Below, one piece after another: positions 1 through 64,000 of a stretch of 64,000 bases of DNA. The DNA lies in contig NZ_BDEL01000001.1 in NCBI RefSeq assembly GCF_001685485.1, positions 744,001 through 808,000 of the forward strand, in the 5' to 3' direction. Origin of the DNA: Formosa haliotis (GTDB lineage: Bacteria > Bacteroidota > Bacteroidia > Flavobacteriales > Flavobacteriaceae). A model generated the notes under the pieces. It was not told where the DNA came from. It saw only the letters and a program-made list of their open reading frames with translations, and did no database searches. The translations under genes and the position numbers were made by a program. Position 1 is the first letter of the stretch; each line of letters begins with the position of its first letter.

Positions 1-517
1 TTGGAGCATTTTTATTCTGAATTTCAGAAATAACAGCGGTAATCTCAGAACTTAGCGTTTTTAAATCTAATTTGCTGAAATCCTCTTGCCCCATTTGAGC
101 CGACTTAAATTGAATTAATTCTGATTCTAAATTCTTTAAAGAAGTAGAATTATACAAGTTCGTTTCTACTGCTTTAGAAGCAGAGGCATTGGCTAAATTG
201 TAAAAGGCTTTCGCCGTGTATATATAATCTGTTCCTAACTTCATCGAGTCTTTTAATGATTCTTCTACATTAACTAAGTAAGTTGAGCTGGGTTTGTACT
301 TGGTAGTTGTATTGCTAGACGGTGCATTATTATAGCTCGAATTACTATTATCGGAAATTGTATCGGTCATTACTGGCTGATTTGTATTGATATCATCCAT
401 ATAATCGTCGTTATTATTAGTTGCATAAAACAGGAATGATATTATTCCTAAAACAACTATTAATCCTAAAATCCAAGGCCAAATTGGCTTTTTCTTTTCT
501 ATTTTAATTTCTGCCAT
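1..517 (-). CDS. Membrane-anchored hypothetical protein, C-terminus outside window
   Basis: Reading leftward from an ATG at 517, an open frame of 172 codons runs off the left edge, so the 3' end is missing. Residues about 11-29 form one hydrophobic segment after a short lysine-rich N-terminus (MAEIKIEKKKPIWPW), which suggests a signal anchor with the rest outside the cytoplasm. An Asn/Asp/Ser/Thr-rich linker follows, then a helical region with regular charged and hydrophobic residues. I do not recognise the family. It lies left of the tRNA-like repeat at 1124, so it is probably chromosome flanking the island rather than cargo. Confidence 0.7.
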   Translation of the reverse strand, partial: MAEIKIEKKKPIWPWILGLIVVLGIISFLFYATNNNDDYMDDINTNQPVMTDTISDNSNSSYNNAPSSNTTTKYKPSSTYLVNVEESLKDSMKLGTDYIYTAKAFYNLANASASKAVETNLYNSTSLKNLESELIQFKSAQMGQEDFSKLDLKTLSSEITAVISEIQNKNAP

Positions 518-1088
518 ATCATTTTAATTTTAGTGTATTCAGAAAACTACAGGAGTTTCTTCTACATTGTTAGACTATAAAATTATAAATGAAAACGCTA
601 GTGGGATTACTCCATCGAGAATTATATTAACCTTAAAAATTAAGGCAGATGTTGTATCATGTATTATACTAAATATATTTCTATACGAATGAAATTTCGA
701 TTTTATTTACCAAATATGTTTCATTCCTGTATTATTTACCATTTTAATTTGGTGGTCCGTAGGGTTATAAATACTTAAAAAACTTTCAAAATCGATTAAG
801 AATATAAATGACACAGAGAATAAACGTAGATCCGGAACCTTTTTATTTCAAGCATTAATATTATGTGTTTTTGAGTAGTGAAATAGTTTTAGCCTACAAT
901 AAGTGAATACCTCACTCATTTGAGCATTATGATAGTTAATTTAAGGGAGTAAAATATAATTTATATACTGACTATCAAAATCTTAGTCTAATTCTGGTCA
1001 ACAAATTTTAAGATTTTATTTTGTTATCCGATTTGTTGACATTTTATTTAATATTATTTGTTTTATTTTGATATTATCAAAAACAAAA

Positions 1089-1122
1089 AAAACCTTGTAA
1101 ATCATAAGACTTACAAGGTTTT
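1089..1122 (-). terminator. Hairpin terminator next to the left tRNA-like repeat
   Basis: A perfect 12-bp stem (AAAACCTTGTAA / TTACAAGGTTTT) with a 10-base loop. Read on the minus strand it is followed by a T-rich run, as in an intrinsic terminator. It ends one base from the repeat at 1124. This is the order expected if the original tRNA gene's 3' end and its own terminator stayed at this end when the island integrated. Confidence 0.75.
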
Positions 1123-1123
1123 C

Positions 1124-1139
1124 AGTCGGGGTGGCAGGA
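1124..1139 (-). repeat. Left attachment-site core, tRNA 3'-end-like direct repeat
   Basis: The 16 bases AGTCGGGGTGGCAGGA occur here and, identically and in the same orientation, at 59906-59921. The reverse complement (TCCTGCCACCCCGACT) looks like the T-stem and acceptor 3' strand of a tRNA; a CACCCCG acceptor strand would suit tRNA-Pro, from memory only. The sequence to the right does not continue as a normal tRNA body. The other copy abuts a tyrosine recombinase, so an attachment core is the best reading. Confidence 0.65.
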
Positions 1140-1539
1140 TTAACCATCAAACCACAACCCACAGATCTTCAACACACTAACACCGTTACGTATTAATTAC
1201 TCACCGAATAGTACACTTTTATTAACAAGAACTATAAAACAATAATTAGCTTATCATTTCTATGTATAAAGATACAATTAAAATTAACCCTATTTAAATA
1301 TTATTGATTGTTGAAATAGTATTTTTAAATCTGATAGAATATTTTCTGCTCAAATTTATGACGGGTAATACCTTATAATAAATGTAACAAATGGTCAATT
1401 TCTTTAATTATTCCTAATTAAGGAGTATTGAAGCATGTTAAAATTCAAGATATTCAAACCTCTACTCAACCATTTAAAATAAATTCAGGAAATCAGTAAT
1501 CAAAACTAAAATATCCAAAACCTTAAAACATTTAACATT

Positions 1540-1824
1540 ATGGCCACAAGTATCGTAACAACAGAAGACCTTATTGAGTTTAGAGCAAAACTTCTACAGG
1601 ATATCAAAACCCTATTATCGAATAAGGATAAGAAAGAGTTCAAAAAACATATTAGATCCTCCGAAGTTATGAATCTTTTAAATATTAGCCCTGGAACATT
1701 ACAAAACTTTCGTATAAACGGAACAATACCATATACCAAAATTGGAAATATTATCTATTATAAGTTAACAGACATTCAAAAGATATTAGAAGAGAATAGA
1801 ATATCAGATGGTGGTCCACATTAA
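1540..1824 (+). CDS. Excisionase-like MerR-type helix-turn-helix protein
   Basis: A 94-residue protein. Residues about 37-88 match the small HTH_17/excisionase fold common on Bacteroidota mobile elements: a helical segment with SSEVMNLLNIS, a second helix SPGTLQNFRING, then a wing with IPYTKIGNIIYYK and a final helix. The N-terminal 35 residues are charged and helical, possibly for dimerisation. Such proteins bind DNA near attachment sites and steer the integrase toward excision, or act as small regulators. It lies 400 bases inside the left attachment repeat, while the integrase is at the far end of the island. Family assignment is by pattern; the excision role is inferred. Confidence 0.8.
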   Translation: MATSIVTTEDLIEFRAKLLQDIKTLLSNKDKKEFKKHIRSSEVMNLLNISPGTLQNFRINGTIPYTKIGNIIYYKLTDIQKILEENRISDGGPH

Positions 1825-2357
1825 ATTACTATTTATTCTACATGCTTTTACCAAATAATGCTCAAGTCTGTCTTGAGCATTATTTATTTAGTGTATTTGC
1901 TATTTGCTAAACTTAAACTTATTCTCTAAAAAACTACTTAATAATTAATCTATTAAATATACTGAAATCCAATTTTAATAGCTTGTCTTATTTTCTAAAT
2001 TTCAATTTTTTTACTTCACTACATTTCCATTCTATAATCCGAGTTTTTTTTCTGTGGAATAACTTATTCAAAAAGAATTCCGAAATGGTTATTAAGGGTT
2101 TGGTTGATGCTTCTCAATACTCATTGATAATAGTCATCATTCAGTCAAAACATGTTTTTAGAACCTACTCTAATGTTTCTTTTCTGATTCCTAAATATTC
2201 CACAGGAAAAATACACTTCATTTCAAAAAATTAAGCCTCAAAAGTAAAGCTATCGACTAGGTCTTCCTCATATTTTTACTAGCCAACTTGAACTTTTCTA
2301 TCATAGAAACCCTACTTCAAAATTTCAAATCTTTCTCCTTATTATCTGTATTCATAG

Positions 2358-2413
2358 TTTTGGGTAAAAAATGTACCGGTTTTATTAGGCTGAGCTGGTT
2401 TTTGGGTAAAAAA
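2358..2413 (+). repeat. Direct repeat of 14 bases, two copies
   Basis: TTTTGGGTAAAAAA occurs at 2358-2371 and again at 2400-2413, 42 bases start to start. It is followed by an inverted pair AATTGGTT (2424-2431) and AACCAATT (2465-2472). Spaced identical copies beside inverted repeats could be protein-binding iterons, a transfer origin or the relic of a mobile element; the sequence does not decide. Confidence 0.5.
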
Positions 2414-2494
2414 ACAGATAATCAATTGGTTGAAAGCTAAGCTAGGCAAACACAACAACCTAAAAACCAATTAATTATAAAGAGTGTAAAATTA

Positions 2495-2554
2495 GTAACC
2501 GCGCGCTAGCGGGTTACCCTCTTGCTCTTCAATTTCGTCCCGTAACATCGGGAC
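2495..2554. repeat. Pair of GC-rich hairpins
   Basis: The first is GTAACCGC / GCGGGTTAC (2495-2517), one base bulged. The second is GTCCCG / CGGGAC with a 6-base loop (2537-2554). The patch is markedly GC-richer than its surroundings. Neither hairpin is followed by a clear T-run, so an ordinary terminator is less likely than a structured DNA or RNA element. Confidence 0.5.
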
Positions 2555-2762
2555 AAAAATCAGACTACTAGATAAGCTCTACTTCGAATGGAATAATTAA
2601 ATAGTGGTCAATTATTGTTTTCACTATAAAAAAATTTACGATGATTATTTTTTAATCAAAACTCAAATATTTTAGAATTAACAAAACCTATATCATTCAT
2701 ATCGAAAGAATACTCATTTTTTTTTAATTTAATTATATCTTTTTTTACTGCTAATTAACATC

Positions 2763-2840
2763 CAATATTCAAGCTTGACCAAGACTTATAAAAGTGGTGA
2801 GGAACGAACCCGGTTATGCAGTCTTCAAGTTTGAATATTG
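2763..2840. repeat. Long inverted repeat, 16-base arms
   Basis: CAATATTCAAGCTTGA (2763-2778) and TCAAGTTTGAATATTG (2825-2840) pair at 15 of 16 positions across a 46-base spacer. The spacer is less AT-rich than its flanks and holds no ORF. It could fold as a stable RNA, mark a small non-autonomous element, or be an operator about 220 bases upstream of the sulfatase gene. Confidence 0.6.
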
Positions 2841-3055
2841 TAATTTAGCAGTCTAAAAAAGATCATAATAATATTTAGAAGACAGTTTTTCAATTCCATA
2901 ATAACTTAAATTAAATTCCTTTTAGAATTAGGAAAATGACTTAAATTAAAAATAATACTCAGAAAGGTAAAATCCAACTAATAATGGGTAAGACACTTTA
3001 TAGAAAACAGACAGATTTATTGCTATTTTGAAGATTACTATTTATTTCAGAATAC

Positions 3056-4684
3056 ATGAAAACAATTTTCAAAATAACTGCAGGTTTATACTGTATTTTA
3101 GCCTCTTTCCAATTATTAGCGCAACAAAAGCAGCCTAATGTTTTATTTATTGCGGTAGATGATTTACGTGCCGAATTAGGAACATACGGCTCTCCCATTG
3201 TAAAATCGCCAAATATTGATGCCTTAGCAGAACAAGGCATACAATTTAATCGTGCCTACTGTCAGCAAGCTATTTGCGGACCATCTAGAGCAAGTATCAT
3301 GACGGGATCTTACACTGAAACGATAAACGTTATCGATCTTTTTCAAGATTTTCGAGCTAATCGTCCTGCTATTAAAACCATTCCGCAGCATTTTAGAGAA
3401 AACGGATACGAAACCGTTTATACTGGTAAAGTATTTCATGGTCAATATACAGACGATGAGATGTCTTGGAGCAGAAAGCCAACCCGCGTGGAACGCAACG
3501 CAAATACACCAAAAACAGAAGGCGGTTATGCTCTTGAAGAAAGCCAATTAATCTACATAAACAATAAGAAAGCTTTAGATACAAAATATGGCGAGAAATT
3601 AATTAGAGAAAATTGGCTAGCAAAAGGCCCTGTAACAGAATGTGCCGATGTACCCGATGAGACCTATGATGATGGCTACAATACCAAACTTGCCATTGCT
3701 ACTTTAAAAGATATGGTTAACAAAGGCGACAAACCTTGGTTTATCGGTTTAGGCTTTAAAAAACCACATTTAGATTGGATTGCTCCTAAAAAATACTGGG
3801 ACTTGTATGATGAAAAAAACATTCCGATTTCCACACAAGTAAACCCGCCTAAAAATGGTGCTAGTATGGGTTTATCAGAATCTTTAGAAGTTCGTGTGTC
3901 TGCCGATATGCCTAAAACTGGTCCGTTTTCGCCTGAACTACAACGCAAGTTAAAACACGGTTATTTTGCCTGCATTAGTTATATCGATGCGCAAATTGGT
4001 AAAATGGTTGCCGCGTTAAAGGCCACAGGACAATACGAAAACACGATAATTGTATTATGGTCCGATCATGGTTTTAACTTAGGAGAAATGGGCTATTGGG
4101 GAAAAGCGACCAATTATGAACTTGCAACCCGTGTGCCTTTTATAATTGTAGCTCCAGAAACCAACAAAAAAGCTAAAGGAAAAGTCTCGAATGCCACTGT
4201 AGAATTAATTGATGTATTTCCAACTCTGTGTGATTTAGCTGGTTTAGACAAACCAAGCCATTTAGAAGGACAAAGTTTGGTGCCAATTTTAAAGAAACCA
4301 AGTTTAAAATCTCAAAAACCTGCTTTTAGTGTGTTCCCTACCCCTGCACTTCGCGAATGGGCTGCAAGACCTTTTACCCCACCATTTAGAACGACCTTTT
4401 TCATGCCTTTAATTGAAAAAATCGAGACTAAAATTGAAACCCAAATGGGCGATAAATGGGATAGAAAAACATTTGAACAATTTGTTATGGGTTACGCCAT
4501 GCGCACCGATCGCTATCGATTAGTACTTTGGAAAGATCGCAGACACCCTGAAGCCACACCACTATTCATCGAACTTTACGACCATGAAAAAGACCCTAAT
4601 GAAACCGTAAACATTGCTAATAAAAATCCAGAATTGGTAACAAAATTAACTGAAACGTTTAATAAAGAGTACAGAAAATCTTAA
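3056..4684 (+). CDS. S1 sulfatase, iduronate-2-sulfatase-like, exported
   Basis: A 542-residue type I (formylglycine) sulfatase. The signal peptide ends near LLAQQ (residue 22). The metal-binding pair is D35-D36 in FIAVDDLR. The maturation motif is C74-G-P-S-R78, in which Cys would become formylglycine, so a maturase elsewhere in the genome is needed. LWSDHGFNLGEMGYWGK supplies the second metal-site half. It resembles the IDS-like group (probably SulfAtlas S1_7), and its closest relative here is the 537-residue sulfatase at 30573-32186, sharing the MGYAMRT and ELYDHEKDP segments. It is the only plus-strand gene in the left cluster and is transcribed alone, ending at a hairpin at 4710. Likely removes sulfate esters from imported galactan oligosaccharides; subfamily and regiospecificity are inferred. 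Confidence 0.9.
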   Translation: MKTIFKITAGLYCILASFQLLAQQKQPNVLFIAVDDLRAELGTYGSPIVKSPNIDALAEQGIQFNRAYCQQAICGPSRASIMTGSYTETINVIDLFQDFRANRPAIKTIPQHFRENGYETVYTGKVFHGQYTDDEMSWSRKPTRVERNANTPKTEGGYALEESQLIYINNKKALDTKYGEKLIRENWLAKGPVTECADVPDETYDDGYNTKLAIATLKDMVNKGDKPWFIGLGFKKPHLDWIAPKKYWDLYDEKNIPISTQVNPPKNGASMGLSESLEVRVSADMPKTGPFSPELQRKLKHGYFACISYIDAQIGKMVAALKATGQYENTIIVLWSDHGFNLGEMGYWGKATNYELATRVPFIIVAPETNKKAKGKVSNATVELIDVFPTLCDLAGLDKPSHLEGQSLVPILKKPSLKSQKPAFSVFPTPALREWAARPFTPPFRTTFFMPLIEKIETKIETQMGDKWDRKTFEQFVMGYAMRTDRYRLVLWKDRRHPEATPLFIELYDHEKDPNETVNIANKNPELVTKLTETFNKEYRKS

Positions 4685-4709
4685 TTAATGTTAAGCTTAT
4701 AAAAACGGA

Positions 4710-4740
4710 AATCTCATGTGTAAGGCATGGGATTTTTTTT
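4710..4740 (+). terminator. Intrinsic terminator after sulfatase
   Basis: A 9-bp stem, AATCTCATG / CATGGGATT with one G-U pair, a 7-base loop, then eight or more T. It lies 26 bases after the sulfatase stop codon. Confidence 0.85.
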
Positions 4741-4991
4741 GTTTGCTATCTTAACTCATCTGCAAAGAAGTATGCCTATAAAAGTTTATACTCAAAACAT
4801 TATAATCAACAAATTTAATATATAGTTCCTTCCGTAGCACCCTTATATTCGGTATAATACGCCAATTTAAGCTTCCTCTACAGCCATTAACCTATCCTGA
4901 AATAAAACCCTAAAAAGTGTTCCTTTTAAGTTTTAAATCTTTAGGGAATTAAGAGTCTCAATAGAATACAATAATTGTCTGTTTTCAACAT

Positions 4992-5027
4992 AAAAAAACT
5001 CAGGCAAATCATGTATTTACCTGAGTT
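4992..5027 (-). terminator. Intrinsic terminator for the GH/ASPIC operon
   Basis: A perfect 8-bp stem, AACTCAGG / CCTGAGTT (4997-5004 with 5020-5027), followed on the minus strand by a run of T. It lies 30 bases past the stop of the minus-strand gene ending at 5057. Confidence 0.85.
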
Positions 5028-5056
5028 ATAAGACTAACACTAATTATATTACGACA

Positions 5057-6955
5057 CTATTCTTGTTTCCCTATACTAAGTTTAGTATTTATAGCTTTAA
5101 TATTTTTTGATTCCGATTCGCCATTTGACCAGGTTACTTTTACTTTTCCTGGTTTAGTACAGTTGCCTAAACCAAAATGCATTTGATTATTAAAACCTTG
5201 TGAATATTGTGCTCCTGTAGAGCCAATACGATGTTTTTGCTTATTTCCACAGGCATTCACTTCTACTAACGCGCCTAAAGCTGTCGTGTTATTCTTTGCA
5301 GAATTTCCGACCTCAACCGTTATAAAATTAGTGTTTTTAATTAGCGGCAAGTCGTTTTTAAACAGATGCCATTTACCACGTTCGTTCCCAATAACCACAT
5401 CCACTTTACCATCTTCATTATAATCGATAACTTCAACAGCCATACCTATGGCTCCTAATTCTGTTGAAATAATTTGGCTGTGTTTCAATTCTTCAAAACC
5501 TTCATCACCATAATTTAAATACAAAATAGATGCGTTTTCATTTACCAAATCACCTCTTTTAATCACTAAAACATCGGTAAATCCGTTGTTATCAAAATCG
5601 GCAACGGTTGCAGCGGCGCTATGTTCTTCAAAAAAGATATTCATTTTCTTGGTAACATCCTTATATTTTCCACCCACGTTTTCCAATAACACATCGGTTA
5701 ACCCTTTTGGATGTTGATAGGCTGGGTAACTTTTAACTCCATGAACAACGCCTGTTGCTGGCGCAAATAAATACCCCGCGATACGCCAAGCATCGTTACC
5801 AATATAACCTATATAAAATCCTGTTTTATCTTTATAATTGGCGTTATCTGGAAAGCCTAAAGCATTACTATTTACCAATGTTATGTCTTTTCCCGAATGT
5901 GTTTCACCAGGAAACTCATAATCGTAAGAGGCCTCACCTATAAAATATGTGGCGTTGTTTGGCCATTGCGACTGGAAATTTTCCATTTGTAAAACATCGC
6001 CAACTTTTAAATTATCAAACAAGAATTCTCCACGCTTTGTAAAGAAACCCCAAGTTTTGGTATCGCTATTAAAAAAGGTCTCTCCAATTTCAAAATCTAG
6101 ACCTCTAGTGATGTATAAATCTAAATCCCCATCGTTATCGAAATCTATTTCATTGATACTTGTAACGTCTAAAATATTATAAGGAAACACTTTGTCTGTG
6201 GCATCGGTATAGGTTAAATCGCCTTTACCTAAAAAGGCCTGAACACGACCATTACCGTAAAGTAAAATATCTAATACCCCATCGTTATTAATATCGGTTA
6301 CTACTGTTTTTTGTCCGTCGGCTTTAACTGCTGGTAATTTCGATTTCACAAATAATTCGCCTTTACCATCATTTTCATAGACATAATTTTCACTTTCACC
6401 TTTTTTAACCGCATCGGGAAAAGCAAAATTTAACAAATCTAAATCCCCATCATTATCCCCATCGATAAACTTTACGGTACGACCACGCATAAACTCTAAA
6501 GGCACTTTAAATTCTGGTAGCGGAATAAATTCGCGCTGTTTATTTACCGTATAAACTTTAGAATTTCTAGCATTACTACCAGAACCGCCACCGCGAGACA
6601 TAATAACTTCTAATTGTCCGTCTTTATTGATGTCGCCAATAGATAAACCATGTAAATCACCCATGATAATGTCTATAGGTTTTGCAAATTTGCCTTTATT
6701 ATTCCAACAAACTTGAATGCCATAGCCATGATCGTTAATAAGTAAGTCTTGGTAGCCATCGCGATCTAAATCGGCAACTACAGGGGCGTCCCATTTTCTT
6801 AAATTTTTCTCCTGACGCGGAAATATCTTGTTAGAAACCTCAGAAAAAATAAGGGGTAATTTTGCTTCCGATTGTGCAAAACCTCTATGCTGTAACCCTA
6901 CAAAAAGCCCTAATGTAAGACCTGCTAAACACAGGTTCATTTTATTTAATTTCAT
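5057..6955 (-). CDS. Secreted VCBS/FG-GAP repeat protein with ASPIC/UnbV domain
   Basis: A 632-residue protein with a signal peptide ending near GFAQS (residue 29). Repeated Asp-rich calcium-type loops of the VCBS/FG-GAP kind (for example DLDRDGYQD, DINKDGQLE, DGDNDGDLD, DFDNDGDLD, DYNEDGKVD) should form a seven-bladed integrin-like propeller. The last 90 residues match the ASPIC/UnbV domain of CRTAC1-like proteins (ALGALVEVNACG, then HFGLGNCTKPGKVKVTWSNG). No T9SS sorting domain is visible. It lies 48 bases downstream of the GH-A hydrolase gene on the same strand, so the two probably form an operon. The role is unknown; sugar or protein binding at the surface or in the periplasm is plausible. 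Such proteins occur in algal polysaccharide loci, but I know of no catalytic function. Confidence 0.8.
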   Translation of the reverse strand: MKLNKMNLCLAGLTLGLFVGLQHRGFAQSEAKLPLIFSEVSNKIFPRQEKNLRKWDAPVVADLDRDGYQDLLINDHGYGIQVCWNNKGKFAKPIDIIMGDLHGLSIGDINKDGQLEVIMSRGGGSGSNARNSKVYTVNKQREFIPLPEFKVPLEFMRGRTVKFIDGDNDGDLDLLNFAFPDAVKKGESENYVYENDGKGELFVKSKLPAVKADGQKTVVTDINNDGVLDILLYGNGRVQAFLGKGDLTYTDATDKVFPYNILDVTSINEIDFDNDGDLDLYITRGLDFEIGETFFNSDTKTWGFFTKRGEFLFDNLKVGDVLQMENFQSQWPNNATYFIGEASYDYEFPGETHSGKDITLVNSNALGFPDNANYKDKTGFYIGYIGNDAWRIAGYLFAPATGVVHGVKSYPAYQHPKGLTDVLLENVGGKYKDVTKKMNIFFEEHSAAATVADFDNNGFTDVLVIKRGDLVNENASILYLNYGDEGFEELKHSQIISTELGAIGMAVEVIDYNEDGKVDVVIGNERGKWHLFKNDLPLIKNTNFITVEVGNSAKNNTTALGALVEVNACGNKQKHRIGSTGAQYSQGFNNQMHFGLGNCTKPGKVKVTWSNGESESKNIKAINTKLSIGKQE

Positions 6956-7003
6956 TTTAATAATTCTTTTTTATAGCACTTCATGCTTCAACTACACCCA
7001 AAA

Positions 7004-9397
7004 CTATTGCGTCACATTTAATAATAATACACCATTTGATTTTAACTCGAAATCTGAATTTAAAGCCTCGCCAGTCATCATATTGGTCAGTTCTAATTTT
7101 TGACCGTTTTTATGTGACAGATTTAATTTCGCGGTGTTTTTACCAATATTAAGTAGGTTTACAATATAACTTCCATTAGCATTTTTAGCAACTCTCCAAA
7201 CACAACCCTTTGCGCCTAAGCCATTGGTTTCTTGCAATACAAGTTCTGGTAAACTGTTTGAAATTAGCTCTAAAGCTTTGCTTTTAATGGTTTCGATGCT
7301 TGCTTTTTTATCCATTTGAATTAAAACACCCTTACCTTCAGTTAATTTTTGGGTACGTTTGGCACCATACTCATTTAATGATAAGCTTTCTTCACCATCT
7401 AAAATTACCGTTCCGCCTTGGTTAAGATAATTTTGTAAGGTTTCAAATTCGGCATCGGTAGCATATTGCGTTTTATAAACAAGGATAGCATCCCAGTTAG
7501 ATTGATCTTGATTTTTAATGCTTTTTTCGGTTGCATAACCTAACGGAAATCCTTCAAAATACAGAGATTCATACATATGAAATAGGCCTTCCATATGATG
7601 TTTTATATTAATTGCTGAAGCTTCAGAATAAAATAAACGCAATGGTCTTTTTTGGTTTCTTAATGCAAATAACTCTTCAGAAAAAGAATTTAAATCCATC
7701 ATAACCTGCGTATATTCATTGGCCACTTGAGGCTGCATATTAACCGAGCCTGCAAAAGAACCCGCTAAGGCAGGATCGAAAAAGTTTAGTTCGCCCTCTA
7801 AACGATCTTCTGGCGAGCCATCTGGATCTCTTGCCCAAAACCAAGCCAGTTGGGCATCCATACCATGCAAGGTTGCTAACCAAGTGGTGCTTCTTACAAA
7901 ATCTGTAGACAGGTCTAGTTTTCTCCAACGTGAAGCTGATAAAAAATGGGATTCTGAATTAAAATTAATTTTTTTAGGCGATACCGATTCCATAAAATCG
8001 TAAGACACACTCATTTCCTCCCAGAAATAAGAGTAGCGCTCCTCCCAAGCTTCTGGTTTATTTAATCTATTATCATGCTCTCTAATTTTAGCATCGTTAC
8101 CAATCATGGAAGTTAAATTGGTTAATGCTTCGGTATCGATACCATGCGTACGACCACTTTCGGTAAACATGTTCGGCATGATTTTGATGCTTGTATCGGC
8201 ATCAGGATTTGTTTTACGTAATTCGCCTTGTAAATATGAAAACCAATCTATACTTCTGTCCATATTATAACGGCACCAGTCATACCATATTGGTGTGCCT
8301 TGCTTGGCCTTATCGATAGGGATTTCAATTTCAACTGCAGCGAAATTTTTAAACGAGGTATTCCAGTTTTTATTCAAGGCTTTTATATTGCCCTTGTATT
8401 TCACCTCTAACCATTTTTTTAATTTATCTATGGTATAAGAAGACAGCTCGGTCATTTCATGAAAACGAGAAGTCCAGTGTCCTTTTTCAGAAAACCAGTG
8501 AGGTTCATTAGATAAAATATAGCCCATTTGTGTGACTTTTTTCCCTTTGGTTAATTCACCCGATTTTTGAATAACATCGCTCCAAACCTTTCTAGCTAAA
8601 GGGTTATCGATATCGAAACCAGTAAATAAGGAACGTCCTTTTTCAATTTCAGGATCTTGTTTATGTACCCAGTCTGGCATACCCATATTCCAAAGGATTA
8701 GAAAACCCACGTTGGTATCTGGAATATCTGTAATAAGTTTCAATTTTTCCTGATCGAAAGTACCATCTTCTTTTAAAATATAAGGATTAATAGCACGGTC
8801 TTGATTAACTTCATACAACGTACTTCCACCGTGATAAATGTTTCCTAAATAATCGTTGTATACACTTGTATTGGTTAGCGGTTTTCCAACAGTTTTAGAA
8901 AAGTAATCGTATAAAAACACTGGTTTTCCATGACTTAAAAACATATCTTTGGCAACTTCAATGTTCTCCCAATCGACTTTAGCCACTGGTCTGCGTGTTA
9001 TTTTACCCGCTAAAACTTGCTCTAAATCGTTTATGCTTTTATCTAAGATTTGAATAACTTTTTTTCTTTCAAAATCTGGTAAATCTTCAGCCGATTTCTT
9101 TTTGTCTTCAGCTAAAGGTGCATAATAACCAAATAGTTTTTCGATGTCGTCTTGGTGTGCTTCATCCCAATTTGCAAATTTTAAAAACTCGTGAGCAAAC
9201 CAAACGGTGGTTTCCTCTCTTGTAACATCAATAGATTTGGCTTTAGCGGTATCCATTAAATTTGTTAACGTTTCAATTTTGTCTTGAGCTTGAGCTTCTA
9301 AAGACTTAGGTTCTTCTTTTTTACAAGAAATAAAAACAGTAATTACAAGAATAAAAAGTAAAGACTGTAAACTTTTGTTAGTTTGTTTTCGTGGCAT
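7004..9397 (-). CDS. Clan GH-A glycoside hydrolase lipoprotein, GH42/GH167-like
   Basis: A 797-residue lipoprotein (lipobox VFISC, C25). After an N-terminal helical region (30-140) comes a GH42-like TIM barrel. The likely acid/base is E298 in ILSNEPHW, and the likely nucleophile E482 in NFNSESHF, the spacing expected for clan GH-A. The C-terminal part (about 600-797) looks like a GH42-type trimerisation domain plus a beta-sandwich. The arrangement fits GH167, a family known from carrageenan-degrading Pseudoalteromonas that releases neocarrabiose units from desulfated chains; I assign this from memory of family features, not a search. A paralogue lies at 37210-39498. First gene of an operon with the ASPIC/UnbV protein. 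An uncharacterised GH42-like beta-galactosidase is the main alternative. Confidence 0.7.
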   Translation of the reverse strand: MPRKQTNKSLQSLLFILVITVFISCKKEEPKSLEAQAQDKIETLTNLMDTAKAKSIDVTREETTVWFAHEFLKFANWDEAHQDDIEKLFGYYAPLAEDKKKSAEDLPDFERKKVIQILDKSINDLEQVLAGKITRRPVAKVDWENIEVAKDMFLSHGKPVFLYDYFSKTVGKPLTNTSVYNDYLGNIYHGGSTLYEVNQDRAINPYILKEDGTFDQEKLKLITDIPDTNVGFLILWNMGMPDWVHKQDPEIEKGRSLFTGFDIDNPLARKVWSDVIQKSGELTKGKKVTQMGYILSNEPHWFSEKGHWTSRFHEMTELSSYTIDKLKKWLEVKYKGNIKALNKNWNTSFKNFAAVEIEIPIDKAKQGTPIWYDWCRYNMDRSIDWFSYLQGELRKTNPDADTSIKIMPNMFTESGRTHGIDTEALTNLTSMIGNDAKIREHDNRLNKPEAWEERYSYFWEEMSVSYDFMESVSPKKINFNSESHFLSASRWRKLDLSTDFVRSTTWLATLHGMDAQLAWFWARDPDGSPEDRLEGELNFFDPALAGSFAGSVNMQPQVANEYTQVMMDLNSFSEELFALRNQKRPLRLFYSEASAINIKHHMEGLFHMYESLYFEGFPLGYATEKSIKNQDQSNWDAILVYKTQYATDAEFETLQNYLNQGGTVILDGEESLSLNEYGAKRTQKLTEGKGVLIQMDKKASIETIKSKALELISNSLPELVLQETNGLGAKGCVWRVAKNANGSYIVNLLNIGKNTAKLNLSHKNGQKLELTNMMTGEALNSDFELKSNGVLLLNVTQ

Positions 9398-9829
9398 GCT
9401 ATCACATTATAAATAATTAATAAAAAGAATCATTCAATAAACTTATCTCGTGATTACTAATAGATAAACAGGTATTGAATTAATTGGTTTACAAGTTCTA
9501 AAAAAACAGGCTATTTTATTTACTAGAATATACCCTATACTTCCACAGAATTACCTTGACTATGAGTTTACCTAAAAAGTATCCTTGATGTCATATTGTC
9601 GATATATTTTAACCGATTGCTAATCAACATCGGTTTCGACAGGTTCAACCTGACAAACAAAATTCAACTTACTTTTTAGACAGCTACATTATAAAACAAA
9701 AAAGGAAGTAGAACGGGTTCTACTTCCTTTTTAAATCTAAAAAATTCAACTTGAGCAATTTTAAGACTGTTTCACGTTATAATGTTAAACCACCGCAAAA
9801 TGGCTATAAAACAGACTTAATAGTATTCT
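9398..9829. other. Intergenic region with terminator
   Basis: It holds the upstream region of the GH-A operon (right of 9397) and the strong hairpin at 9699-9732 that ends the GH127 operon. No gene, and no promoter identified with confidence. Confidence 0.6.
9699..9732 (-). terminator. Strong intrinsic terminator after GH127 operon
   Basis: A perfect 15-bp stem (AAAAAGGAAGTAGAA with its complement) around a CGGG loop, flanked by A and T runs so it could act on both strands. It lies about 100 bases after the minus-strand GH127 stop. Confidence 0.9.
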
Positions 9830-11824
9830 TTACCACACCACTGGCATAAACACCGTCATTTCTGCTTGACCTCTATTGCTCCAAGCAAAATAAGGCACAA
9901 ACTGCGTATTAAACGCTTTAAACGAAGGTTTCTTTACTGCTTGGTACATGGTTTCGGTATTATTATCTAAACGCAATAAAATCTCGCCACTAATGGTAGT
10001 AATACCACCTAAAAAGTCTGGCTGATGCTTTGCTTCTAAGGCAGCATTTCCATTTAAATACACGTCTAGAATACTCGTGTCATTTGGTAAATCTGGTGTT
10101 TCAATACAGTACACCATTGGCCCTCTTTTTATAGCCACTTGGTTACGCACTTCTTCTATTCTAGCATGCCCTTCGATTAAAGTAATTTCCATAAGCATAT
10201 CTAAAGTTATGGTATCGCCAACGCTCCATGTTCTATTTATGGTAGCAAATGTTCCAGGGGTAACCGCAACATCTACAGCTTCACCATTTACTTTTAAAGT
10301 GCTCCCTGTTGCCCATTTTGGTATTCTAATTTGAATATCGAAAGCGGTACTTTTACAAGTATCAACAGTAATTTTCACTAAACCTTTCCATGGGTACTCT
10401 GTATCTTGAGATAATTTTAATGGCGAACCATCTAGCATGGTGGTATCTAAATTATTAGCACCGAATAAAACCACAGCTACACCGTTTTCAGATAAGTTAT
10501 AAGCCCATCCTGAACTTTTACAAATGGTTCTTACTAAGTTTGGCGGACAACAAAAACACTCTAAATACGGTTGTCTTACAGGACTTTCTGTAACATCGGC
10601 GTGCGCATCGTAATTCCTTGAATTGTTTACCATACGCAACGGATTAGAGTAGAAATAATCTTTTCCTTCAATACCAATTCCAGACAAACCACTGTTGTAT
10701 AATACAAGTTCTATAATATCGGCGTATCGTGATTGCGCATGAATTCCCATCATTCTGTGGCTAAACATGGCATTACAAAGGTTGGCACAGGTTTCGTTAT
10801 AGGCCGTCATGTTTGGCATCATATAAGCATCAATGAAGCCTTCTTCAATCATATCTAAATTTGTTGAAGCTCCGTAATGTGCTTGCCCCACAGCACCTGT
10901 AGCGTACATTTTCTTATCGGTAACATTCTCCCAAAGTTTATCTAAAGCTTCAATTAAAGCTTTCTCGCCGGTTTCGGCATACACATCGGCTGCCCCTGCA
11001 TAATAATACAAGGCCAAAACGGCATGACCAACAGCTTCTTCAGATTCTCGTAAAGGGGTTCTTTCTTGAACCATATCGCCAATAGGATAGCCTTCTGTAG
11101 TGGAATCGTGCTTAATTTCGAATGTACCACGACGGTTAATAAATTTCTCGGCTAAATTTAAATAACGCTTATCGCCTACCGTTCTATACAATTCTACCAA
11201 GCCCATAATTTGTGTTTGGTTGAAGCCGAAACGCTGATAATGTTTCGTGTCTGGCATAAAGTAAGTGTATAATAAATCGGCCATTTTTACAGCGATATCT
11301 AAAAAGTTAGACTGCCCTGTAATGCGATAATGCACAGATCCTGCAATAAAAAGGTGTCCGAAATTGTACATTTCGTGGTACTTTCGGTTTTCAAAACGAT
11401 CGACACCTTCGGTTATTTGCACATGGGTATGAATGTAACCATCTGGTTCTTGCGCTCTTCCAATAAGTGCGATGTATTCGTCTAATTCTTTTAAAATAGC
11501 TTCGTCTTTGGTTAAACCATAAACATAGGTTTTGGCTTCCATAAACTTAAAGAAATCGCCATCATGCCAATAAAACCCCTTATGTTCGCCTTCCTTTTCT
11601 CCGGCAGCAATTTTAAAATTATTTAAACCATGACCAATATCGCCACATAATAAATCGCCCATATAAGGCAGCATTTTATCTCCTGCATTTTTAACCTTAT
11701 CGGCCCAAAAGCCAGACGTCCATTTACAATCTCCAAAATTGATGCTCTTTAATTTTACAAAAGGACTGTTGGAAGTATTTGTAATTGCTGTGGTATGTTT
11801 TTTTGTTGTACTCATCGTATTCAA
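9830..11824 (-). CDS. GH127 (DUF1680) family glycosidase
   Basis: A 664-residue protein with no signal peptide. It has the all-alpha toroid of DUF1680 followed by beta-sandwich domains. The GH127 zinc/catalytic set is visible: E344 and C346 in YNETCANL, and C425-C426 in ECFCCPPN, matching the Glu-Cys-Cys-Cys site of characterised GH127 enzymes. In carrageenan loci such as that of Zobellia galactanivorans, GH127 enzymes act as exo-alpha-1,3-(3,6-anhydro)-D-galactosidases that free the anhydrosugar; elsewhere they are beta-L-arabinofuranosidases. With GH16 enzymes and an anhydrosugar pathway around it, the first role is favoured. It is last in a five-gene run: sulfatase, MFS porter, two GH16, GH127. 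Lack of a signal suggests action in the cytoplasm, after the porter. Confidence 0.85.
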   Translation of the reverse strand: MNTMSTTKKHTTAITNTSNSPFVKLKSINFGDCKWTSGFWADKVKNAGDKMLPYMGDLLCGDIGHGLNNFKIAAGEKEGEHKGFYWHDGDFFKFMEAKTYVYGLTKDEAILKELDEYIALIGRAQEPDGYIHTHVQITEGVDRFENRKYHEMYNFGHLFIAGSVHYRITGQSNFLDIAVKMADLLYTYFMPDTKHYQRFGFNQTQIMGLVELYRTVGDKRYLNLAEKFINRRGTFEIKHDSTTEGYPIGDMVQERTPLRESEEAVGHAVLALYYYAGAADVYAETGEKALIEALDKLWENVTDKKMYATGAVGQAHYGASTNLDMIEEGFIDAYMMPNMTAYNETCANLCNAMFSHRMMGIHAQSRYADIIELVLYNSGLSGIGIEGKDYFYSNPLRMVNNSRNYDAHADVTESPVRQPYLECFCCPPNLVRTICKSSGWAYNLSENGVAVVLFGANNLDTTMLDGSPLKLSQDTEYPWKGLVKITVDTCKSTAFDIQIRIPKWATGSTLKVNGEAVDVAVTPGTFATINRTWSVGDTITLDMLMEITLIEGHARIEEVRNQVAIKRGPMVYCIETPDLPNDTSILDVYLNGNAALEAKHQPDFLGGITTISGEILLRLDNNTETMYQAVKKPSFKAFNTQFVPYFAWSNRGQAEMTVFMPVVW

Positions 11825-11875
11825 TCTATAAATTAGGAATAAACGTGTTTGATACGCAAACTATTTTTGTCTATT

Positions 11876-13354
11876 TTATTTTGCTTTTTTTATTGTAATA
11901 TCATCTATAAACAGTCGTGCTGCCTTAGTTTTTGGTAAATCTGATTTTTTAATCGCGATACGCATCTGGTCGTTTTTTGCCGATGCATTTCTGGAAATTT
12001 TAGCTTCAACAGTTACCCATTGGCGACGTGGTTGTTTGTCTAAATCTGAAAATGTAATTTCCACCTTAGGATTTGTAAGCGTCATGTGTATTTTGTCTGC
12101 CACACGACCTTGATCTAACCATACTTTCATAGATACTATAAAGTCTCCTTTTGGTAATTTTACCGCACCTTCTGGTGTTAAAGCACTCACTTCATGAACT
12201 TCTAAAGATTGATTTTTTCCGAAGCCAGAAAACTTTAAACTATTTACTCCTGAAGCATAATCGCCTTCAACAATGGTTAAATATTTTGAAGAAACCTCAT
12301 CGAATAACCAAAATTTCTGGTAGTCGTTTGCATTTGAATCTTCTGGAACCATTTTTAAAGGTCTAGGATTTTCTTCAAATAAAATAGGCCCTTCAAAACC
12401 GTAAAACGCGCGATCTTTAGCTAATAAATTATCTGTTGGTTTTTGCCATACACGCATGTATTCAATTTCAAAATCGACTGGCAACTCTTCCTTATGAGGC
12501 AATCCTAACCATTTAAAAATTTCGGAATCCAACCAAATTTCCATAGGGTTGTTTAGTACCCAATCCAATCCAACATCATCTTGTGTAAAGTGGTGTACTA
12601 ATTTGCCATCAATAAATAATTTTAAGAAATCTTCTCCCCATTCTGCACCGTACACGTGAAATTCGTCTGCGGTTCTATAAGGCAAATTTTCGGTATGCTG
12701 AAATACATTTGTTGGGCGTTCGGCTGGCGGACTCCAGTCGTGAGCCGTAGCCAAATACGAATCTTCCCTAATGTTTCCTTTTTTATTTTTAGGATTCCCC
12801 ATTAGTTCATAAACATCCAATTCCTGCTCGTAACCAATGGCCCAAAATGCACCCGTAATGGCTGCATTACCTACTTTAGAACGCACTTCCATATAACCGT
12901 TTAAAAAACGCTTTTTCCCAACCACAGCTGCCGTGGTTATGGGTAGTGGCTTACCTTCATAAATACCGTAGGTTGATGCGCCCATATTACCATCGGCATA
13001 TTCTTCTTGGGCAAACGGATAATCGGGTTCCCATTGCGTTCTTAACTTTAATTTACCATCTTCTACAATAACATTATGTGGTGCAAATTGTGAAGGAGCA
13101 CGCCCTTTCCAAATGTAATAATCACCATTTTGCCCCTCTACAAACCATTTGGTTGTATCGATAGAAGTGCCTTCAAACTCATCGCTAATAGCTTCATTAA
13201 GCACCCAACCCTCATTGTTTTTAGGATCAGAAAAGGGATACACTTTATCTTTAGACTTTCTAGACTGTGCTTTAGTTGTTTGCACTAAACCTATAGTAAA
13301 ACACGCCATTAAAGATAAAGGCACCAGGGTTTTAAAATGTTTTTTTGAAATCAT
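11876..13354 (-). CDS. Secreted GH16 endo-galactanase with C-terminal binding-like domain
   Basis: A 492-residue protein with a signal peptide ending near TKAQS (residue 31). Residues 45-312 are a GH16 jelly roll with the beta-bulge catalytic motif ExDxxE: E178, D180 and E183 in ELDVYELMG, the form seen in agarases, porphyranases and carrageenases rather than lichenases. RAPSQFAPHNV, WEPDYPF and the end segment IEYMRVWQKP are family landmarks. Residues about 330-492 form a second beta-rich domain ending LFIDDITIKK, like CBM4-type jelly rolls. It is a close tandem paralogue of the gene at 13375-14889, 20 bases away. Probably cuts a kappa/beta-carrageenan or furcellaran-like chain; the subfamily (GH16_13 or GH16_17 are candidates) is not proven. 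Confidence 0.85.
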   Translation of the reverse strand: MISKKHFKTLVPLSLMACFTIGLVQTTKAQSRKSKDKVYPFSDPKNNEGWVLNEAISDEFEGTSIDTTKWFVEGQNGDYYIWKGRAPSQFAPHNVIVEDGKLKLRTQWEPDYPFAQEEYADGNMGASTYGIYEGKPLPITTAAVVGKKRFLNGYMEVRSKVGNAAITGAFWAIGYEQELDVYELMGNPKNKKGNIREDSYLATAHDWSPPAERPTNVFQHTENLPYRTADEFHVYGAEWGEDFLKLFIDGKLVHHFTQDDVGLDWVLNNPMEIWLDSEIFKWLGLPHKEELPVDFEIEYMRVWQKPTDNLLAKDRAFYGFEGPILFEENPRPLKMVPEDSNANDYQKFWLFDEVSSKYLTIVEGDYASGVNSLKFSGFGKNQSLEVHEVSALTPEGAVKLPKGDFIVSMKVWLDQGRVADKIHMTLTNPKVEITFSDLDKQPRRQWVTVEAKISRNASAKNDQMRIAIKKSDLPKTKAARLFIDDITIKKAK

Positions 13355-13374
13355 TATTTATGATTAATTAGATT

Positions 13375-14889
13375 TTATTTTACACGCTTAATTTCAATAT
13401 CATCAATAAAAAAACGAGCTGCTTTAGTTTCTGGCAAATCCTGTTTTTTAATTATAATTTCCATACCATCAATAGGTGAAGATGGTTCTTCTCTTTCAAA
13501 TTCAGCTGAAATCGTTACCCATTGTTTACGTTCTAACTTTTTTAAACCCGAAAACCCAAGTTTCTTGTAGGGTTCGAATAAATTAACATGTAACGAATCT
13601 GGCACACGTCCCTGGTCTAACCAAACTTTCATAGACAAAGTATAATGCCCTTTAGGAATTTGAAGCGAGCCAACAGGCGTTTTTATTTTGACTTCATCGG
13701 CTTCTAAATGTTCGTTTTTACCATAACCAGTAAACTTTAAACTTTCAACGCCACTGGCATAATGCCCTTCATAAATATTTAAATATTTTGATGACGTCTC
13801 GTCTAGCAACCAAAACTTTTGGTAGTCGTTTGCATTTGAATCTTCAGGAACCATAGTTAAAGGTCTTGGATTTTCTTCAAACAATATAGGACCTTCAAAA
13901 CCATAAAACGCGCGGTCTTTAGCTAATAAATTATCAGATGGTTTTTGCCAAACACGCATGTATTCCACTTCAAAAATTGCAGGCAGTTCTTCTTGATGAG
14001 GCACGCCTAACCATTTAAAGATTTCAGAATCTAACCAAATCTCCATAGGGTTGTTTAGCACCCAATCTGTTCCTAATTCATCTTGAGTAAAACCGTGTAT
14101 AAATTTACCGTCTCTATAAATATTTAAGAAATCTTCACCCCATTCTGCTCCATAGATATGAAAAGCATCGGAAGTGGTATAATTCAACGTTTCATCGTAA
14201 CCAAAAGCCTTTGTAGGCCTTACAGATGGCGGACTCCAATCGTGAACTGCAGTTCTATTAGTATTGGAACTTATAGAGCCTTCTTTGGCAATTTTAGGAA
14301 CGGCAAGTTGCTCATAAACATCTAATTCTTGTTCGTAACCTATAGCCCAGAAAGCCGCTGTCATGGCCGCTTTTGGTGCTTTAGATTTCACTTCCATATA
14401 CCCGTTTAAAAACCTTTTTTTGCTTACAATAGCAGCTGTGGTTACTGGTAATGGATTTCCCTCGTGCATGCCATAGGTATCCTTATGATCACCATCGGCA
14501 TAACTTTCTTTAACAAACGGATAATCGGGTTCCCATTGGGTTATTATTTTTAATTTCCCTTCCTCTACAACAACATTATGAGGGGCATACTGCGAAGGTG
14601 CTCGACCTTTCCAAATGTAATAGTCGCCGTTTTGCCCTTCTACAAACCATTTGGTTGTATCGATGGAAGTGCCATCAAACTCATCGCTAATAGCTTCGTT
14701 TAAAACCCAACCTTCTTTATTTTCTGGATCGGATGAAGGATAAAGTTTAGAAGCAGGACTATTAGACTGCTGCTCCTCTTTTACTTCTGAAACCACGGTT
14801 TCTGATACTTTTTCCTTACAGCTTAAAGTAATACTTCCTAAAGCTAAGAAAACCAAAACTACACCATAAATGCCTTTATTCTTCATCAT
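13375..14889 (-). CDS. GH16 endo-galactanase lipoprotein, tandem paralogue
   Basis: A 504-residue lipoprotein (lipobox SITLSC, C24), so likely on the cell surface, unlike its neighbour with a type I signal. The GH16 domain spans about 55-325 with E188, D190 and E193 in ELDVYEQLA. The C-terminal binding-like domain (about 340-504) ends FFIDDIEIKRVK. Long stretches are identical to the 492-residue paralogue next door, notably WVLNEAISDEF and FVEGQNGDYYIWKGRAPSQ. The loop just after the catalytic motif differs (VPKIAKEGSISSN against NPKNKKGNIRED), which may change subsite preference. It lies 8 bases from the MFS porter upstream and belongs to the same operon. Confidence 0.85.
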   Translation of the reverse strand: MMKNKGIYGVVLVFLALGSITLSCKEKVSETVVSEVKEEQQSNSPASKLYPSSDPENKEGWVLNEAISDEFDGTSIDTTKWFVEGQNGDYYIWKGRAPSQYAPHNVVVEEGKLKIITQWEPDYPFVKESYADGDHKDTYGMHEGNPLPVTTAAIVSKKRFLNGYMEVKSKAPKAAMTAAFWAIGYEQELDVYEQLAVPKIAKEGSISSNTNRTAVHDWSPPSVRPTKAFGYDETLNYTTSDAFHIYGAEWGEDFLNIYRDGKFIHGFTQDELGTDWVLNNPMEIWLDSEIFKWLGVPHQEELPAIFEVEYMRVWQKPSDNLLAKDRAFYGFEGPILFEENPRPLTMVPEDSNANDYQKFWLLDETSSKYLNIYEGHYASGVESLKFTGYGKNEHLEADEVKIKTPVGSLQIPKGHYTLSMKVWLDQGRVPDSLHVNLFEPYKKLGFSGLKKLERKQWVTISAEFEREEPSSPIDGMEIIIKKQDLPETKAARFFIDDIEIKRVK

Positions 14890-14897
14890 GAGATTCT

Positions 14898-16469
14898 TTA
14901 TTTTTTATCTGAAGTCAATGCGGATTGTATCTCCTCAATAGTCATGTTTTTAGTTTCAACCAAATAGCGGTATAAAATAACCAGACCAATAAATACGATG
15001 ATGGCATAGAATAACAAGGTATTACTTATGCCCATTGTTGCCATTTGCCATGGGAAAAATTTCTGAACCAAATAACTCACAATACTGGTTACTAATGTAA
15101 AGAACGGAATGGCAATACCCCGTAGACCAATAGGGAATATTTCTGAAAACAACACCCACATTACAGGACCTACAGAAAAGTGAAAGGCCGCAATAAAACT
15201 AAGAATACCTATTAAGATTAACACCGCATTTATATCTGCCGATTTCTCGATTAACACACTAGAAAACGTACGGGCATCCTCTTCACCTAAAGTATCATGA
15301 ATGGCTTGTTTAAATTCAATATCGCTGCCGTATTCAACATCTACTATAGTATTTAGACGCTCTTTTTTTTCAAGTTCGGTTAATTCAACAACATCCTGAT
15401 TAGTGATGGTATAACTTGCTGTTTTAAATCCGTAATAACACAAACCAAGACTAAAAATAATCCACACCATACCCCAAATAATTAGTGGTCTACGTCCCAA
15501 CTTATCCACTAACAATAAGCCTAGAATTGTAAATATAACACTGGTTAAACCAATCCAAATGGCCTGCATAAAAGCCGCATCTGTTCCCACACCTAATTGT
15601 TCAAACACCGTTGGTGCATAAAATAGTATGGCATTAATACCTGTTGCTTGTTGGGCTATCGCGATGGTCATAGCGATAATCATGGTAAGTCGCATAGGTT
15701 TTGCAAAAATGGCTTTGAGTTGCGCCATGATAGAGTGATCTTGAGTATTTTTACTTAAACTCTCTTTCATTTCTTCCAATTGTACCTCGACCTCACTAAC
15801 TGGTAAAATTTTACTTAAGGTACCCTTCGCTTCCTGTTCCTTATTATTATAGATTAACCAAGCTGGGCTACGCGGAATAAAGAATAATAAAACAAACCAT
15901 AAAAAAGCTGGCAAAATTTCTGATCCCAACATCCAACGCCAGGTATGAGTTCGCAAACCAAAATCGACTACCCATTGGGCATCGGAATTAGTCCACTGCA
16001 GTATTAAATAATTAATAAAATAAGCTGCAGAAAGTCCAAGTACAATGTTAATCTGAGTCATAGACACTAATTTACCTCTCCATTTTGGAGGCGCTATTTC
16101 TCCAATATACATGGATGCTAATGAAATGGAACTAAAAGCTAATCCGCCTAAAAAACGAGCACAAACTAATGACCAATAACTTGGCGCTAAAGTAGAAGCT
16201 ATAGCTGAAATCAAATAAAGCAACGCGATAATTTGTAGGGTACGTTTTCTACCAAAACGATTTGAAGCATACCCGGCCAAAGGCAATGCTAAAAGCACTC
16301 CTAAACCAGGTGCACTAACAACCGTTCCCAATTGTAAATCTGTTAATCCAAACTCCTGAACTATAAAATTAATTGTACCTGAAATTAAAGCGGCATCTAA
16401 TCCGAAAATAAAACCTCCCATCGCTACGATAGTGGCATATGTAAATGCATTTGATTTATATGACCCCAT
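14898..16469 (-). CDS. MFS sugar porter family transporter
   Basis: A 523-residue inner-membrane protein with about 12 hydrophobic segments. Sugar-porter signatures are present: FGRKRT after TM2, PRSPAWL after TM6 (normally PESPRWL), QQATGINAILFYAPT in TM7 and DKLGRRPLI. It resembles XylE/GLUT-type symporters. A charged insert of about 55 residues between TM9 and TM10 (rich in Glu, Lys and Asp) is longer than usual for the family. It lies between the sulfatase and the two GH16 genes, so it probably brings the final mono- or disaccharide, possibly galactose or 3,6-anhydrogalactose, into the cytoplasm. Substrate is inferred from context. Confidence 0.88.
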   Translation of the reverse strand: MGSYKSNAFTYATIVAMGGFIFGLDAALISGTINFIVQEFGLTDLQLGTVVSAPGLGVLLALPLAGYASNRFGRKRTLQIIALLYLISAIASTLAPSYWSLVCARFLGGLAFSSISLASMYIGEIAPPKWRGKLVSMTQINIVLGLSAAYFINYLILQWTNSDAQWVVDFGLRTHTWRWMLGSEILPAFLWFVLLFFIPRSPAWLIYNNKEQEAKGTLSKILPVSEVEVQLEEMKESLSKNTQDHSIMAQLKAIFAKPMRLTMIIAMTIAIAQQATGINAILFYAPTVFEQLGVGTDAAFMQAIWIGLTSVIFTILGLLLVDKLGRRPLIIWGMVWIIFSLGLCYYGFKTASYTITNQDVVELTELEKKERLNTIVDVEYGSDIEFKQAIHDTLGEEDARTFSSVLIEKSADINAVLILIGILSFIAAFHFSVGPVMWVLFSEIFPIGLRGIAIPFFTLVTSIVSYLVQKFFPWQMATMGISNTLLFYAIIVFIGLVILYRYLVETKNMTIEEIQSALTSDKK

Positions 16470-16538
16470 TGCTTCTTGTGTTGAATATTTAAATTAAAAT
16501 ATCCTGCTTTTTTTAGTTAGTATTGTTTATTACTGGTA

Positions 16539-17957
16539 TTACCCTTTTATTGGTAACATCATTTCTTTTTTCACCAATTCTGGTGTACGGTAGCGATCCA
16601 TACGATCTATATCGTATTTTTCGAAATCACGTTTTAGCATCCACATTGGGCGTTCAAGCGTTAATTCCCATTCAAACATTTTCTTATACATATCTTTTAA
16701 ACGCTCTGGATATTTACCTGCCAAATCTTCTTGCTCTGTAATATCTTGTGTTAAATTATACAATTCTGCTGGACGGTCTGGGAATCTAATTAATTTCCAG
16801 TCTCCTTCGCGATATACAGCTCTATTTTCCTTTTTCCAATGTAGAGTTTCATGAGGTCTCCCTTTATGTTCTCCTTTTAAATATGGTATTAAATTAACCC
16901 CATCAATATCTTTTAAATCGGCTACATCTCCCCCTCCTGCGGCATAAAACGTAGGTAGTAAATCCAGTGTTATAACCGGTTTATCATAGGTTATATTTCC
17001 TTTTAACTCTTTAGGCCAAGTAATGACAAAAGGCACACGAATACCACCTTCAAGGAAATTTGATTTTGTACCACTTAAGGGCAAGTTAATGGATGCATTC
17101 TTATCGGTAGGTCCACCGTTATCGTTTGAAAATACCACGATAGTATTCTCGTCTAGACCCAATTCTTTAAGTTTATCAAGCACTCTTCCACAAGCACGAT
17201 CTAAAGCTAAAGTCATTGCTGCTAATTCTTGACGTTTTCCTGTAAGATTTGGAAATTGCTTTAAATCTTCTGGCTTAGCCTGCATTGGTGTATGTACGGC
17301 ATTAAATGCTAAGTAGATAAAAAATGGTTTGGCTTTATTATTTTCTATAAATGTAATCGCTTCGTCTGCTAACACATCGGTAACATAACCGTTTGGCTCT
17401 TCGTAGTGTCCGAAATTGCGTTCCATTTTGTAATCATGGTGAATACCTTCAAAGCTTTTGTAAGGAAAGTAATCGCGAGCGCCTCCTCTAAATCCATAAA
17501 ACTCATCGAATCCTCTTTTTAAAGGATGAAAACGATCGGCATCTCCTAAGTGCCATTTCCCGTATGCTGCAGTTGCATACCCTAATTTTTTCATATAATC
17601 GGCCATGGTAACTTGATCTAACGGTAACCCCATATCGTCTGCTAAATACTTCGAGTTTTCGCTCATATATCCTGGCACGTTGATTTCTTCGTAGCCAAAA
17701 CGTTGTTGGTATTTCCCCGTCATTAATCCTGCTCTTGAAGGCCCACAAGTAGCATCGCTTACATACCCTTCAAGAAAGCGAACACCACGATGTGCTAATT
17801 TATCCAGATTTGGAGTTTTCATAATCTTACTTCCTTGAAAACCAAAGTCAGCATAACCCGCATCATCGGCAAACAAAAAAATTACATTAGGTTGATTCTG
17901 CCCAAAAACAGAATATGCAATTACGACCAATAATAGTCCAAGAATCCCTTTTTTCAT
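16539..17957 (-). CDS. S1 sulfatase, exported, first gene of GH16/GH127 operon
   Basis: A 472-residue formylglycine sulfatase with a signal peptide ending at FGQNQ (residue 20). The metal site includes D31-D32 ([12 protein letters not shown]). The maturation motif is C71-G-P-S-R75, followed by [21 protein letters not shown] and SNDNGGP are further active-site landmarks. This arylsulfatase-like layout differs from the two IDS-like sulfatases here and is nearer the 490-residue one at 25840. S1_19 is a plausible subfamily given carrageenan context, but this was not tested. It leads the run to MFS, GH16, GH16 and GH127, with a 69-base gap to the porter gene. Confidence 0.9.
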
Positions 17958-18168
17958 TTTACTAGATTATTATATTCTACAATGACGTAAGTAATAAATA
18001 TGATTTTCTTAAAAATTTAATTTCAATTATAAGAAAACTTAAAACTTACGACTATACAAACAAAAGAAATTATCAGACTAATTTCTTCGTTAATTTTACC
18101 TGATGGCTACATTATTTTAACCCTAATTTAAATTTACCATATAGAATGGGTTAATATAAGCACAAAAA

Positions 18169-18196
18169 AAAACCGATTAAATACATAACCGGTTTT
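18169..18196 (-). terminator. Terminator after first SusCD pair
   Basis: A 7-bp stem, AAAACCG / CGGTTTT, with a 14-base loop and an A-run on the left that reads as T on the minus strand. It lies about 60 bases past the SusD stop. Confidence 0.7.
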
Positions 18197-18254
18197 AACT
18201 AATACAAAACAAACTAACTAAATAATTCTTTATAATACTGTTTAAAACACACTA

Positions 18255-19961
18255 TTAATATCCTGCATTTTGCTCTAAGGCTGGAGCCTTTTCTACTTCA
18301 GATGCTGGAATTGGTAAATAGTATTGTTTGGTATCCCAAGGTCTAGTCATTACTGTATATTCCTTGAAAGAAAGAGAACCATCTTTAGCTTTAGTCCAGG
18401 TTAAACCTTTAATATCGTACCCTAAATGCGCTTCGTTCATCCAGCGTCTTTCATCAAAGAAATTATGCCCCTCGAATGCTAACTCTACACGACGTTCTCT
18501 TTTTATAGCTTCTAATAATTCTGGGCCAGAAGCAGTAATAGCTGGTAATAAAGCTCGCTCTGCTACCTTATTTAAGAACATTCTACTTTCAGATTCATTT
18601 CCTAATTGATATTGCGCTTCGGCATAATTTAAATAAATTTCTGCTAATCGGTATAAAATATAAGGGCGTTGTGCCGAAATATCTGTTAGTTGAACCAAAC
18701 TCTCGTCTTGGAATTTTCTGATATTATATCCTGTTTTTGAAGAATGCAGAACGTTACCTAACCCTTCTGGAGAATCTAAACCATGAGGATAAACACTCGT
18801 GTCTTCAGACAAGTAATACTCTACCTGACGCCCTCTAAACGTGGCACCATTAAAATTTAAATCGGCATAATAGCGCATTTCTCTATTTGCATTTGGATTA
18901 CTAGCATCAAAAGTGCTTCCTTTAGTTGTAGTACCATCGGCCATATTAAATTGTAGCGCAAAATTATGAGAAGGCGAAGATAATGCCCAACCTCCATAAC
19001 CACTAGGTGATTGTGTTTGGTCTGGTAGAGAGTTTACATCTGTACCAAAATCATAATATGCAGATCCATATGGTCTAGCAAATAAAATATCCTGATTAGG
19101 GCTTAAAAACAACTGTTGGTAATCTACTGCATTTGCAACAGAAATTAAATCGCGAGCACCTACAAGTTCGATAACTGCAAGAGCTGCATCTGAAGCATCT
19201 TGCCATTTTGATGCTTTAGTATAATCGTAAAGTGGACCGTTAGGTGCTGTACTAGGATCGTGTAATTTACTTGCGGCATATAATAAAGTTCTTGATTTTA
19301 CTGCTAAAGCAGCTACTTTAGTGGCACGTCCAAACTCTGATGCAGGTCTGTTTTCTGGTAACAACTCTGCCGCTTCATTTAATTCATTTACTATAAAATC
19401 TACACAGTCTTCGTAACTATTACGTTCTAAATTAAAATTATCATTTAAGTTTAAAGCATGCTCCATAATAGGTACACCTCCATAATAACTAACCAACTTA
19501 GCATAAATATTTGCTCTTAAAAATTTCATTTCTCCTTTAAGCATGTTAATTCGTCCCGGATCTTTACTCATCGCTTCACTACCATCGATACGATCTAAAA
19601 ACTCATTCGCCAAACGCAAATAATCAAAATAATTAGCCCATTTTTCTGTAAATACACCGACATTATTTGGGTTCCATAGCGCTTGTAATCTAAAAAGATC
19701 AAGATTATTAAAATTAAATTTACCTTCGAACGATGCGCCTTCCAAATTAAAACGTCTAGGCCACCATTGTTGCTTGTTTACCCCCCAACTTTCGGTACTG
19801 TTATACACGGTATAAACTAATCGTTCTACTTGAGCTGGATCGCTATAAATAAGGTCTTCCGCAAATGCATCAGACGCCTCCGTATCTAATACGTCTGAAC
19901 AACTTATGATTGTAAGTAACAGACAAATGACTGCTGTATATAATATTTTTATATTTTTCAT
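18255..19961 (-). CDS. susD: SusD-like outer-membrane glycan-binding lipoprotein, pair 1
   Basis: A 568-residue lipoprotein (lipobox IISC, C21). It has the SusD/RagB layout: N-terminal TPR-like helices (SDVLDTEASDAFAEDLIYSD onward) and a C-terminal SusD domain with RPYILYRLAEIYLNYAEAQYQLG and RERRVELAFEGHNFFDERRW, both hallmarks. The end matches the usual YYLPIPASEVEKAPALEQNAGY type tail. It caps the SusC barrel and holds glycan at the cell surface. The gene lies 15 bases downstream of its susC and is followed by a terminator, so the pair forms a two-gene operon. Substrate not readable from the sequence. Confidence 0.95.
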   Translation of the reverse strand: MKNIKILYTAVICLLLTIISCSDVLDTEASDAFAEDLIYSDPAQVERLVYTVYNSTESWGVNKQQWWPRRFNLEGASFEGKFNFNNLDLFRLQALWNPNNVGVFTEKWANYFDYLRLANEFLDRIDGSEAMSKDPGRINMLKGEMKFLRANIYAKLVSYYGGVPIMEHALNLNDNFNLERNSYEDCVDFIVNELNEAAELLPENRPASEFGRATKVAALAVKSRTLLYAASKLHDPSTAPNGPLYDYTKASKWQDASDAALAVIELVGARDLISVANAVDYQQLFLSPNQDILFARPYGSAYYDFGTDVNSLPDQTQSPSGYGGWALSSPSHNFALQFNMADGTTTKGSTFDASNPNANREMRYYADLNFNGATFRGRQVEYYLSEDTSVYPHGLDSPEGLGNVLHSSKTGYNIRKFQDESLVQLTDISAQRPYILYRLAEIYLNYAEAQYQLGNESESRMFLNKVAERALLPAITASGPELLEAIKRERRVELAFEGHNFFDERRWMNEAHLGYDIKGLTWTKAKDGSLSFKEYTVMTRPWDTKQYYLPIPASEVEKAPALEQNAGY

Positions 19962-19976
19962 GTTATCTTTTTTTTA

Positions 19977-22900
19977 TTAAAAACTTAAATTCAATCCAAA
20001 ACTATAGGTCGTTAACGAAGGATAGGTACTCCCTCTAAAATTGTTATATCCAGCTGCTTCCGGATCTAAACCTCTTTTGTAAACATCGGAACCGAATGTA
20101 AACATGTTATAACCTCTCATAAATAATCTTAAGTCTCCAATACCAATAGTTTCTTTTGGCAAGGTGTATGCAATTTCAACTTCTTTTAGTCTTACAAATG
20201 CGGCATCCATTAGGTAGATGTCTGCCAATTCATAATTTGCATCATCTCCACTCTGATTTCCACTGTATTGATCTCCTTGACCAAATGCTCTTGGATAAAT
20301 AGCATCGCGATTATCTGGAGTCCAACGTTCGTTAAACACATAGTCTGGTTTAGCTCCTGCTTGATCAAAATACACTAAAACATCTGCATTGGTTTGTCCT
20401 TGGAATAAGAATGTGAAATTGAAATTTTTATATCCTAAACTTCCATAAACACCATATTGAATTTCAGGTACGTTAGAAGAGTAAGTTCTAATTCGATCAT
20501 TAGCATCAATGGTTCCGTTACCATCGGTATCTAGATAGTGAATTTCACCTTCCACGGTTCCTGGCATTTTAACTTCGGTAGCATCCACTTCGGCTTGATT
20601 GTTAAAGATACCATTAGTAGGATACACGATATAAGAATCTATACTGTGCCCTTCAATTTTTCTCCATTCAGGAACATCCTCAGCTTCATCCATATACACC
20701 ACTTTGTTTAATGCCTTGGTAAAATTAGCACCTATGTTATATGAAACTTCACCAATTTGATCGTTCCAAGCCAATTCAAATTCCCAACCCCAACTATCTA
20801 CTTTACCTAAGTTTTCTTGAGGAAGTGTAATACCTGCAGCATCTGGAATAGAAGCGTTTCTGGTAATTAATATATCACGACGTTTTTGATAGAAATAGTT
20901 AGCATCTCCAGACAGTCGGCTATTAAATAATGAAAAGTTAAGACCAATATTCTTCATATCTGCTTTCTCCCAAGTGATATCTGGATTAGGAACATTGTCT
21001 GGTGTATATCCGTTATAACTTACTCCAGGAGTACCAAATACGTAATAATTTGGTTGTGCAGCATTAACAGGTCCACCATAAGCATAACGCGTTAAGAATT
21101 GGAACGAAGGAATACGATCGTTACCCATTAATGCCCAAGACGCTCTTAGTTTTAAGTCGTTTACCCAACCTACGTTTTCCATAAAAGCTTCTCTACCAAT
21201 AGCCCATGATACTGCTGCACCTGGAAAAGTACCGAATTGATTCCCATCACCAAAATTACTTGATCCATCGTATCTTACTGTTAAATCGACGTAATAACGT
21301 TTTTTATAATCGTAAGATAAAGACGCAAAATAATTTAAACGGCCCCATTCTTGAGATGCTCCTCCTGATTGTTGTCCGTCATCACTTCCTGCGAATAATT
21401 CTGGATGATCGTCTGATGGAAATCCTCTACGCTCTGCCCAAAAATTCCGTTGATTAGATGTTGTTTGTTCTACACCAACAAAGGTGTTAAACGAATGGGC
21501 TTCAGCGAATGTTCTGTTATAAAACAAAGTGGCATTAAGCATTAACTCGTCGTACTTCCAAAAACTTTCATTTAAAATTCTTGTATTTCCACGTTGAGAA
21601 AAACCCGGTTGCTCTACATATTCAGGATTACCTCCCTCTTGATACGTATATACAGTCCACGGCGTATACCATGATTTTTGATCATTAGACATCTTTCTTA
21701 TCCCCGCAAAACTTGTTAGTTTTAAACCTTCAGTTAAATTATCTAATTTCCACTCAAACGAGAATTTACCTCTAAAATCGTTATCAAAACGCTTTAAGAA
21801 CCCGGAGTCATTACTAGACATAACTGCAGGATTTGCTCCGTTTTCTCCACCCCAACCAGGTAATCCATTTGGGTAAATTCCTATTTGTGTTGGCTCATTA
21901 GCATAGATATGTTTATAAATGTAACCTTGCTCTACTCCGGGTTGATCGGTTTCTCCAAAACGGCCCGTTAAATCTACTCCAACTTTAAAATTCTTATGAA
22001 GCTTAATATCTAAATTAGAACGTACTTGATATTGTTCGAAACCAAGATCTCCAGATCTGTACATCCCTTCTTGATTTAAATAATCTCCACTTACAAAATA
22101 GTTTACATTTTCTGAACCTCCAGAAATTGATAATGTCGTTCTAGATTCTGGAGCATAATCTGCGAATGTTAAATCTGCCCAATCTGTATTCGGGTAATTT
22201 AAAGGATCGTTACCTGCAGCATAATTATCAATATCACTTTGCGAGTATGGTAATGGTCTACCATATCTATCTTCTATTTCATTTTGATAAATCGCATATT
22301 GTTCTGAAGACATAAGCTGTGGTCTAGCAGAAAAGGCCGACCAACTAAACTGCGTTGACAAATTAATTTTTGGTTTTCCTAATTTACCACGTTTTGTCGT
22401 AATTAAAATTACACCATTTGCAGCACGCGCACCATAAATAGCGGCAGCACCATCCTTTAAAACGGATAAAGATTCAATATCTGAAGGCGCTAAGTGCGCA
22501 AAGGATGCAGCCGGTATATTATCAATTAAAATAAGAGGTTCGTTATTATTTAATGTTGATTTACCACGAATTAAAATAGATGTTTCGTTAGATCCTGGTG
22601 TCCCCCCACGGTCATTCACAATAAGCCCAGATACTTTTCCTGATAGTGATTTTTCTAAATCTCTACTCCCTGCTTGCTCTAGTACTTCTGTACCTACGGT
22701 ACTTACAGACCCTGTAACATCACCTTTTTTCTTAGCCGTATAACCTACTACTACAACTTCCTCTAGACTTTGTGTATCTTCTTCTAAAGTTACATTAATA
22801 ATGCCTTGACCATTAATAGGAACCTCTATAGTTTTATACCCCATAAAAGAGAATACCAATATAGAATTTGCATCGGTATATTCTAATGTGTAATTACCAT

Positions 22901-23207
22901 CAAAATCGGTTACAGTTCCTACAGATGTTCCTTTTTCCATAACGTTTACACCCGGCAAAAACTGATTTTCATCTTGAACTGTACCAGAAACAGTAAAGGT
23001 TTGTTGCACGTTATCTAAGTACGTACTCTTTTTAATTTCTAAAGAAATAGTTTTTGGCATAGCGCCTCCATTTTTAGCTGATAATGGATAACTTACTGCC
23101 AAACAATACAAGAAACATAATAAGTACCATTTCATGTTTCCAAAATCTAGTCCATGCGAAATTAGATGACTAGAAAGCATGTGTTTTTGTTTTAATCTTT
23201 TCATCAA
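19977..23207 (-). CDS. susC: SusC-like TonB-dependent transporter, pair 1
   Basis: A 1076-residue protein. After a signal region ending near PLSAKNG (residue 46) comes a carboxypeptidase-like regulatory domain (VSGTVQDENQFLPGVNV to VTLEED, about 72-143), then a TonB box-like region (EEVVVVGYTAKKKGDVTGSV), the plug domain with the RGKSTLNNNEPLILIDNIP and DGAAAIYGARAANGVILITTK signatures, and a C-terminal barrel ending YSFGLNLSF with a terminal Phe. The N-terminus is longer than usual; a start at the second methionine or M10 is possible. It imports oligosaccharides into the periplasm with the SusD partner downstream. Confidence 0.95.
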   Translation of the reverse strand: MMKRLKQKHMLSSHLISHGLDFGNMKWYLLCFLYCLAVSYPLSAKNGGAMPKTISLEIKKSTYLDNVQQTFTVSGTVQDENQFLPGVNVMEKGTSVGTVTDFDGNYTLEYTDANSILVFSFMGYKTIEVPINGQGIINVTLEEDTQSLEEVVVVGYTAKKKGDVTGSVSTVGTEVLEQAGSRDLEKSLSGKVSGLIVNDRGGTPGSNETSILIRGKSTLNNNEPLILIDNIPAASFAHLAPSDIESLSVLKDGAAAIYGARAANGVILITTKRGKLGKPKINLSTQFSWSAFSARPQLMSSEQYAIYQNEIEDRYGRPLPYSQSDIDNYAAGNDPLNYPNTDWADLTFADYAPESRTTLSISGGSENVNYFVSGDYLNQEGMYRSGDLGFEQYQVRSNLDIKLHKNFKVGVDLTGRFGETDQPGVEQGYIYKHIYANEPTQIGIYPNGLPGWGGENGANPAVMSSNDSGFLKRFDNDFRGKFSFEWKLDNLTEGLKLTSFAGIRKMSNDQKSWYTPWTVYTYQEGGNPEYVEQPGFSQRGNTRILNESFWKYDELMLNATLFYNRTFAEAHSFNTFVGVEQTTSNQRNFWAERRGFPSDDHPELFAGSDDGQQSGGASQEWGRLNYFASLSYDYKKRYYVDLTVRYDGSSNFGDGNQFGTFPGAAVSWAIGREAFMENVGWVNDLKLRASWALMGNDRIPSFQFLTRYAYGGPVNAAQPNYYVFGTPGVSYNGYTPDNVPNPDITWEKADMKNIGLNFSLFNSRLSGDANYFYQKRRDILITRNASIPDAAGITLPQENLGKVDSWGWEFELAWNDQIGEVSYNIGANFTKALNKVVYMDEAEDVPEWRKIEGHSIDSYIVYPTNGIFNNQAEVDATEVKMPGTVEGEIHYLDTDGNGTIDANDRIRTYSSNVPEIQYGVYGSLGYKNFNFTFLFQGQTNADVLVYFDQAGAKPDYVFNERWTPDNRDAIYPRAFGQGDQYSGNQSGDDANYELADIYLMDAAFVRLKEVEIAYTLPKETIGIGDLRLFMRGYNMFTFGSDVYKRGLDPEAAGYNNFRGSTYPSLTTYSFGLNLSF

Positions 23208-23705
23208 TGTTGATTTAGTTTTGTTTTTTTTTAGGTGATAATCGCGAAGAAGAATTCATTTTTAATTAAAATGAAAAACAAGAAAGACGTAAATAAAAAT
23301 AGCTTTTAGCAACCTATTAATTACTAAAAACCCGCTTCATTAGAATTAACAAATTCATAACGAAAAACACCTATTTGGTTTATTATGTTAAAATAAGTGT
23401 AAATTTTATGAGATTAGTTTACATATATTAACCTTTGATAGCACTATTTTACCCTTAACAAAAAACTAATAAATCCACAAAAATTTAATTAAAAAACTAA
23501 AAAACCACCTTTAAAAAAAAGGTGGTATCCTATAGTCTACTTAAGAATCTATGATCATCTAGATTTATTAATATGTATATTTCGAAACTAGTATTCTTAT
23601 TTAATCAATGTTTTTTAACTGAATTTTACCATTATTAAAACATGCTAGCTTAAAACAACCTTAGAAAACACAATTTTTAAGGAAAAACTTTTCTATAAAC
23701 CCTGT
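23208..23705. other. Intergenic region upstream of susC pair 1
   Basis: It contains the leader and promoter region of the minus-strand susCD operon and a hairpin (23504-23526). Plus-strand text CAAATTCATA near 23351 gives a weak TAnnTTTG-like match on the minus strand with one mismatch; I do not call it a promoter. No gene. Confidence 0.5.
23504..23526. terminator. Hairpin upstream of susC pair 1
   Basis: A perfect 8-bp stem, ACCACCTT / AAGGTGGT, with a 7-base loop. It has A-runs on the left but no gene ending just before it on the minus strand. It could terminate readthrough or be a leader attenuator. Confidence 0.5.
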
Positions 23706-24356
23706 TTAAGGTAAAAATTCGAAAATCTCTTCTTTAATACTAATAAAATAGTTTTTTAAACCTTCGTAGTCTTTATTATTTACCAAAGTTTTATTTAACA
23801 GAGAGCTCCCCATACCAACACCAATAGCCCCTGCTTCAAAAAAGGATCTTATATTTTCTTTAGAGACACCACCAGTTGGCAATAATTTAATTTGGTTTAA
23901 AGGTGCTAGAACATCTTTAATATATTGCACGCCCAATTGTGTTGCAGGAAACACTTTTACTGCCGAAGCGCCTAAAGACCAGGCTTTATATATTTCTGTT
24001 GGTGTATAGCAACCTGGAAAAATAGGTATATGTTGTGTCACCGCAATTTTTACAACCTCTTCGTTTAAAATTGGTGTTACAATAAATTGAGCACCTGCTT
24101 GTATCGCTACTTCTAAATCGGATAGCGTGCACACGGTTCCTGCTCCTACATTTAATTCAGGAAATCTGCTTCTTAATTTTTTTATAATATCTGCAGCCCC
24201 TTCAGTATTCATCGTGATTTCAATGGTTGTTAAACCAGCATCTCGATAGGCCGCAACAATATCAAAAATTATGTCTTGAGGTAGGGATCTCACTATACCT
24301 ACAATAGGAGCTCTATAGTATTGTTCCCAAGAAAATCCCAATTTGTTTGTTAACAT
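23706..24356 (-). CDS. KDPG/KDPGal aldolase family protein (Eda-like)
   Basis: A 216-residue class I aldolase of the KDPG/KHG family. The Schiff-base lysine is K134 in SAVKVFPATQ, and the catalytic Glu is E46 in TIEITMN. GAGTV, TPILNEEV and LLPTGGVSKENI are family landmarks. It cleaves 2-keto-3-deoxy-6-phospho-sugar acids to pyruvate and glyceraldehyde-3-phosphate. In the carrageenan anhydrosugar route the equivalent enzyme is the KDPGal aldolase, DauD in my recollection. No KDG/KDGal kinase gene is in this window, so the phosphorylated substrate would depend on a kinase encoded elsewhere. It lies 130 bases downstream of the AraC gene on the same strand. KDPG from the Entner-Doudoroff route is the alternative substrate. 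Confidence 0.88.
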   Translation of the reverse strand: MLTNKLGFSWEQYYRAPIVGIVRSLPQDIIFDIVAAYRDAGLTTIEITMNTEGAADIIKKLRSRFPELNVGAGTVCTLSDLEVAIQAGAQFIVTPILNEEVVKIAVTQHIPIFPGCYTPTEIYKAWSLGASAVKVFPATQLGVQYIKDVLAPLNQIKLLPTGGVSKENIRSFFEAGAIGVGMGSSLLNKTLVNNKDYEGLKNYFISIKEEIFEFLP

Positions 24357-24486
24357 GGTTTAGTAATTTAAGTTGTATTTCATGTGTTGCATTTTCTATA
24401 CGCTTAGAATAAAAGCTACCATTATTCTTCCAGTTAGACAGCTTGGTGTACTAATATAATCATCTGTTAGAAACCAAATCGCACAC

Positions 24487-25377
24487 CTATAATGACATCA
24501 AATCTTCCTTCTCTTTATATTGCTCCATATATTCGGTGGGAGTTACCTGCATTAGACTTTTAAATTGTCTATTAAAATTAGTTATGGTATTAAACCCAGA
24601 TTGATAACAAATAGTAGCAATTTGCTTTTCTCCCTCGATTAATAATCGACAAGCATGCCTTAATCTAATTTCATTTAGGTATTGTGTAAAAGACTTTTTG
24701 GTACGTTTTTTAAAATACCGACAAAAGGAATTAGGTGTCATATAGGCAATGGCTGCGACTTCATCTAAATCAATTTTTTTATCAAAATTTTCAGAGATAT
24801 AAGTAATTACTCGTGCCATGCGCTCCTTTTCATTATTATTAAGGGCACTATTTATAACTTCTGAACACAATATTTCTTGATTTTCACTAACCGAAAGGAT
24901 GTCTAAAATATTTAATAGTCCTACAATACGTGCCAAACCGTTACAACTTACAAGTCCTACCAATTGGCTATGGACTAAATATGAAATAGATTTCGAAAAT
25001 TTTATACCGCGATTTGCTTTTTCTAAAAGCGCTTGAAGTTTTTTTACTTCTGCTAGTTCTAAAAAATTGGCACCTAAAAACTCCGGTTCAAATTTGGTGA
25101 CAATTAAATCAACGCCGCCATGTTCTGAAGAATCTAAATAATATTCCTTATGATTTCTAAATAAATGAGGTACATTACTTCCTATTAAATATAATTCGCC
25201 CGGACCAAAATCACCAATAGAATTCCCCACATATCGCGTGCCTTTGCTTTTCATAAAATAAATAAGCTCTAATTCTTTATGAAAATGCCAATTCTGTTCG
25301 ATGCAAGGAATGGTATCTTGCCTTACATAAAATGAGTTTTCGGGTTTTCGTTCTGTTTGTTTATAGGTAAGTTTCAT
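24487..25377 (-). CDS. AraC-family transcriptional regulator with cupin domain
   Basis: A 296-residue protein. The N-terminal part (about 1-110) is a cupin-type sensor (WHFHKELELIYF, then GPGELYLIGSNVPHLF). The C-terminal 100 residues are the two-HTH AraC domain (IDLDEVAAIAYMTPNSFCRYF, then QIATICYQSGFNTITNFNRQFK, ending LMQVTPTEYMEQYK). It probably senses a sugar released from the polysaccharide and activates nearby operons. It lies between the first SusCD pair with its aldolase and a sulfatase. A paralogue of the same architecture is at 46090-46947. AraC regulators control carrageenan loci in Zobellia, consistent with the context. Confidence 0.93.
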   Translation of the reverse strand: MKLTYKQTERKPENSFYVRQDTIPCIEQNWHFHKELELIYFMKSKGTRYVGNSIGDFGPGELYLIGSNVPHLFRNHKEYYLDSSEHGGVDLIVTKFEPEFLGANFLELAEVKKLQALLEKANRGIKFSKSISYLVHSQLVGLVSCNGLARIVGLLNILDILSVSENQEILCSEVINSALNNNEKERMARVITYISENFDKKIDLDEVAAIAYMTPNSFCRYFKKRTKKSFTQYLNEIRLRHACRLLIEGEKQIATICYQSGFNTITNFNRQFKSLMQVTPTEYMEQYKEKEDLMSL

Positions 25378-25839
25378 GTTAGTGGTTGTTTGAATAAGCT
25401 TAGGTAGTTGGTAAAAAAGAAATTATTAATACAAAAATGTCTATTCTGTAAAATCTATCCTGATAAGTCTTCATTTTTTTCGAAATTGAAGCCATCCTTA
25501 CGGCTTGGTTAATGCCATATGTACTTCCCTTTTTTACCCCTGTATAACCAACATTTTATACTACTACAATAAACTTTTCATCTATATATTTTTAAAATGA
25601 AAAAACCTTATTTTATAAAAAACGGTTCTACCTTAAATTAATTTTTAGAAAAATAACACGAAATTCACATGCTTTCCTTTATAAAATTACCCTTATCTTA
25701 ATAATTATTACCTTTTTTAGACAAAACACAAAAAAGTAAAGGTCGCCAAACCCCATATTGTTGACGACCAATTTACTCCCTTTAATAGAAATCTAATCTC
25801 AGGGTTAATGCCCTTAAATAATAGAATTCACTCTAACAC
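25378..25839. other. Intergenic region upstream of araC-type gene
   Basis: It holds the promoter region of the AraC gene, not identified, and the terminator at 25741-25769 for the sulfatase. Otherwise AT-rich with no gene. Confidence 0.5.
25741..25769 (-). terminator. Terminator after sulfatase (25840-27312)
   Basis: A 9-base stem, GGTCGCCAA / TTGACGACC with one mismatch, an 11-base loop, and a T-rich tract following on the minus strand. It lies about 70 bases past the sulfatase stop. Confidence 0.7.
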
Positions 25840-27312
25840 TTATTTATTAATTTGAAAGGTGGTTGGGAAATCTGACATATGTTTTTCTTTCCAAACCTTA
25901 CTTAACGCTTCTGGGTCGAACCATCTAGGTTCGGTATGTTTCTTACTCCACTCCTCTGCACCTAAAACCATTTCTTCAAGTTGCTTTGGGAAACTTTCAC
26001 TTAAATCGGTTGTTTCAGAAATATCCGTATCGATATTAAAAAGCATCCATTTATTATTATAAGCCTTTGTGGCTTTCCATTGATTATGTCTTACCCCCAC
26101 ATCGGAATATCCAGAACGATGACGCATAGCAAATATCATATCATCTTTATGCGGATTTTTTTCATGCACTATATCATTCCAAATATCCTTCCCGTCTAAC
26201 TTTTTATCGGCAGATATTTTAGCTCCAGCTAAACCAGCGAATGTTGGGTAGAAATCTAGAGCAGATACTGGGCCAGCTTCAATTTTTCCAGCAGGCACAT
26301 GACCTGGCCAATAGAAAAACATAGGCACTCTAAAACCACCTTCGTAGGTATCACCTTTTCTACCTTTTAAAGGGAAATTATTTGCGCCTTTATCAGGTCT
26401 GCCCCCATTATCGCTTAAAAATATTATTAAGGTGTTATCCAATTCGTTTGTTTCCTTTAAGGTATTTACTAATTGACCAACACCCCGATCTACGGCATAA
26501 ACCATAGCTGCATACGTACGTCTGTCTTTATCTTTAATAGATTCAAATAGTTTTAAATCTTCAGCTTTCGCTTCTAGCGGTGTGTGTGGAGCATTATACG
26601 CTAAATACATAAAGAATGGCTTGTCTTTTTTAGAAGCTTCTTTAATAAAACGTACAGCTTCTCGCGAAAAAGCATCTGTTAAATATTCTGTTTCTCTTAC
26701 TTGTTTATTATTGTGCTCAAGTGGCGTTAAATATTCCCAGATATTTTTATTTCCGTTTTTAACTTGCACATTGTATTTCGCTCTGTAATCTTCTGGAAAA
26801 TAATGATGTCCGCCACCTAAAAATCCGTAAAAATCATCGAAACCACGCTCATTTGGACGGTAATTAGGAACAGCTCCTAAATGCCATTTTCCAATAGCGC
26901 TAGTCGTGTATCCCGAATTCTGTAATACCGTACTAATAAAGGTTTCATTTAAAGGAATTCCCTCACCTACTTTGGTTTCGCTATTTGCTGGTAAATTAAA
27001 TTGCGAGCCAAACTCGTGCGGATATCTTCCTGTTAACAATCCCGCTCTACTAGGCCCACAAAATGGGTGTGCCACATAAGCCGAAGAAAAAATCGTTCCT
27101 GCCGCAGCTAGCTTATCCATTTCTGGTGTTTTAATGTCTTTAGCTCCATTAAAACCTACATCGGCATAACCTAAATCGTCTGCCAATATTAATATTATAT
27201 TAGGTCTAGAATCTGGATTCTTGCCATCTTTTTGTTGTGCATGTACACTAAAACTTGAAATAAGACATCCAAAAATAAATATCGTAAAAATAGTTTTAAC
27301 AGGTTTTCGCAT
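25840..27312 (-). CDS. S1 sulfatase, exported, single-gene unit
   Basis: A 490-residue formylglycine sulfatase. The signal peptide ends near SVHAQQ (residue 25). Metal ligands D45-D46 lie in [13 protein letters not shown], and the maturation motif is C85-G-P-S-R89 followed by [21 protein letters not shown] and [11 protein letters not shown] match other active-site elements. Similar in layout to the 472-residue sulfatase at 16539 but more divergent from the two IDS-like ones. It has its own terminator downstream and a 170-base gap upstream, so it is probably monocistronic. It may hydrolyse a different sulfate position from the others; which one cannot be read from sequence. Confidence 0.9.
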
Positions 27313-27481
27313 TATTAAATTAGTATTGCATGTGGTTTAATTAACTAACTGAAGTATTGACAACAAATTTACAAGTTGTTGCAAAATAGAAATCTATCTT
27401 TTTTATCTAAAACATATTAAATTTTACCTTATCAACCGCATAATTTAGCAGGTTATTTCTTAATTAAAAGCAACTTTCAGA

Positions 27482-28612
27482 CTACAAACGTTGCATATTT
27501 TCGGTATAAAAGGCTTGTATTTTTTGTTGTTGTTTTGGAGTTAAGGCCTTACTTTTTAAATACCAATAAGTACGTCTGGCTATTAAAAAATCACGGTTTA
27601 AAAGTGGAAATACATTTTGAATAACGACTTCCGATTTCGGGTTTCGAGCTTCCATTAACTCAAAAAAACCTGAAAATTCCTGAAATGATTTTAACTTATT
27701 TACCGCAAAACTATATGCATCTAAATAATCTTTGTTTGGCTGATATATTGTGTTTTGAATTGATTTTAGAACTGCTATTTTTTGAAGGTTTCCACCGGCA
27801 TCAAACAATTGCTTTAAAGCAGAAAAATAGATATCTGAAGGTGCTGTTTCTAAATACTGAATGGCTTCCGGAATTAAATCTGAATGTGCTAACCCCTGTG
27901 AAACAGCTTGATTTACAAAAACATGTTCATATATATTACGTTGCTCTATTTCTTTTAAAGCTAACTCCACATAATCTTTATTTTCATCTTCTAAAAACGC
28001 CAACAATTCCTTATTTGAAACCGTGGTTGCGGTTATGGTTTTAATTTTAGAATTGATTTCACCCTGTGCCCAATGCCAAAGCGTAAAACATGTTAATGCA
28101 GCTCCTGGCACTGTATCTTCTTCATTTAGTTCTAGTGCTGTAGCTCCAGAAATGGCATCCACCTCATCGGTATTTAATTCGCCTACAACCGTTAAAATTT
28201 CATCCAAATAAACCTCTTTAAAAGGTGAATGTTTATTTGCAAGTATTCGGTTTAACTTGAGGTAATCATCTGCATCAAAAAAATCATCTTTATACTTTTC
28301 AAGTGCAGCATCTTCAGCAAGTTCATATTTTTGATATTCACCAAGCGCATTCCAAAATAAACGCACAGGAATCACTTTACAAACCGACTCCAAACAAATT
28401 ACCGATTCGACATCCATGTAAAAATAATCTGGGATTCCTTGTTTATTTTTAACTTCATATAAAGACACCTGCATAGGCAGTTCCTCGCCTTTATGCTTTA
28501 TAGAAAGCGTATGTAAAATAGGTTTAACACCTGATTGATGGTACTTAGCTTCAATTTTAAAAATCAAGCTAAACCATATAAAACATGTTGTATATGTTAT
28601 TAATTTAATCAT
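27482..28612 (-). CDS. Exported protein with covalent-FMN (flavinylation) motif
   Basis: A 376-residue protein with an N-terminal signal or anchor (about 1-22). Residues 152-158 read DAISGAT, the motif D-x-x-S/T-G-A-T at which ApbE attaches FMN to the final Thr in FMN-binding domains. The flanking region (TVVGELNTDEV before, a hydrophobic helix after) fits that domain. C73 and C78 in VICLESVCKV could be a disulfide or metal pair. Residues about 190-376 are helical, HEAT-like and unfamiliar. It starts 3 bases after the FAD oxidoreductase gene, so the two are almost certainly cotranscribed. I infer an electron-transfer partner for that enzyme. No apbE is visible in the window. The motif is seen; the role is inference. 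Confidence 0.6.
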   Translation of the reverse strand: MIKLITYTTCFIWFSLIFKIEAKYHQSGVKPILHTLSIKHKGEELPMQVSLYEVKNKQGIPDYFYMDVESVICLESVCKVIPVRLFWNALGEYQKYELAEDAALEKYKDDFFDADDYLKLNRILANKHSPFKEVYLDEILTVVGELNTDEVDAISGATALELNEEDTVPGAALTCFTLWHWAQGEINSKIKTITATTVSNKELLAFLEDENKDYVELALKEIEQRNIYEHVFVNQAVSQGLAHSDLIPEAIQYLETAPSDIYFSALKQLFDAGGNLQKIAVLKSIQNTIYQPNKDYLDAYSFAVNKLKSFQEFSGFFELMEARNPKSEVVIQNVFPLLNRDFLIARRTYWYLKSKALTPKQQQKIQAFYTENMQRL

Positions 28613-28615
28613 ATT

Positions 28616-30541
28616 TTAAGCGTAACAGCGCACTTCAAACAAACGTACATTTGCTTTCCCGTAGGTTTCTGTCATTTTTATCTTTATAGCAGACACCTTC
28701 TTACTTTCAAATTTAAATTTAATTAAACGAGTTTTATTGTGTTCTATAACACCTAAATCTACCCACGAACCGTCTTCGCGCCCCTGGACTCTTAAGGCTT
28801 TCAACATTTCTTTTGGCACCGCATTACCATACAGTTCATCATTTCTACTGTCTTTACGCATCATAATATTACGTTTAACATTTGTATCGCATTTCAGCTC
28901 AACAGCAGATAACTCTACAGGAGTTTCCCATTCTAATTGGACTTCGGCAGGCAAGCCTAAAGACTCCCAGTGGTTAATACTACCATCAATATCCCTTGAA
29001 ATACCATTTGTTAGCAATTTAACATCGCCTGAAGCTGTTGATGAGGCAAACAACAAACTGGCTTTTTTTGCTAAATCCTTCGGGTCGTTTGCAGGACGTT
29101 TAGGTATGTACAAATCGTCTCTAAGCAATTGTTCTTGCAGCTCATTAATATAGGTTTTACCTACTTGGCGAGGCGCAACCTTTTGCGTTACACAAATATG
29201 TGCTGCGGTACCCACGGCCTGCCCCATTAAAGCACAAGTTGCCATAATTCGACTAGAGGACAAAGCGATGTGCGTCTGACTAACATTACGGCCAGCAAAC
29301 ATTAAATTACTAATGTTTTTGGAATACAAACTTCGGAAAGGAAACTCATAAATCTCATCAAAATGATGATGAAAATGCGTGGGAGGCTCCGAAATATTAT
29401 CCATACCTCCTGGAATATGCTCATCGATAGGCCAACCCCCAAAAGCTACAGCATCTGGATAATGTTTATATTCGGTTAAATCTTTTTCCGAAACAATATA
29501 ATCACCCATAAATCGACGCGATTCACGCCTTGCAGGTAAAGAGCCTACCCAATATAGGGCTAAATTTTCTGCTTCAGGAAATTTACCTGAATTTTTAATA
29601 TAATCCCAAACACCATGTAAATACCCCATTAAACGATGGCTATTAACTTCAAAATCGGCAATAATATCGTCGTCGCTGCCCAATTCTACCCACCAAATAC
29701 CATCTTGAAACCCTGCAAATTTACGCTCTGGATGTGCCTTTTCAAAATCGTATTTTATAACAAAAGAAGGTGGTGTATACTTCATAGGGCGCCCCATATC
29801 TATTGAAGACATTAATAAAGTTGCTCCCATTTGCCAACCATCGGCAACTTTTGGCGCATATTTTTCATTAAATTCCGAACTGGCTTCTCTTCCTGTTCTA
29901 TATTCGGCTCCTGCTGTTGCAGCTAGTAAACCATCGCCAGAGCAATCGATAAAAACAGGCGCGTTAATGGTGTATAACGTTTCGGTTGTAGCTTGCCAAC
30001 ATAAGGCCGATTTAATTTTATCTCCCGACATTACGGCTTCAATAGCCTGTGTATTTAGCATTAAGGTAATGTTAGGTTCGCGAACAACAAAATCGTATAA
30101 AACATGATCTAAAACAGGAAATGATTCTTGCTCGTTATAAAACCTATTTAATAACAACATTTCTTCAATGATTCCTGTTTCGCGCTCTGCCTCGCCATTA
30201 TTTAATCGGTTAACACCATTTAAATGCACACGCATTTCGCTTGAAGCATTGCCTCCTAAAACAGCCCGATCCTGAACCAACACGACCTTAGAACCTTGTC
30301 TTGCTGCTGAAACCGCGGCGCAAATACCGGCTGCACCACCTCCAATAACAGCTACATCGTAGCTTTGTGTTTTTTTTCTTGAAGGTACCCCTGTTTTTCC
30401 TGTTCCTAATTGATACCATTTATCCGAATCTCGATCGTAAACCATATCTTTTGAACTTCCACAAGCACTCATAATCAAGGGAACCGCTCCTACAGCAACA
30501 GTGGCTTGAGTAGCTTTTGTAAAAAAATCTCTTCGTTTCAT
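28616..30541 (-). CDS. Tat-exported FAD-dependent oxidoreductase
   Basis: A 641-residue protein. The N-terminus KRRDFF followed by a hydrophobic stretch and MSAC (C27) is a Tat signal with a possible lipobox, implying export in folded, cofactor-loaded form. Residues 62-95 give the FAD-binding Rossmann motif AVIGGGAAGICAAVSAARQG, and GNASSEMRVHLNG follows; this is the FAD_oxidored type (PF12831-like). DCSGDGLLAATAGAEYRTGR is a second family segment. Residues about 500-641 form a discoidin-like beta-sandwich that may bind sugar. It is the middle gene of sulfatase, FAD enzyme, flavinylation-motif protein. Substrate unknown; oxidation of a sugar hydroxyl or of an unsaturated or anhydro unit is possible. 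Confidence 0.8.
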   Translation of the reverse strand: MKRRDFFTKATQATVAVGAVPLIMSACGSSKDMVYDRDSDKWYQLGTGKTGVPSRKKTQSYDVAVIGGGAAGICAAVSAARQGSKVVLVQDRAVLGGNASSEMRVHLNGVNRLNNGEAERETGIIEEMLLLNRFYNEQESFPVLDHVLYDFVVREPNITLMLNTQAIEAVMSGDKIKSALCWQATTETLYTINAPVFIDCSGDGLLAATAGAEYRTGREASSEFNEKYAPKVADGWQMGATLLMSSIDMGRPMKYTPPSFVIKYDFEKAHPERKFAGFQDGIWWVELGSDDDIIADFEVNSHRLMGYLHGVWDYIKNSGKFPEAENLALYWVGSLPARRESRRFMGDYIVSEKDLTEYKHYPDAVAFGGWPIDEHIPGGMDNISEPPTHFHHHFDEIYEFPFRSLYSKNISNLMFAGRNVSQTHIALSSSRIMATCALMGQAVGTAAHICVTQKVAPRQVGKTYINELQEQLLRDDLYIPKRPANDPKDLAKKASLLFASSTASGDVKLLTNGISRDIDGSINHWESLGLPAEVQLEWETPVELSAVELKCDTNVKRNIMMRKDSRNDELYGNAVPKEMLKALRVQGREDGSWVDLGVIEHNKTRLIKFKFESKKVSAIKIKMTETYGKANVRLFEVRCYA

Positions 30542-30572
30542 GCGTTTATATTTTAATTGTGTTTTTAAATAG

Positions 30573-32186
30573 TTATTGCGGTAATTGACCCTGCCAGCCT
30601 TTATTAAATTGATGTATTAATTGTGCTACGATTTCAGGATGACTGGCTGCACAATTTCTGGTTTCCATCGGGTCTTTTTCATGATCGTACAACTCCACGA
30701 AAACAGGGGGTTTCTCAGGATGCGCTCTATCTTTCCAAACTATAAATCGATATTGCTTGGTGCGCATGGCATATCCCATTAAATTATTTTCAAATAAATT
30801 GCGACTCCAAGCATCTTTTTGCTGTTTTTTTATGCGGGTTTCCACTTCGGTTAAAAGCGGACCGAAAAACGTTTCTCGCATTGCAGGACGCAATGGGTAT
30901 GCTCCCCATTCGCGTAAAGCAGGTGTTGGAAACTGACTAAAAACAGCCGTTTTCCATGGCATGCTAGGTTGAGTTAATAAGGGTTTAAAACTATATCCTT
31001 CTACATGACTTGGTGCTTTTATTTGCGCCAAATCGCATAAGGTTGGGTAGATATCAACTAATTCTACCAAAGCATCTGTTTTTACCCCTCGTGTAGCATT
31101 GGGCATATTTGGTGTTGCTATAATCATAGGCACACGGGTAGCGATTTCAAAATTTGTGGCCTTTCCCCAAATGCCCATATCGCCTAAATGATAACCATGA
31201 TCGCTCCAAAGAATGATAATGGTATTTTCTCTTAAACCTGCCTCATCCAAAGCATCTAATAATTTACCTATTTGCGCATCCACATAACTCACACAAGCTA
31301 AGTAGGCATGCCTTAATGTATGAGATAAAGCATCGTTTATATCGCCTTCTTTAGGAATTCCACTTCTAACGCGTAATTCAAACGAAGGTGTTAACCCCAT
31401 TTCTGCGCCATCAATTGGTCCTTGCATTTGTGAAGCCAACTTAATATCTTTTTCATCATATAAATCCCAATATCTTTTAGGCGAAGTCCAATTTAAATGT
31501 GGTTTATTAAAGCCTAAACCCAAAAAAAACGGTGCTTCTGTTTTCGCCATTTCTTTTAAAGTAGCAATAGCCAACGCAGTATTATAACCATCTAAATAAC
31601 CGGTATCTGGTACATCGGCATTTTCGTAAGCTGGGCCACTTGCCAATCCAAATTTTGCAACATCTCCATACTTCGCAATCATTGCCTTGCGTTGTTGTTT
31701 TGTAGCTTCAATATTTTCTTTTAAAGCAAACCCACTAGGCTTTTCAATGCCTTTAGAAGTTAAACTATCAACAGCTGGTAATCGGCTCCATGATTTTTCA
31801 TCATCAAGATCTCCATGATGAAAGATTTTCCCTGTATAAACCGTTTCGTAACCAGAATTTTTAAAATGCTGAGGCAAGGTAACCACATCGGGATTTACCG
31901 CTCTAAATTTTATATAATTATGAAAAACACCACTGGTTTCGGGACGAATTCCAGTTAACAAACTTGCTCTAGAAGGGCCACAAATAGCCTGTTGGCAATA
32001 GGCATTATTAAATAACAAACCTTCCCTTGCAAGTTTATCTATATTTGGTGTTTTAGCTATTTCTGAACCATAACAACCTAATTCTGGTCTTAAATCATCA
32101 ATAGCAATAAATACAATATTAGGTCGCTCTTGCCCATGAACAAACCACGATGTTAAACATATGAGCATGTAAATTCTTTTAATCAT
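30573..32186 (-). CDS. S1 sulfatase, iduronate-2-sulfatase-like, second copy
   Basis: A 537-residue sulfatase with a signal peptide ending near WFVHGQE (residue 19). D30-D31 lie in FIAIDDLRPE, and the maturation motif is C69-G-P-S-R73 in AYCQQAICGPSRASLL. LWSDHGYHLGDMGIWGK supplies the other half of the site. It shares order and many segments with the sulfatase at 3056-4684 (YNTALAIATLKEM, MGYAMRT, ELYDHEKDP), so the two are paralogues, probably both S1_7. It leads the operon with the FAD oxidoreductase, 31 bases away, and the flavinylation-motif protein. That pairing of desulfation with an exported oxidoreductase is unusual. Confidence 0.9.
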   Translation of the reverse strand: MIKRIYMLICLTSWFVHGQERPNIVFIAIDDLRPELGCYGSEIAKTPNIDKLAREGLLFNNAYCQQAICGPSRASLLTGIRPETSGVFHNYIKFRAVNPDVVTLPQHFKNSGYETVYTGKIFHHGDLDDEKSWSRLPAVDSLTSKGIEKPSGFALKENIEATKQQRKAMIAKYGDVAKFGLASGPAYENADVPDTGYLDGYNTALAIATLKEMAKTEAPFFLGLGFNKPHLNWTSPKRYWDLYDEKDIKLASQMQGPIDGAEMGLTPSFELRVRSGIPKEGDINDALSHTLRHAYLACVSYVDAQIGKLLDALDEAGLRENTIIILWSDHGYHLGDMGIWGKATNFEIATRVPMIIATPNMPNATRGVKTDALVELVDIYPTLCDLAQIKAPSHVEGYSFKPLLTQPSMPWKTAVFSQFPTPALREWGAYPLRPAMRETFFGPLLTEVETRIKKQQKDAWSRNLFENNLMGYAMRTKQYRFIVWKDRAHPEKPPVFVELYDHEKDPMETRNCAASHPEIVAQLIHQFNKGWQGQLPQ

Positions 32187-32347
32187 ATTTAGAGTTCTTT
32201 TAATAAATTCTATATACTCAAATTTAGAACCTCAATTCTAAAAAATTGATTTTTTTGATTACAAAAACTTAACTTCGTATAATTTCAGTAAAAAAATAAC
32301 TTAACATAACTAAAAACGCTCACCCACAAAAAACACTGTAAACAAGC

Positions 32348-33922
32348 ATGTTAAACTCATTTTTAAAATATAGCATTCTCATTATAACACTTAACATCGG
32401 TTTAAGTAGTGGTTTACATGCTCAGCAATTTAAAGCATTTAGAAATGCTACTATAACGAACAAAACACCACTCGACTCTCTTGTTAAAATTTATAAAAAT
32501 GCGCTTCAAAAACAGGATACCTTAGAAATAATATCGAGTTTAATTGATTTAAGCACTATTAACAGAATACATCTTGAATTTAGCGAAGCTTTTAAATATG
32601 CGGGCAATGCTTTATTTCTTGCTGAAGAATTTAAAGACACACTATCAATAGCTCGAGCACATGAAGAATATGGTGTTTTAAATTATTTATTTAAACAAGA
32701 TGAATCTGCTGGAGAGAATTTCAAAAAAGCAAACACCTATTTCCAAATAGCCTATCAAAACAAGCAAATTCCACAATCCCATTTGTTTAGTTCTAGCTAT
32801 AATTTAGCACTGTATTATCAACGCACGGCTCAAGATGATTTGTTATTAAAAAGCATTTCAAAGTGTGAGCAAATCGCAAAAAAATCGATTCAAGACTCTG
32901 TTTGTTATGATTTTTTAAATGAAAAACGCGCCTCAATATTCGAACGAAAAAAAGAATACAGCAAAGCTATTGCACTACTAAAGAAGAGCATAAACAACCT
33001 GAAGCATGCTAAATCGTTTAATGAAAATAAAAGTTTTTTAATCATTCTTAATGCCAGACTTGGCGATCTTTACAGGAGTTTACAGGATTATAAATTGGCT
33101 GGAAATTATTACAAAACAGCCTTAAATATTGAAGATTCTAAAAATGAAAACATATTCTACAAAGCCTACATTTACAGCAGATATGCAGAAACATTAACTG
33201 AATTAGAAGCGTATAAAGACGCCTATAAGAACGAATTTGAGTCTAAAAAAATCTATCAAAGATATTTAAACCCTAGAAATGATGACAATCTTGGTTTTTT
33301 AACCATTAAAAACAACTATAACGAGCAAATAAACAGCAAAAACAAACAACTTATTGCTCAGAAACTAGAGTTAGCCCAGCAAAACCAAAAACTTTTACGT
33401 TTACGTGTTTTATGCTTCGTTTTACTATTTACAGCTATCCTTGCAGCCTTAATAATCCGGTCTCACATTAAAAATATTAAACATCAAAAAAAGGAAGCAG
33501 ATTCAAAATTAGTTATCGACTCCAAAAACAAAGAATTAACAGTAAACACCTTGCAACTTATAGAACGTGAAAAGGTGATTGAATTGTTAAGTGATCACAT
33601 AAAAAAATCGGATTTAGATTCTACAACTCGAACTTTATTAAAAACAATCGACAAACGGTCTATAAATTTATGGGATAGCTTTAACAATCGATTTATAACA
33701 CAAAACGAAGGTTTTTATGAGCGTTTAAAAGCCAAAGCACCCGACTTAAGTGCTGCCGATTTAAAAATATGTGCCCTTATTAAACTAAATTTTACAGGTA
33801 AGGAAATGGCCTATTTACTTGGTATTTCCTTAGGAAGCGTTCATGTTGCACGACATCGATTAAGAAAAAAAATGAATTTAGACCGTGATGTTAACCTCTC
33901 AAACTACATTAATGCCATTTAA
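32348..33922 (+). CDS. TPR-containing membrane regulator with LuxR-type HTH
   Basis: A 524-residue protein. The signal peptide ends near GLHAQQF (residue 26). TPR-like helical repeats fill about 40-320, then a single transmembrane segment at about 350-372 (LRVLCFVLLFTAILAALII), a coiled coil (HQKKEADSKLVIDSKNKEL), and a cytoplasmic LuxR-like HTH in the last 70 residues (LSAADLKICALIKLNFTGKEMAYLLGISLGSVHVARHRLRKKM). The layout suggests periplasmic sensing coupled directly to DNA binding, a class common in Flavobacteriia. It is transcribed divergently from the sulfatase/FAD operon and lies 159 bases before the molybdoenzyme genes on the same strand, so it may control either or both. Ligand unknown. 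Confidence 0.85.
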   Translation: MLNSFLKYSILIITLNIGLSSGLHAQQFKAFRNATITNKTPLDSLVKIYKNALQKQDTLEIISSLIDLSTINRIHLEFSEAFKYAGNALFLAEEFKDTLSIARAHEEYGVLNYLFKQDESAGENFKKANTYFQIAYQNKQIPQSHLFSSSYNLALYYQRTAQDDLLLKSISKCEQIAKKSIQDSVCYDFLNEKRASIFERKKEYSKAIALLKKSINNLKHAKSFNENKSFLIILNARLGDLYRSLQDYKLAGNYYKTALNIEDSKNENIFYKAYIYSRYAETLTELEAYKDAYKNEFESKKIYQRYLNPRNDDNLGFLTIKNNYNEQINSKNKQLIAQKLELAQQNQKLLRLRVLCFVLLFTAILAALIIRSHIKNIKHQKKEADSKLVIDSKNKELTVNTLQLIEREKVIELLSDHIKKSDLDSTTRTLLKTIDKRSINLWDSFNNRFITQNEGFYERLKAKAPDLSAADLKICALIKLNFTGKEMAYLLGISLGSVHVARHRLRKKMNLDRDVNLSNYINAI

Positions 33923-34081
33923 AATAGCTGTTTATGTTAATATTTAAGAAGTAACAGGTAATTATTGCCTGTTAACATGCAAAAATTAATTTTAATTGCA
34001 TATTAATTAGAAAACTAATTTTCAACACATTACAAGAAACATTACATTTAAAGAATAAGTCAATTATATAAACAAACAACT

Positions 34082-34540
34082 ATGATAACGCTACATATAA
34101 ACGGCACCACTCACAAAATAGATGCAGAACCCGATATGCCCTTACTTTGGGCCTTACGAGACCTTCTAGGTTTTACAGGAACAAAATACGGATGTGGGAA
34201 AGGCCTTTGTGGCGCCTGTATGGTTTTAATGGATGGACAAGCCGTAAATTCGTGTTTAATGCCCGTTTCAGCAGTACAGGGTAAAACTTTAATGACCATT
34301 GAAGGAGAATCTGAAAATCTTCAATTATTACAAAAATCATGGGCCGACCTAAATGTTCCGCAATGCGGATTTTGTCAACCAGGTCAACTTATTACAGCCA
34401 CGGCACTTTTAAATAATAATCCATCACCAACTGATGACGATATAAATTCTGCCATGTCTAGAAATTTATGTCGTTGTGGTACGTACCAACGTATTAAAAA
34501 AGCAATTCATCAAACTGTAGATCAAAAAACAAAACCTTAA
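34082..34540 (+). CDS. [2Fe-2S] small subunit of molybdenum hydroxylase (IorA-like)
   Basis: A 152-residue iron-sulfur subunit of the xanthine oxidase family. The first cluster ligands are C38, C43, C46 and C58 (YGCGKGLCGACMVL and NSCL). The second cluster ligands are C95, C98, C130 and C132 (QCGFCQPGQ and LCRCGTYQ). All eight cysteines are present. There is no signal peptide; such subunits are carried out by the Tat signal of the large subunit. The next gene begins 2 bases after the stop. The closest known arrangements are isoquinoline 1-oxidoreductase (IorAB) and cytochrome-linked periplasmic aldehyde dehydrogenases of the AldFGH type. The aldehyde reading suits this locus better than isoquinoline. 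Confidence 0.93.
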   Translation: MITLHINGTTHKIDAEPDMPLLWALRDLLGFTGTKYGCGKGLCGACMVLMDGQAVNSCLMPVSAVQGKTLMTIEGESENLQLLQKSWADLNVPQCGFCQPGQLITATALLNNNPSPTDDDINSAMSRNLCRCGTYQRIKKAIHQTVDQKTKP

Positions 34541-34542
34541 TT

Positions 34543-36729
34543 ATGGCAGGAATAAAAAATATAAGCAGACGAGGTTTTATAAAAAATATAGGCTTAGCTT
34601 CTGGCGGATTCATATTAGCAACATCGCTTTCGTCTTTCACCAAATTTGCAGAGGTGGTTACAGAAGTCAAGTCTTTTAATCCTAATTTATTTATTCAATT
34701 AAATCCAGATGGCAGCTTAATATTGGTAGCCTCTCGATCGGAAATGGGACAAGGAATTAGAACAGCCTTAACCTCGGTAATTGCAGATGAAATGGAAGCC
34801 GATTGGAATCGTGTTTCAGTAAAACAAGCCACTGGAAACGCCATATATGGTAACCAGAACACCGATGGATCTAGAAGTGTTAGAACTCTTTACCAAACCA
34901 TGCGAGTAATGGGGGCTACAGCAAAAGCGATGCTAATTACTGCTGCAGCAAAAACATGGCAAGTTCCAGAATCTGAATGTGTCGCCGAAAACCATTTTAT
35001 TACACATACTTCGGGTAAAAAATTAGGCTATGGCGAATTAGCTCCTTTAGCAAGCACTATAGATACTCCTGAACATGTAACACTTAAATCACCTAAAGAT
35101 TTCAAGTTTATTGGAAAGCAATTACCTAGTATAGACGTTCATGATTTTGTTAATGGAAGTGCGATTTACGGATTGGATAAACGCTTGCCTAATTTAAAAT
35201 TTGCTGCGGTAAAACGTTGTCCTGTTACTTTTGGAACAGTAAAAACTTTCGACAAAACAGAAGCATTAAAAATAAAAGGTGTGCTCGAGGTTGTTGAAAT
35301 TCCTTGGGTAAAACGCGCCTATGGTGCTCTGGGAGGTGTTGCTGTAATCGCTACAAATACATGGGCCGCTTTTAAAGGGCGAGATGCGTTAAAAGTAACT
35401 TGGGATTATGGCGAAAATAAAGATTATAACACTGAATTATTTATAAACCAACTAGAAGAAACCGTACATAAAAAAGGTCGGGTTGACAAATCTATAGGGA
35501 ATACAGAAACCGCTTTTAGTACAGCAAGCAATATAGTTGAACACACTTATAAATTACCACATTTGGCGCACACTCCTATGGAAGTTCCAAATGCGATCGC
35601 GTGGGTTCAAGGTGATACTTGCGAAGTTTGGGCTCCTGTACAAGCTCCTCAATCGGCAAGAAAAGAAGTTGCTAATTTTTTAAATATAGATGAAGAAAAA
35701 GTCACTATAAACGTACAATTGTTAGGTGGTGGTTTTGGAAGAAAGGCTAAACCCGATTATGTTGTTGAAGCCACTGCTTTATCTAAAGCCATTAATGCTC
35801 CTGTTCAGGTAGTTTGGTCTCGTGAAGACGATATTAAAAACGCCTATTATCATACCATTTCGTCGCAATATTTAAAAGCTAGTTTAGACAAAAACGGACA
35901 AGTCACGGGTTGGTTACACCGTTTGGCACTACCTACAATAAAATCTACTTTTCAGCATGGTGCCAATACGCCACAAGCGGGCGAACTGGATAGCGCTGTA
36001 AATGTACCTTATAATATTCCTAATATTCAAATTGAAAGCGGAACCTCTAATGCACACCTTAGAATTGGTTGGTTACGTTCGGTAATAAATATTCCAAATG
36101 CATTTTGTATAAATGTTTTCGCCGATGAATTAGCTGCCGAAACAGGAAAAGACCCTTTAGAATTCAGATTAAATCTTATTGGTCCCGACAGACTTGAAGA
36201 CACTAAAAACGAATATAAATACGATACTGCAAAACTGAAACATGTACTTAAAACAGCTGCAAAAAACATTGGTTATGGCAAACCATTACCTAAAGGACAT
36301 GGCATAGGATTGGCAGTACATTATAGTTTCTTTTCGCATGTTGCCACAGCCATAGAAGTTTCGGTTATTGATAACAAGCTAAAAGTACACAACGTGAGTA
36401 TTGTAATTGACTGCGGGACTGCTATTAATAAAAATTCGGTTGTAGCGCAGATGGAAGGGGCTACTGTTTTCGGTTTGTCTTTAGCCATGTATGGCAAAAT
36501 ATCGACTAAAAATGGTGTTGTTGAACAAAGTAATTTTAATGACTATCAAATTTTAAGAATGGTTGATACTCCTAAAACACAGGTTGAAATTATTGAAAAT
36601 AATGCCAAACCTACCGGGGTTGGCGAACCAGGAGTTCCTGTTATTGCTCCTGCACTTGTAAATGCCATATTTAATGCTACTGGAAAACGGTACAGAAGTT
36701 TGCCTTTATCTGAACATGGTTTGGTATAA
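34543..36729 (+). CDS. Molybdopterin large subunit of exported aldehyde oxidoreductase (IorB-like)
   Basis: A 728-residue catalytic subunit. SRRGFIKN (residues 8-15) followed by GLASGGFILATSLSSF is a Tat signal. The molybdopterin-binding segments include GQGIRTALTSVIADEMEADW, LLGGGFGRKAKPDYVVEA and GVGEPGVPVIAPAL, in which E695 corresponds to the catalytic glutamate of the xanthine oxidase family. There is no FAD subunit and no fused cytochrome domain, so electrons must leave by another carrier; a monohaem cytochrome c gene converges on it with 73 bases between. XdhC and a MocA-like gene 20 kb away would supply finished cofactor. I propose a sugar aldehyde as substrate, with free 3,6-anhydrogalactose the most attractive candidate. 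Subunit type is firm; substrate is a guess. Confidence 0.9.
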   Translation: MAGIKNISRRGFIKNIGLASGGFILATSLSSFTKFAEVVTEVKSFNPNLFIQLNPDGSLILVASRSEMGQGIRTALTSVIADEMEADWNRVSVKQATGNAIYGNQNTDGSRSVRTLYQTMRVMGATAKAMLITAAAKTWQVPESECVAENHFITHTSGKKLGYGELAPLASTIDTPEHVTLKSPKDFKFIGKQLPSIDVHDFVNGSAIYGLDKRLPNLKFAAVKRCPVTFGTVKTFDKTEALKIKGVLEVVEIPWVKRAYGALGGVAVIATNTWAAFKGRDALKVTWDYGENKDYNTELFINQLEETVHKKGRVDKSIGNTETAFSTASNIVEHTYKLPHLAHTPMEVPNAIAWVQGDTCEVWAPVQAPQSARKEVANFLNIDEEKVTINVQLLGGGFGRKAKPDYVVEATALSKAINAPVQVVWSREDDIKNAYYHTISSQYLKASLDKNGQVTGWLHRLALPTIKSTFQHGANTPQAGELDSAVNVPYNIPNIQIESGTSNAHLRIGWLRSVINIPNAFCINVFADELAAETGKDPLEFRLNLIGPDRLEDTKNEYKYDTAKLKHVLKTAAKNIGYGKPLPKGHGIGLAVHYSFFSHVATAIEVSVIDNKLKVHNVSIVIDCGTAINKNSVVAQMEGATVFGLSLAMYGKISTKNGVVEQSNFNDYQILRMVDTPKTQVEIIENNAKPTGVGEPGVPVIAPALVNAIFNATGKRYRSLPLSEHGLV

Positions 36730-36748
36730 TCACTACAGTTTAATTACT

Positions 36749-36783
36749 AAAAACGCAGATAACGTATTGTGATCTGCGTTTTT
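36749..36783. terminator. Bidirectional terminator between molybdoenzyme and cytochrome genes
   Basis: A perfect 12-bp stem, AAAAACGCAGAT / ATCTGCGTTTTT, with an 11-base loop and A/T runs on both sides. It sits between convergent genes and probably serves both. Confidence 0.9.
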
Positions 36784-36802
36784 ATTTTCATAGTACACCT
36801 AT

Positions 36803-37207
36803 TTATTTTATAGCCGTTGCTATTGTTTCTTCTTCTATTAACCCAAATTCATTCCCCCAACTGTTGGAGATATAATTTACAACATCTGTTAATTCCTTTG
36901 TACTTAAATTATGACTTGGCATACTGCCGTAATACGACACACCGTTTACTTTAATTTCACCACTTAGGCCTTTTAAAATATTTTGGGCCGCTCTAGGAAT
37001 ATCCGACAGCAAATAATCCGACTTGGCTAAAGGCGGAAATGCTCCTGTTAAACCTTCCCCATTTTCCATATGGCAAGCAATACATTGTACATTATAAATC
37101 TGTTTACCCCTATTTATACGCTCTTGTAATTCATTCTGACCGAAAACAAAACCCGTATACAACATTACAGTAAGGCTTATTATACTTTTAATAAAATTCA
37201 TAGTCAA
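36803..37207 (-). CDS. Periplasmic monohaem cytochrome c
   Basis: A 134-residue protein with a signal peptide ending at VFGQN (residue 24). The haem site is C42-I-A-C45-H46. M96 in YYGSMPSHN is the likely axial ligand, as in small class I cytochromes, and the helix LSTKELTDVVNYISNSWG closes the fold. It begins 2 bases after the GH-A hydrolase stop, so it shares that transcript, yet it converges on the IorAB-like molybdoenzyme. Cytochrome c subunits are the electron acceptors of IorAB-type aldehyde dehydrogenases in proteobacteria, so it plausibly takes electrons from that enzyme toward a terminal oxidase. The partnership is inferred from position. Confidence 0.9.
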   Translation of the reverse strand: MTMNFIKSIISLTVMLYTGFVFGQNELQERINRGKQIYNVQCIACHMENGEGLTGAFPPLAKSDYLLSDIPRAAQNILKGLSGEIKVNGVSYYGSMPSHNLSTKELTDVVNYISNSWGNEFGLIEEETIATAIK

Positions 37208-37209
37208 TA

Positions 37210-39498
37210 TTATTTTTTTTCTGATAATTCAACAAAATACACCTCGTAAGGTTTTAACACAGGCTGCAAGGACACTTCTATACCATTTAACAGGTCCTTA
37301 CAGTAGACCTCATGTTCTGCCCCTTTAAGCTTTATCGCTATATTGGTGTCTGTTTTACCCAAGTTAATTATAGACAGAACATAATTTCCTGCATCGTTTG
37401 TTGTGTAACGCCACATACATCCTTTATAACCGTTCGCGTTTGTTTCTGTTACCGAAATTTCGGGCAGACCACTTTTGTTTTTTACTTGCGCTAAAACCGA
37501 CGCTTTTGTTCGATCTAAAGTAGAAACAATTAATAAGGTTCCTTTACTCTGCTTTAATCGTTCTAAAGGCAATCCGTATTCATTCCTTTTTAAACTGATC
37601 GCATCTGTAATAATTGTACCTCCTTCATCTAAATACTGCTGTAAGGCATTTAATTCTTCTTGAGTAACATGTTCTGTATTATACACCAAAACCACATCCC
37701 ACAAGTTAGAATTCTGCTCTAAAAGTATATTCTTGGTGGCAAATCCCAAAGGAATCCCTTCAAAATTTAAAGCTTCATACGCTTCAAAAATACCATCCAT
37801 ATAGCTGGCTTTATTTGCTGCAGACGTTTTAGAATAAAATAAGCGAATAGGTTTTCTCGCATTTTGCATCTTAACAATCTCTTCACTATAGGAGTTTAAA
37901 TCCATAATAGTTGAAAACAATTCATTGGTAACCTGTGGTTGCTGATTGTTAGATCCTGCATAACCTTTAGTTACTTTTTTTCTTAAGGAGCCATCTATAT
38001 CTCTTGGCCAATACCACGTTTGCGATGCATTTAAACCTAAAATATGAGCCGCCCAATGTACAGCTCGCACATAGGCAGGATCCATATATAAATCGCGTGA
38101 ATGATTGGTACTTAACAAATGACTTTCGGAATTAAAATTAAGTTGATTAGGACGTACAGATTTCAAAAAATCATAGCCCATAAAGAGCTCTCTCCAGCCA
38201 AAAGCATATTTTTGGTCTAATACAATTTCTCCCGATCGGGTATAATTATAATTTGCTGCAACATCGTTACCGTTAATCTCACTCAATTCTGTTAAAGCTT
38301 CCAAATCAATACCTGTACAAGGATCGTTATTGGTAAAAAATGAAGGCATAATTTTTAATTGCGCCTTTGCACTGGGATCGTATTTTCTTATTTCAGATTT
38401 CATCCAAGTAAACCATTGGGTTACTCTATAGTCATTAAAGGTATTCCAATCGTACCATTTTGGAGTGCCCAGAAGTGAAATATCCATAGGGATTTCTACA
38501 GTAATGGCATCAAAATTTTTAAAATTCGTGTGCCACAATGCATTTAATTGCGCTATAGATTGATGCTTTGTTTGTAACCATTTTTTAAACTTTTCAATGG
38601 TAAATGCGCTTACACTTTGACTGCTCCACACTTTTTTAGAACCATTTTTATAAGTAATCCATCGTGGCTCGTTACATAACATATAACCTAAATTGGTATA
38701 CTGTTTACCTGCCATTTTAGGAACAGTTCCTTTGATAAGATTCCCCATTAATTCCTTTGCTCCCGGGTTATCGATATCATACTCTAAAAACGGAGCACCT
38801 TGCATACGATTAAATGTAGCACCGTATTTTTTGTTTGTCCATTCTGGCACATTTTTATTATTTATAAACACAAAACCAGGTGTATTACTTGATTCGGCAT
38901 ATAATTTTTGAAGAAAATTTTCATCCACATTTCCAGAAGCATCTACAAACGAGGGTGAGATAAACGCCACATCTAAATCCCCATAAAACTCTTGTAACTG
39001 TTTAGAATCTGGTTTCCATGTAAAATCGGCCAAAAAAACAGGCCGGTTATTACATGTAATTTGATTAGACTCTACCTTAACTTTAGTCCAATCTATATTA
39101 GGAATTGGTTGTCTTATTACTTTACCATCCCGCAACTTTTCAGCATATAGTATGGCATTATCAAGCATCTTAATAATGTCGTTTCTTTCAAAATCTGGTA
39201 GAGCCTCGGCCATAGATTTCGCATTGTTTTTATAAATTGAAAATTGCTTGAAATAGGATTCGTTTTCAGCCTTATGGCTTTCATCCCATTGGGCATATTT
39301 CAAAAACTCTTCGGCCGTTCTCACTGTCATGCGCTCTTTTAAAGCATCTTTTCCTTGAGCTTCAATGGTGTAAATTAATTGATCTAGTTGTGAAATTTTA
39401 TTATTAGCAGTCTTTTCTAAGGATTGTGAAAAAGACAAATTAACCATTAATACGAAGAGATAAACAAATCCTTTATATTTTATTTTTGAAACCATCAT
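37210..39498 (-). CDS. Clan GH-A glycoside hydrolase, GH42/GH167-like, second copy
   Basis: A 762-residue protein with a type I signal peptide ending near LSFSQS (residue 25), where its paralogue at 7004-9397 is a lipoprotein. The candidate acid/base is E277 in GYMLCNEPRW, and the nucleophile E458 in NFNSESHLLS. Order and spacing match the paralogue throughout, including LPDFER, EYDIDNPGAKEL, TPKWYDWN and TNANGYKGCMWRYT near the C-terminus. Probably another exo-acting enzyme on desulfated oligogalactans. Different export routes suggest one works at the surface or membrane and the other in the periplasm. It starts an operon with cytochrome c; an imperfect hairpin separates it from the aldolase operon upstream. 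Confidence 0.7.
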   Translation of the reverse strand: MMVSKIKYKGFVYLFVLMVNLSFSQSLEKTANNKISQLDQLIYTIEAQGKDALKERMTVRTAEEFLKYAQWDESHKAENESYFKQFSIYKNNAKSMAEALPDFERNDIIKMLDNAILYAEKLRDGKVIRQPIPNIDWTKVKVESNQITCNNRPVFLADFTWKPDSKQLQEFYGDLDVAFISPSFVDASGNVDENFLQKLYAESSNTPGFVFINNKNVPEWTNKKYGATFNRMQGAPFLEYDIDNPGAKELMGNLIKGTVPKMAGKQYTNLGYMLCNEPRWITYKNGSKKVWSSQSVSAFTIEKFKKWLQTKHQSIAQLNALWHTNFKNFDAITVEIPMDISLLGTPKWYDWNTFNDYRVTQWFTWMKSEIRKYDPSAKAQLKIMPSFFTNNDPCTGIDLEALTELSEINGNDVAANYNYTRSGEIVLDQKYAFGWRELFMGYDFLKSVRPNQLNFNSESHLLSTNHSRDLYMDPAYVRAVHWAAHILGLNASQTWYWPRDIDGSLRKKVTKGYAGSNNQQPQVTNELFSTIMDLNSYSEEIVKMQNARKPIRLFYSKTSAANKASYMDGIFEAYEALNFEGIPLGFATKNILLEQNSNLWDVVLVYNTEHVTQEELNALQQYLDEGGTIITDAISLKRNEYGLPLERLKQSKGTLLIVSTLDRTKASVLAQVKNKSGLPEISVTETNANGYKGCMWRYTTNDAGNYVLSIINLGKTDTNIAIKLKGAEHEVYCKDLLNGIEVSLQPVLKPYEVYFVELSEKK

Positions 39499-39532
39499 TT
39501 GAAATTTTTATTCCATTAAATTTAGAACTAAA

Positions 39533-39569
39533 AAAAAGAGAACAGCTAAATTATAGTTATTCCCTTTTT
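39533..39569 (-). terminator. Imperfect hairpin between aldolase and GH-A gene
   Basis: Arms at 39533-39548 and 39554-39569 pair at 14 of 16 positions, counting one G-U, with a 5-base loop. On the minus strand the stem ends in a T-run. It likely terminates or attenuates the cycloisomerase/dehydrogenase/aldolase transcript before the hydrolase gene. Confidence 0.55.
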
Positions 39570-39631
39570 CACTCACTTATAAATAATCCTATAATTCCTC
39601 ATGCAAAAGATTTATTATAGTTTTTTATACA

Positions 39632-40414
39632 TTATAAAAACACATCGTTTTTACAGTGTAATTCTTTTGTAATGCCCTTAAAGGTATTCATGACTAAGCC
39701 AACATCTACGGAATACGAGATATATTGCACGCCAATATCTTTCCACATTTTAGCTTTTTCAGGCGATTCTGTAAACGTACCTACAGCTTTACCATATTTT
39801 TTAGCTGTTTTTACAGCATCTTTCATAGCATTCACAACTTTCGGGTCGTTAACTTGACCTGGAACTCCACAAGATTGCGATAAGTCGTAAGGCCCTAAGA
39901 AAATGACATCAATACCATCAACTTGAACAATCTCCTCTAAATTATTAATGCCTTCCATTCCTTCAATATGAATAATGGTTGTTACTTGATCATTAGCATT
40001 ACCAAAATGATCGGCACCATTAATATTGGTATATTCTGCAGCACGCACATAACGGCACATACCGCGTTCTCCTTTAGGATAAAACTTAGTGGCTTTTACA
40101 ACTTTATCGGCATCTGCTTTGGTACAGATTTGAGGTATTTGAATACATTTAATTCCAATATCTAAGGCTCTTAAAATTAAAGTTTCCGAATTTTCGGTTA
40201 CCCTAACTACTGGTGTTATACCTTTAGCTTCTGCCGCACGAACCATATTTTGAGTAGATTCTATGCTAAATGGACCATGCTCCATATCTATAATTACAAA
40301 ATCGAAACCGCTAAAAGCAGCAATTTCTACGATAGCTGGATCTTGCATTTTACAAAACGGGCCAAACACTGTATTTCCCGCTTTAAGACTGTCTTTTAAT
40401 AGATTTCTAATCAT
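39632..40414 (-). CDS. HpcH/HpaI-family 2-keto-3-deoxy sugar acid aldolase
   Basis: A 260-residue class II, metal-dependent aldolase. H46 in IIDMEHGPFS is the catalytic histidine and R71 in VVRVTEN contacts the pyruvyl group. The metal site is formed by the Glu in HIEGMEG and the Asp in FLGPYDLSQS. Family members (GarL, RhmA, HpaI) split 2-keto-3-deoxy acids without phosphorylation. It lies 3 bases after the aldehyde dehydrogenase and follows the cycloisomerase, so its likely substrate is the 2-keto-3-deoxygalactonate made by that pathway, giving pyruvate and glyceraldehyde. This would be a non-phosphorylative branch beside the KDPG-type aldolase at 23706. The exact substrate is inferred. Confidence 0.88.
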   Translation of the reverse strand: MIRNLLKDSLKAGNTVFGPFCKMQDPAIVEIAAFSGFDFVIIDMEHGPFSIESTQNMVRAAEAKGITPVVRVTENSETLILRALDIGIKCIQIPQICTKADADKVVKATKFYPKGERGMCRYVRAAEYTNINGADHFGNANDQVTTIIHIEGMEGINNLEEIVQVDGIDVIFLGPYDLSQSCGVPGQVNDPKVVNAMKDAVKTAKKYGKAVGTFTESPEKAKMWKDIGVQYISYSVDVGLVMNTFKGITKELHCKNDVFL

Positions 40415-40417
40415 AAT

Positions 40418-41872
40418 TTATAATGCTGTTGAAACACGTTTTTTAACTAAATAATCCTCTAATGCTAAATGCGAACAATCGTGACCTATACCACTATTTT
40501 TAAAACCTCCATGCGGCAAATAAATCGCGTATTTTACACCATTAATTTGGATTTCTCCAAACTCAAGATCTTCTGTAAAACGCTCAATGCGTTTATGATT
40601 GTTTGTGAATATATAGGACGCTAAACCAAATTCTGTATCGTTAGCCAATTCTAAAACTTCATCATCTGTATCGAAAGGCATTACCCCTGCCACAGGACCA
40701 AAAGTCTCTTCTCTAAACAATTTCATATCTGTTGTAATGCCAGACAGGATTGTAGGTTGAAACCAGTTTCCGCCTTCTGGTAAATCTGCAGGAATTTCTC
40801 CTCCATATTCTAATTTCGCTCCTTTGCCAACGGCATCTTCTATTAACTCCAACATTCTATCCCTAGCACTTCTAGAAGCTAACGGCCCCATAAATACATC
40901 TTCGTTTTCTTTAATCCCGAAACCAATTTTTATTTCTGAAGCACGTTTCACATAAGCCTTCAAGAATTTATCATAAATGTTTTTATGAACAAAAATCCTG
41001 TTTGCAGCTACACAAATCTGACCCGTATTGCCGAATTTTAAACCTATTGCAAGATCTAAAGCCGTATCAAAATCGGCATCTTCAAAAACAATAAATGGTG
41101 CGTTACCTCCCAATTCCATTCCTAATTTTTTGATAGAAGTTGTACTATCGGCAATAACTTTCTGACCCGTTTGTGTAGACCCTATCATTGTTAATACCGC
41201 TGGGATTTTACTTGTTGTCATTGGTGTTGCCACATCACGACTAGATCCGGCCAAAATATTTACAACACCTTTAGGGAAGTTTATGCTATGTAAAATTTCG
41301 CCAACCATATAAGTTGATAATGGAGAAAGTGCAGAAGGTTTAATAATTAAAGAACATCCTGCAGCTAGTGCTGGTCCAATTTTATAACCTACATTTAAAA
41401 GCGGGAAATTCCATGCTAAATACGCAACGACTACCCCTGCAGGCTTCGCAATCATTTTATGGGTATGCGTATTATCGTAATCTGGAATTTGCTCTTCTCT
41501 TAAATTCTTCATGGCATTTGGATACCACTCTAAAGCCTCTGTAAGTCTTTCAATATCCTCTAATGACCCAGCATAAGTTTTTCCCATTTCATGAACCATT
41601 GCAGTTCTTAGTTCGTGAGATTTTTCTAATATGGCATCGCGTAGTTTAAGCATCCATGTTGTACGTTCATCTAACGAAAGGTTTTTCCAATAATTAAATC
41701 CTTTTTGAGACGATTCTAAAGCCCTTAAAGCATCTTCTTTTCCTGCTTTTGCCACCTGAGCAATAACTTCGCCCGTGGCAGGACAAATAACATCCTCGCG
41801 CTCTCCACTTGCCGAATCAACTAATTGTCCGTCGATGTATAATTTTTTATATCCGAAATTCTCTGTTTTCAT
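40418..41872 (-). CDS. NAD(P)-dependent aldehyde dehydrogenase, likely for 3,6-anhydrogalactose
   Basis: A 484-residue cytoplasmic ALDH. N155 (AYLAWNFPLL), E253 (GMELGGNAPF) and the nucleophile C287 (GNTGQICVAANR) are all present. GSTQTGQKV is the cofactor-loop segment. It sits between the cycloisomerase gene (21 bases) and the aldolase gene (3 bases). In both the agar and carrageenan anhydrosugar pathways the first step is ALDH oxidation of 3,6-anhydrogalactose to 3,6-anhydrogalactonate (DauA for the D-form), followed by cycloisomerisation. The gene order here fits that exactly. Whether it acts on the D- or L-form cannot be read from sequence. Confidence 0.9.
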   Translation of the reverse strand: MKTENFGYKKLYIDGQLVDSASGEREDVICPATGEVIAQVAKAGKEDALRALESSQKGFNYWKNLSLDERTTWMLKLRDAILEKSHELRTAMVHEMGKTYAGSLEDIERLTEALEWYPNAMKNLREEQIPDYDNTHTHKMIAKPAGVVVAYLAWNFPLLNVGYKIGPALAAGCSLIIKPSALSPLSTYMVGEILHSINFPKGVVNILAGSSRDVATPMTTSKIPAVLTMIGSTQTGQKVIADSTTSIKKLGMELGGNAPFIVFEDADFDTALDLAIGLKFGNTGQICVAANRIFVHKNIYDKFLKAYVKRASEIKIGFGIKENEDVFMGPLASRSARDRMLELIEDAVGKGAKLEYGGEIPADLPEGGNWFQPTILSGITTDMKLFREETFGPVAGVMPFDTDDEVLELANDTEFGLASYIFTNNHKRIERFTEDLEFGEIQINGVKYAIYLPHGGFKNSGIGHDCSHLALEDYLVKKRVSTAL

Positions 41873-41893
41873 AATCTTATTTAATTCTGAATA

Positions 41894-43045
41894 TTATTTT
41901 AATACGGTCTCGCTTTTATGAATGCTATACTTTTGTAATACATCCTCATCGATATCGATACCTAATCCAGGTCTGTTTGGAACCTCGAGATATCCGTCTT
42001 TCATGACTATAGACGGATAAGTCAGTTTTTCTCTTAACCCATTTTCTGTCTGATCGTATTCTATTAAAAACTCTGGTTGATACATTCGTCCTGGAATGGA
42101 TTCTAAATTTGAAATAAAATGTAAGGCGACATGAATACCTATAGATGTTCCCCATGTATGCGGAATAAGATCTACGCCATTTGCACTCGCAAGTGCCGAA
42201 ATACGCTTAGCCTCTGTTAATCCCCCACTGGCACAAATATCGGGTTGAATTATATCTACCGATTTATTTTGAATGAGTTGTTGAAACCCAAATCTTAAAT
42301 ATTCACATTCACCACCAGAAATTGGAATGGTTGTTTTTTGTCTTAATTCGTTATACTGACCGTAAAACTCTGGCGAAATAGGCTCTTCGAACCAACCAAT
42401 ATCGTATTTTTCAATTTTTCTTGCTAATTCTGTAGCTTCTCTTAAAGTATATGCATGATTAGAATCGACCATTAACTTAATGTCTGGCCCAATATACTCA
42501 CGCATTTTTTTAACATTTTCAACATCTGCCTTTATACCTAAGCCCACTTTCATTTTCATGGCTTTGAAACCTTGAGCAATATAAGATTTAGCTTCCTTTT
42601 CAAAATCTCTAGCAGGATTTTCAAAATCTGTAAAATACATACCTGTTGCATAAGGCATGATTTTAGTACGATGTGCCCCACCTAACAGAGTTGAAATTGG
42701 TAAACCCAAAACCTTTCCTTTTAAATCCCAAATGGCAATATCTATGGCACTCATAGAAGCTACCAAAACGCCACGTCTTGCAAAATCGAGAGATTTTCGA
42801 TACATTTTATTCCAGATAACTTCGTTTAATAAAGGATTTTCTCCTACAACTGTTGCTTCTAACATTTTTATACCGGCTTCTAATACAGTTGCTGGACCGT
42901 AGCCTTCACCCCAACCATATTGTCCGTTTGATGCCGTGATTTTCACAACACAAATACAACGTTCAGAATATTCCCATTGCGAAAAGAAAAAGCTTTTAGA
43001 AAGTTTATCTTTTAATATAAAGGTTTCTATTTTTTCAATTATCAT
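41894..43045 (-). CDS. Enolase-superfamily cycloisomerase (mandelate racemase subgroup)
   Basis: A 383-residue protein. The KxK motif is K164 and K166 (KAMKMKVG); metal ligands are D194 (MVDSNH), E220 (WFEEP) and E246 (GGECEYL); the opposite base is H296 (PHTWG). It therefore has the complete mandelate racemase-type active site. Proposed reaction: 3,6-anhydrogalactonate to 2-keto-3-deoxygalactonate, the ring-opening step of the red-algal anhydrosugar pathway (DauB-like for D, the ACI enzyme for L). First gene of the operon with the dehydrogenase and HpcH/HpaI aldolase. A general sugar-acid dehydratase is the alternative, but the neighbours favour the cycloisomerase. Confidence 0.88.
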   Translation of the reverse strand: MIIEKIETFILKDKLSKSFFFSQWEYSERCICVVKITASNGQYGWGEGYGPATVLEAGIKMLEATVVGENPLLNEVIWNKMYRKSLDFARRGVLVASMSAIDIAIWDLKGKVLGLPISTLLGGAHRTKIMPYATGMYFTDFENPARDFEKEAKSYIAQGFKAMKMKVGLGIKADVENVKKMREYIGPDIKLMVDSNHAYTLREATELARKIEKYDIGWFEEPISPEFYGQYNELRQKTTIPISGGECEYLRFGFQQLIQNKSVDIIQPDICASGGLTEAKRISALASANGVDLIPHTWGTSIGIHVALHFISNLESIPGRMYQPEFLIEYDQTENGLREKLTYPSIVMKDGYLEVPNRPGLGIDIDEDVLQKYSIHKSETVLK

Positions 43046-43444
43046 ATTTTAAATTTTTCAAGGTTGGTTACACATTACTACACGAATCCCCAGATGTTAG
43101 TAAAAATTCAATTAAACTACAAATTACTATAAATCAATCGTATAATATCATTCCTAATTATTAATTGTAGTAATAAACGCGTATTTGTTTATTCATTTAC
43201 AAGAGACTAAATTATATATAATCTTAAGGTTTTAATCCTAAGAAATTACCCTAGAGAAAATCAATTTTACCCCATTTTTACTTACCCATCCTTTTAATTG
43301 CGTAAATTATTGCACTTAAGCCACTTCTTTACTGTTAATAAAGAATATATAATATCATACCAGGGTATTAAATAAAAAATGCCTCGAAAAACAAGAACTG
43401 TTTTTACAAGACATTTTTACCATTAAAATAAAATACACAATGAT
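43046..43444. other. Intergenic region between two minus-strand operons
   Basis: It holds the promoter region of the cycloisomerase operon and, at about 43375-43422, a nested imperfect hairpin (AAAAATGCCT against AGACATTTTT, with inner AAAAACA against TGTTTTT) that probably ends the GH16/small-protein operon. No gene. Confidence 0.55.
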
Positions 43445-43798
43445 TTAAACTTTTTTAAGCTCTACTTGCATACGCTTAGAAAAATCCTGTAATTCTTTAG
43501 GTGTTTTTCCTGCAATTTGGGAAAACGTAGTATTAAAATTAGTATTAACGTCGTTTAGTTTAGATTTTTTTTCCTCGGCGGTTATAGATCCCGATTTAAA
43601 ATCTTTCATAACCCCCATATAGTCTGTTATGTAAGCATTACGTGCATCAAGTAGTGCTTTATGCTGCGATTCATTTAGATTAAATTCTTTATCTGCCGCA
43701 TTTACAAAATAATCAATTTTCTTTTGTTGGGATTTATTTTGACCATACATGGTAGAAAATGAAACCAGCACTAATAGTAGTAAAAGTATTTTTTTCAT
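43445..43798 (-). CDS. Small exported helical protein, unknown function
   Basis: A 117-residue protein with a clear signal peptide (MKKILLLLLVLVSFSTMYGQ, cleaved near residue 20). The mature part is charged and helical with spaced Lys, Asp and Asn, resembling small periplasmic proteins of the Spy/LTXXQ kind, but no motif is decisive. It lies 32 bases after a GH16 lipoprotein gene on the same strand and ends that operon. Similar small proteins are frequent in Flavobacteriia, sometimes linked to envelope stress. I do not recognise a function. Confidence 0.8.
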   Translation of the reverse strand: MKKILLLLLVLVSFSTMYGQNKSQQKKIDYFVNAADKEFNLNESQHKALLDARNAYITDYMGVMKDFKSGSITAEEKKSKLNDVNTNFNTTFSQIAGKTPKELQDFSKRMQVELKKV

Positions 43799-43830
43799 GA
43801 GAATTGTTTTAAGTTACTGAGTTATTAATA

Positions 43831-44844
43831 TTATTTCTTTTGCCATACACGAACATATTCAATTTCGAAATCAACTACACCATCATCTTTGTCTCCTTCA
43901 GGACTGTTACGTTCTAAATCTGATTTGCTTTTTGGATATCCATGCCAAGGAAACGTTTCTTGATCTAACCATAAACTAATTGGTTTAGTAGCGACATAAC
44001 CATTGTATTGATCTGGAACGTCGCGATTTTCCTTCGCCCAAGTTGTGACTTGATCTGCTGTCACTTCTGAAAACAGCTTGCCATCTACAAAATATTTCAT
44101 TCCGTTTTCGTCCCATTCTACACCATAAACATGAAAATCGTCTGCCACTCTAAACCCTAAATCCTTTTTTTCTGTGTATGTAGGCTTACCTTTCAAAATT
44201 TTATTCCAATCCCGAATAGACCACCAAAGCTGACTGTCTAAATGGCTTATATTTTTTTCTGAAACACCTCCAAATAATTCATAAAAATCAATTTCTAACT
44301 TATCTCCCATGGCCCAAAATGCACTTGAAACCTCAGCATCTGCAGCTTTACTTTTTATTTCTATATAACCGTATTTAAACTCTCGACGTCCTATTAAACA
44401 AGCAGTCGTAAGGTTTTCATAAGGTAAGGCATCTCCAAAAACAGGTGTATGTACCTCTTTTTCGAATGGAAAATCTGGTTCCCAATGCGTTTCTAAAACC
44501 AATTTACCTTCTTCTAAACGGTAATTTCTACCTGAAAACTGTGAAGGCGCTCTCCCCTTCCATACTTTTTTATTAGGCTTATCGGGATGTTTATATACAG
44601 GTTTACCATTCTCGAATTTACCCACTACATACCAACGCTCTTCATTTAAGGCTGGTGCTTCGAACTCGTCGCTAACCGCATCATTAAGCACCCAATTTCC
44701 CGTATTATCCGGATCGGAAAAAGGCACAACCTTGTTAACACTTATAATCTTAGAAGAATTTTCGGGCATTGTTTTGGATTTACATCCTACCCCAACACTA
44801 AAAATCATAACCCCCACTAATACGTTGAAAATACTTTTAAACAT
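43831..44844 (-). CDS. GH16 lipoprotein, short form (FYE type)
   Basis: A 337-residue lipoprotein (lipobox VGVGC, C21). A single GH16 jelly roll fills about 42-337. The catalytic motif is E184, D186 and E189 in LEIDFYELFGG. It has no C-terminal extra domain, unlike the GH16 pair at 11876-14889, and carries a Lys/Pro-rich insert before the RAPSQF segment (KFENGKPVYKHPDKPNKK). LWLDQETFPWHGYP near the end is shared with the neighbour at 44861. It lies 16 bases downstream of that gene. Likely a surface endo-hydrolase for a galactan with a different sulfation pattern from the other GH16s. A kappa/beta-carrageenase or furcellaranase type is favoured but unproven. Confidence 0.85.
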   Translation of the reverse strand: MFKSIFNVLVGVMIFSVGVGCKSKTMPENSSKIISVNKVVPFSDPDNTGNWVLNDAVSDEFEAPALNEERWYVVGKFENGKPVYKHPDKPNKKVWKGRAPSQFSGRNYRLEEGKLVLETHWEPDFPFEKEVHTPVFGDALPYENLTTACLIGRREFKYGYIEIKSKAADAEVSSAFWAMGDKLEIDFYELFGGVSEKNISHLDSQLWWSIRDWNKILKGKPTYTEKKDLGFRVADDFHVYGVEWDENGMKYFVDGKLFSEVTADQVTTWAKENRDVPDQYNGYVATKPISLWLDQETFPWHGYPKSKSDLERNSPEGDKDDGVVDFEIEYVRVWQKK

Positions 44845-44860
44845 ATATACAATTTATAGA

Positions 44861-45859
44861 TTACCCTTTTTGCCAAACCCTTAAATATTCAATCTCAAAA
44901 TCGATAGTTCCATGTTCACCAACTTCTTCTTTAGAGTCTGGAACACCGTGCCAAGGAAACGTTTCTTGATCGAACCATAATTTTAATGGTTTCGTAACCA
45001 CATAGTTTTCTTTAGATCCGTTTCCTCCATTATGAATACTATCATCATACGCGTTAATTTGACTTACTGATGCTTGGGTAAACAACTCGCCATCTACATA
45101 AATTTTAATACCTGCTTCGCTCCAATCGAACCCATACACATGAAATTCATCGGCTACTCGGAATCCTAAGTCATGATTTTCTGTATAAGTTGTATGTCCT
45201 TTCCCCTCTGGAGTCCAATCGTGAATGGACCACCATAGTTCGCGATCCCGCCACAATTTATTTTCTTGCTTATGATCTCCAAACATTTCGAAAAAATCAA
45301 ATTCTGTATTACCTCCTGTTCCCCAAAAGGAACTCGTAATTTCGGCATCGGCAGCTTTAACTTTCACTTCTAAATAGCCATATAAAAATTCGCTTTTCGC
45401 AATTACCGCAGCAGTAGTTATGTTTTCATATTTTGTTCCATCTGCATCTACTTTTGGAGAAAAATTATAATCTGGCTCCCATCGGGTTTCCAATTTTAAT
45501 TTACCATCTTCTAGCCTTACATTATCTGTACTGAATTGAGATGGTGCTCTTCCTACAAAATTCGATTGATATTCCCCGTTTCTACCTTGGATAAGCCATT
45601 TATCCTCGTTTAAAGTTTCTGCTTCAAATTCATCGCTTACGGCGGTATTGATTTTCCAATTCCCATTATTCTCTTGATCGGACAATGGTAAACTTGGGTC
45701 GTAAACCTCGGGGTCTGTAACATCCGGATCTGTAGTGCTAGAACCTGAAGCATCATCACTAGTACAGTTTAGTAAAAAACTTGCAAAGAGTACTGCTAAT
45801 GAATATTTTAAAATTTGTTTATAAACAGGTGGTCTTGTTATCTTTTTCATTTCAATCAA
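44861..45859 (-). CDS. GH16 lipoprotein, short form (FFE type)
   Basis: A 332-residue lipoprotein (lipobox FLLNC, C32); MKK at residue 4 is a possible alternative start. After an Asp/Thr/Pro-rich linker (about 36-58), one GH16 domain carries E186, D188 and E191 in TEFDFFEMFG. RAPSQFS, WEPDYNF, RELWWSIHDW and LWFDQETFPWHGVP are shared landmarks with the 337-residue paralogue downstream. First gene of an operon of two GH16 lipoproteins and a small exported protein. Phe at the two variable catalytic-strand positions sets it apart from the VYE-type enzymes at 11876 and 13375, so the four GH16s form two subtypes. Confidence 0.85.
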   Translation of the reverse strand: MIEMKKITRPPVYKQILKYSLAVLFASFLLNCTSDDASGSSTTDPDVTDPEVYDPSLPLSDQENNGNWKINTAVSDEFEAETLNEDKWLIQGRNGEYQSNFVGRAPSQFSTDNVRLEDGKLKLETRWEPDYNFSPKVDADGTKYENITTAAVIAKSEFLYGYLEVKVKAADAEITSSFWGTGGNTEFDFFEMFGDHKQENKLWRDRELWWSIHDWTPEGKGHTTYTENHDLGFRVADEFHVYGFDWSEAGIKIYVDGELFTQASVSQINAYDDSIHNGGNGSKENYVVTKPLKLWFDQETFPWHGVPDSKEEVGEHGTIDFEIEYLRVWQKG

Positions 45860-46089
45860 ATTAACACGCTACATTTTCCAAAACAAGGAAAAACAGACTA
45901 TCTAATATGAAACAAATTAAATAAAATACAAGAAGACTAAATCAGCTAAAATTAACCACTACTAACACTATTTTACCCTAAGAAAACTAAATGAATAACA
46001 TAGTTGAAACAAAAAAGGTTTTATACTCTAAAAGTGAGTTTATAATTGTAGAACTGAAAACGATTTGCGTTTAATTCTGAAATTATTTA

Positions 46090-46947
46090 CTATAATTTAT
46101 AACGGTAAGCTTTGGGTGTAAGCCCCATAATTTGTTTAAACTGCTTATTAAAATTAGGAATAGATTTGTAGCCTACACTATAACATATTTCCGAAATCGG
46201 ACTATTTTCTTGTACGAGCATACGCGATGCATTTCTGATTCTAACCTGATTTAAAAACTCGGTAAACGATTTATTTGTAAGCTTTTTAAAGAATCTACAA
46301 AATGAATTGGTGGTCATGCATGCAACTTCTGCTACATCGTTTAAACTAATATCATTCTTATAATTTTCGGATATGTATTTAATTACAGCATCTAAACGAT
46401 CTGGAGATTCCGACGTAAATTGACGCATATCTGTTGTAGATAATACTTTTTTGTTTTCGGTTAAAGACAGTTTGTACAAAATTTCTAAAAGTGAGATAGA
46501 CTGGTAGCCTTTAGACAAATCTGTAATTTCAAGTAACTCCTCTCGAATGCTATCGCTAACCGATTTGTCAAACGACAAGCCATACTTAGACAGTTCTAGC
46601 ATTTTTTTAACCTCAGAAAATTCAGGGTTTTCAAAAGTTCCTTCTCCCATAAAATTGTCTGTAAATTTTATAACCGTAGTATTTACCATTAAGTCCTTTT
46701 GCCCTTCGTAATACGATTCATCATTTCGCCACAAGTGCGGCAAATACGACCCAACCAAAACCAAATCGCCAGGATAAAATGGCGAAACGCTATCTCCTAC
46801 AAACCTAATCCCACTACTTTCCGAAATATATAACAATTCGAATTCTGCATGATAATGCCAAGATTGATCTAAACAAGGAACAGATCTCTTATAAATATTA
46901 ACGCGTTTATTTACAAAATTCTCGGTGTTTTTTAAGACTAGTTTCAT
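46090..46947 (-). CDS. AraC-family transcriptional regulator with cupin domain, second copy
   Basis: A 285-residue protein. The N-terminal cupin (WHYHAEFELLYI, GDLVLVGSYLPHLW) is followed by a helical linker and the double-HTH AraC domain (ISLNDVAEVACMTTNSFCRFF, PISEICYSVGYKSIPNFNKQF, ending IMGLTPKAYRYKL). Architecture and several motifs match the regulator at 24487-25377, so they are paralogues, each near a different half of the locus. It is divergent from the T9SS-secreted protein gene at 47372 and close to the short GH16 operon. Probably responds to a distinct released sugar. Confidence 0.93.
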   Translation of the reverse strand: MKLVLKNTENFVNKRVNIYKRSVPCLDQSWHYHAEFELLYISESSGIRFVGDSVSPFYPGDLVLVGSYLPHLWRNDESYYEGQKDLMVNTTVIKFTDNFMGEGTFENPEFSEVKKMLELSKYGLSFDKSVSDSIREELLEITDLSKGYQSISLLEILYKLSLTENKKVLSTTDMRQFTSESPDRLDAVIKYISENYKNDISLNDVAEVACMTTNSFCRFFKKLTNKSFTEFLNQVRIRNASRMLVQENSPISEICYSVGYKSIPNFNKQFKQIMGLTPKAYRYKL

Positions 46948-47371
46948 AGAATGAGATATTAAGGATTTATGACACTTTTTATTCTGAGTATCGAATAAAT
47001 AAGCTATAAATCATGATAAATAATAATGATAACAACTGAATATTACCCCAAATATGATGTAAATATAATAATTTTCAAACATTCGAGTAAAATAATTAAC
47101 AATAAGCAAGCATAGATTTTAAATTTTCACTAATATAATTCTCATTTTTTACGAAATCAACAAAACATTGTAAACAACCTAATTTTAGGATTAGACAACA
47201 CAAAGTATATACAAGCACAGGATCGGCTACAAAAAGCTTTAAATCAGCATCAAGTAATCATTAGAATTAAAAACAGGATAAAAAACAGTTAGTGGAAGGT
47301 AATTAATGCAAAATGCTTAACCTATATATTCATTTAATTTGAGTATTAACTATTCATCTAAAATTAATATT
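46948..47371. other. Divergent regulatory region
   Basis: A 424-base AT-rich gap between the minus-strand AraC gene and the plus-strand T9SS protein gene. It must carry promoters for both, but none matched the Bacteroidota consensus well enough to call. No gene. Confidence 0.5.
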
Positions 47372-48375
47372 ATGAAAAAACTTTACTCAAGTATTCTAAT
47401 TGCTTTGGCCGCAACCACGGTTTCAAGCGCACAAGTAGTTGTAGATTTCTCTGATGACTCCTATCACACTACCGAAGTAACAACTAATCTGGGAAATCAT
47501 GCAGACTGGAGTTATGGAGGCGGTGCTTGGCGTGTAGACGGAGATAACGACCAAATAGTAAATTTAAAAGCGAATTGGCAGTTATGTGTTTACAATATAC
47601 CTTTTAAACAGAAAAGGTTGGAGATGTGTTGTCTGCCAAAGTTACCACACGGTTGGGTGGCGATGAACTTGATTTTTTAGCAGAAGAATCTTTTTTATTA
47701 GTAGGATTTCAAACCAATACTACGCTTACAGGATCTAGTCGCGACAATAGAGAAGGTGTTATAATTAAATCTTCGGCAGCGGCAGACAACCAAGTATTTT
47801 TAGCCTCGCAAGGCATGGGTAATTTCGATAAGAACCCAACAATTTCTCAGGCAGATAAAGGACCCTACGAAATTATTGTAGAAATTGAAATCGCTGAAGA
47901 TGCTGCGAGTACAGTATTAAGCTCTAGAATTAGAAATTTAACTTCTGACGAAACATCTGAGACTATTACTGTTACTGGAATTAATCAAGTGGTTTATGAT
48001 GCTATTGTAGGTGATGGTGCATATTTAATGCTATACAACTATAATCCTTTTCAAGGGATTGAAGGTGTAGATTATAACATTACAAGTATTTTCGTAAATG
48101 AAATAGTGTTAGATGTAAAATCGAGTACACTATCTACACCTGATCTTAAAACTTCAGACTTTGCTCTGTATCCAAACCCAGCAGAAGATGTGCTTTATAT
48201 TAATAGTTCTACTAAAATTGAAAAAGCTGAAATTTTTGATGTGTTAGGAAAATCGGTATTATCTCTTAAAAATGTAAACGATGTTATAGATATTTCTACA
48301 TTAAAAAACGCTTTATACATGCTTAGACTAACTACCAACACAGGTGTTTCTATAAAGAAATTTGTTAAAAAATAA
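47372..48375 (+). pseudogene. T9SS-secreted protein gene with one-base frameshift
   Basis: The frame starts at ATG 47372 with a signal peptide (MKKLYSSILIALAATTVSSAQ). It breaks at the A-run 47606-47608 (frame CCT TTT AAA CAG). One extra A there would restore an uninterrupted protein of about 334 residues, since reading TEKVGDVLSAKVTTRLGGDE continues smoothly in the next frame. The last 75 residues are a type A sorting domain of the type IX secretion system (FALYPNPAEDVLYI to MLRLTTNTGVSIKKFV). The body is beta-rich and unfamiliar; a carbohydrate-binding role is possible given context. The shift may be real decay or a sequencing error. As written, the product would stop at about 102 residues without its secretion tail. 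Confidence 0.75.
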
Positions 48376-48964
48376 GATTTTACAACCCCACTTTTAATAA
48401 AACACCCTTTTGATGCTTTAATCAGAAGGGTGTTTTTATTTCCGTTTACAAGGTATTACAGTCTACAAATAGCACTCAAACAATCTCTCCTAAAAATAGT
48501 CAAAAATCATCTAGCATTTTAACCTGAAGTTCTTTCTATACTTCAATTCCTTTATAACATCTTAAAACACGATTTTAACGATTTCAAATTTTTAAAATTC
48601 ACTTCCAGATCTATTTTCCGATATCCACATGATTCACCCTTATACGCTACACCGATTTTACATTCTGATTGTGCATCCTACTAGATAATTACGTAAAGAG
48701 CATCGCGTATTTCGCCTGAACCACTACACATTTATACTAATTATTATAAACACAACACCGCAGAACTTATAATTTCTAATTAAAATAGCTTGATAGGATA
48801 GGCACTTTTATTAAAAACATGAGATAATAGATGTGTCTCTTTTCTGCGATTTAACAATTGTAGTCGCTCCAGCTTTCTTCTAATCTCACCTAACATGTTA
48901 TAAAAAAAAGGATAAAACACAGATGCGCTTTACCCTTTTCTAACCAAATTAAATTACAAGTTAA
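48376..48964. other. Intergenic region after T9SS protein gene
   Basis: It has a strong terminator at its left end (48401-48437); the rest (about 520 bases) lies between convergent genes and shows no ORF with coding character. Confidence 0.6.
48401..48437 (+). terminator. Intrinsic terminator after T9SS protein gene
   Basis: A stem of AACACCCTTTTGAT and ATCAGAAGGGTGTT (13 of 14 paired) with a 6-base loop and a T-run. It lies 26 bases after the stop codon. Confidence 0.9.
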
Positions 48965-49441
48965 CTAATTATAGACCTCTATTTCGTCTATTTTTACACC
49001 AGTATATTCTATTGTTACTACATTACCATCTTGATAATTAGATATTGCCATTAACGTACCTTCTCCAAAATCTCTATCTCCCGTAAGGTTATAGTCTACT
49101 TGGTACGTCTCGATATCATCTTCACCATCGCCATCTAAATCTGGCATAGTACGTTCCTTTTCTACACTCCACATAACATCAATACTAGCAGCTGAAGAAT
49201 TATCTGTATAATTCATAGATTCATAATTCTTTGCATTTACCTCTGTTATATACTCTATGGTTAAAGGCGTTTCTTGATATACATTTAGTTTATAGGGTGC
49301 ATTTTGACCAACTATATTGGTTATAGAATACACCGGAACTAAAGAAATATCTGGTTCTTTAAAATTCGATTCTTCTTCGCAAGCCAACACAAAGAGTGCT
49401 AGCATAAAAAGGCTTATATATTTTATAATATTTTTCATCAT
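48965..49441 (-). CDS. Small lipoprotein of SusCD operon 2, unknown function
   Basis: A 158-residue lipoprotein (lipobox VLAC, C21). The mature part is beta-strand-like and acidic, including DLDGDGEDDIETYQ, which could bind calcium. It is the last gene of the second susC operon, 12 bases after the surface glycan-binding-type lipoprotein, so it is probably an accessory surface protein. I do not recognise a family. Confidence 0.8.
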   Translation of the reverse strand: MMKNIIKYISLFMLALFVLACEEESNFKEPDISLVPVYSITNIVGQNAPYKLNVYQETPLTIEYITEVNAKNYESMNYTDNSSAASIDVMWSVEKERTMPDLDGDGEDDIETYQVDYNLTGDRDFGEGTLMAISNYQDGNVVTIEYTGVKIDEIEVYN

Positions 49442-49453
49442 TATCTAATTTAA

Positions 49454-51145
49454 TTAAGGTCTTACTTCTACTACTTTTAAGGCAAAATCATCAAAGTATA
49501 TGGTTTGTCTTCCTACACCTGCCCCTGGATTATCATCTGGAGAAACTAATAATGTTAATTTCAATTTCTCGGTAATTGCAGGAACTGTAATAATTTGTTT
49601 AACCTGTGTCCATTGTCCTTTGGTTACACCTGAAAGATCCCATGATTGACCAAATTCTGGAACGATATCACCATAGGTTCTAAACGCTGTTATAGAACTA
49701 TTTGGATCTAAATACACCATATAAGACACTTCGTAAGTACCCGCTTCTACCAAATCTATAGTTCCTAAACCATAAGAAAATAATTGGAAATTTTTTGAAA
49801 GCTCTTCTACAGAAAGTTTAACAGATGCTAGGCCGTTAGAAGCGCGTTCTTCTGTTCTAGACCAATTAGGATCTTGTGCTGTATTGTTTGCTCCTACCCA
49901 AAATGCGCCATTAGGTCCTAAATATCCTCGATTTAAAGCATCCATATAAATTTCATAACTTGCCCAGCTTCCAGACTTAAGAATATTGTTGCCAATATGC
50001 ATAGAGACAGTTTCTGGCCCAAAGGATTGCAGCGTTCTTTGATCTAAAGATTGTATGCCCCCATCACTAGTGTAGGTCACAGTAATCTCATCAGAATTAT
50101 AAATTGGCTGCGTCAGTTTTAACTCCATTATTGTACTGTTGCTGCTTACCTTAGCAGAGTGTACCGGAACTATCTGGTCGAATCCAGAGACTGAATTCAC
50201 TACATGAACTTGAAAATTTTGTTCTTGGCCTGTAAATGGAGCTATTTCACCGTTTACTCGGAACGTAATTGTTTCGTTTTCTAGTTCTTTTAAATTGCCA
50301 TCGAAAACAAATGGTTGCGTAGATTGAATTACCTTAACTCTTAATGGTATTAATTTTTCAGTATTATACTTTGGAAGCTCGTTTATACGTGAAGATTTCA
50401 TACTACCCGCATTATAGGTCCCGAGTTTATAAAATTTTATTACTGCCGTAACACCCCCAGTTTGGGCAGGCGTTCCGTGAGGTACAACCCACGACCTAGC
50501 ATTTGGACGTCCAACAGTTGTGGCATCTTCAAACACTAATTCCCCTCCTGCTTCTACTTCTACTTCTGGCCAACTTAAAGAATCCTTAAGCAAAGGCATA
50601 TCATCGGCTAAAACATCTAAAACCACAGCATCGTTTTGAAACACTTTAAAAGCAGGTTTTATATTTTCATAAACATCAAAAACAAAAGAGGTATCTATGA
50701 CCCATAAATCGCCTTCTTGTACCGCTTCTATTTTTCCATCTTTTCCGTTATAGCTTACAGGATGTTTAAACTTATTTAACAATCTTACTTTATTTATTCC
50801 TGGATTATTAAATAACACATGTGCTTTTTCTGTATCAATTTTTAATCCAGCAGCTTCATCAATAAAGTTTGCTAAAGTATCATTTGGTGCAAATCCAGAT
50901 TTAAGAAAATGATTCCCTTCCTCAATTTGCCATTCATGACTTACAGTACCTTGCGAGAGGTCGAAAAACGACATAAACGTGTCTATGTTAACACTAAATG
51001 GATTTACTGCAAATTTATCAATACTTATAATCCAGGACACGTCTGAAAGGTCATCTGGCGCTGTATACTCTACGTAATCATCATCTGAACAACTAAAACC
51101 TAGCAGCACACATAAAATAGGTAGAATTAATTTTATATTTTTCAT
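49454..51145 (-). CDS. Surface glycan-binding-type lipoprotein (SusE/F-like position)
   Basis: A 563-residue lipoprotein (lipobox LGFSC, C19) followed by Asp-rich SDDDY, which resembles a surface-export signal of Bacteroidota lipoproteins. Predicted beta-rich domains follow in series. The last 170 residues look like a CBM4-type jelly roll (NGLASVKLSVEEL, then KGQWTQVKQIITVP and TIYFDDFALKVVEV). It sits directly after SusD, the usual place of a surface glycan-binding protein, and likely helps capture the polysaccharide before GH16 attack. No catalytic motif is visible. Function is assigned by position and architecture only. Confidence 0.75.
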   Translation of the reverse strand: MKNIKLILPILCVLLGFSCSDDDYVEYTAPDDLSDVSWIISIDKFAVNPFSVNIDTFMSFFDLSQGTVSHEWQIEEGNHFLKSGFAPNDTLANFIDEAAGLKIDTEKAHVLFNNPGINKVRLLNKFKHPVSYNGKDGKIEAVQEGDLWVIDTSFVFDVYENIKPAFKVFQNDAVVLDVLADDMPLLKDSLSWPEVEVEAGGELVFEDATTVGRPNARSWVVPHGTPAQTGGVTAVIKFYKLGTYNAGSMKSSRINELPKYNTEKLIPLRVKVIQSTQPFVFDGNLKELENETITFRVNGEIAPFTGQEQNFQVHVVNSVSGFDQIVPVHSAKVSSNSTIMELKLTQPIYNSDEITVTYTSDGGIQSLDQRTLQSFGPETVSMHIGNNILKSGSWASYEIYMDALNRGYLGPNGAFWVGANNTAQDPNWSRTEERASNGLASVKLSVEELSKNFQLFSYGLGTIDLVEAGTYEVSYMVYLDPNSSITAFRTYGDIVPEFGQSWDLSGVTKGQWTQVKQIITVPAITEKLKLTLLVSPDDNPGAGVGRQTIYFDDFALKVVEVRP

Positions 51146-51159
51146 CTCTTTATTTTTAA

Positions 51160-52917
51160 TTAGTTGTTTGTATTTCTTTCATCTAAAGGTATTGGATAGG
51201 TACCATGTGTGGCTTCTGAATAATTTAAAGCAGGCTTATCATATTCATAATCCACAATAACTCGATTTACTCCTGGATCTTGAGCTACTAATGATGGGAA
51301 GTTGGCTTTAGTTACCGTTTCTCCTTCATCATTGCTATAAATAAAGTTAACACCATAAAACGTCATATTAGACAATTCTCTTAAGCGATCTTCAAAACCA
51401 TAATTATCTGATTTTTTCCATCGTTGAAAATCTAACCATCTAATACAATGCCCTTCAGCCCCCATTTCTAACGGCTTATCTTTGTACATTAATTGATGCA
51501 TTAATGTTTCGGCAGTATAATTTATCTCATCGTAAGTGTGTGCCGAGTCTGATCCTGATGGTCCTAATAATACTAAGCCCCATCGTTTACGAATTTCATT
51601 CATTAGCTCTAATGCGCCATCAACATCGCCTGTTTTAATTTTACATTCTGCCTGCATTAGCATAACATCGGCCAACCTATTTAGCACCACATTTTTACTA
51701 GAAAGAGTAGCAGAATTATAAGGCAATTCTGTTTCTGAAGCCACAATATCGTGGTTAGTGTATTTCTTCCACCATGCAAATCCCCAAGCTGTACCATTAA
51801 AACGGGTATATTCACTAGTTGGAGCTTTGTAGTACTCGGTTTGAGTATCTTCTACCAATGCCATCATGGCCGAAGCTCGTAAAGGCACATTTCGTTGAGT
51901 AACTCCTGAAATTGGATTATTATAATAATTTCTATCATCTAATGGATCCATTGGTTCTGTTTTGTACTCATAAGCAATCCATGCAGGACCAGTAGCTCCT
52001 CGTGTTCCTGAAGTTTGCTGATTTAACCAATTGGTTCCAGAATCACCATTCCATCTACTTAATTCAATTCTTATAAAATCTTCTGAAAAGTTAATTTCCA
52101 AAATTGACTCTTTATTGAATTCTCCCGCGGTGGTAAATAATTTAGCAGGATCGTATTCTAACTGATACCCATGGTTATAAATAACATCATCAAAATAAGG
52201 CATCGCCATATTATATTCTAATTCGTATAAATAAGTAGAACCTAATATTGTTGCAGCTGCCCCAGAAGTAACCCTACTTAAATCTCCATCTGGATATTCT
52301 CCATTTTTATACAGATGCTCGTATGCATATTTTAAATCTTCACGTACAAAAGCTACTACTTCTACTTTGGGCGATAACGGTTTCGCAAAATCTGCTTCGG
52401 TAACCGCAACTTTATCTCGGATCACAATTTTACCATCGTTGAAAGTTGTGTAAAGATAGAAATGAAATAAGCCTCTAAAAAAACGTGCTTGTGCCATTTG
52501 AGAAATCCATTCTTCTCTATCGCTTACTGTACCTTCAATATTCTCTAAAGCTTCAATAACCTGATTGGCTCTAAAAATACCTTGATAATTTGTGTACCAT
52601 TTTTCAGCTATTTCATCAGAACTTGCTGTGTATGTATGGTTATAAAATGGCTCTGTGAACTGAGGTACAGGGCGACCATAACCTGGGTATCCCATATCCG
52701 ACCGTTGCATTTCCTCTATAATATTGATTAAAAATGGGCTGTGTAAAATTTTATACACCGCATTTAAACCAGTACCTGTTTCTTTTAGATTTCTCCAATA
52801 ACTATCTTTAGAAATTTCATTCGGATTAACTTCATCTAAAAAATCGTTATCCTGACAGGAGGAAAAACTTCCGATGATTAATAGTCCTAAAAATGCTTTT
52901 ATAATTGTATTCTTCAT
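51160..52917 (-). CDS. susD: SusD-like outer-membrane glycan-binding lipoprotein, pair 2
   Basis: A 585-residue lipoprotein (lipobox SFSSC, C21). It has SusD features: DNDFLDEVNPNEISKDSYWRN at the N-terminus, a TPR-like helix region (ARFFRGLFHFYLY), and VLNRLADVMLMQAECKIKTGDVDGALELMNEIRKRWG in the C-terminal half. Residues about 500-530 carry EGHCIRWLDFQRWKKSD, the family's usual ERR.LEF.GHR.FDL.RW equivalent. It caps the barrel encoded 11 bases upstream. Divergent from the first SusD, so the two pairs probably take up different oligosaccharides. Confidence 0.95.
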   Translation of the reverse strand: MKNTIIKAFLGLLIIGSFSSCQDNDFLDEVNPNEISKDSYWRNLKETGTGLNAVYKILHSPFLINIIEEMQRSDMGYPGYGRPVPQFTEPFYNHTYTASSDEIAEKWYTNYQGIFRANQVIEALENIEGTVSDREEWISQMAQARFFRGLFHFYLYTTFNDGKIVIRDKVAVTEADFAKPLSPKVEVVAFVREDLKYAYEHLYKNGEYPDGDLSRVTSGAAATILGSTYLYELEYNMAMPYFDDVIYNHGYQLEYDPAKLFTTAGEFNKESILEINFSEDFIRIELSRWNGDSGTNWLNQQTSGTRGATGPAWIAYEYKTEPMDPLDDRNYYNNPISGVTQRNVPLRASAMMALVEDTQTEYYKAPTSEYTRFNGTAWGFAWWKKYTNHDIVASETELPYNSATLSSKNVVLNRLADVMLMQAECKIKTGDVDGALELMNEIRKRWGLVLLGPSGSDSAHTYDEINYTAETLMHQLMYKDKPLEMGAEGHCIRWLDFQRWKKSDNYGFEDRLRELSNMTFYGVNFIYSNDEGETVTKANFPSLVAQDPGVNRVIVDYEYDKPALNYSEATHGTYPIPLDERNTNN

Positions 52918-52928
52918 GATTCTTCGTC

Positions 52929-55900
52929 TTAAAAATTCAAATTAAGTCCTAATAAATATTGTGCCGATGTTGGCCCTGTTCCTTTATCTAAACCTTTACC
53001 AGCAATTCCACCTCCAATTTCAGGGTTATAACCAGAATAACTTGTAAATGTTAAAGCGTTTTGTGCTGTAGCGTAAAGTCTGAATCTTGCTAATCCTAAT
53101 TTTTCGCTTGTTTTTTTAGGTAAACTATAACCTATTGTAGCTTGTCTTAATCGTAAATAAGATCCATCTTCAAGATATAAATCGCTATATCCTATAAAGT
53201 TTCTATGGGTTCTTATATCTCCTCTAAAAGCAGGTATTGATGTTTCTGGGTTAGCTTCAGACCATTGATAGATTTGATCTTTATGTCTTCCAAAACCATA
53301 AGCCCAAGCATCAAAACCATTCATGATCTCCTGCCCAATTGCTGCGTACCAGTTCATTGAGAAATCGAAACTTTTATAGGTTAAGTTTAAATTATAACCA
53401 ATTTCGAAATCAGGTAAACCACTTCCGCTATACACACGGTCGTTATCATCTAACATATTGTCACCATTTTGGTCTATAAAAATGACATCTCCCATTCGTG
53501 CACCGCTATCTATTTTTTGATATTCTGCTAATTTTTCTTCAGTATCTACGATACCGTTTGTTCGCCATAAAAAGAACGATGCTACTTCATGACCAACAGA
53601 TAAAGCTGTTACTCTAGATTGAGCTGGAGCTCTACCAACTAAACCATTATCGTTTGTAAATAAAAAGTCTGTATTACCATTAATTTTAGTAATCTCGTTG
53701 GTGTTGGTTGAAAATGTTCCGTTCATTCTCCAATTTACCTTTCCTGTTTTCATGCGGTAACCCATAGTTAATTCGGCACCACTATTCACCATATTACCTA
53801 CGTTTAACGTTACTGTTGCATTATATCCACCTCCCACAGATAATGGTAAAAACACTGGAAATAACATATCTTCTTTACTCGCGTAATAATATTCTGCAGA
53901 TAAGGTTAATTTATTCTTGAAGAAAGCGAAATCCATACCTATGTTACTTGTAGTAGTGGTTTCCCATTTTAGTAACTGGTTTGCTAAACTAGTTTGTGTT
54001 GCACCTAAATTTAAGGTCTCGTTAGTACCGTTGTAACCCACGTAGTTAATATCTTGAGAGATCACTGGAGAAAATTCGTAAGATCTAATTCTGTCGTTAC
54101 CCACAGAACCATAAGACAATCTTACCTTCCAGCTATTAATCGTCTTTTTCATACCTGACCAAAAATTTTCTTCCGAAATATTCCAAGCCGCAGCAACCGA
54201 TGGGAATGTTCCCCATTGCTGATCTGCATCAAATTTAGAGGACCCATCACGACGAATACTAGAACTTAATATGTAGCGATCTTTGTAGTTGTACTGTATT
54301 CTACCAATAGTACCAATTCTTGTATCTGTATAATCGAAACCAGACGATACACTTTGATCTCCCGTAGCACCATCTAACACATCTAAATCTGGATTAGTAG
54401 CTCCTAATCGCTGTGCTGCAAATTGCTCGTTTTTATATTTTTCGAACGTTGTAAACAAAGTAAAAGTAAGATCATGATCGTTAATTTTCTTGTTATAAGT
54501 TAAACCAGCATCTACACTAAAACTTGTTCTAAACCCACTAGACCTTCTAATATAGCTATTAGAAGGCGAGGTTTGAACCACACCTTTATCACTAACAACT
54601 TCTTGATATGGTCTGTATTCACTACCATAGGTATTTGTAGTTGTTATACCTGTGTTTACTGCTGCAGAAAGATCATCTGTAATTTCGTAATTTGCATTTA
54701 AAGAAGCATTCGTTCTAACCGATCTAACATCTTGGGTTGTTCTAATACTTTCTAAAACCCAGTTTAGTCGATTTACATCGTCTCCATCTCCTCCGTCAAG
54801 TACATCATAATAATCTGGATCTAAACTATTTTGGGTGGGATTATATACTATGGCTTGAGACACTAAGTTTCCTTGAGGAATGTCTCTATCGTCTACAGAT
54901 AAACCTACACTTGTTTGTAACCTTAATTTATTTTTTTCATAAACCGTATTAGACCTTACATTAAAACGTTCGTAACCTGAGTTAATTTGAAGCCCTTCCT
55001 GGCTGTAAAATCCTAACGAAACGTTATAGGTAATAGAATTTGTACCTCCAGAAATATTCGCGTTATAATTCTGTACTGGAACATCGTTATTAAATATTAA
55101 ACTATTTAAATCGGTCTCGTTCTGGAACGAATAGGCATTATTCAATAATTGTAAACTTAAAGCCGCATCATCGTCTGAGGCTCCAGTAATATTTCTTTGT
55201 GTAACTATATCAAAATAGGTTTGCTCTACAGAATTCATTAGTGGCACTGCCTTATTTCTATGCGTAATACCATAACTTGCATTAAGTCTTACTTGCAACG
55301 CCCCAGCTTCACCTTGTTTGGTTGTAATAATAATTACCCCTGTAGCACCACGAGAACCATAGATTGCAGTAGAAGCTGCATCTTTTAAGATATCGATAGT
55401 CTCAATATCTGAAGGTGGAATTCTTGGATCTCCTTCTTGTACTATACCATCTACAACATATAGCGGCGTATTATCGCTTAACGACGTTATACCACGAATT
55501 AAAATTTCTGAATCTCCTCCTGGAGTTGCCGATGTGATAACATTCACACCAGCTGCTTGTCCTTGTAATGCAGATGACAAATCTGAAGTTACGATTTTCT
55601 CTAAATCATCTGATTTAACTTGTGCTACTGCACCAGTTAGTTCTTTCTTTTTAACTGTTCCGTAACCAATTACAACAACTTCTTCTAAGGCATCCACCTC
55701 TTCTACCATGGTAACATTCATAGTAGCCGACTTTACCTTTAGGGATTGCGGAGTCATACCTAAATAACTAAACTTCAATACATCTCCCATTGCTGCTTCA
55801 ATAGAAAATACCCCATCAAAATCGGTGACAGCCCCAGTACGTTTTCCTTCCTTTTCTAAAAGGACAGAAACCCCAGGTAAAGGCATATCATCCTCTCCTT

Positions 55901-56024
55901 TAACTACTCCAGTAATCGTCTGTGTTTGGTTTTGGGCATACATCCCGGTACACAAAACTAAACATAGTAATAGAACAATTTTACCCTGTATTTTCCCTAC
56001 AGTTAAACCTTCTTTTCTTTTCAT
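52929..56024 (-). CDS. susC: SusC-like TonB-dependent transporter, pair 2
   Basis: A 1031-residue protein with a signal peptide ending at MYAQNQ (residue 31). The N-terminal regulatory domain (ITGVVKGEDDMPLPGVSVLLE to VTMVEE) is followed by a TonB-box region (LEEVVVIGYGTVKKKELTGAV), the plug (ILIRGITSLSDNTPLYVVDGI, KDAASTAIYGSRGATGVIIITTK) and a barrel ending YLLGLNLNF. First gene of a four-gene operon: SusC, SusD, glycan-binding lipoprotein, small lipoprotein. Canonical length and motif set. Confidence 0.95.
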   Translation of the reverse strand: MKRKEGLTVGKIQGKIVLLLCLVLCTGMYAQNQTQTITGVVKGEDDMPLPGVSVLLEKEGKRTGAVTDFDGVFSIEAAMGDVLKFSYLGMTPQSLKVKSATMNVTMVEEVDALEEVVVIGYGTVKKKELTGAVAQVKSDDLEKIVTSDLSSALQGQAAGVNVITSATPGGDSEILIRGITSLSDNTPLYVVDGIVQEGDPRIPPSDIETIDILKDAASTAIYGSRGATGVIIITTKQGEAGALQVRLNASYGITHRNKAVPLMNSVEQTYFDIVTQRNITGASDDDAALSLQLLNNAYSFQNETDLNSLIFNNDVPVQNYNANISGGTNSITYNVSLGFYSQEGLQINSGYERFNVRSNTVYEKNKLRLQTSVGLSVDDRDIPQGNLVSQAIVYNPTQNSLDPDYYDVLDGGDGDDVNRLNWVLESIRTTQDVRSVRTNASLNANYEITDDLSAAVNTGITTTNTYGSEYRPYQEVVSDKGVVQTSPSNSYIRRSSGFRTSFSVDAGLTYNKKINDHDLTFTLFTTFEKYKNEQFAAQRLGATNPDLDVLDGATGDQSVSSGFDYTDTRIGTIGRIQYNYKDRYILSSSIRRDGSSKFDADQQWGTFPSVAAAWNISEENFWSGMKKTINSWKVRLSYGSVGNDRIRSYEFSPVISQDINYVGYNGTNETLNLGATQTSLANQLLKWETTTTSNIGMDFAFFKNKLTLSAEYYYASKEDMLFPVFLPLSVGGGYNATVTLNVGNMVNSGAELTMGYRMKTGKVNWRMNGTFSTNTNEITKINGNTDFLFTNDNGLVGRAPAQSRVTALSVGHEVASFFLWRTNGIVDTEEKLAEYQKIDSGARMGDVIFIDQNGDNMLDDNDRVYSGSGLPDFEIGYNLNLTYKSFDFSMNWYAAIGQEIMNGFDAWAYGFGRHKDQIYQWSEANPETSIPAFRGDIRTHRNFIGYSDLYLEDGSYLRLRQATIGYSLPKKTSEKLGLARFRLYATAQNALTFTSYSGYNPEIGGGIAGKGLDKGTGPTSAQYLLGLNLNF

Positions 56025-56383
56025 TAGTTTGATTTTAATTAGCTTGTTTTAAACAATAATCTGTTTGACCAAAAACGCACAAATAAGCAATTATATGTAA
56101 CAAAACACCTGTTTTGTTATCATATTTATAATTTAAACTCTTTGATCGGATGTAAAATTAAATTTAATAAATGTTAAAGAAATATTAATAATTACCTTTC
56201 ACTTAACGTATTTTACCTGAGTACAAGTTTAAACTTAACTTATTGCCTATTAAAGTAGCACAAAATATTCATTAGCTAAAAAATGAAACTATCGTCTCGT
56301 TTTGACAAAGTCCTATTTACGCATTGCATCTTTTAAAATTGAAAAAATTAAATAAGAAAGAAATTCAACAAAAAACACCTCGG
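56025..56383. other. Intergenic region upstream of susC pair 2
   Basis: A leader and promoter region for the susC operon and the tail of the cofactor-maturation genes. AT-rich, no gene, and no promoter I can call firmly. Confidence 0.5.
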
Positions 56384-57006
56384 CTAGATATCGAATGTTT
56401 TACTATACAATTCATCATAATCCGATTTTGTATCCAAATCAAAATTTTCCATATCGGGCTTACACCTAATAACGTGAGATGAAAATGATTTTAAAACAGA
56501 TTGTGCGCCAATATCTTCTCCTAGTTTTCTTAATTCTGAAAAATAAAAAGCATCAAAAATAACAGGAACTCCTAATTTTGAATTGAAATATTCAGATGCC
56601 AAAATCTGTTTTTTATTTTTTGAAATGATGCCATCATATCCTTTAGGTAGGAAGGACGTATAAAAGGTTGATCTGCTAATACAATAAGTACAGCATCCAC
56701 TTTTTCTGAAGACTTACAAATATAATTAACTGCAAACGCAATAGAATTCCCCAACCCTTCTTGCCACGTTTTATTATCTAAGATGGTTACTGGGTAATTA
56801 ATAATATGTTCTTTTATTAGATTAAAATTAGCACCTAAAACGACTAAAGTCTCCAATGATTCTAGTTCTAAAACAGTGTGCAAACTATGCTCTAAAAGTG
56901 TTGTATTTCCCCATGGTAATAATTGTTTAGGACGTCCCATTCTGGAAGACGACCCCGCAGCAAGAATAATAACTTTTAAATTTAGAGATGCATCAACTTT
57001 AGGCAT
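56384..57006 (-). pseudogene. MobA/MocA-like molybdenum cofactor nucleotidyltransferase, split by frameshift
   Basis: Two overlapping frames together make one NTP-transferase of about 207 residues. The first has the nucleotide loop VIILAAGSSSRMGRPKQLLPW and the metal-site LADQPF; the second continues ASEYFNSKLGVPVIFD to DLDTKSDYDELY, as in MocA proteins that make molybdopterin cytosine dinucleotide. The break is at an A6 run (minus strand, 56614-56609). One extra A, or a -1 ribosomal shift on the heptamer A_AAA_AAC (56614-56608), joins them exactly. It overlaps xdhC by 8 bases. The likely client is the IorB-like enzyme. Options are sequencing error, recent inactivation, or programmed frameshifting. 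Confidence 0.8.
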
Positions 57007-58018
57007 GAATATGTCCTGTTTTCTCCCTTAAAGATATAGGGTGCTGTTGCCTTACAACCGATAATATTTCAGAAACAATAGACACAGCAATCTCTTGTGG
57101 AGTCTCTGCACCAATATTTAATCCTGCCGGACCATAGATGACGTCTAAAAAAGCTTCATCAAGCATCTCGAATTGAAGTTCTAACACTTCAGAAATTAAT
57201 TTTTCTCGGCGTTTTACAGGTCCAAGAAGACCAATATATATGGGCAAAGTATGTTTTAACGCTAGCAGATTTCTCAAATCTCGAGCGTAGTTATGTGACA
57301 TTAAAACTATAGCTGTTAATTTATCTATACACAAGGCATTAAAATCGATATTTTCAAAATATAACAACTCATTAGCACCTGGAAAATCATTTAAAGATTT
57401 ATGTTCAGATAATCCAGCGACAACCACTGTTTCCCACCCCATGCTATGTGCAAATTTACATAGTTGAACAGTGTCATGCTCGGTTCCAAAAATAATTAGT
57501 CGAAAACGAGCAGGCAGGATATCTTTAAATTCCATAAGCTTATTTTCCTCTTGAGGGCAATTATATTTTGAAAACCAATTTTTTTCATCACGAAATAAAA
57601 AGTACGAACCATAACTTTTATTTGTACTTACCTCTGTTGAAAACAAAGAAGTAATTTGAATAGGTATCCTTTGTTTTAAATATGACCGAAATTTATTTAT
57701 TATACTTAAATCTAATGAAAATGGTTCGATTAAAATATATAATATGCCTTCGCAACCTAATCGGTAACGGCCATCATATGTCATAACTTTAGGAACAGCC
57801 GTTTTAAAAACCGAGTCGCTTTGCCGCTTTACCTCTTGTTCTACACAACCGCCACTTACGGCTCCTACTATTCCACCGTTAGATTTTATTAACATTCGAA
57901 CCCCAGGCTTTCTATATGATGAGCCTTCTAAATGCACAACAGTTGCCAATACACAGTCTAAATGCTTTTGTTTAGCATTTAAGTAGGCATCTATAATGTG
58001 TTTGAATTCGAAAGTCAT
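56999..58018 (-). CDS. xdhC: XdhC/CoxI family molybdoenzyme maturation protein
   Basis: A 339-residue protein. The N-terminal XdhC/CoxI domain shows VATVVHLEGSSYRKPGVRML and IVGAVSGGCVEQEV. The C-terminal Rossmann-type domain starts near LPARFRLIIFGTEHDTVQL and includes VLMSHNYARDL, ALKHTLPIYIGLLGP and DVIYGPAGLNIGAETPQEIAVSI. XdhC proteins bind molybdenum cofactor, protect or sulfurate it, and load it into xanthine-dehydrogenase-type enzymes. The only such enzyme in the window is the IorAB-like pair at 34082-36729. It forms an operon with the MocA-like gene. Located just inside the right end of the island, near the integrase. Confidence 0.92.
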   Translation of the reverse strand: MTFEFKHIIDAYLNAKQKHLDCVLATVVHLEGSSYRKPGVRMLIKSNGGIVGAVSGGCVEQEVKRQSDSVFKTAVPKVMTYDGRYRLGCEGILYILIEPFSLDLSIINKFRSYLKQRIPIQITSLFSTEVSTNKSYGSYFLFRDEKNWFSKYNCPQEENKLMEFKDILPARFRLIIFGTEHDTVQLCKFAHSMGWETVVVAGLSEHKSLNDFPGANELLYFENIDFNALCIDKLTAIVLMSHNYARDLRNLLALKHTLPIYIGLLGPVKRREKLISEVLELQFEMLDEAFLDVIYGPAGLNIGAETPQEIAVSIVSEILSVVRQQHPISLREKTGHIHA

Positions 58019-58105
58019 GTTTTATAAAAATAACCAAATTATTAAAAAGGAATATCATTCTTTACAATCTCTAAGAGATTGTAAACTTCCCTAAAATAAG
58101 AACAA

Positions 58106-58366
58106 CTACTGGCGTTGCGGTAACAAATTTAACTTATTTGAAAAATCTACAGATTTTAAGGTATCTACTTTCATAGCTTGGTTATTACCCTCATTTTTTA
58201 GATAATCGTTTTTTAAAACCTCCTTGCTATCTGATTGACAAACCAAGGTTCTAAACACAAAAAAAACCACAAAATACACGACCAAGTGAATTACTCCTAT
58301 TCTCCACATAAAAAATAATAATTTTATAGTACAAATTAAAAGGTAAATTATAATAGAGATTGACAC
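58106..58366 (-). CDS. Possible small membrane protein
   Basis: An 86-codon frame between xdhC and the integrase. Two hydrophobic segments (about 4-20 and 24-42) precede a hydrophilic, Lys/Asn-rich tail. No family is recognised and no strong ribosome site is seen. It may be chance in AT-rich DNA. Confidence 0.25.
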   Translation of the reverse strand: MSISIIIYLLICTIKLLFFMWRIGVIHLVVYFVVFFVFRTLVCQSDSKEVLKNDYLKNEGNNQAMKVDTLKSVDFSNKLNLLPQRQ

Positions 58367-58434
58367 AATTTTATCTTATTCTTCTTTTAAATATTCTTAA
58401 TGCCACCTATTCTATGATTGGTAAAACTAACTTT

Positions 58435-59679
58435 CTAAAAATTAATAATACTTCTATTACTTTCATCCATACTTTCAAACTTATTCAACAACTTATTAAA
58501 ATCTTCACTAATCTTGCTCTCAACTACTCTTGCATAAATTTGAGTTGTCGATAATTTTGTATGGCCTAATAGTTTTGAAACCGTTTCTATAGGCACACCA
58601 TTTGATAGCATTACTGTTGTTGCAAAAGTATGTCGCGCGACGTGAAATGTTAGTTTCTTTTGAATGTTACAGTCTATAGCTATTTCCTTTAAATATTTGT
58701 TTGTTTTCTGATTCGATATCATGGGAAAAACATAATCTGTTGAATAATCTTTATATTTTTCTATAATTTGCATTGCTTTGGGAAGAATTGGCACCTTAAC
58801 GGTTTGGGATGTTTTTTCTCGTCTTGTAAAAATCCAATAGTTACCGTCGATACCCTTAGTAATTTGTTTTTTAATTAGATTCTTTTCATCTATGAAGGAT
58901 AAACCCGTGTAACACGCAAACAAAAAACAATCCTTAACCCTCTCTAATCTATCATTATAATAATGAGTATCTTCTAAAAACTGCAGCTCTTTAGTTGTCA
59001 GATAAGCCCTATCATGCTTATCGAACTTTAATTTAATTTTTTCAAAGGGATTTTTTTCAATCCATTCTAATTTAACGCCTAAATTCAAAATCTTCTTAAA
59101 ACGCTCTAGATGTTTCATTACCCCGTTATTGGCTAATGACAGACTACCCTTTACATTTTTTAAGAGTCGTAAAAAGAATTCAAAATCTGTTACAAAACGA
59201 TAATTTAATTGTTTCAAATACACATCATCTACTTTTAAACTAGTACTTAAAAATTGCTTTAAGTACTTTTCGGTAGTATAATAATTTTTCATAGTCCCAG
59301 GCTTCAAAACATGAAGCATAGTTGTATTATGATACGTTATTAAATCTGTTAGTGTTTTATAAACATCACCCTCCCCTAAATATTTAGCCTTTATAGTTTT
59401 TGAAGTAATAAGGTCACCTTGTTCTAATAATTGTCTATGACAATCCAGTAACTTAATATAGGCTTGATCCAAATACGTATTTAAGACAGTTATCTCCTTT
59501 GACTTCCCTTTACCTCTACTCTTGGAGCTATCCCATTGACTCAATAAAACATGTCTTTTAAGACTAATTTCCGAGCGTTTTCCATTAACAGTTACTCGTG
59601 CATAAATAGATAAATTTTTCGAGTCTGTTTTAGATTTTCTTGTGAAGAAAATAATCGCGAATGTGTTTGTTGTTTGCAT
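58435..59679 (-). CDS. Tyrosine recombinase (Bacteroidota-type integrase)
   Basis: A frame of 429 codons is open from 59724; I prefer the ATG at 59679 (414 residues, MQTTNTFAIIFFTRKSK), the usual beginning of this family. An N-terminal arm-binding domain (about 1-95), a SAM-like core-binding domain (about 105-205) and a C-terminal catalytic domain follow. In the 429 numbering, H361 and R364 (HVARHTFA), H388 (LLGHTK) and Tyr397 (TQIYARV) are present. The first catalytic Arg is replaced by Ser276 in CYTGLSFIDE, as in the CTnDOT integrase IntDOT. It likely integrates and excises the island at the tRNA-like repeat 227 bases upstream of its start. Confidence 0.92.
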   Translation of the reverse strand: MQTTNTFAIIFFTRKSKTDSKNLSIYARVTVNGKRSEISLKRHVLLSQWDSSKSRGKGKSKEITVLNTYLDQAYIKLLDCHRQLLEQGDLITSKTIKAKYLGEGDVYKTLTDLITYHNTTMLHVLKPGTMKNYYTTEKYLKQFLSTSLKVDDVYLKQLNYRFVTDFEFFLRLLKNVKGSLSLANNGVMKHLERFKKILNLGVKLEWIEKNPFEKIKLKFDKHDRAYLTTKELQFLEDTHYYNDRLERVKDCFLFACYTGLSFIDEKNLIKKQITKGIDGNYWIFTRREKTSQTVKVPILPKAMQIIEKYKDYSTDYVFPMISNQKTNKYLKEIAIDCNIQKKLTFHVARHTFATTVMLSNGVPIETVSKLLGHTKLSTTQIYARVVESKISEDFNKLLNKFESMDESNRSIINF

Positions 59680-59851
59680 CTTACAAAGCTTTAATTGAAC
59701 ATTTGTTTTATGAATGACAAACAAAAATTACCCTTTAAAGTCCTTTAAATGTACAACTATTTGATCTAGAGACGCTTCTAAAAACGACTCACCGAATGAC
59801 TCACCTTTAATATGATATCTTATGATATTATATAATAGCACCAAAAACAAA

Positions 59852-59883
59852 AAACACTGAAAATCAATAGATTAACAGTGTTT
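59852..59883. terminator. Hairpin beside right tRNA-like repeat
   Basis: A perfect 8-bp stem, AAACACTG / CAGTGTTT, with a 16-base loop and an A-rich left flank. It ends 22 bases from the repeat at 59906, mirroring the hairpin beside the left copy, though the stems are unrelated in sequence. Confidence 0.6.
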
Positions 59884-59905
59884 ATATTGCTACTTGAATC
59901 AAGTT

Positions 59906-59921
59906 AGTCGGGGTGGCAGGA
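59906..59921 (-). repeat. Right attachment-site core, tRNA 3'-end-like direct repeat
   Basis: Identical over 16 bases to 1124-1139 and in the same orientation. It sits upstream of the integrase start. To the right, where an intact tRNA would continue, the sequence is AT-rich and not tRNA-like, so this is either the outer end of the element joined to a second element, or a solo attachment core. Confidence 0.65.
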
Positions 59922-60126
59922 CTCAATTAAAAATCACAAATATTTAATTTTCAAATACTTAGATTTAACAAAAGAGTACAGGACACGCTATAGGACATAT
60001 TAAAAAAGATATTTGACATTCACTTATCAAATTTAGCCAAAATAGTATAATAAATATTATTTTCGGTTAGGTGATGGATAAATTATCCTTCAAAATTTTA
60101 ATCCTATATCATACCAATCTGCTTTC

Positions 60127-60252
60127 GTGCCATTTTTGTGCCATTTTTGTGCCATTTTTGTGCCATTTAAATATATATATTTAAAAAGTGCTCCTTAAAA
60201 ACATTTATAATACAAGCAATGTGAATATTTCATTCGTGCCATTTTTGTGCCA
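60127..60252 (+). repeat. Short tandem repeats GTGCCATTTTT
   Basis: Three full 11-base units and a partial one at 60127-60168, then one full and one partial unit at 60236-60252, 3 bases from the stop of the next gene. The unit is one helical turn, so a protein could contact the same DNA face in each copy. Candidate integrase or excisionase arm sites, or slippage products. Confidence 0.75.
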
Positions 60253-60254
60253 AA

Positions 60255-61592
60255 CTATACTTCATAACCCGATACATTAATTACGTATTGTGTATTTTTA
60301 CTCAACCCTTTTTTCTTTAGAAGATTCAATTCAACTAAAACATCTATATCCCTTATCGCTGTTCGTTTGGCCACCTTAAATTTTTCAACATACACACTAC
60401 TGGTTATAGAACCGTTACCTTTAACGTATATTATCGCTTGCTTTTGCCGATCATTTAAATCTAAATTTGAAAGATACTTGTCATTATATATATCTTTAAA
60501 AATAGTTACTGATACCCCTCCTCCTTTTTCCACTATAAGTGGTTCAATCAATCCGTGATTTTCACATTCTTCAATAACTTTTAATGTGCCTCGCCCCCAA
60601 GATTCAATATAACCTCCCTTATAAAAAATATTAGCCATTAATTCATTCCTCGGATAAGAATTATGTTCGATTTTTAAATCCTCAGCAGAAAGTTGTTCAG
60701 GTAGGCTTCCTATATTCCATATGGTGATACGGTCATCATATAACCTAATTGTGATTGGTGTAGTTATATAAGTTCTATGAATAATTGCGTTAAAAAGAAC
60801 CTCTCGAATTGCTTCAAATGGATATTCTGGTGTCTCTATACGACTAAGTCCTTCATAACTAATATTTCTAACTAAATACTTAGCATTTAATATTTCAATT
60901 GTTTTTTCTGCTAATTCAAATGCATTGCTTTCTATAACATCTTGAGCAATAAGATCAGTTGGCGAATCTCCAAACTTTCCAATCTTTAGATATGCATTAG
61001 TAAAAAAATTAGTAGGTTGTTTACCAAACAATAGAATAGCAGCACGAGTATATTTACCATCATCATTTATTAAATCTAATTTTTTCAGTATCGTTTCTGG
61101 ATCACTAATATTTTTAATAGATGGCAGCCTCCCAGTTCGCATTGCACTCTGCCTAAAATTCTCAACTGCCCGCATATCAATATCATTAATAGTAACATTC
61201 TCTAAAGGAATTTTATCCCAAGTCTGATTGGATTTAACTAATAGAAAATCTTGAAGTGCATTCCCATTTAAAGTTTGTGTTGTACTCCCACTTCTTCTAT
61301 AGAACTTACCGCGATAAGAAATAGGACTAGAACTTGCAGGAACAATAACCTCAATATAATCCAAGCCCTCTTTATTATGATGATTTACCTCACAAAACAA
61401 ACCTAACAAATCTCTTATCTGATTTGGTAAATTAACAAGTAATTTTTCGTAATCATCTACTCCAACAATTTCTCCTGCGTCATTTACTCCTATTAATAAT
61501 TTTCCTCCTTCTGAATTCGCAAAAGCTGAAATCCATTCAAAGTACTCATTTCTCCACGTTTCCTTCCATTCTATATTTTGCTTTTCAAGCAT
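60255..61592 (-). CDS. AlbA_2/Schlafen-type putative DNA-binding protein with ATPase-like domain
   Basis: The frame is open from 61628, but I prefer the Met at 61592 (MLEKQNIEWKETWRNEY), the standard family start, giving 445 residues. The N-terminal AlbA_2/Schlafen domain (IEWKETW, AFANSEGGKLLIGVNDAGEIVGVDDY) precedes a central HATPase_c_4-like region (FEAIREVLFNAIIHRTY, IWNIGSLPEQ, RNELMANIFYKGGYIESWGRGT) and a C-terminal winged-helix (about 390-445). Often annotated as RecG-like or ATP-binding regulator; found on islands and linked to phage defence or regulation, though roles are mostly unproven. It lies outside the right attachment repeat. Confidence 0.85.
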   Translation of the reverse strand: MLEKQNIEWKETWRNEYFEWISAFANSEGGKLLIGVNDAGEIVGVDDYEKLLVNLPNQIRDLLGLFCEVNHHNKEGLDYIEVIVPASSSPISYRGKFYRRSGSTTQTLNGNALQDFLLVKSNQTWDKIPLENVTINDIDMRAVENFRQSAMRTGRLPSIKNISDPETILKKLDLINDDGKYTRAAILLFGKQPTNFFTNAYLKIGKFGDSPTDLIAQDVIESNAFELAEKTIEILNAKYLVRNISYEGLSRIETPEYPFEAIREVLFNAIIHRTYITTPITIRLYDDRITIWNIGSLPEQLSAEDLKIEHNSYPRNELMANIFYKGGYIESWGRGTLKVIEECENHGLIEPLIVEKGGGVSVTIFKDIYNDKYLSNLDLNDRQKQAIIYVKGNGSITSSVYVEKFKVAKRTAIRDIDVLVELNLLKKKGLSKNTQYVINVSGYEV

Positions 61593-61628
61593 ATTTTCTC
61601 TTTCAGTTAAATTGGTATTATTTCCCAA

Positions 61629-61984
61629 AGGTAAATATTATTTGAAGATTAAAGTATTCTATATAACAATGAAATGTTAGTGTTTTTTTTTTGAAGGTTG
61701 ACAAGATATCAACACCATATTTACATTTACTAATACTTACCAAAACACCCCTTGTTAAAAGAAACCGACCACTACTCTATTACTAAAATGTTTCTTAATA
61801 ATCCTAAGTGATTCCTAAAATATTTTGAATAGTTAAATTTAAACATATCTATTTATATATATCCAATTCGTATCCAACACAATAATTAGTGATTAAAACT
61901 GGGTAAAAAAACATATATACTTGCATTTAACCTTACCAAATCTAAGGTTTTACCTTAACATTAATCGAATTTTAATTCTGAATT
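61629..61984. other. Intergenic region between AlbA-type gene and transposase
   Basis: About 356 AT-rich bases with no gene. It should hold the left end of the transposase element, but no terminal inverted repeat stands out against the sequence after 63289. Confidence 0.5.
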
Positions 61985-63289
61985 TTGGCTTTAAAAAGAA
62001 TATTTATCGAAATTCAATCTAGTATAAAACGTCAGTCTTGGGACACTTGTGTAAAGCATTATTACAGATTAGGCTTAGAAGAACATATTCCTGAATATTT
62101 AACAATTAATATCCCTAGTTCTAATATTTCACGATGGAAACAAGAACCTAAAAGCAAATATAAAGGCTCTGAACTTTCCGAGTTTATCAATCAAGAAATC
62201 GATTTAATTAAACGTTTTAACCAATCTACAAAAATTAAAACCGTAATCGAATGTTATTTCAAACTCTCCGATACCATAAACCATATCACCTCTAAAGCTA
62301 AGGGGGTTAAATCGCTTATTAAAAACAACATGGAATTGGTGGTTAATTCCGTAGAATCTGTAAAACAGACAATACCAATAAATAAAGCACTAAAACTTTT
62401 CAATATCTCTAGAAGTTCCTTTGAAAATTACAAAACAATACTTATTCATAAATGTGAATCCTATTATTATAAATGGTGCTCAAGAAAAATGCCAAATCAA
62501 CTCTTAGCAAGCGAAGTGCGAACCATAAAAAACTATATGAATCATGATACTTATAGATACTGGTCAAAATCGTCCATTTACTTGAAAGCTATTAGAGATA
62601 ACGCCCTTACCTGTGGCCTATCCACTTTTTACAAATACTGTAATCTTTTAGGTTTTACTGGTAATAATATCATTGTTAAGCCTAATAATTATAACCCGCT
62701 TAAAACGACAAAACCGAACCAGGTATGGTGTGCGGATGTTACTATTTTTAAAACTCATGACGGTGTAAAACACTACATCCATATATTAATGGATCACTTT
62801 TCTAAAATGGTTTTGGGCTATCAAATTGAAAAGCACAGCTCAGGAAAAGTTATACGACACCTATTACAAAGTGCTTATCTGAAATACAAACCAAAACAAA
62901 CCCTATTTTTAACAGATGGTGGTTCTGAAAATGTAAACATCAATGTTAGTTCCCTTATCGATGCCTCATGCGGAAACCTTCAGCATAAAATAGCACAACG
63001 AGATGTGTTGTTTTCAAATTCTATGATTGAGGCTTTTAATAAAGTTCTTAAATATCAATTTCTATATCCTAAACAGATTAACTCCCTAAATAAGCTCGAA
63101 CAAATACTCCATAATGCCATCGAGACATACAATTTACAACGACCACAACTAAACTTAAACGGAAACACGCCTTTTGAAGTTTTTGATAACTCCTCTATCG
63201 ATTTTAGTACCTATTCTGATACGTTTAAAGCTCAAAAACAATATAGAATAGCTCAAAACAGAAACCCTTCCTGTAAATTATGTTTATAA
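61985..63289 (+). CDS. DDE integrase-core transposase
   Basis: A 434-residue protein beginning at a TTG; no better ATG is nearby. An N-terminal helical DNA-binding region (about 1-220) precedes an rve-type catalytic core. The DDE triad is likely D251 (VWCADVTIF), D311 (LFLTDGGSENVN) and E349 (SNSMIEAFNK), as in IS3/IS481-like enzymes. It is a single frame, without the orfA/orfB shift typical of IS3, and has a basic C-terminus with Cys residues. Appears intact. I found no clear terminal inverted repeats, so the element's limits are unknown. Confidence 0.85.
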   Translation: MALKRIFIEIQSSIKRQSWDTCVKHYYRLGLEEHIPEYLTINIPSSNISRWKQEPKSKYKGSELSEFINQEIDLIKRFNQSTKIKTVIECYFKLSDTINHITSKAKGVKSLIKNNMELVVNSVESVKQTIPINKALKLFNISRSSFENYKTILIHKCESYYYKWCSRKMPNQLLASEVRTIKNYMNHDTYRYWSKSSIYLKAIRDNALTCGLSTFYKYCNLLGFTGNNIIVKPNNYNPLKTTKPNQVWCADVTIFKTHDGVKHYIHILMDHFSKMVLGYQIEKHSSGKVIRHLLQSAYLKYKPKQTLFLTDGGSENVNINVSSLIDASCGNLQHKIAQRDVLFSNSMIEAFNKVLKYQFLYPKQINSLNKLEQILHNAIETYNLQRPQLNLNGNTPFEVFDNSSIDFSTYSDTFKAQKQYRIAQNRNPSCKLCL

Positions 63290-63445
63290 ACCAAGGAATA
63301 ATATAATATCAAGGATTTAGACTGTATTCAAGTTAATAAAAGAACACTTCCATTATCCTTTTTCCTTACACAAAACCATAAATAATTCATCCTTAACCAA
63401 TTCCCTTATATGGGACTGCTTATTTTAAAATGTGCTCGGGAATAG
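63290..63445. other. Spacer after transposase
   Basis: AT-rich, no gene. Composition becomes clearly GC-richer after about 63430, which may mark the junction of the transposable element with older DNA. Confidence 0.45.
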
Positions 63446-63619
63446 CACGGCGATTTGCCCAAAGAAGTGGTTATCGAGGATAAACAGGCACAGGAACAGT
63501 TACGGTTGATTTCCGAGCTTGATACCGACGACAGGGCGATTATCTTCAAGATGATTGACAAGATGCTTACCTCTAAAAAGTTCAAGGATTTCTTCAGCAA
63601 AAACGTTGCTTCGCTTTAG
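63446..63619 (+). pseudogene. C-terminal remnant of an XRE-type HTH regulator
   Basis: A frame of 57 codons ending at TAG 63617-63619 is closed upstream by an in-frame TAG at 63443, and the N-terminal HTH is missing. The residues (LISELDTDDRAIIFKMIDKM, then TSKKFKDFFSKNVASL) resemble the tail of Bacteroidota helix-turn-helix regulators, in which a similar D-rich helix and KFKDFFQKN end are usual. GC content is clearly higher than in the rest of the window, so it probably came from another lineage. Truncation may be due to the neighbouring transposase. Confidence 0.65.
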
Positions 63620-63624
63620 AGCAT

Positions 63625-63648
63625 AAAAAAACCGTCACTTGGGCGGTT
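63625..63648 (-). terminator. Terminator for minus-strand lipoprotein gene
   Basis: A 7-bp stem, AACCGTC / GGCGGTT with one G-U pair, and a 5-base loop, followed on the minus strand by a T-run. It lies just past the stop at 63654 and could also serve the plus-strand remnant. Confidence 0.7.
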
Positions 63649-63653
63649 CTTCG

Positions 63654-64000
63654 TTATCTCTTTTTGAGAGAGATATCTACCGTGTTTTTCTTTTGATAAA
63701 TTTCTTTCGTTTCGTGTCCATCGGTGTAAGTCTCCGCAGATACTTTCACTTCTACAAATGCTCCTTTGTCAAAATTAACTTTATACATTCCTTCATTATT
63801 GGTAGTGACTATTTTAGTTTCGTCCTCTGTGTAACTTTGGTCTGGACTGTTGCCATATTTCCAACAAATTATTGTTACATCAATATTTTTGATTGGCTCA
63901 TTCGTTTCGGCATTCTGAACAACTCCTTGTACGGTAATATCTTGCACATCTTTATTGCAAGACAAAAAACCTAAAAAGATAAATATCACATAGCAGTACT
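63654..64000 (-). CDS. Lipoprotein with carboxypeptidase-regulatory-like domain, N-terminus outside window
   Basis: The frame stays open to the right edge (codons before the GTG at 63989 read YCY), and a signal of only 10 residues before the lipobox LGFLSC would be too short, so the true start is probably beyond 64000. The mature part (about 100 residues) is a beta-sandwich of the CarboxypepD_reg type: ITVQGVVQNAETNEPIKNIDV, then TTNNEGMYKVNFDKG and VDISLKKR. Function unknown; usually surface-exposed. Confidence 0.7.
   Translation of the reverse strand, partial: YCYVIFIFLGFLSCNKDVQDITVQGVVQNAETNEPIKNIDVTIICWKYGNSPDQSYTEDETKIVTTNNEGMYKVNFDKGAFVEVKVSAETYTDGHETKEIYQKKNTVDISLKKR

Follow-up and report, generated by a model that had tools for sequence, protein, structure and literature searches.

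Introduction

Direct-respiration oxidation steps are typically associated with acetic acid bacteria and pseudomonads, and molybdenum hydroxylases favour free aldehydes. IorAB enzymes of the AldFGH/AdhB type have a multihaem cytochrome subunit encoded in the same operon, and the aldehyde dehydrogenase PDB 8gy3, which we take to be a membrane-bound enzyme of Gluconobacter, presumably also has a larger multihaem protein as its cytochrome subunit. In P. putida, an IorAB and cytochrome c complex is one candidate for glyceraldehyde oxidation, by a route that runs alongside the main one (PMC7188995, in the sections consulted).

According to the portions of PMC5698469 available here, the core of the 3,6-anhydro-D-galactose (D-AnG) pathway consists of GH127 (dagA), dauA, dauB and an aldolase. 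The enzymes that release D-AnG are predicted to be periplasmic, Zobellia responds to growth on D-AnG by inducing stress proteins, and a dauA deletion leaves it unable to grow on this sugar. The same source gives GH127 as the family of alpha-1,3-(3,6-anhydro)-D-galactosidases, with activity known for Zobellia members. The window analysed here, a 64,000-nucleotide stretch of the Formosa haliotis genome, carries an IorAB pair and a facing cytochrome c gene inside a carrageenan locus.

Results

Table 1. Features of the window that bear on the IorAB module.
Feature	Position	Strand	Evidence
GH167 relative (second), lipoprotein by eye	7004..9397	-	6ptm 538 bits, 9whd 509 bits
GH127	9830..11824	-	PF07944
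Sugar porter (MFS)	14898..16469	-	PF00083; TIGR00879 above its cut-off
KDPG-type aldolase	23706..24356	-	PF01081; TIGR01182 above its cut-off
TPR protein, probable regulator, upstream of IorA	32348..33922	+	PF13424 below its cut-off
IorA-type [2Fe-2S] subunit, 152 aa	34082..34540	+	PF00111, PF01799; 8gy3_B; 8 Cys
IorB-type molybdopterin subunit, 728 aa, Tat motif	34543..36729	+	PF02738, PF20256; 8gy3_C
Symmetric hairpin with A and T tracts, probable bidirectional terminator	36748..36784		-17 kcal/mol, z -3.9
Monohaem cytochrome c, 132 aa	36803..37201	-	PF00034; one CIACH at residue 40; Sec-type N-terminus by eye
GH167 glycoside hydrolase	37210..39498	-	9whd_A 1150 bits, 6ptm 674 bits
HpcH/HpaI-type aldolase	39632..40414	-	PF03328
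DauA-type 3,6-anhydro-D-galactose dehydrogenase	40418..41872	-	6pnu/6pop, E 8.6e-145
DauB-type 3,6-anhydro-D-galactonate cycloisomerase	41894..43045	-	5olc, E 8.8e-145
XdhC/CoxI maturation factor	56999..58018	-	sole PF02625 match in genome at E <= 0.001

Both oxidoreductase subunits are complete, as the initial annotation had it, and their family and structure matches are far above chance. The best solved match of IorA is 8gy3_B (E 3.9e-46), and its cysteines (residues 38, 43, 46, 58, 95, 98, 130 and 132) form two [2Fe-2S] motifs on a separate small subunit; that of IorB is 8gy3_C (E 3.8e-95, residues 6-722). The motifs GQG at 69, GGGFG at 395 and GVGEPG at 692 are found in IorB, and the glutamate of the last (E695) is near-invariant among 82 aligned sequences. 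This residue is catalytic in the large subunits of the xanthine-oxidase family, to which IorB, with both MoCoBD domains and this glutamate, belongs as an IorAB-type protein. The Tat signal proposed earlier is present as a sequence motif, SRRGF from residue 8, whose R9 and R10 are near-invariant in the same 82 sequences, and the proposed aldehyde-oxidising class agrees with the nearest solved structure of both subunits being an aldehyde dehydrogenase. "Isoquinoline 1-oxidoreductase" is an annotation name only, and neither IorA nor IorB reaches the cut-off of any NCBIfam model. The operon has no FAD subunit gene, the plus strand holding IorA and IorB only between 33922 and 37500. IorB is the sole PF02738 match in the genome (E <= 0.001), which leaves one XDH-family large subunit overall. 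An XdhC relative (58% identical) lies 1.3 kb from IorB in genome G084, and molybdenum cofactor genes are present elsewhere in the genome of the window.

The open reading frame of the cytochrome (36803-37207) begins at TTG, the ATG at 37201 being the likelier start, and its closest solved match is the C-terminal part of the nitrite reductase 2zoo. The two genes converge on a gap of 73 bases (36730-36802), as first described, across a hairpin with a 13-pair outer stem that is a probable bidirectional terminator; its folding energy of -17 kcal/mol compares with a shuffled mean of -7.4 and was equalled in 1 of 200 shuffles, and a simple consensus terminator scan did not list it.

On either side of the IorAB-cytochrome region, family matches confirm the sulfatases and glycosidases that had been seen there. 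By similarity the carrageenan locus comprises two GH167 relatives, a GH127, GH16 enzymes, four sulfatases and DauA- and DauB-type enzymes, the matches assigning the hydrolases and sulfatases above the subfamily level. The D-AnG core of PMC5698469, as far as that source was available, is thus found in the window. From its context, the HpcH/HpaI-type aldolase may act on 2-keto-3-deoxy-galactonate. The best solved match of the DauB-type enzyme is presumably DauB of Zobellia, and that of the DauA-type enzyme is, we assume, DauA of the Pseudoalteromonas carrageenan pathway, the one treated in PMC6923384.

The linkage of IorAB to these genes recurs in other genomes. IorB of this clade and DauB lie within 40 kb of each other in six of the seven surveyed Flavobacteriaceae genomes that hold both, against a chance expectation of 0.13 if genomes are independent and placement random, and IorB lies within 30 kb of DauB in 5/6 DauB-positive Microbulbifer; Cellulophaga (L035/G400) adds a further case. 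The initial annotation had named a lack of conserved linkage in related loci as a refutation; the linkage recurs beyond chance, and this check did not refute the reading. Linkage is nevertheless far from general: of the 35 Flavobacteriaceae genomes with DauB, 28 lack this IorB clade, and among the matches listed 21 of 24 Alteromonadaceae are without linkage. That IorAB is an unrelated passenger of the locus would fit both the many DauB-positive flavobacterial genomes that do without it and its transcription apart from the adjacent glycoside hydrolase and Dau genes; the observed linkage speaks against a passenger, and we regard this reading as very improbable.

Comparisons of gene content are affected by the length and centring of the stretches, which are uneven between loci, and this holds for every Fisher test of locus gene content and cytochrome neighbourhood. 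GH127 is found in 7/7 IorAB loci (within 20 kb of DauB in about 5/7 by hand count) versus 14/30 IorAB-less ones, an association that was set aside because the IorAB-positive stretches are longer and differently centred. With the same reservation, relatives of the TPR protein occur in three of seven IorAB-positive and one of 30 IorAB-negative DauB loci, and a cytochrome convergent to IorB in 5/7 linked flavobacterial loci and 0/10 gamma loci. Cytochrome relatives (47-66% identity) are close to IorB in four sister loci. Within 8 kb of IorAB, that cytochrome is missing from G370, G400 and all 10 gamma loci, while a carrageenan locus in G036 keeps the cytochrome without IorAB of this clade. Cytochrome matches were found in three of 30 IorAB-less DauB loci (G002, G011 and G036); those of G002 and G011 are open reading frames of about 490 aa, which the 2zoo match leads us, by analogy, to interpret as fusions to nitrite reductase, leaving G036.

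The IorB tree was first built from 82 of 129 IorB sequences, the remaining distant relatives being left out, and was reduced to 71 rows for the p-AU test by dropping G416, G399 and nine distant or long-branched rows. G416 and G399 had been scored as linked in the 82-sequence tree; the IorB of G416 lies beside a 35% enolase match and not beside its own DauB, and that of G399 is 69 kb from DauB. A single clade of linked IorBs is rejected (p-AU 8.9e-5), so that IorB entered D-AnG loci more than once. About four recruitments fit the tree, and related bacteria appear, from these sequences, to have added an IorAB-type enzyme to the carrageenan pathway repeatedly. A search for convergent active-site residues, taken as alignment columns that linked IorBs of separate clades have in common and that are less frequent in their sisters, gave a best difference of 0.63, no greater than the 0.72 obtained in the reverse direction, and therefore we claim no substrate signature for IorB.

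Relatives of IorB are widespread outside D-AnG loci, in 142 of 246 Gayadomonas-family and 26 of 48 Microbulbifer genomes (E <= 1e-100) and in 205 of 397 Flavobacteriaceae (E <= 1e-60). Such a distribution, together with the stress proteins raised in Zobellia, could be expected of an enzyme with a broad role in aldehyde detoxification, one that shields the cell while it grows on carrageenan and does not feed the pathway. However, the recruitment of IorB to D-AnG loci on more than one occasion and its position near acid-handling genes suggest a metabolic step, and we consider detoxification unlikely.

The acid-handling genes of the sister loci raise the question of the substrate. IorAB could oxidise D-galactose to galactonolactone or galactonate in the periplasm, the acid being imported and dehydrated to 2-keto-3-deoxy-galactonate, which D-AnG also reaches. 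In G072 two genes are divergent from IorA-IorB-SGL lactonase: one for an enzyme resembling galactonate dehydratase (268 bits to NF010624, cut-off 311), the other for a relative of the D-galactonate transporter TIGR00893 (372 bits, cut-off 395), although both scores are under the curated cut-offs. A lactonase relative (52% identical) also follows IorB in G334, and relatives of both galactonate genes are found 9-15 kb from IorB in G246 and G334. A dehydratase-GntP operon stands immediately upstream of IorA in Maribacter, and in the gamma locus G445 an aldose epimerase precedes XdhC-IorAB. Because such lactonase, galactonate or mutarotase genes lie near IorAB, D-galactose is a serious rival substrate, and the sister-locus lactonase, galactonate transporter and dehydratase, and epimerase fit it at least as well as they fit D-AnG. 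In contrast, none of these genes was found in the window, DauB (29%) is the best match that its genome offers to the galactonate dehydratase, and galactose hardly offers a free aldehyde. IorAB-less DauB loci, in their unevenly centred stretches, also have DgoD (3/30), DgoT (2/30) and lactonase (1/30). On balance we find oxidation of D-galactose rather unlikely for this locus.

Discussion

We propose, with roughly even confidence, that IorAB is exported by the Tat route and works as a molybdenum hydroxylase that the XdhC of the same locus matures. In the periplasm it would oxidise a carrageenan-derived aldehyde sugar to its aldonic acid, with the small cytochrome c relaying the electrons to the respiratory chain. 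The likeliest substrate, and our best chemical guess, would be D-AnG; its oxidation would yield 3,6-anhydro-D-galactonate, on which DauB would act once the acid had been imported. Gene content, protein family, linkage and repeated recruitment are what the sequences show, whereas the location of the enzyme, the electron route, the substrate and the import of the acid are inferred. IorAB would then be an optional branch parallel to the cytoplasmic DauA in a minority of such loci, saving one NAD(P)-linked step and clearing a stressful aldehyde. The near-full-length 8gy3 match of both subunits argues for this proposal, as does the presence in the window of the genome's only PF02738 and PF02625 genes. 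Further points in its favour are the recurrent linkage to DauB, the rejection of a single clade of linked IorBs, the cytochrome convergent to IorB in 5/7 linked flavobacterial loci, the predicted periplasmic release of D-AnG and the stress proteins of PMC5698469, and the P. putida candidate for glyceraldehyde oxidation. Several observations count against it: the growth defect of the Zobellia dauA mutant means that no bypass works in that organism, the 35 ORFs of at least 150 aa in the window yielded no match to a GntP- or DgoT-type acid importer, D-AnG use does not require the lactonase, mutarotase and galactonate genes of sister loci, and cytochrome and IorAB each occur without the other.

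More broadly, carrageenan degraders of two phyla may independently have gained a respiratory, molybdenum-dependent periplasmic oxidation of sugars (D-AnG, D-galactose or both) beside the known cytoplasmic route, importing aldonic acids as well as sugars and sending electrons directly to cytochrome c; we hold this slightly short of an even chance. If true, a direct-respiration step would enter algal polysaccharide degradation, some degraders would depend in part on molybdenum for their use of carrageenan, and a function would be found for a gene that was noted in 2017 with none. Zobellia presumably belongs to the same family as the bacteria that carry the IorAB module. With defined genes and test substrates, and with gene deletion feasible in Zobellia (PMC5698469, in the portions available), the role of IorAB is directly testable.

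The carrageenan loci of PMC5698469 are alike in DauA, DauB, GH127, sulfatases and SusCD. The initial annotation knew of no described algal polysaccharide locus with such an enzyme, a statement that is not supported, as an isoquinoline oxidoreductase (OXR) is named once in that paper, in Fig. 9 and without a function; in the portions available, the legend is ambiguous on whether the gene is from Zobellia, Table 1 omits it, and the main text contains neither "cytochrome" nor "molybd". The Pseudoalteromonas pathway shares DauA, GH16, sulfatases and GH167, but "oxidoreductase" is absent from the main text of PMC6923384 as available. The small [2Fe-2S] and large subunits of 8gy3 align with IorAB over almost their full length, whereas the partner here is a separate monohaem protein, convergently transcribed, which also sets it apart from the AldFGH/AdhB type. 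The P. putida IorA-II/PP_3622/AdhB system resembles the IorAB module in having IorAB with cytochrome c and a candidate role in a parallel oxidation route, and differs in its AdhB-type cytochrome and in having no polysaccharide locus (PMC7188995, sections consulted). We regard the IorAB module as a new branch of a pathway already known rather than as a new kind of system.

Carrageenan locus and IorAB genes

The window sits within a single 4.3 Mb contig. The initial annotation of IorAB ([2Fe-2S] and molybdopterin subunits) facing a monohaem cytochrome c (CytC) was right. Both subunits are intact, and the 73-base gap before CytC contains a stable symmetric hairpin. All eight iron-sulfur cysteines are present in IorA; IorB carries a Tat motif, its two molybdopterin domains and the glutamate of GVGEPG. 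Among solved structures, aldehyde dehydrogenase 8gy3 is closest, its two subunits matching IorA and IorB, and no NCBIfam model reached cut-off for IorA or IorB, so the activity is unnamed by any curated model.

The locus had been called algal galactan; gene content narrows it to kappa-family carrageenan. Given the co-occurrence of DauB-type (3,6-anhydro-D-galactonate cycloisomerase) and DauA-type (3,6-anhydro-D-galactose dehydrogenase) genes, the GH167 pair, GH127, four GH16 genes, four sulfatases and two SusCD pairs, it is a carrageenan locus like those of PMC5698469 and PMC6923384. The dehydrogenase, initially just NAD-dependent, is narrowed to DauA type by its closest solved match.

Features of the window discussed in the text
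Feature	Position	Strand	Remark
FG-GAP/UnbV_ASPIC protein	5057-6955	-	relatives in many compared carrageenan loci
GH167 relative	7004		similarity to GH167 structures
Protein following the FAD oxidoreductase	27482-28612	-	without Pfam match
FAD oxidoreductase	28616-30541	-	PF12831; N-terminus Tat-like and lipoprotein-like by eye
IorA	34082-34540	+	intact; 2 bases before IorB
IorB	34543-36729	+	intact
CytC	36803-37201	-	faces IorAB across 73 bases
GH167 relative	37210		similarity to GH167 structures
Aldehyde dehydrogenase, DauA type	40418		closest to 6pnu/6pop
Enolase-family gene, DauB type	41894		closest to 5olc
XdhC	56999-58018		maturation factor
Tyrosine recombinase	58435-59724		directly beyond XdhC
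Schlafen/AlbA protein	60255-61628		directly beyond XdhC
rve-type integrase	61985-63289		directly beyond XdhC

The FAD oxidoreductase is a putative second exported oxidoreductase. The pair it forms with the protein that follows is found again in two Microbulbifer loci (68% and about 30% identity) and in genome G084, each time after a relative of the sulfatase at 30573; as a guess, it may correspond to FR/SR and UNK in the 2017 heat map.

Linkage of IorB and DauB

Among 397 genomes of the window's family, by inference Flavobacteriaceae, 35 have DauB relatives and 205 IorB relatives (E <= 1e-60), and IorB of the window's own clade (at least 57% identity) was counted by hand in 15 among the matches listed. 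Seven genomes carry both DauB and this close-clade IorB, on separate contigs in G238 and within 40 kb on one contig in the other six (7 to 38 kb start to start), against 0.13 of 7 expected by chance, a figure that treats placement within 4.2 Mb as random and the genomes as independent, although related ones are not. Cellulophaga (G400, stretch L035), outside this survey, adds one further linked locus. The module is optional, since 28 of the 35 DauB-positive genomes have no close-clade IorB among the matches listed and none of 30 DauB stretches without the close clade holds another IorB relative.

Of 48 Microbulbifer genomes, 26 have IorB and six a DauB relative. Five of the six have IorB 13 to 26 kb from DauB, and the sixth gave no IorB match. 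In all five linked loci XdhC adjoins IorAB and there is a GH167 relative, 62-63% identical to the protein at 7004 in the window; for one of the five, G660, a KDGal kinase and a KDPGal aldolase were also confirmed. In the family of Gayadomonas, which we take to be Alteromonadaceae in the GTDB sense, all 24 DauB-positive genomes have IorB, versus 142 of 246 overall (p 9e-7); a common life style may explain this excess. At least three of the 24 (G445, G539, G452) have IorB within 30 kb of DauB (0.4 expected, p 0.008); among the genes of the G539 stretch none was identified as a glycosidase. Identity is only 39-46% for the gammaproteobacterial DauB relatives, whose activity is therefore less assured.

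GntR/FCD regulators often sense sugar acids. Two lie opposite-strand to the carrageenan-linked IorAB of Microbulbifer G675 (L102:5161-6757), with like-sized genes at this position in L103, L105 and L106 and one in L108. In G445, multihaem cytochrome-like, aldose 1-epimerase and XdhC genes stand in a row upstream of IorAB (L110:9301-13792).

A tree of 71 IorBs, 16 of them strictly linked by distance and not by tree position, rejects a single clade of all 16 (p-AU 8.9e-5) and allows one of the seven flavobacterial linked IorBs (p-AU 0.53). The linkage label requires five changes. Each of four linked groups (Flavobacteriaceae, Microbulbifer, G452, G539 with G445) has its sister among non-linked IorBs from its own broad lineage, for which four entries into DauB loci would be the simplest reading; repeated loss of linkage is possible. 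Recruitment more than once is the strongest evidence that IorAB contributes to carrageenan use, and it is absent from the accessible main text of the 2017 paper, PMC5698469.

Cofactor module and cytochrome

XdhC-type proteins ready the molybdenum cofactor for the IorB family. IorB and XdhC are the sole PF02738 and PF02625 matches in the genome (profile search, E <= 0.001), so just one client and one helper were found, 20 kb apart in the window, and IorAB with XdhC is a self-contained module. In G084 an XdhC relative (58% identical) lies 1.3 kb from IorB, adjoining the cytochrome. Outside the window, MoeA and MoaA, MoaC-MoCF, MoaE and MobA-like genes sit together, next to a gene that combines molybdopterin-binding and pyridine-nucleotide domains. 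The DNA beyond XdhC, with the recombinase, Schlafen/AlbA and integrase genes, has lower GC (about 0.31), and this edge of the locus may be mobile.

On the strand opposite to IorB and within 8 kb downstream of it, CytC is present in five of seven linked flavobacterial loci, in 3/28 non-linked close-clade loci (Flavobacterium, where it lies past XdhC and MobA) and in 0/10 gammaproteobacterial loci, a few of the latter two sets covering less than 3 kb downstream of IorB. G036 has CytC in a carrageenan locus without close-clade IorB. By sequence, the window's CytC comes closest to c-552 and to the C-terminal part of nitrite reductase 2zoo, which suggests a small electron carrier.

Candidate substrate

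3,6-Anhydro-D-galactose (D-AnG) is unable to close its ring. In Zobellia its release is believed to take place in the periplasm, and it induces stress proteins (PMC5698469). This fits a periplasmic aldehyde-oxidising enzyme, and the role initially proposed for IorAB, periplasmic oxidation of anhydrogalactose, is plausible in this sharpened form. Against D-AnG, the neighbours of IorAB elsewhere would fit a ring-forming sugar such as D-galactose: lactonase-, galactonate transporter- and galactonate dehydratase-like genes surround it in G072; in Maribacter vaceletii (G334) a dehydratase-GntP-aldolase operon runs into IorA, and relatives of the lactonase and of both galactonate genes are present; the two galactonate genes also occur in G246; and G445 has an aldose epimerase within the XdhC-IorAB run. 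None of these genes was found in the window, and their association with IorAB (p 0.04-0.09; 37 DauB loci, 7 with and 30 without IorAB) provides leads, given those values, unequal stretch lengths and the many genes tried. We rank D-AnG above a D-galactose-type substrate, as roughly twice as probable.

The Maribacter vaceletii operon (L002:2548-9533) encodes two FAA hydrolases, an IlvD/EDD-type dehydratase, a GntP permease, a CHMI isomerase, an acylating aldehyde dehydrogenase and a DmpG-type aldolase, possibly a non-phosphorylating aldonate route.

Comparison with known systems

The initial statement that no described algal polysaccharide locus has such an enzyme was overstated: PMC5698469, the sole match found for isoquinoline 1-oxidoreductase with carrageenan or polysaccharide utilization, mentions it once in its accessible text, in the Fig. 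9 legend. A moeA (molybdenum cofactor) mutant of Flavobacterium IR1 forms altered colonies on kappa-carrageenan and other polysaccharides (PMC12758843, whose accessible text does not mention isoquinoline oxidoreductase), which is at most a hint. AldFGH-type enzymes have a multihaem cytochrome subunit, whereas the window's CytC is not such a subunit. IorAB is a variation on an already known carrageenan pathway.
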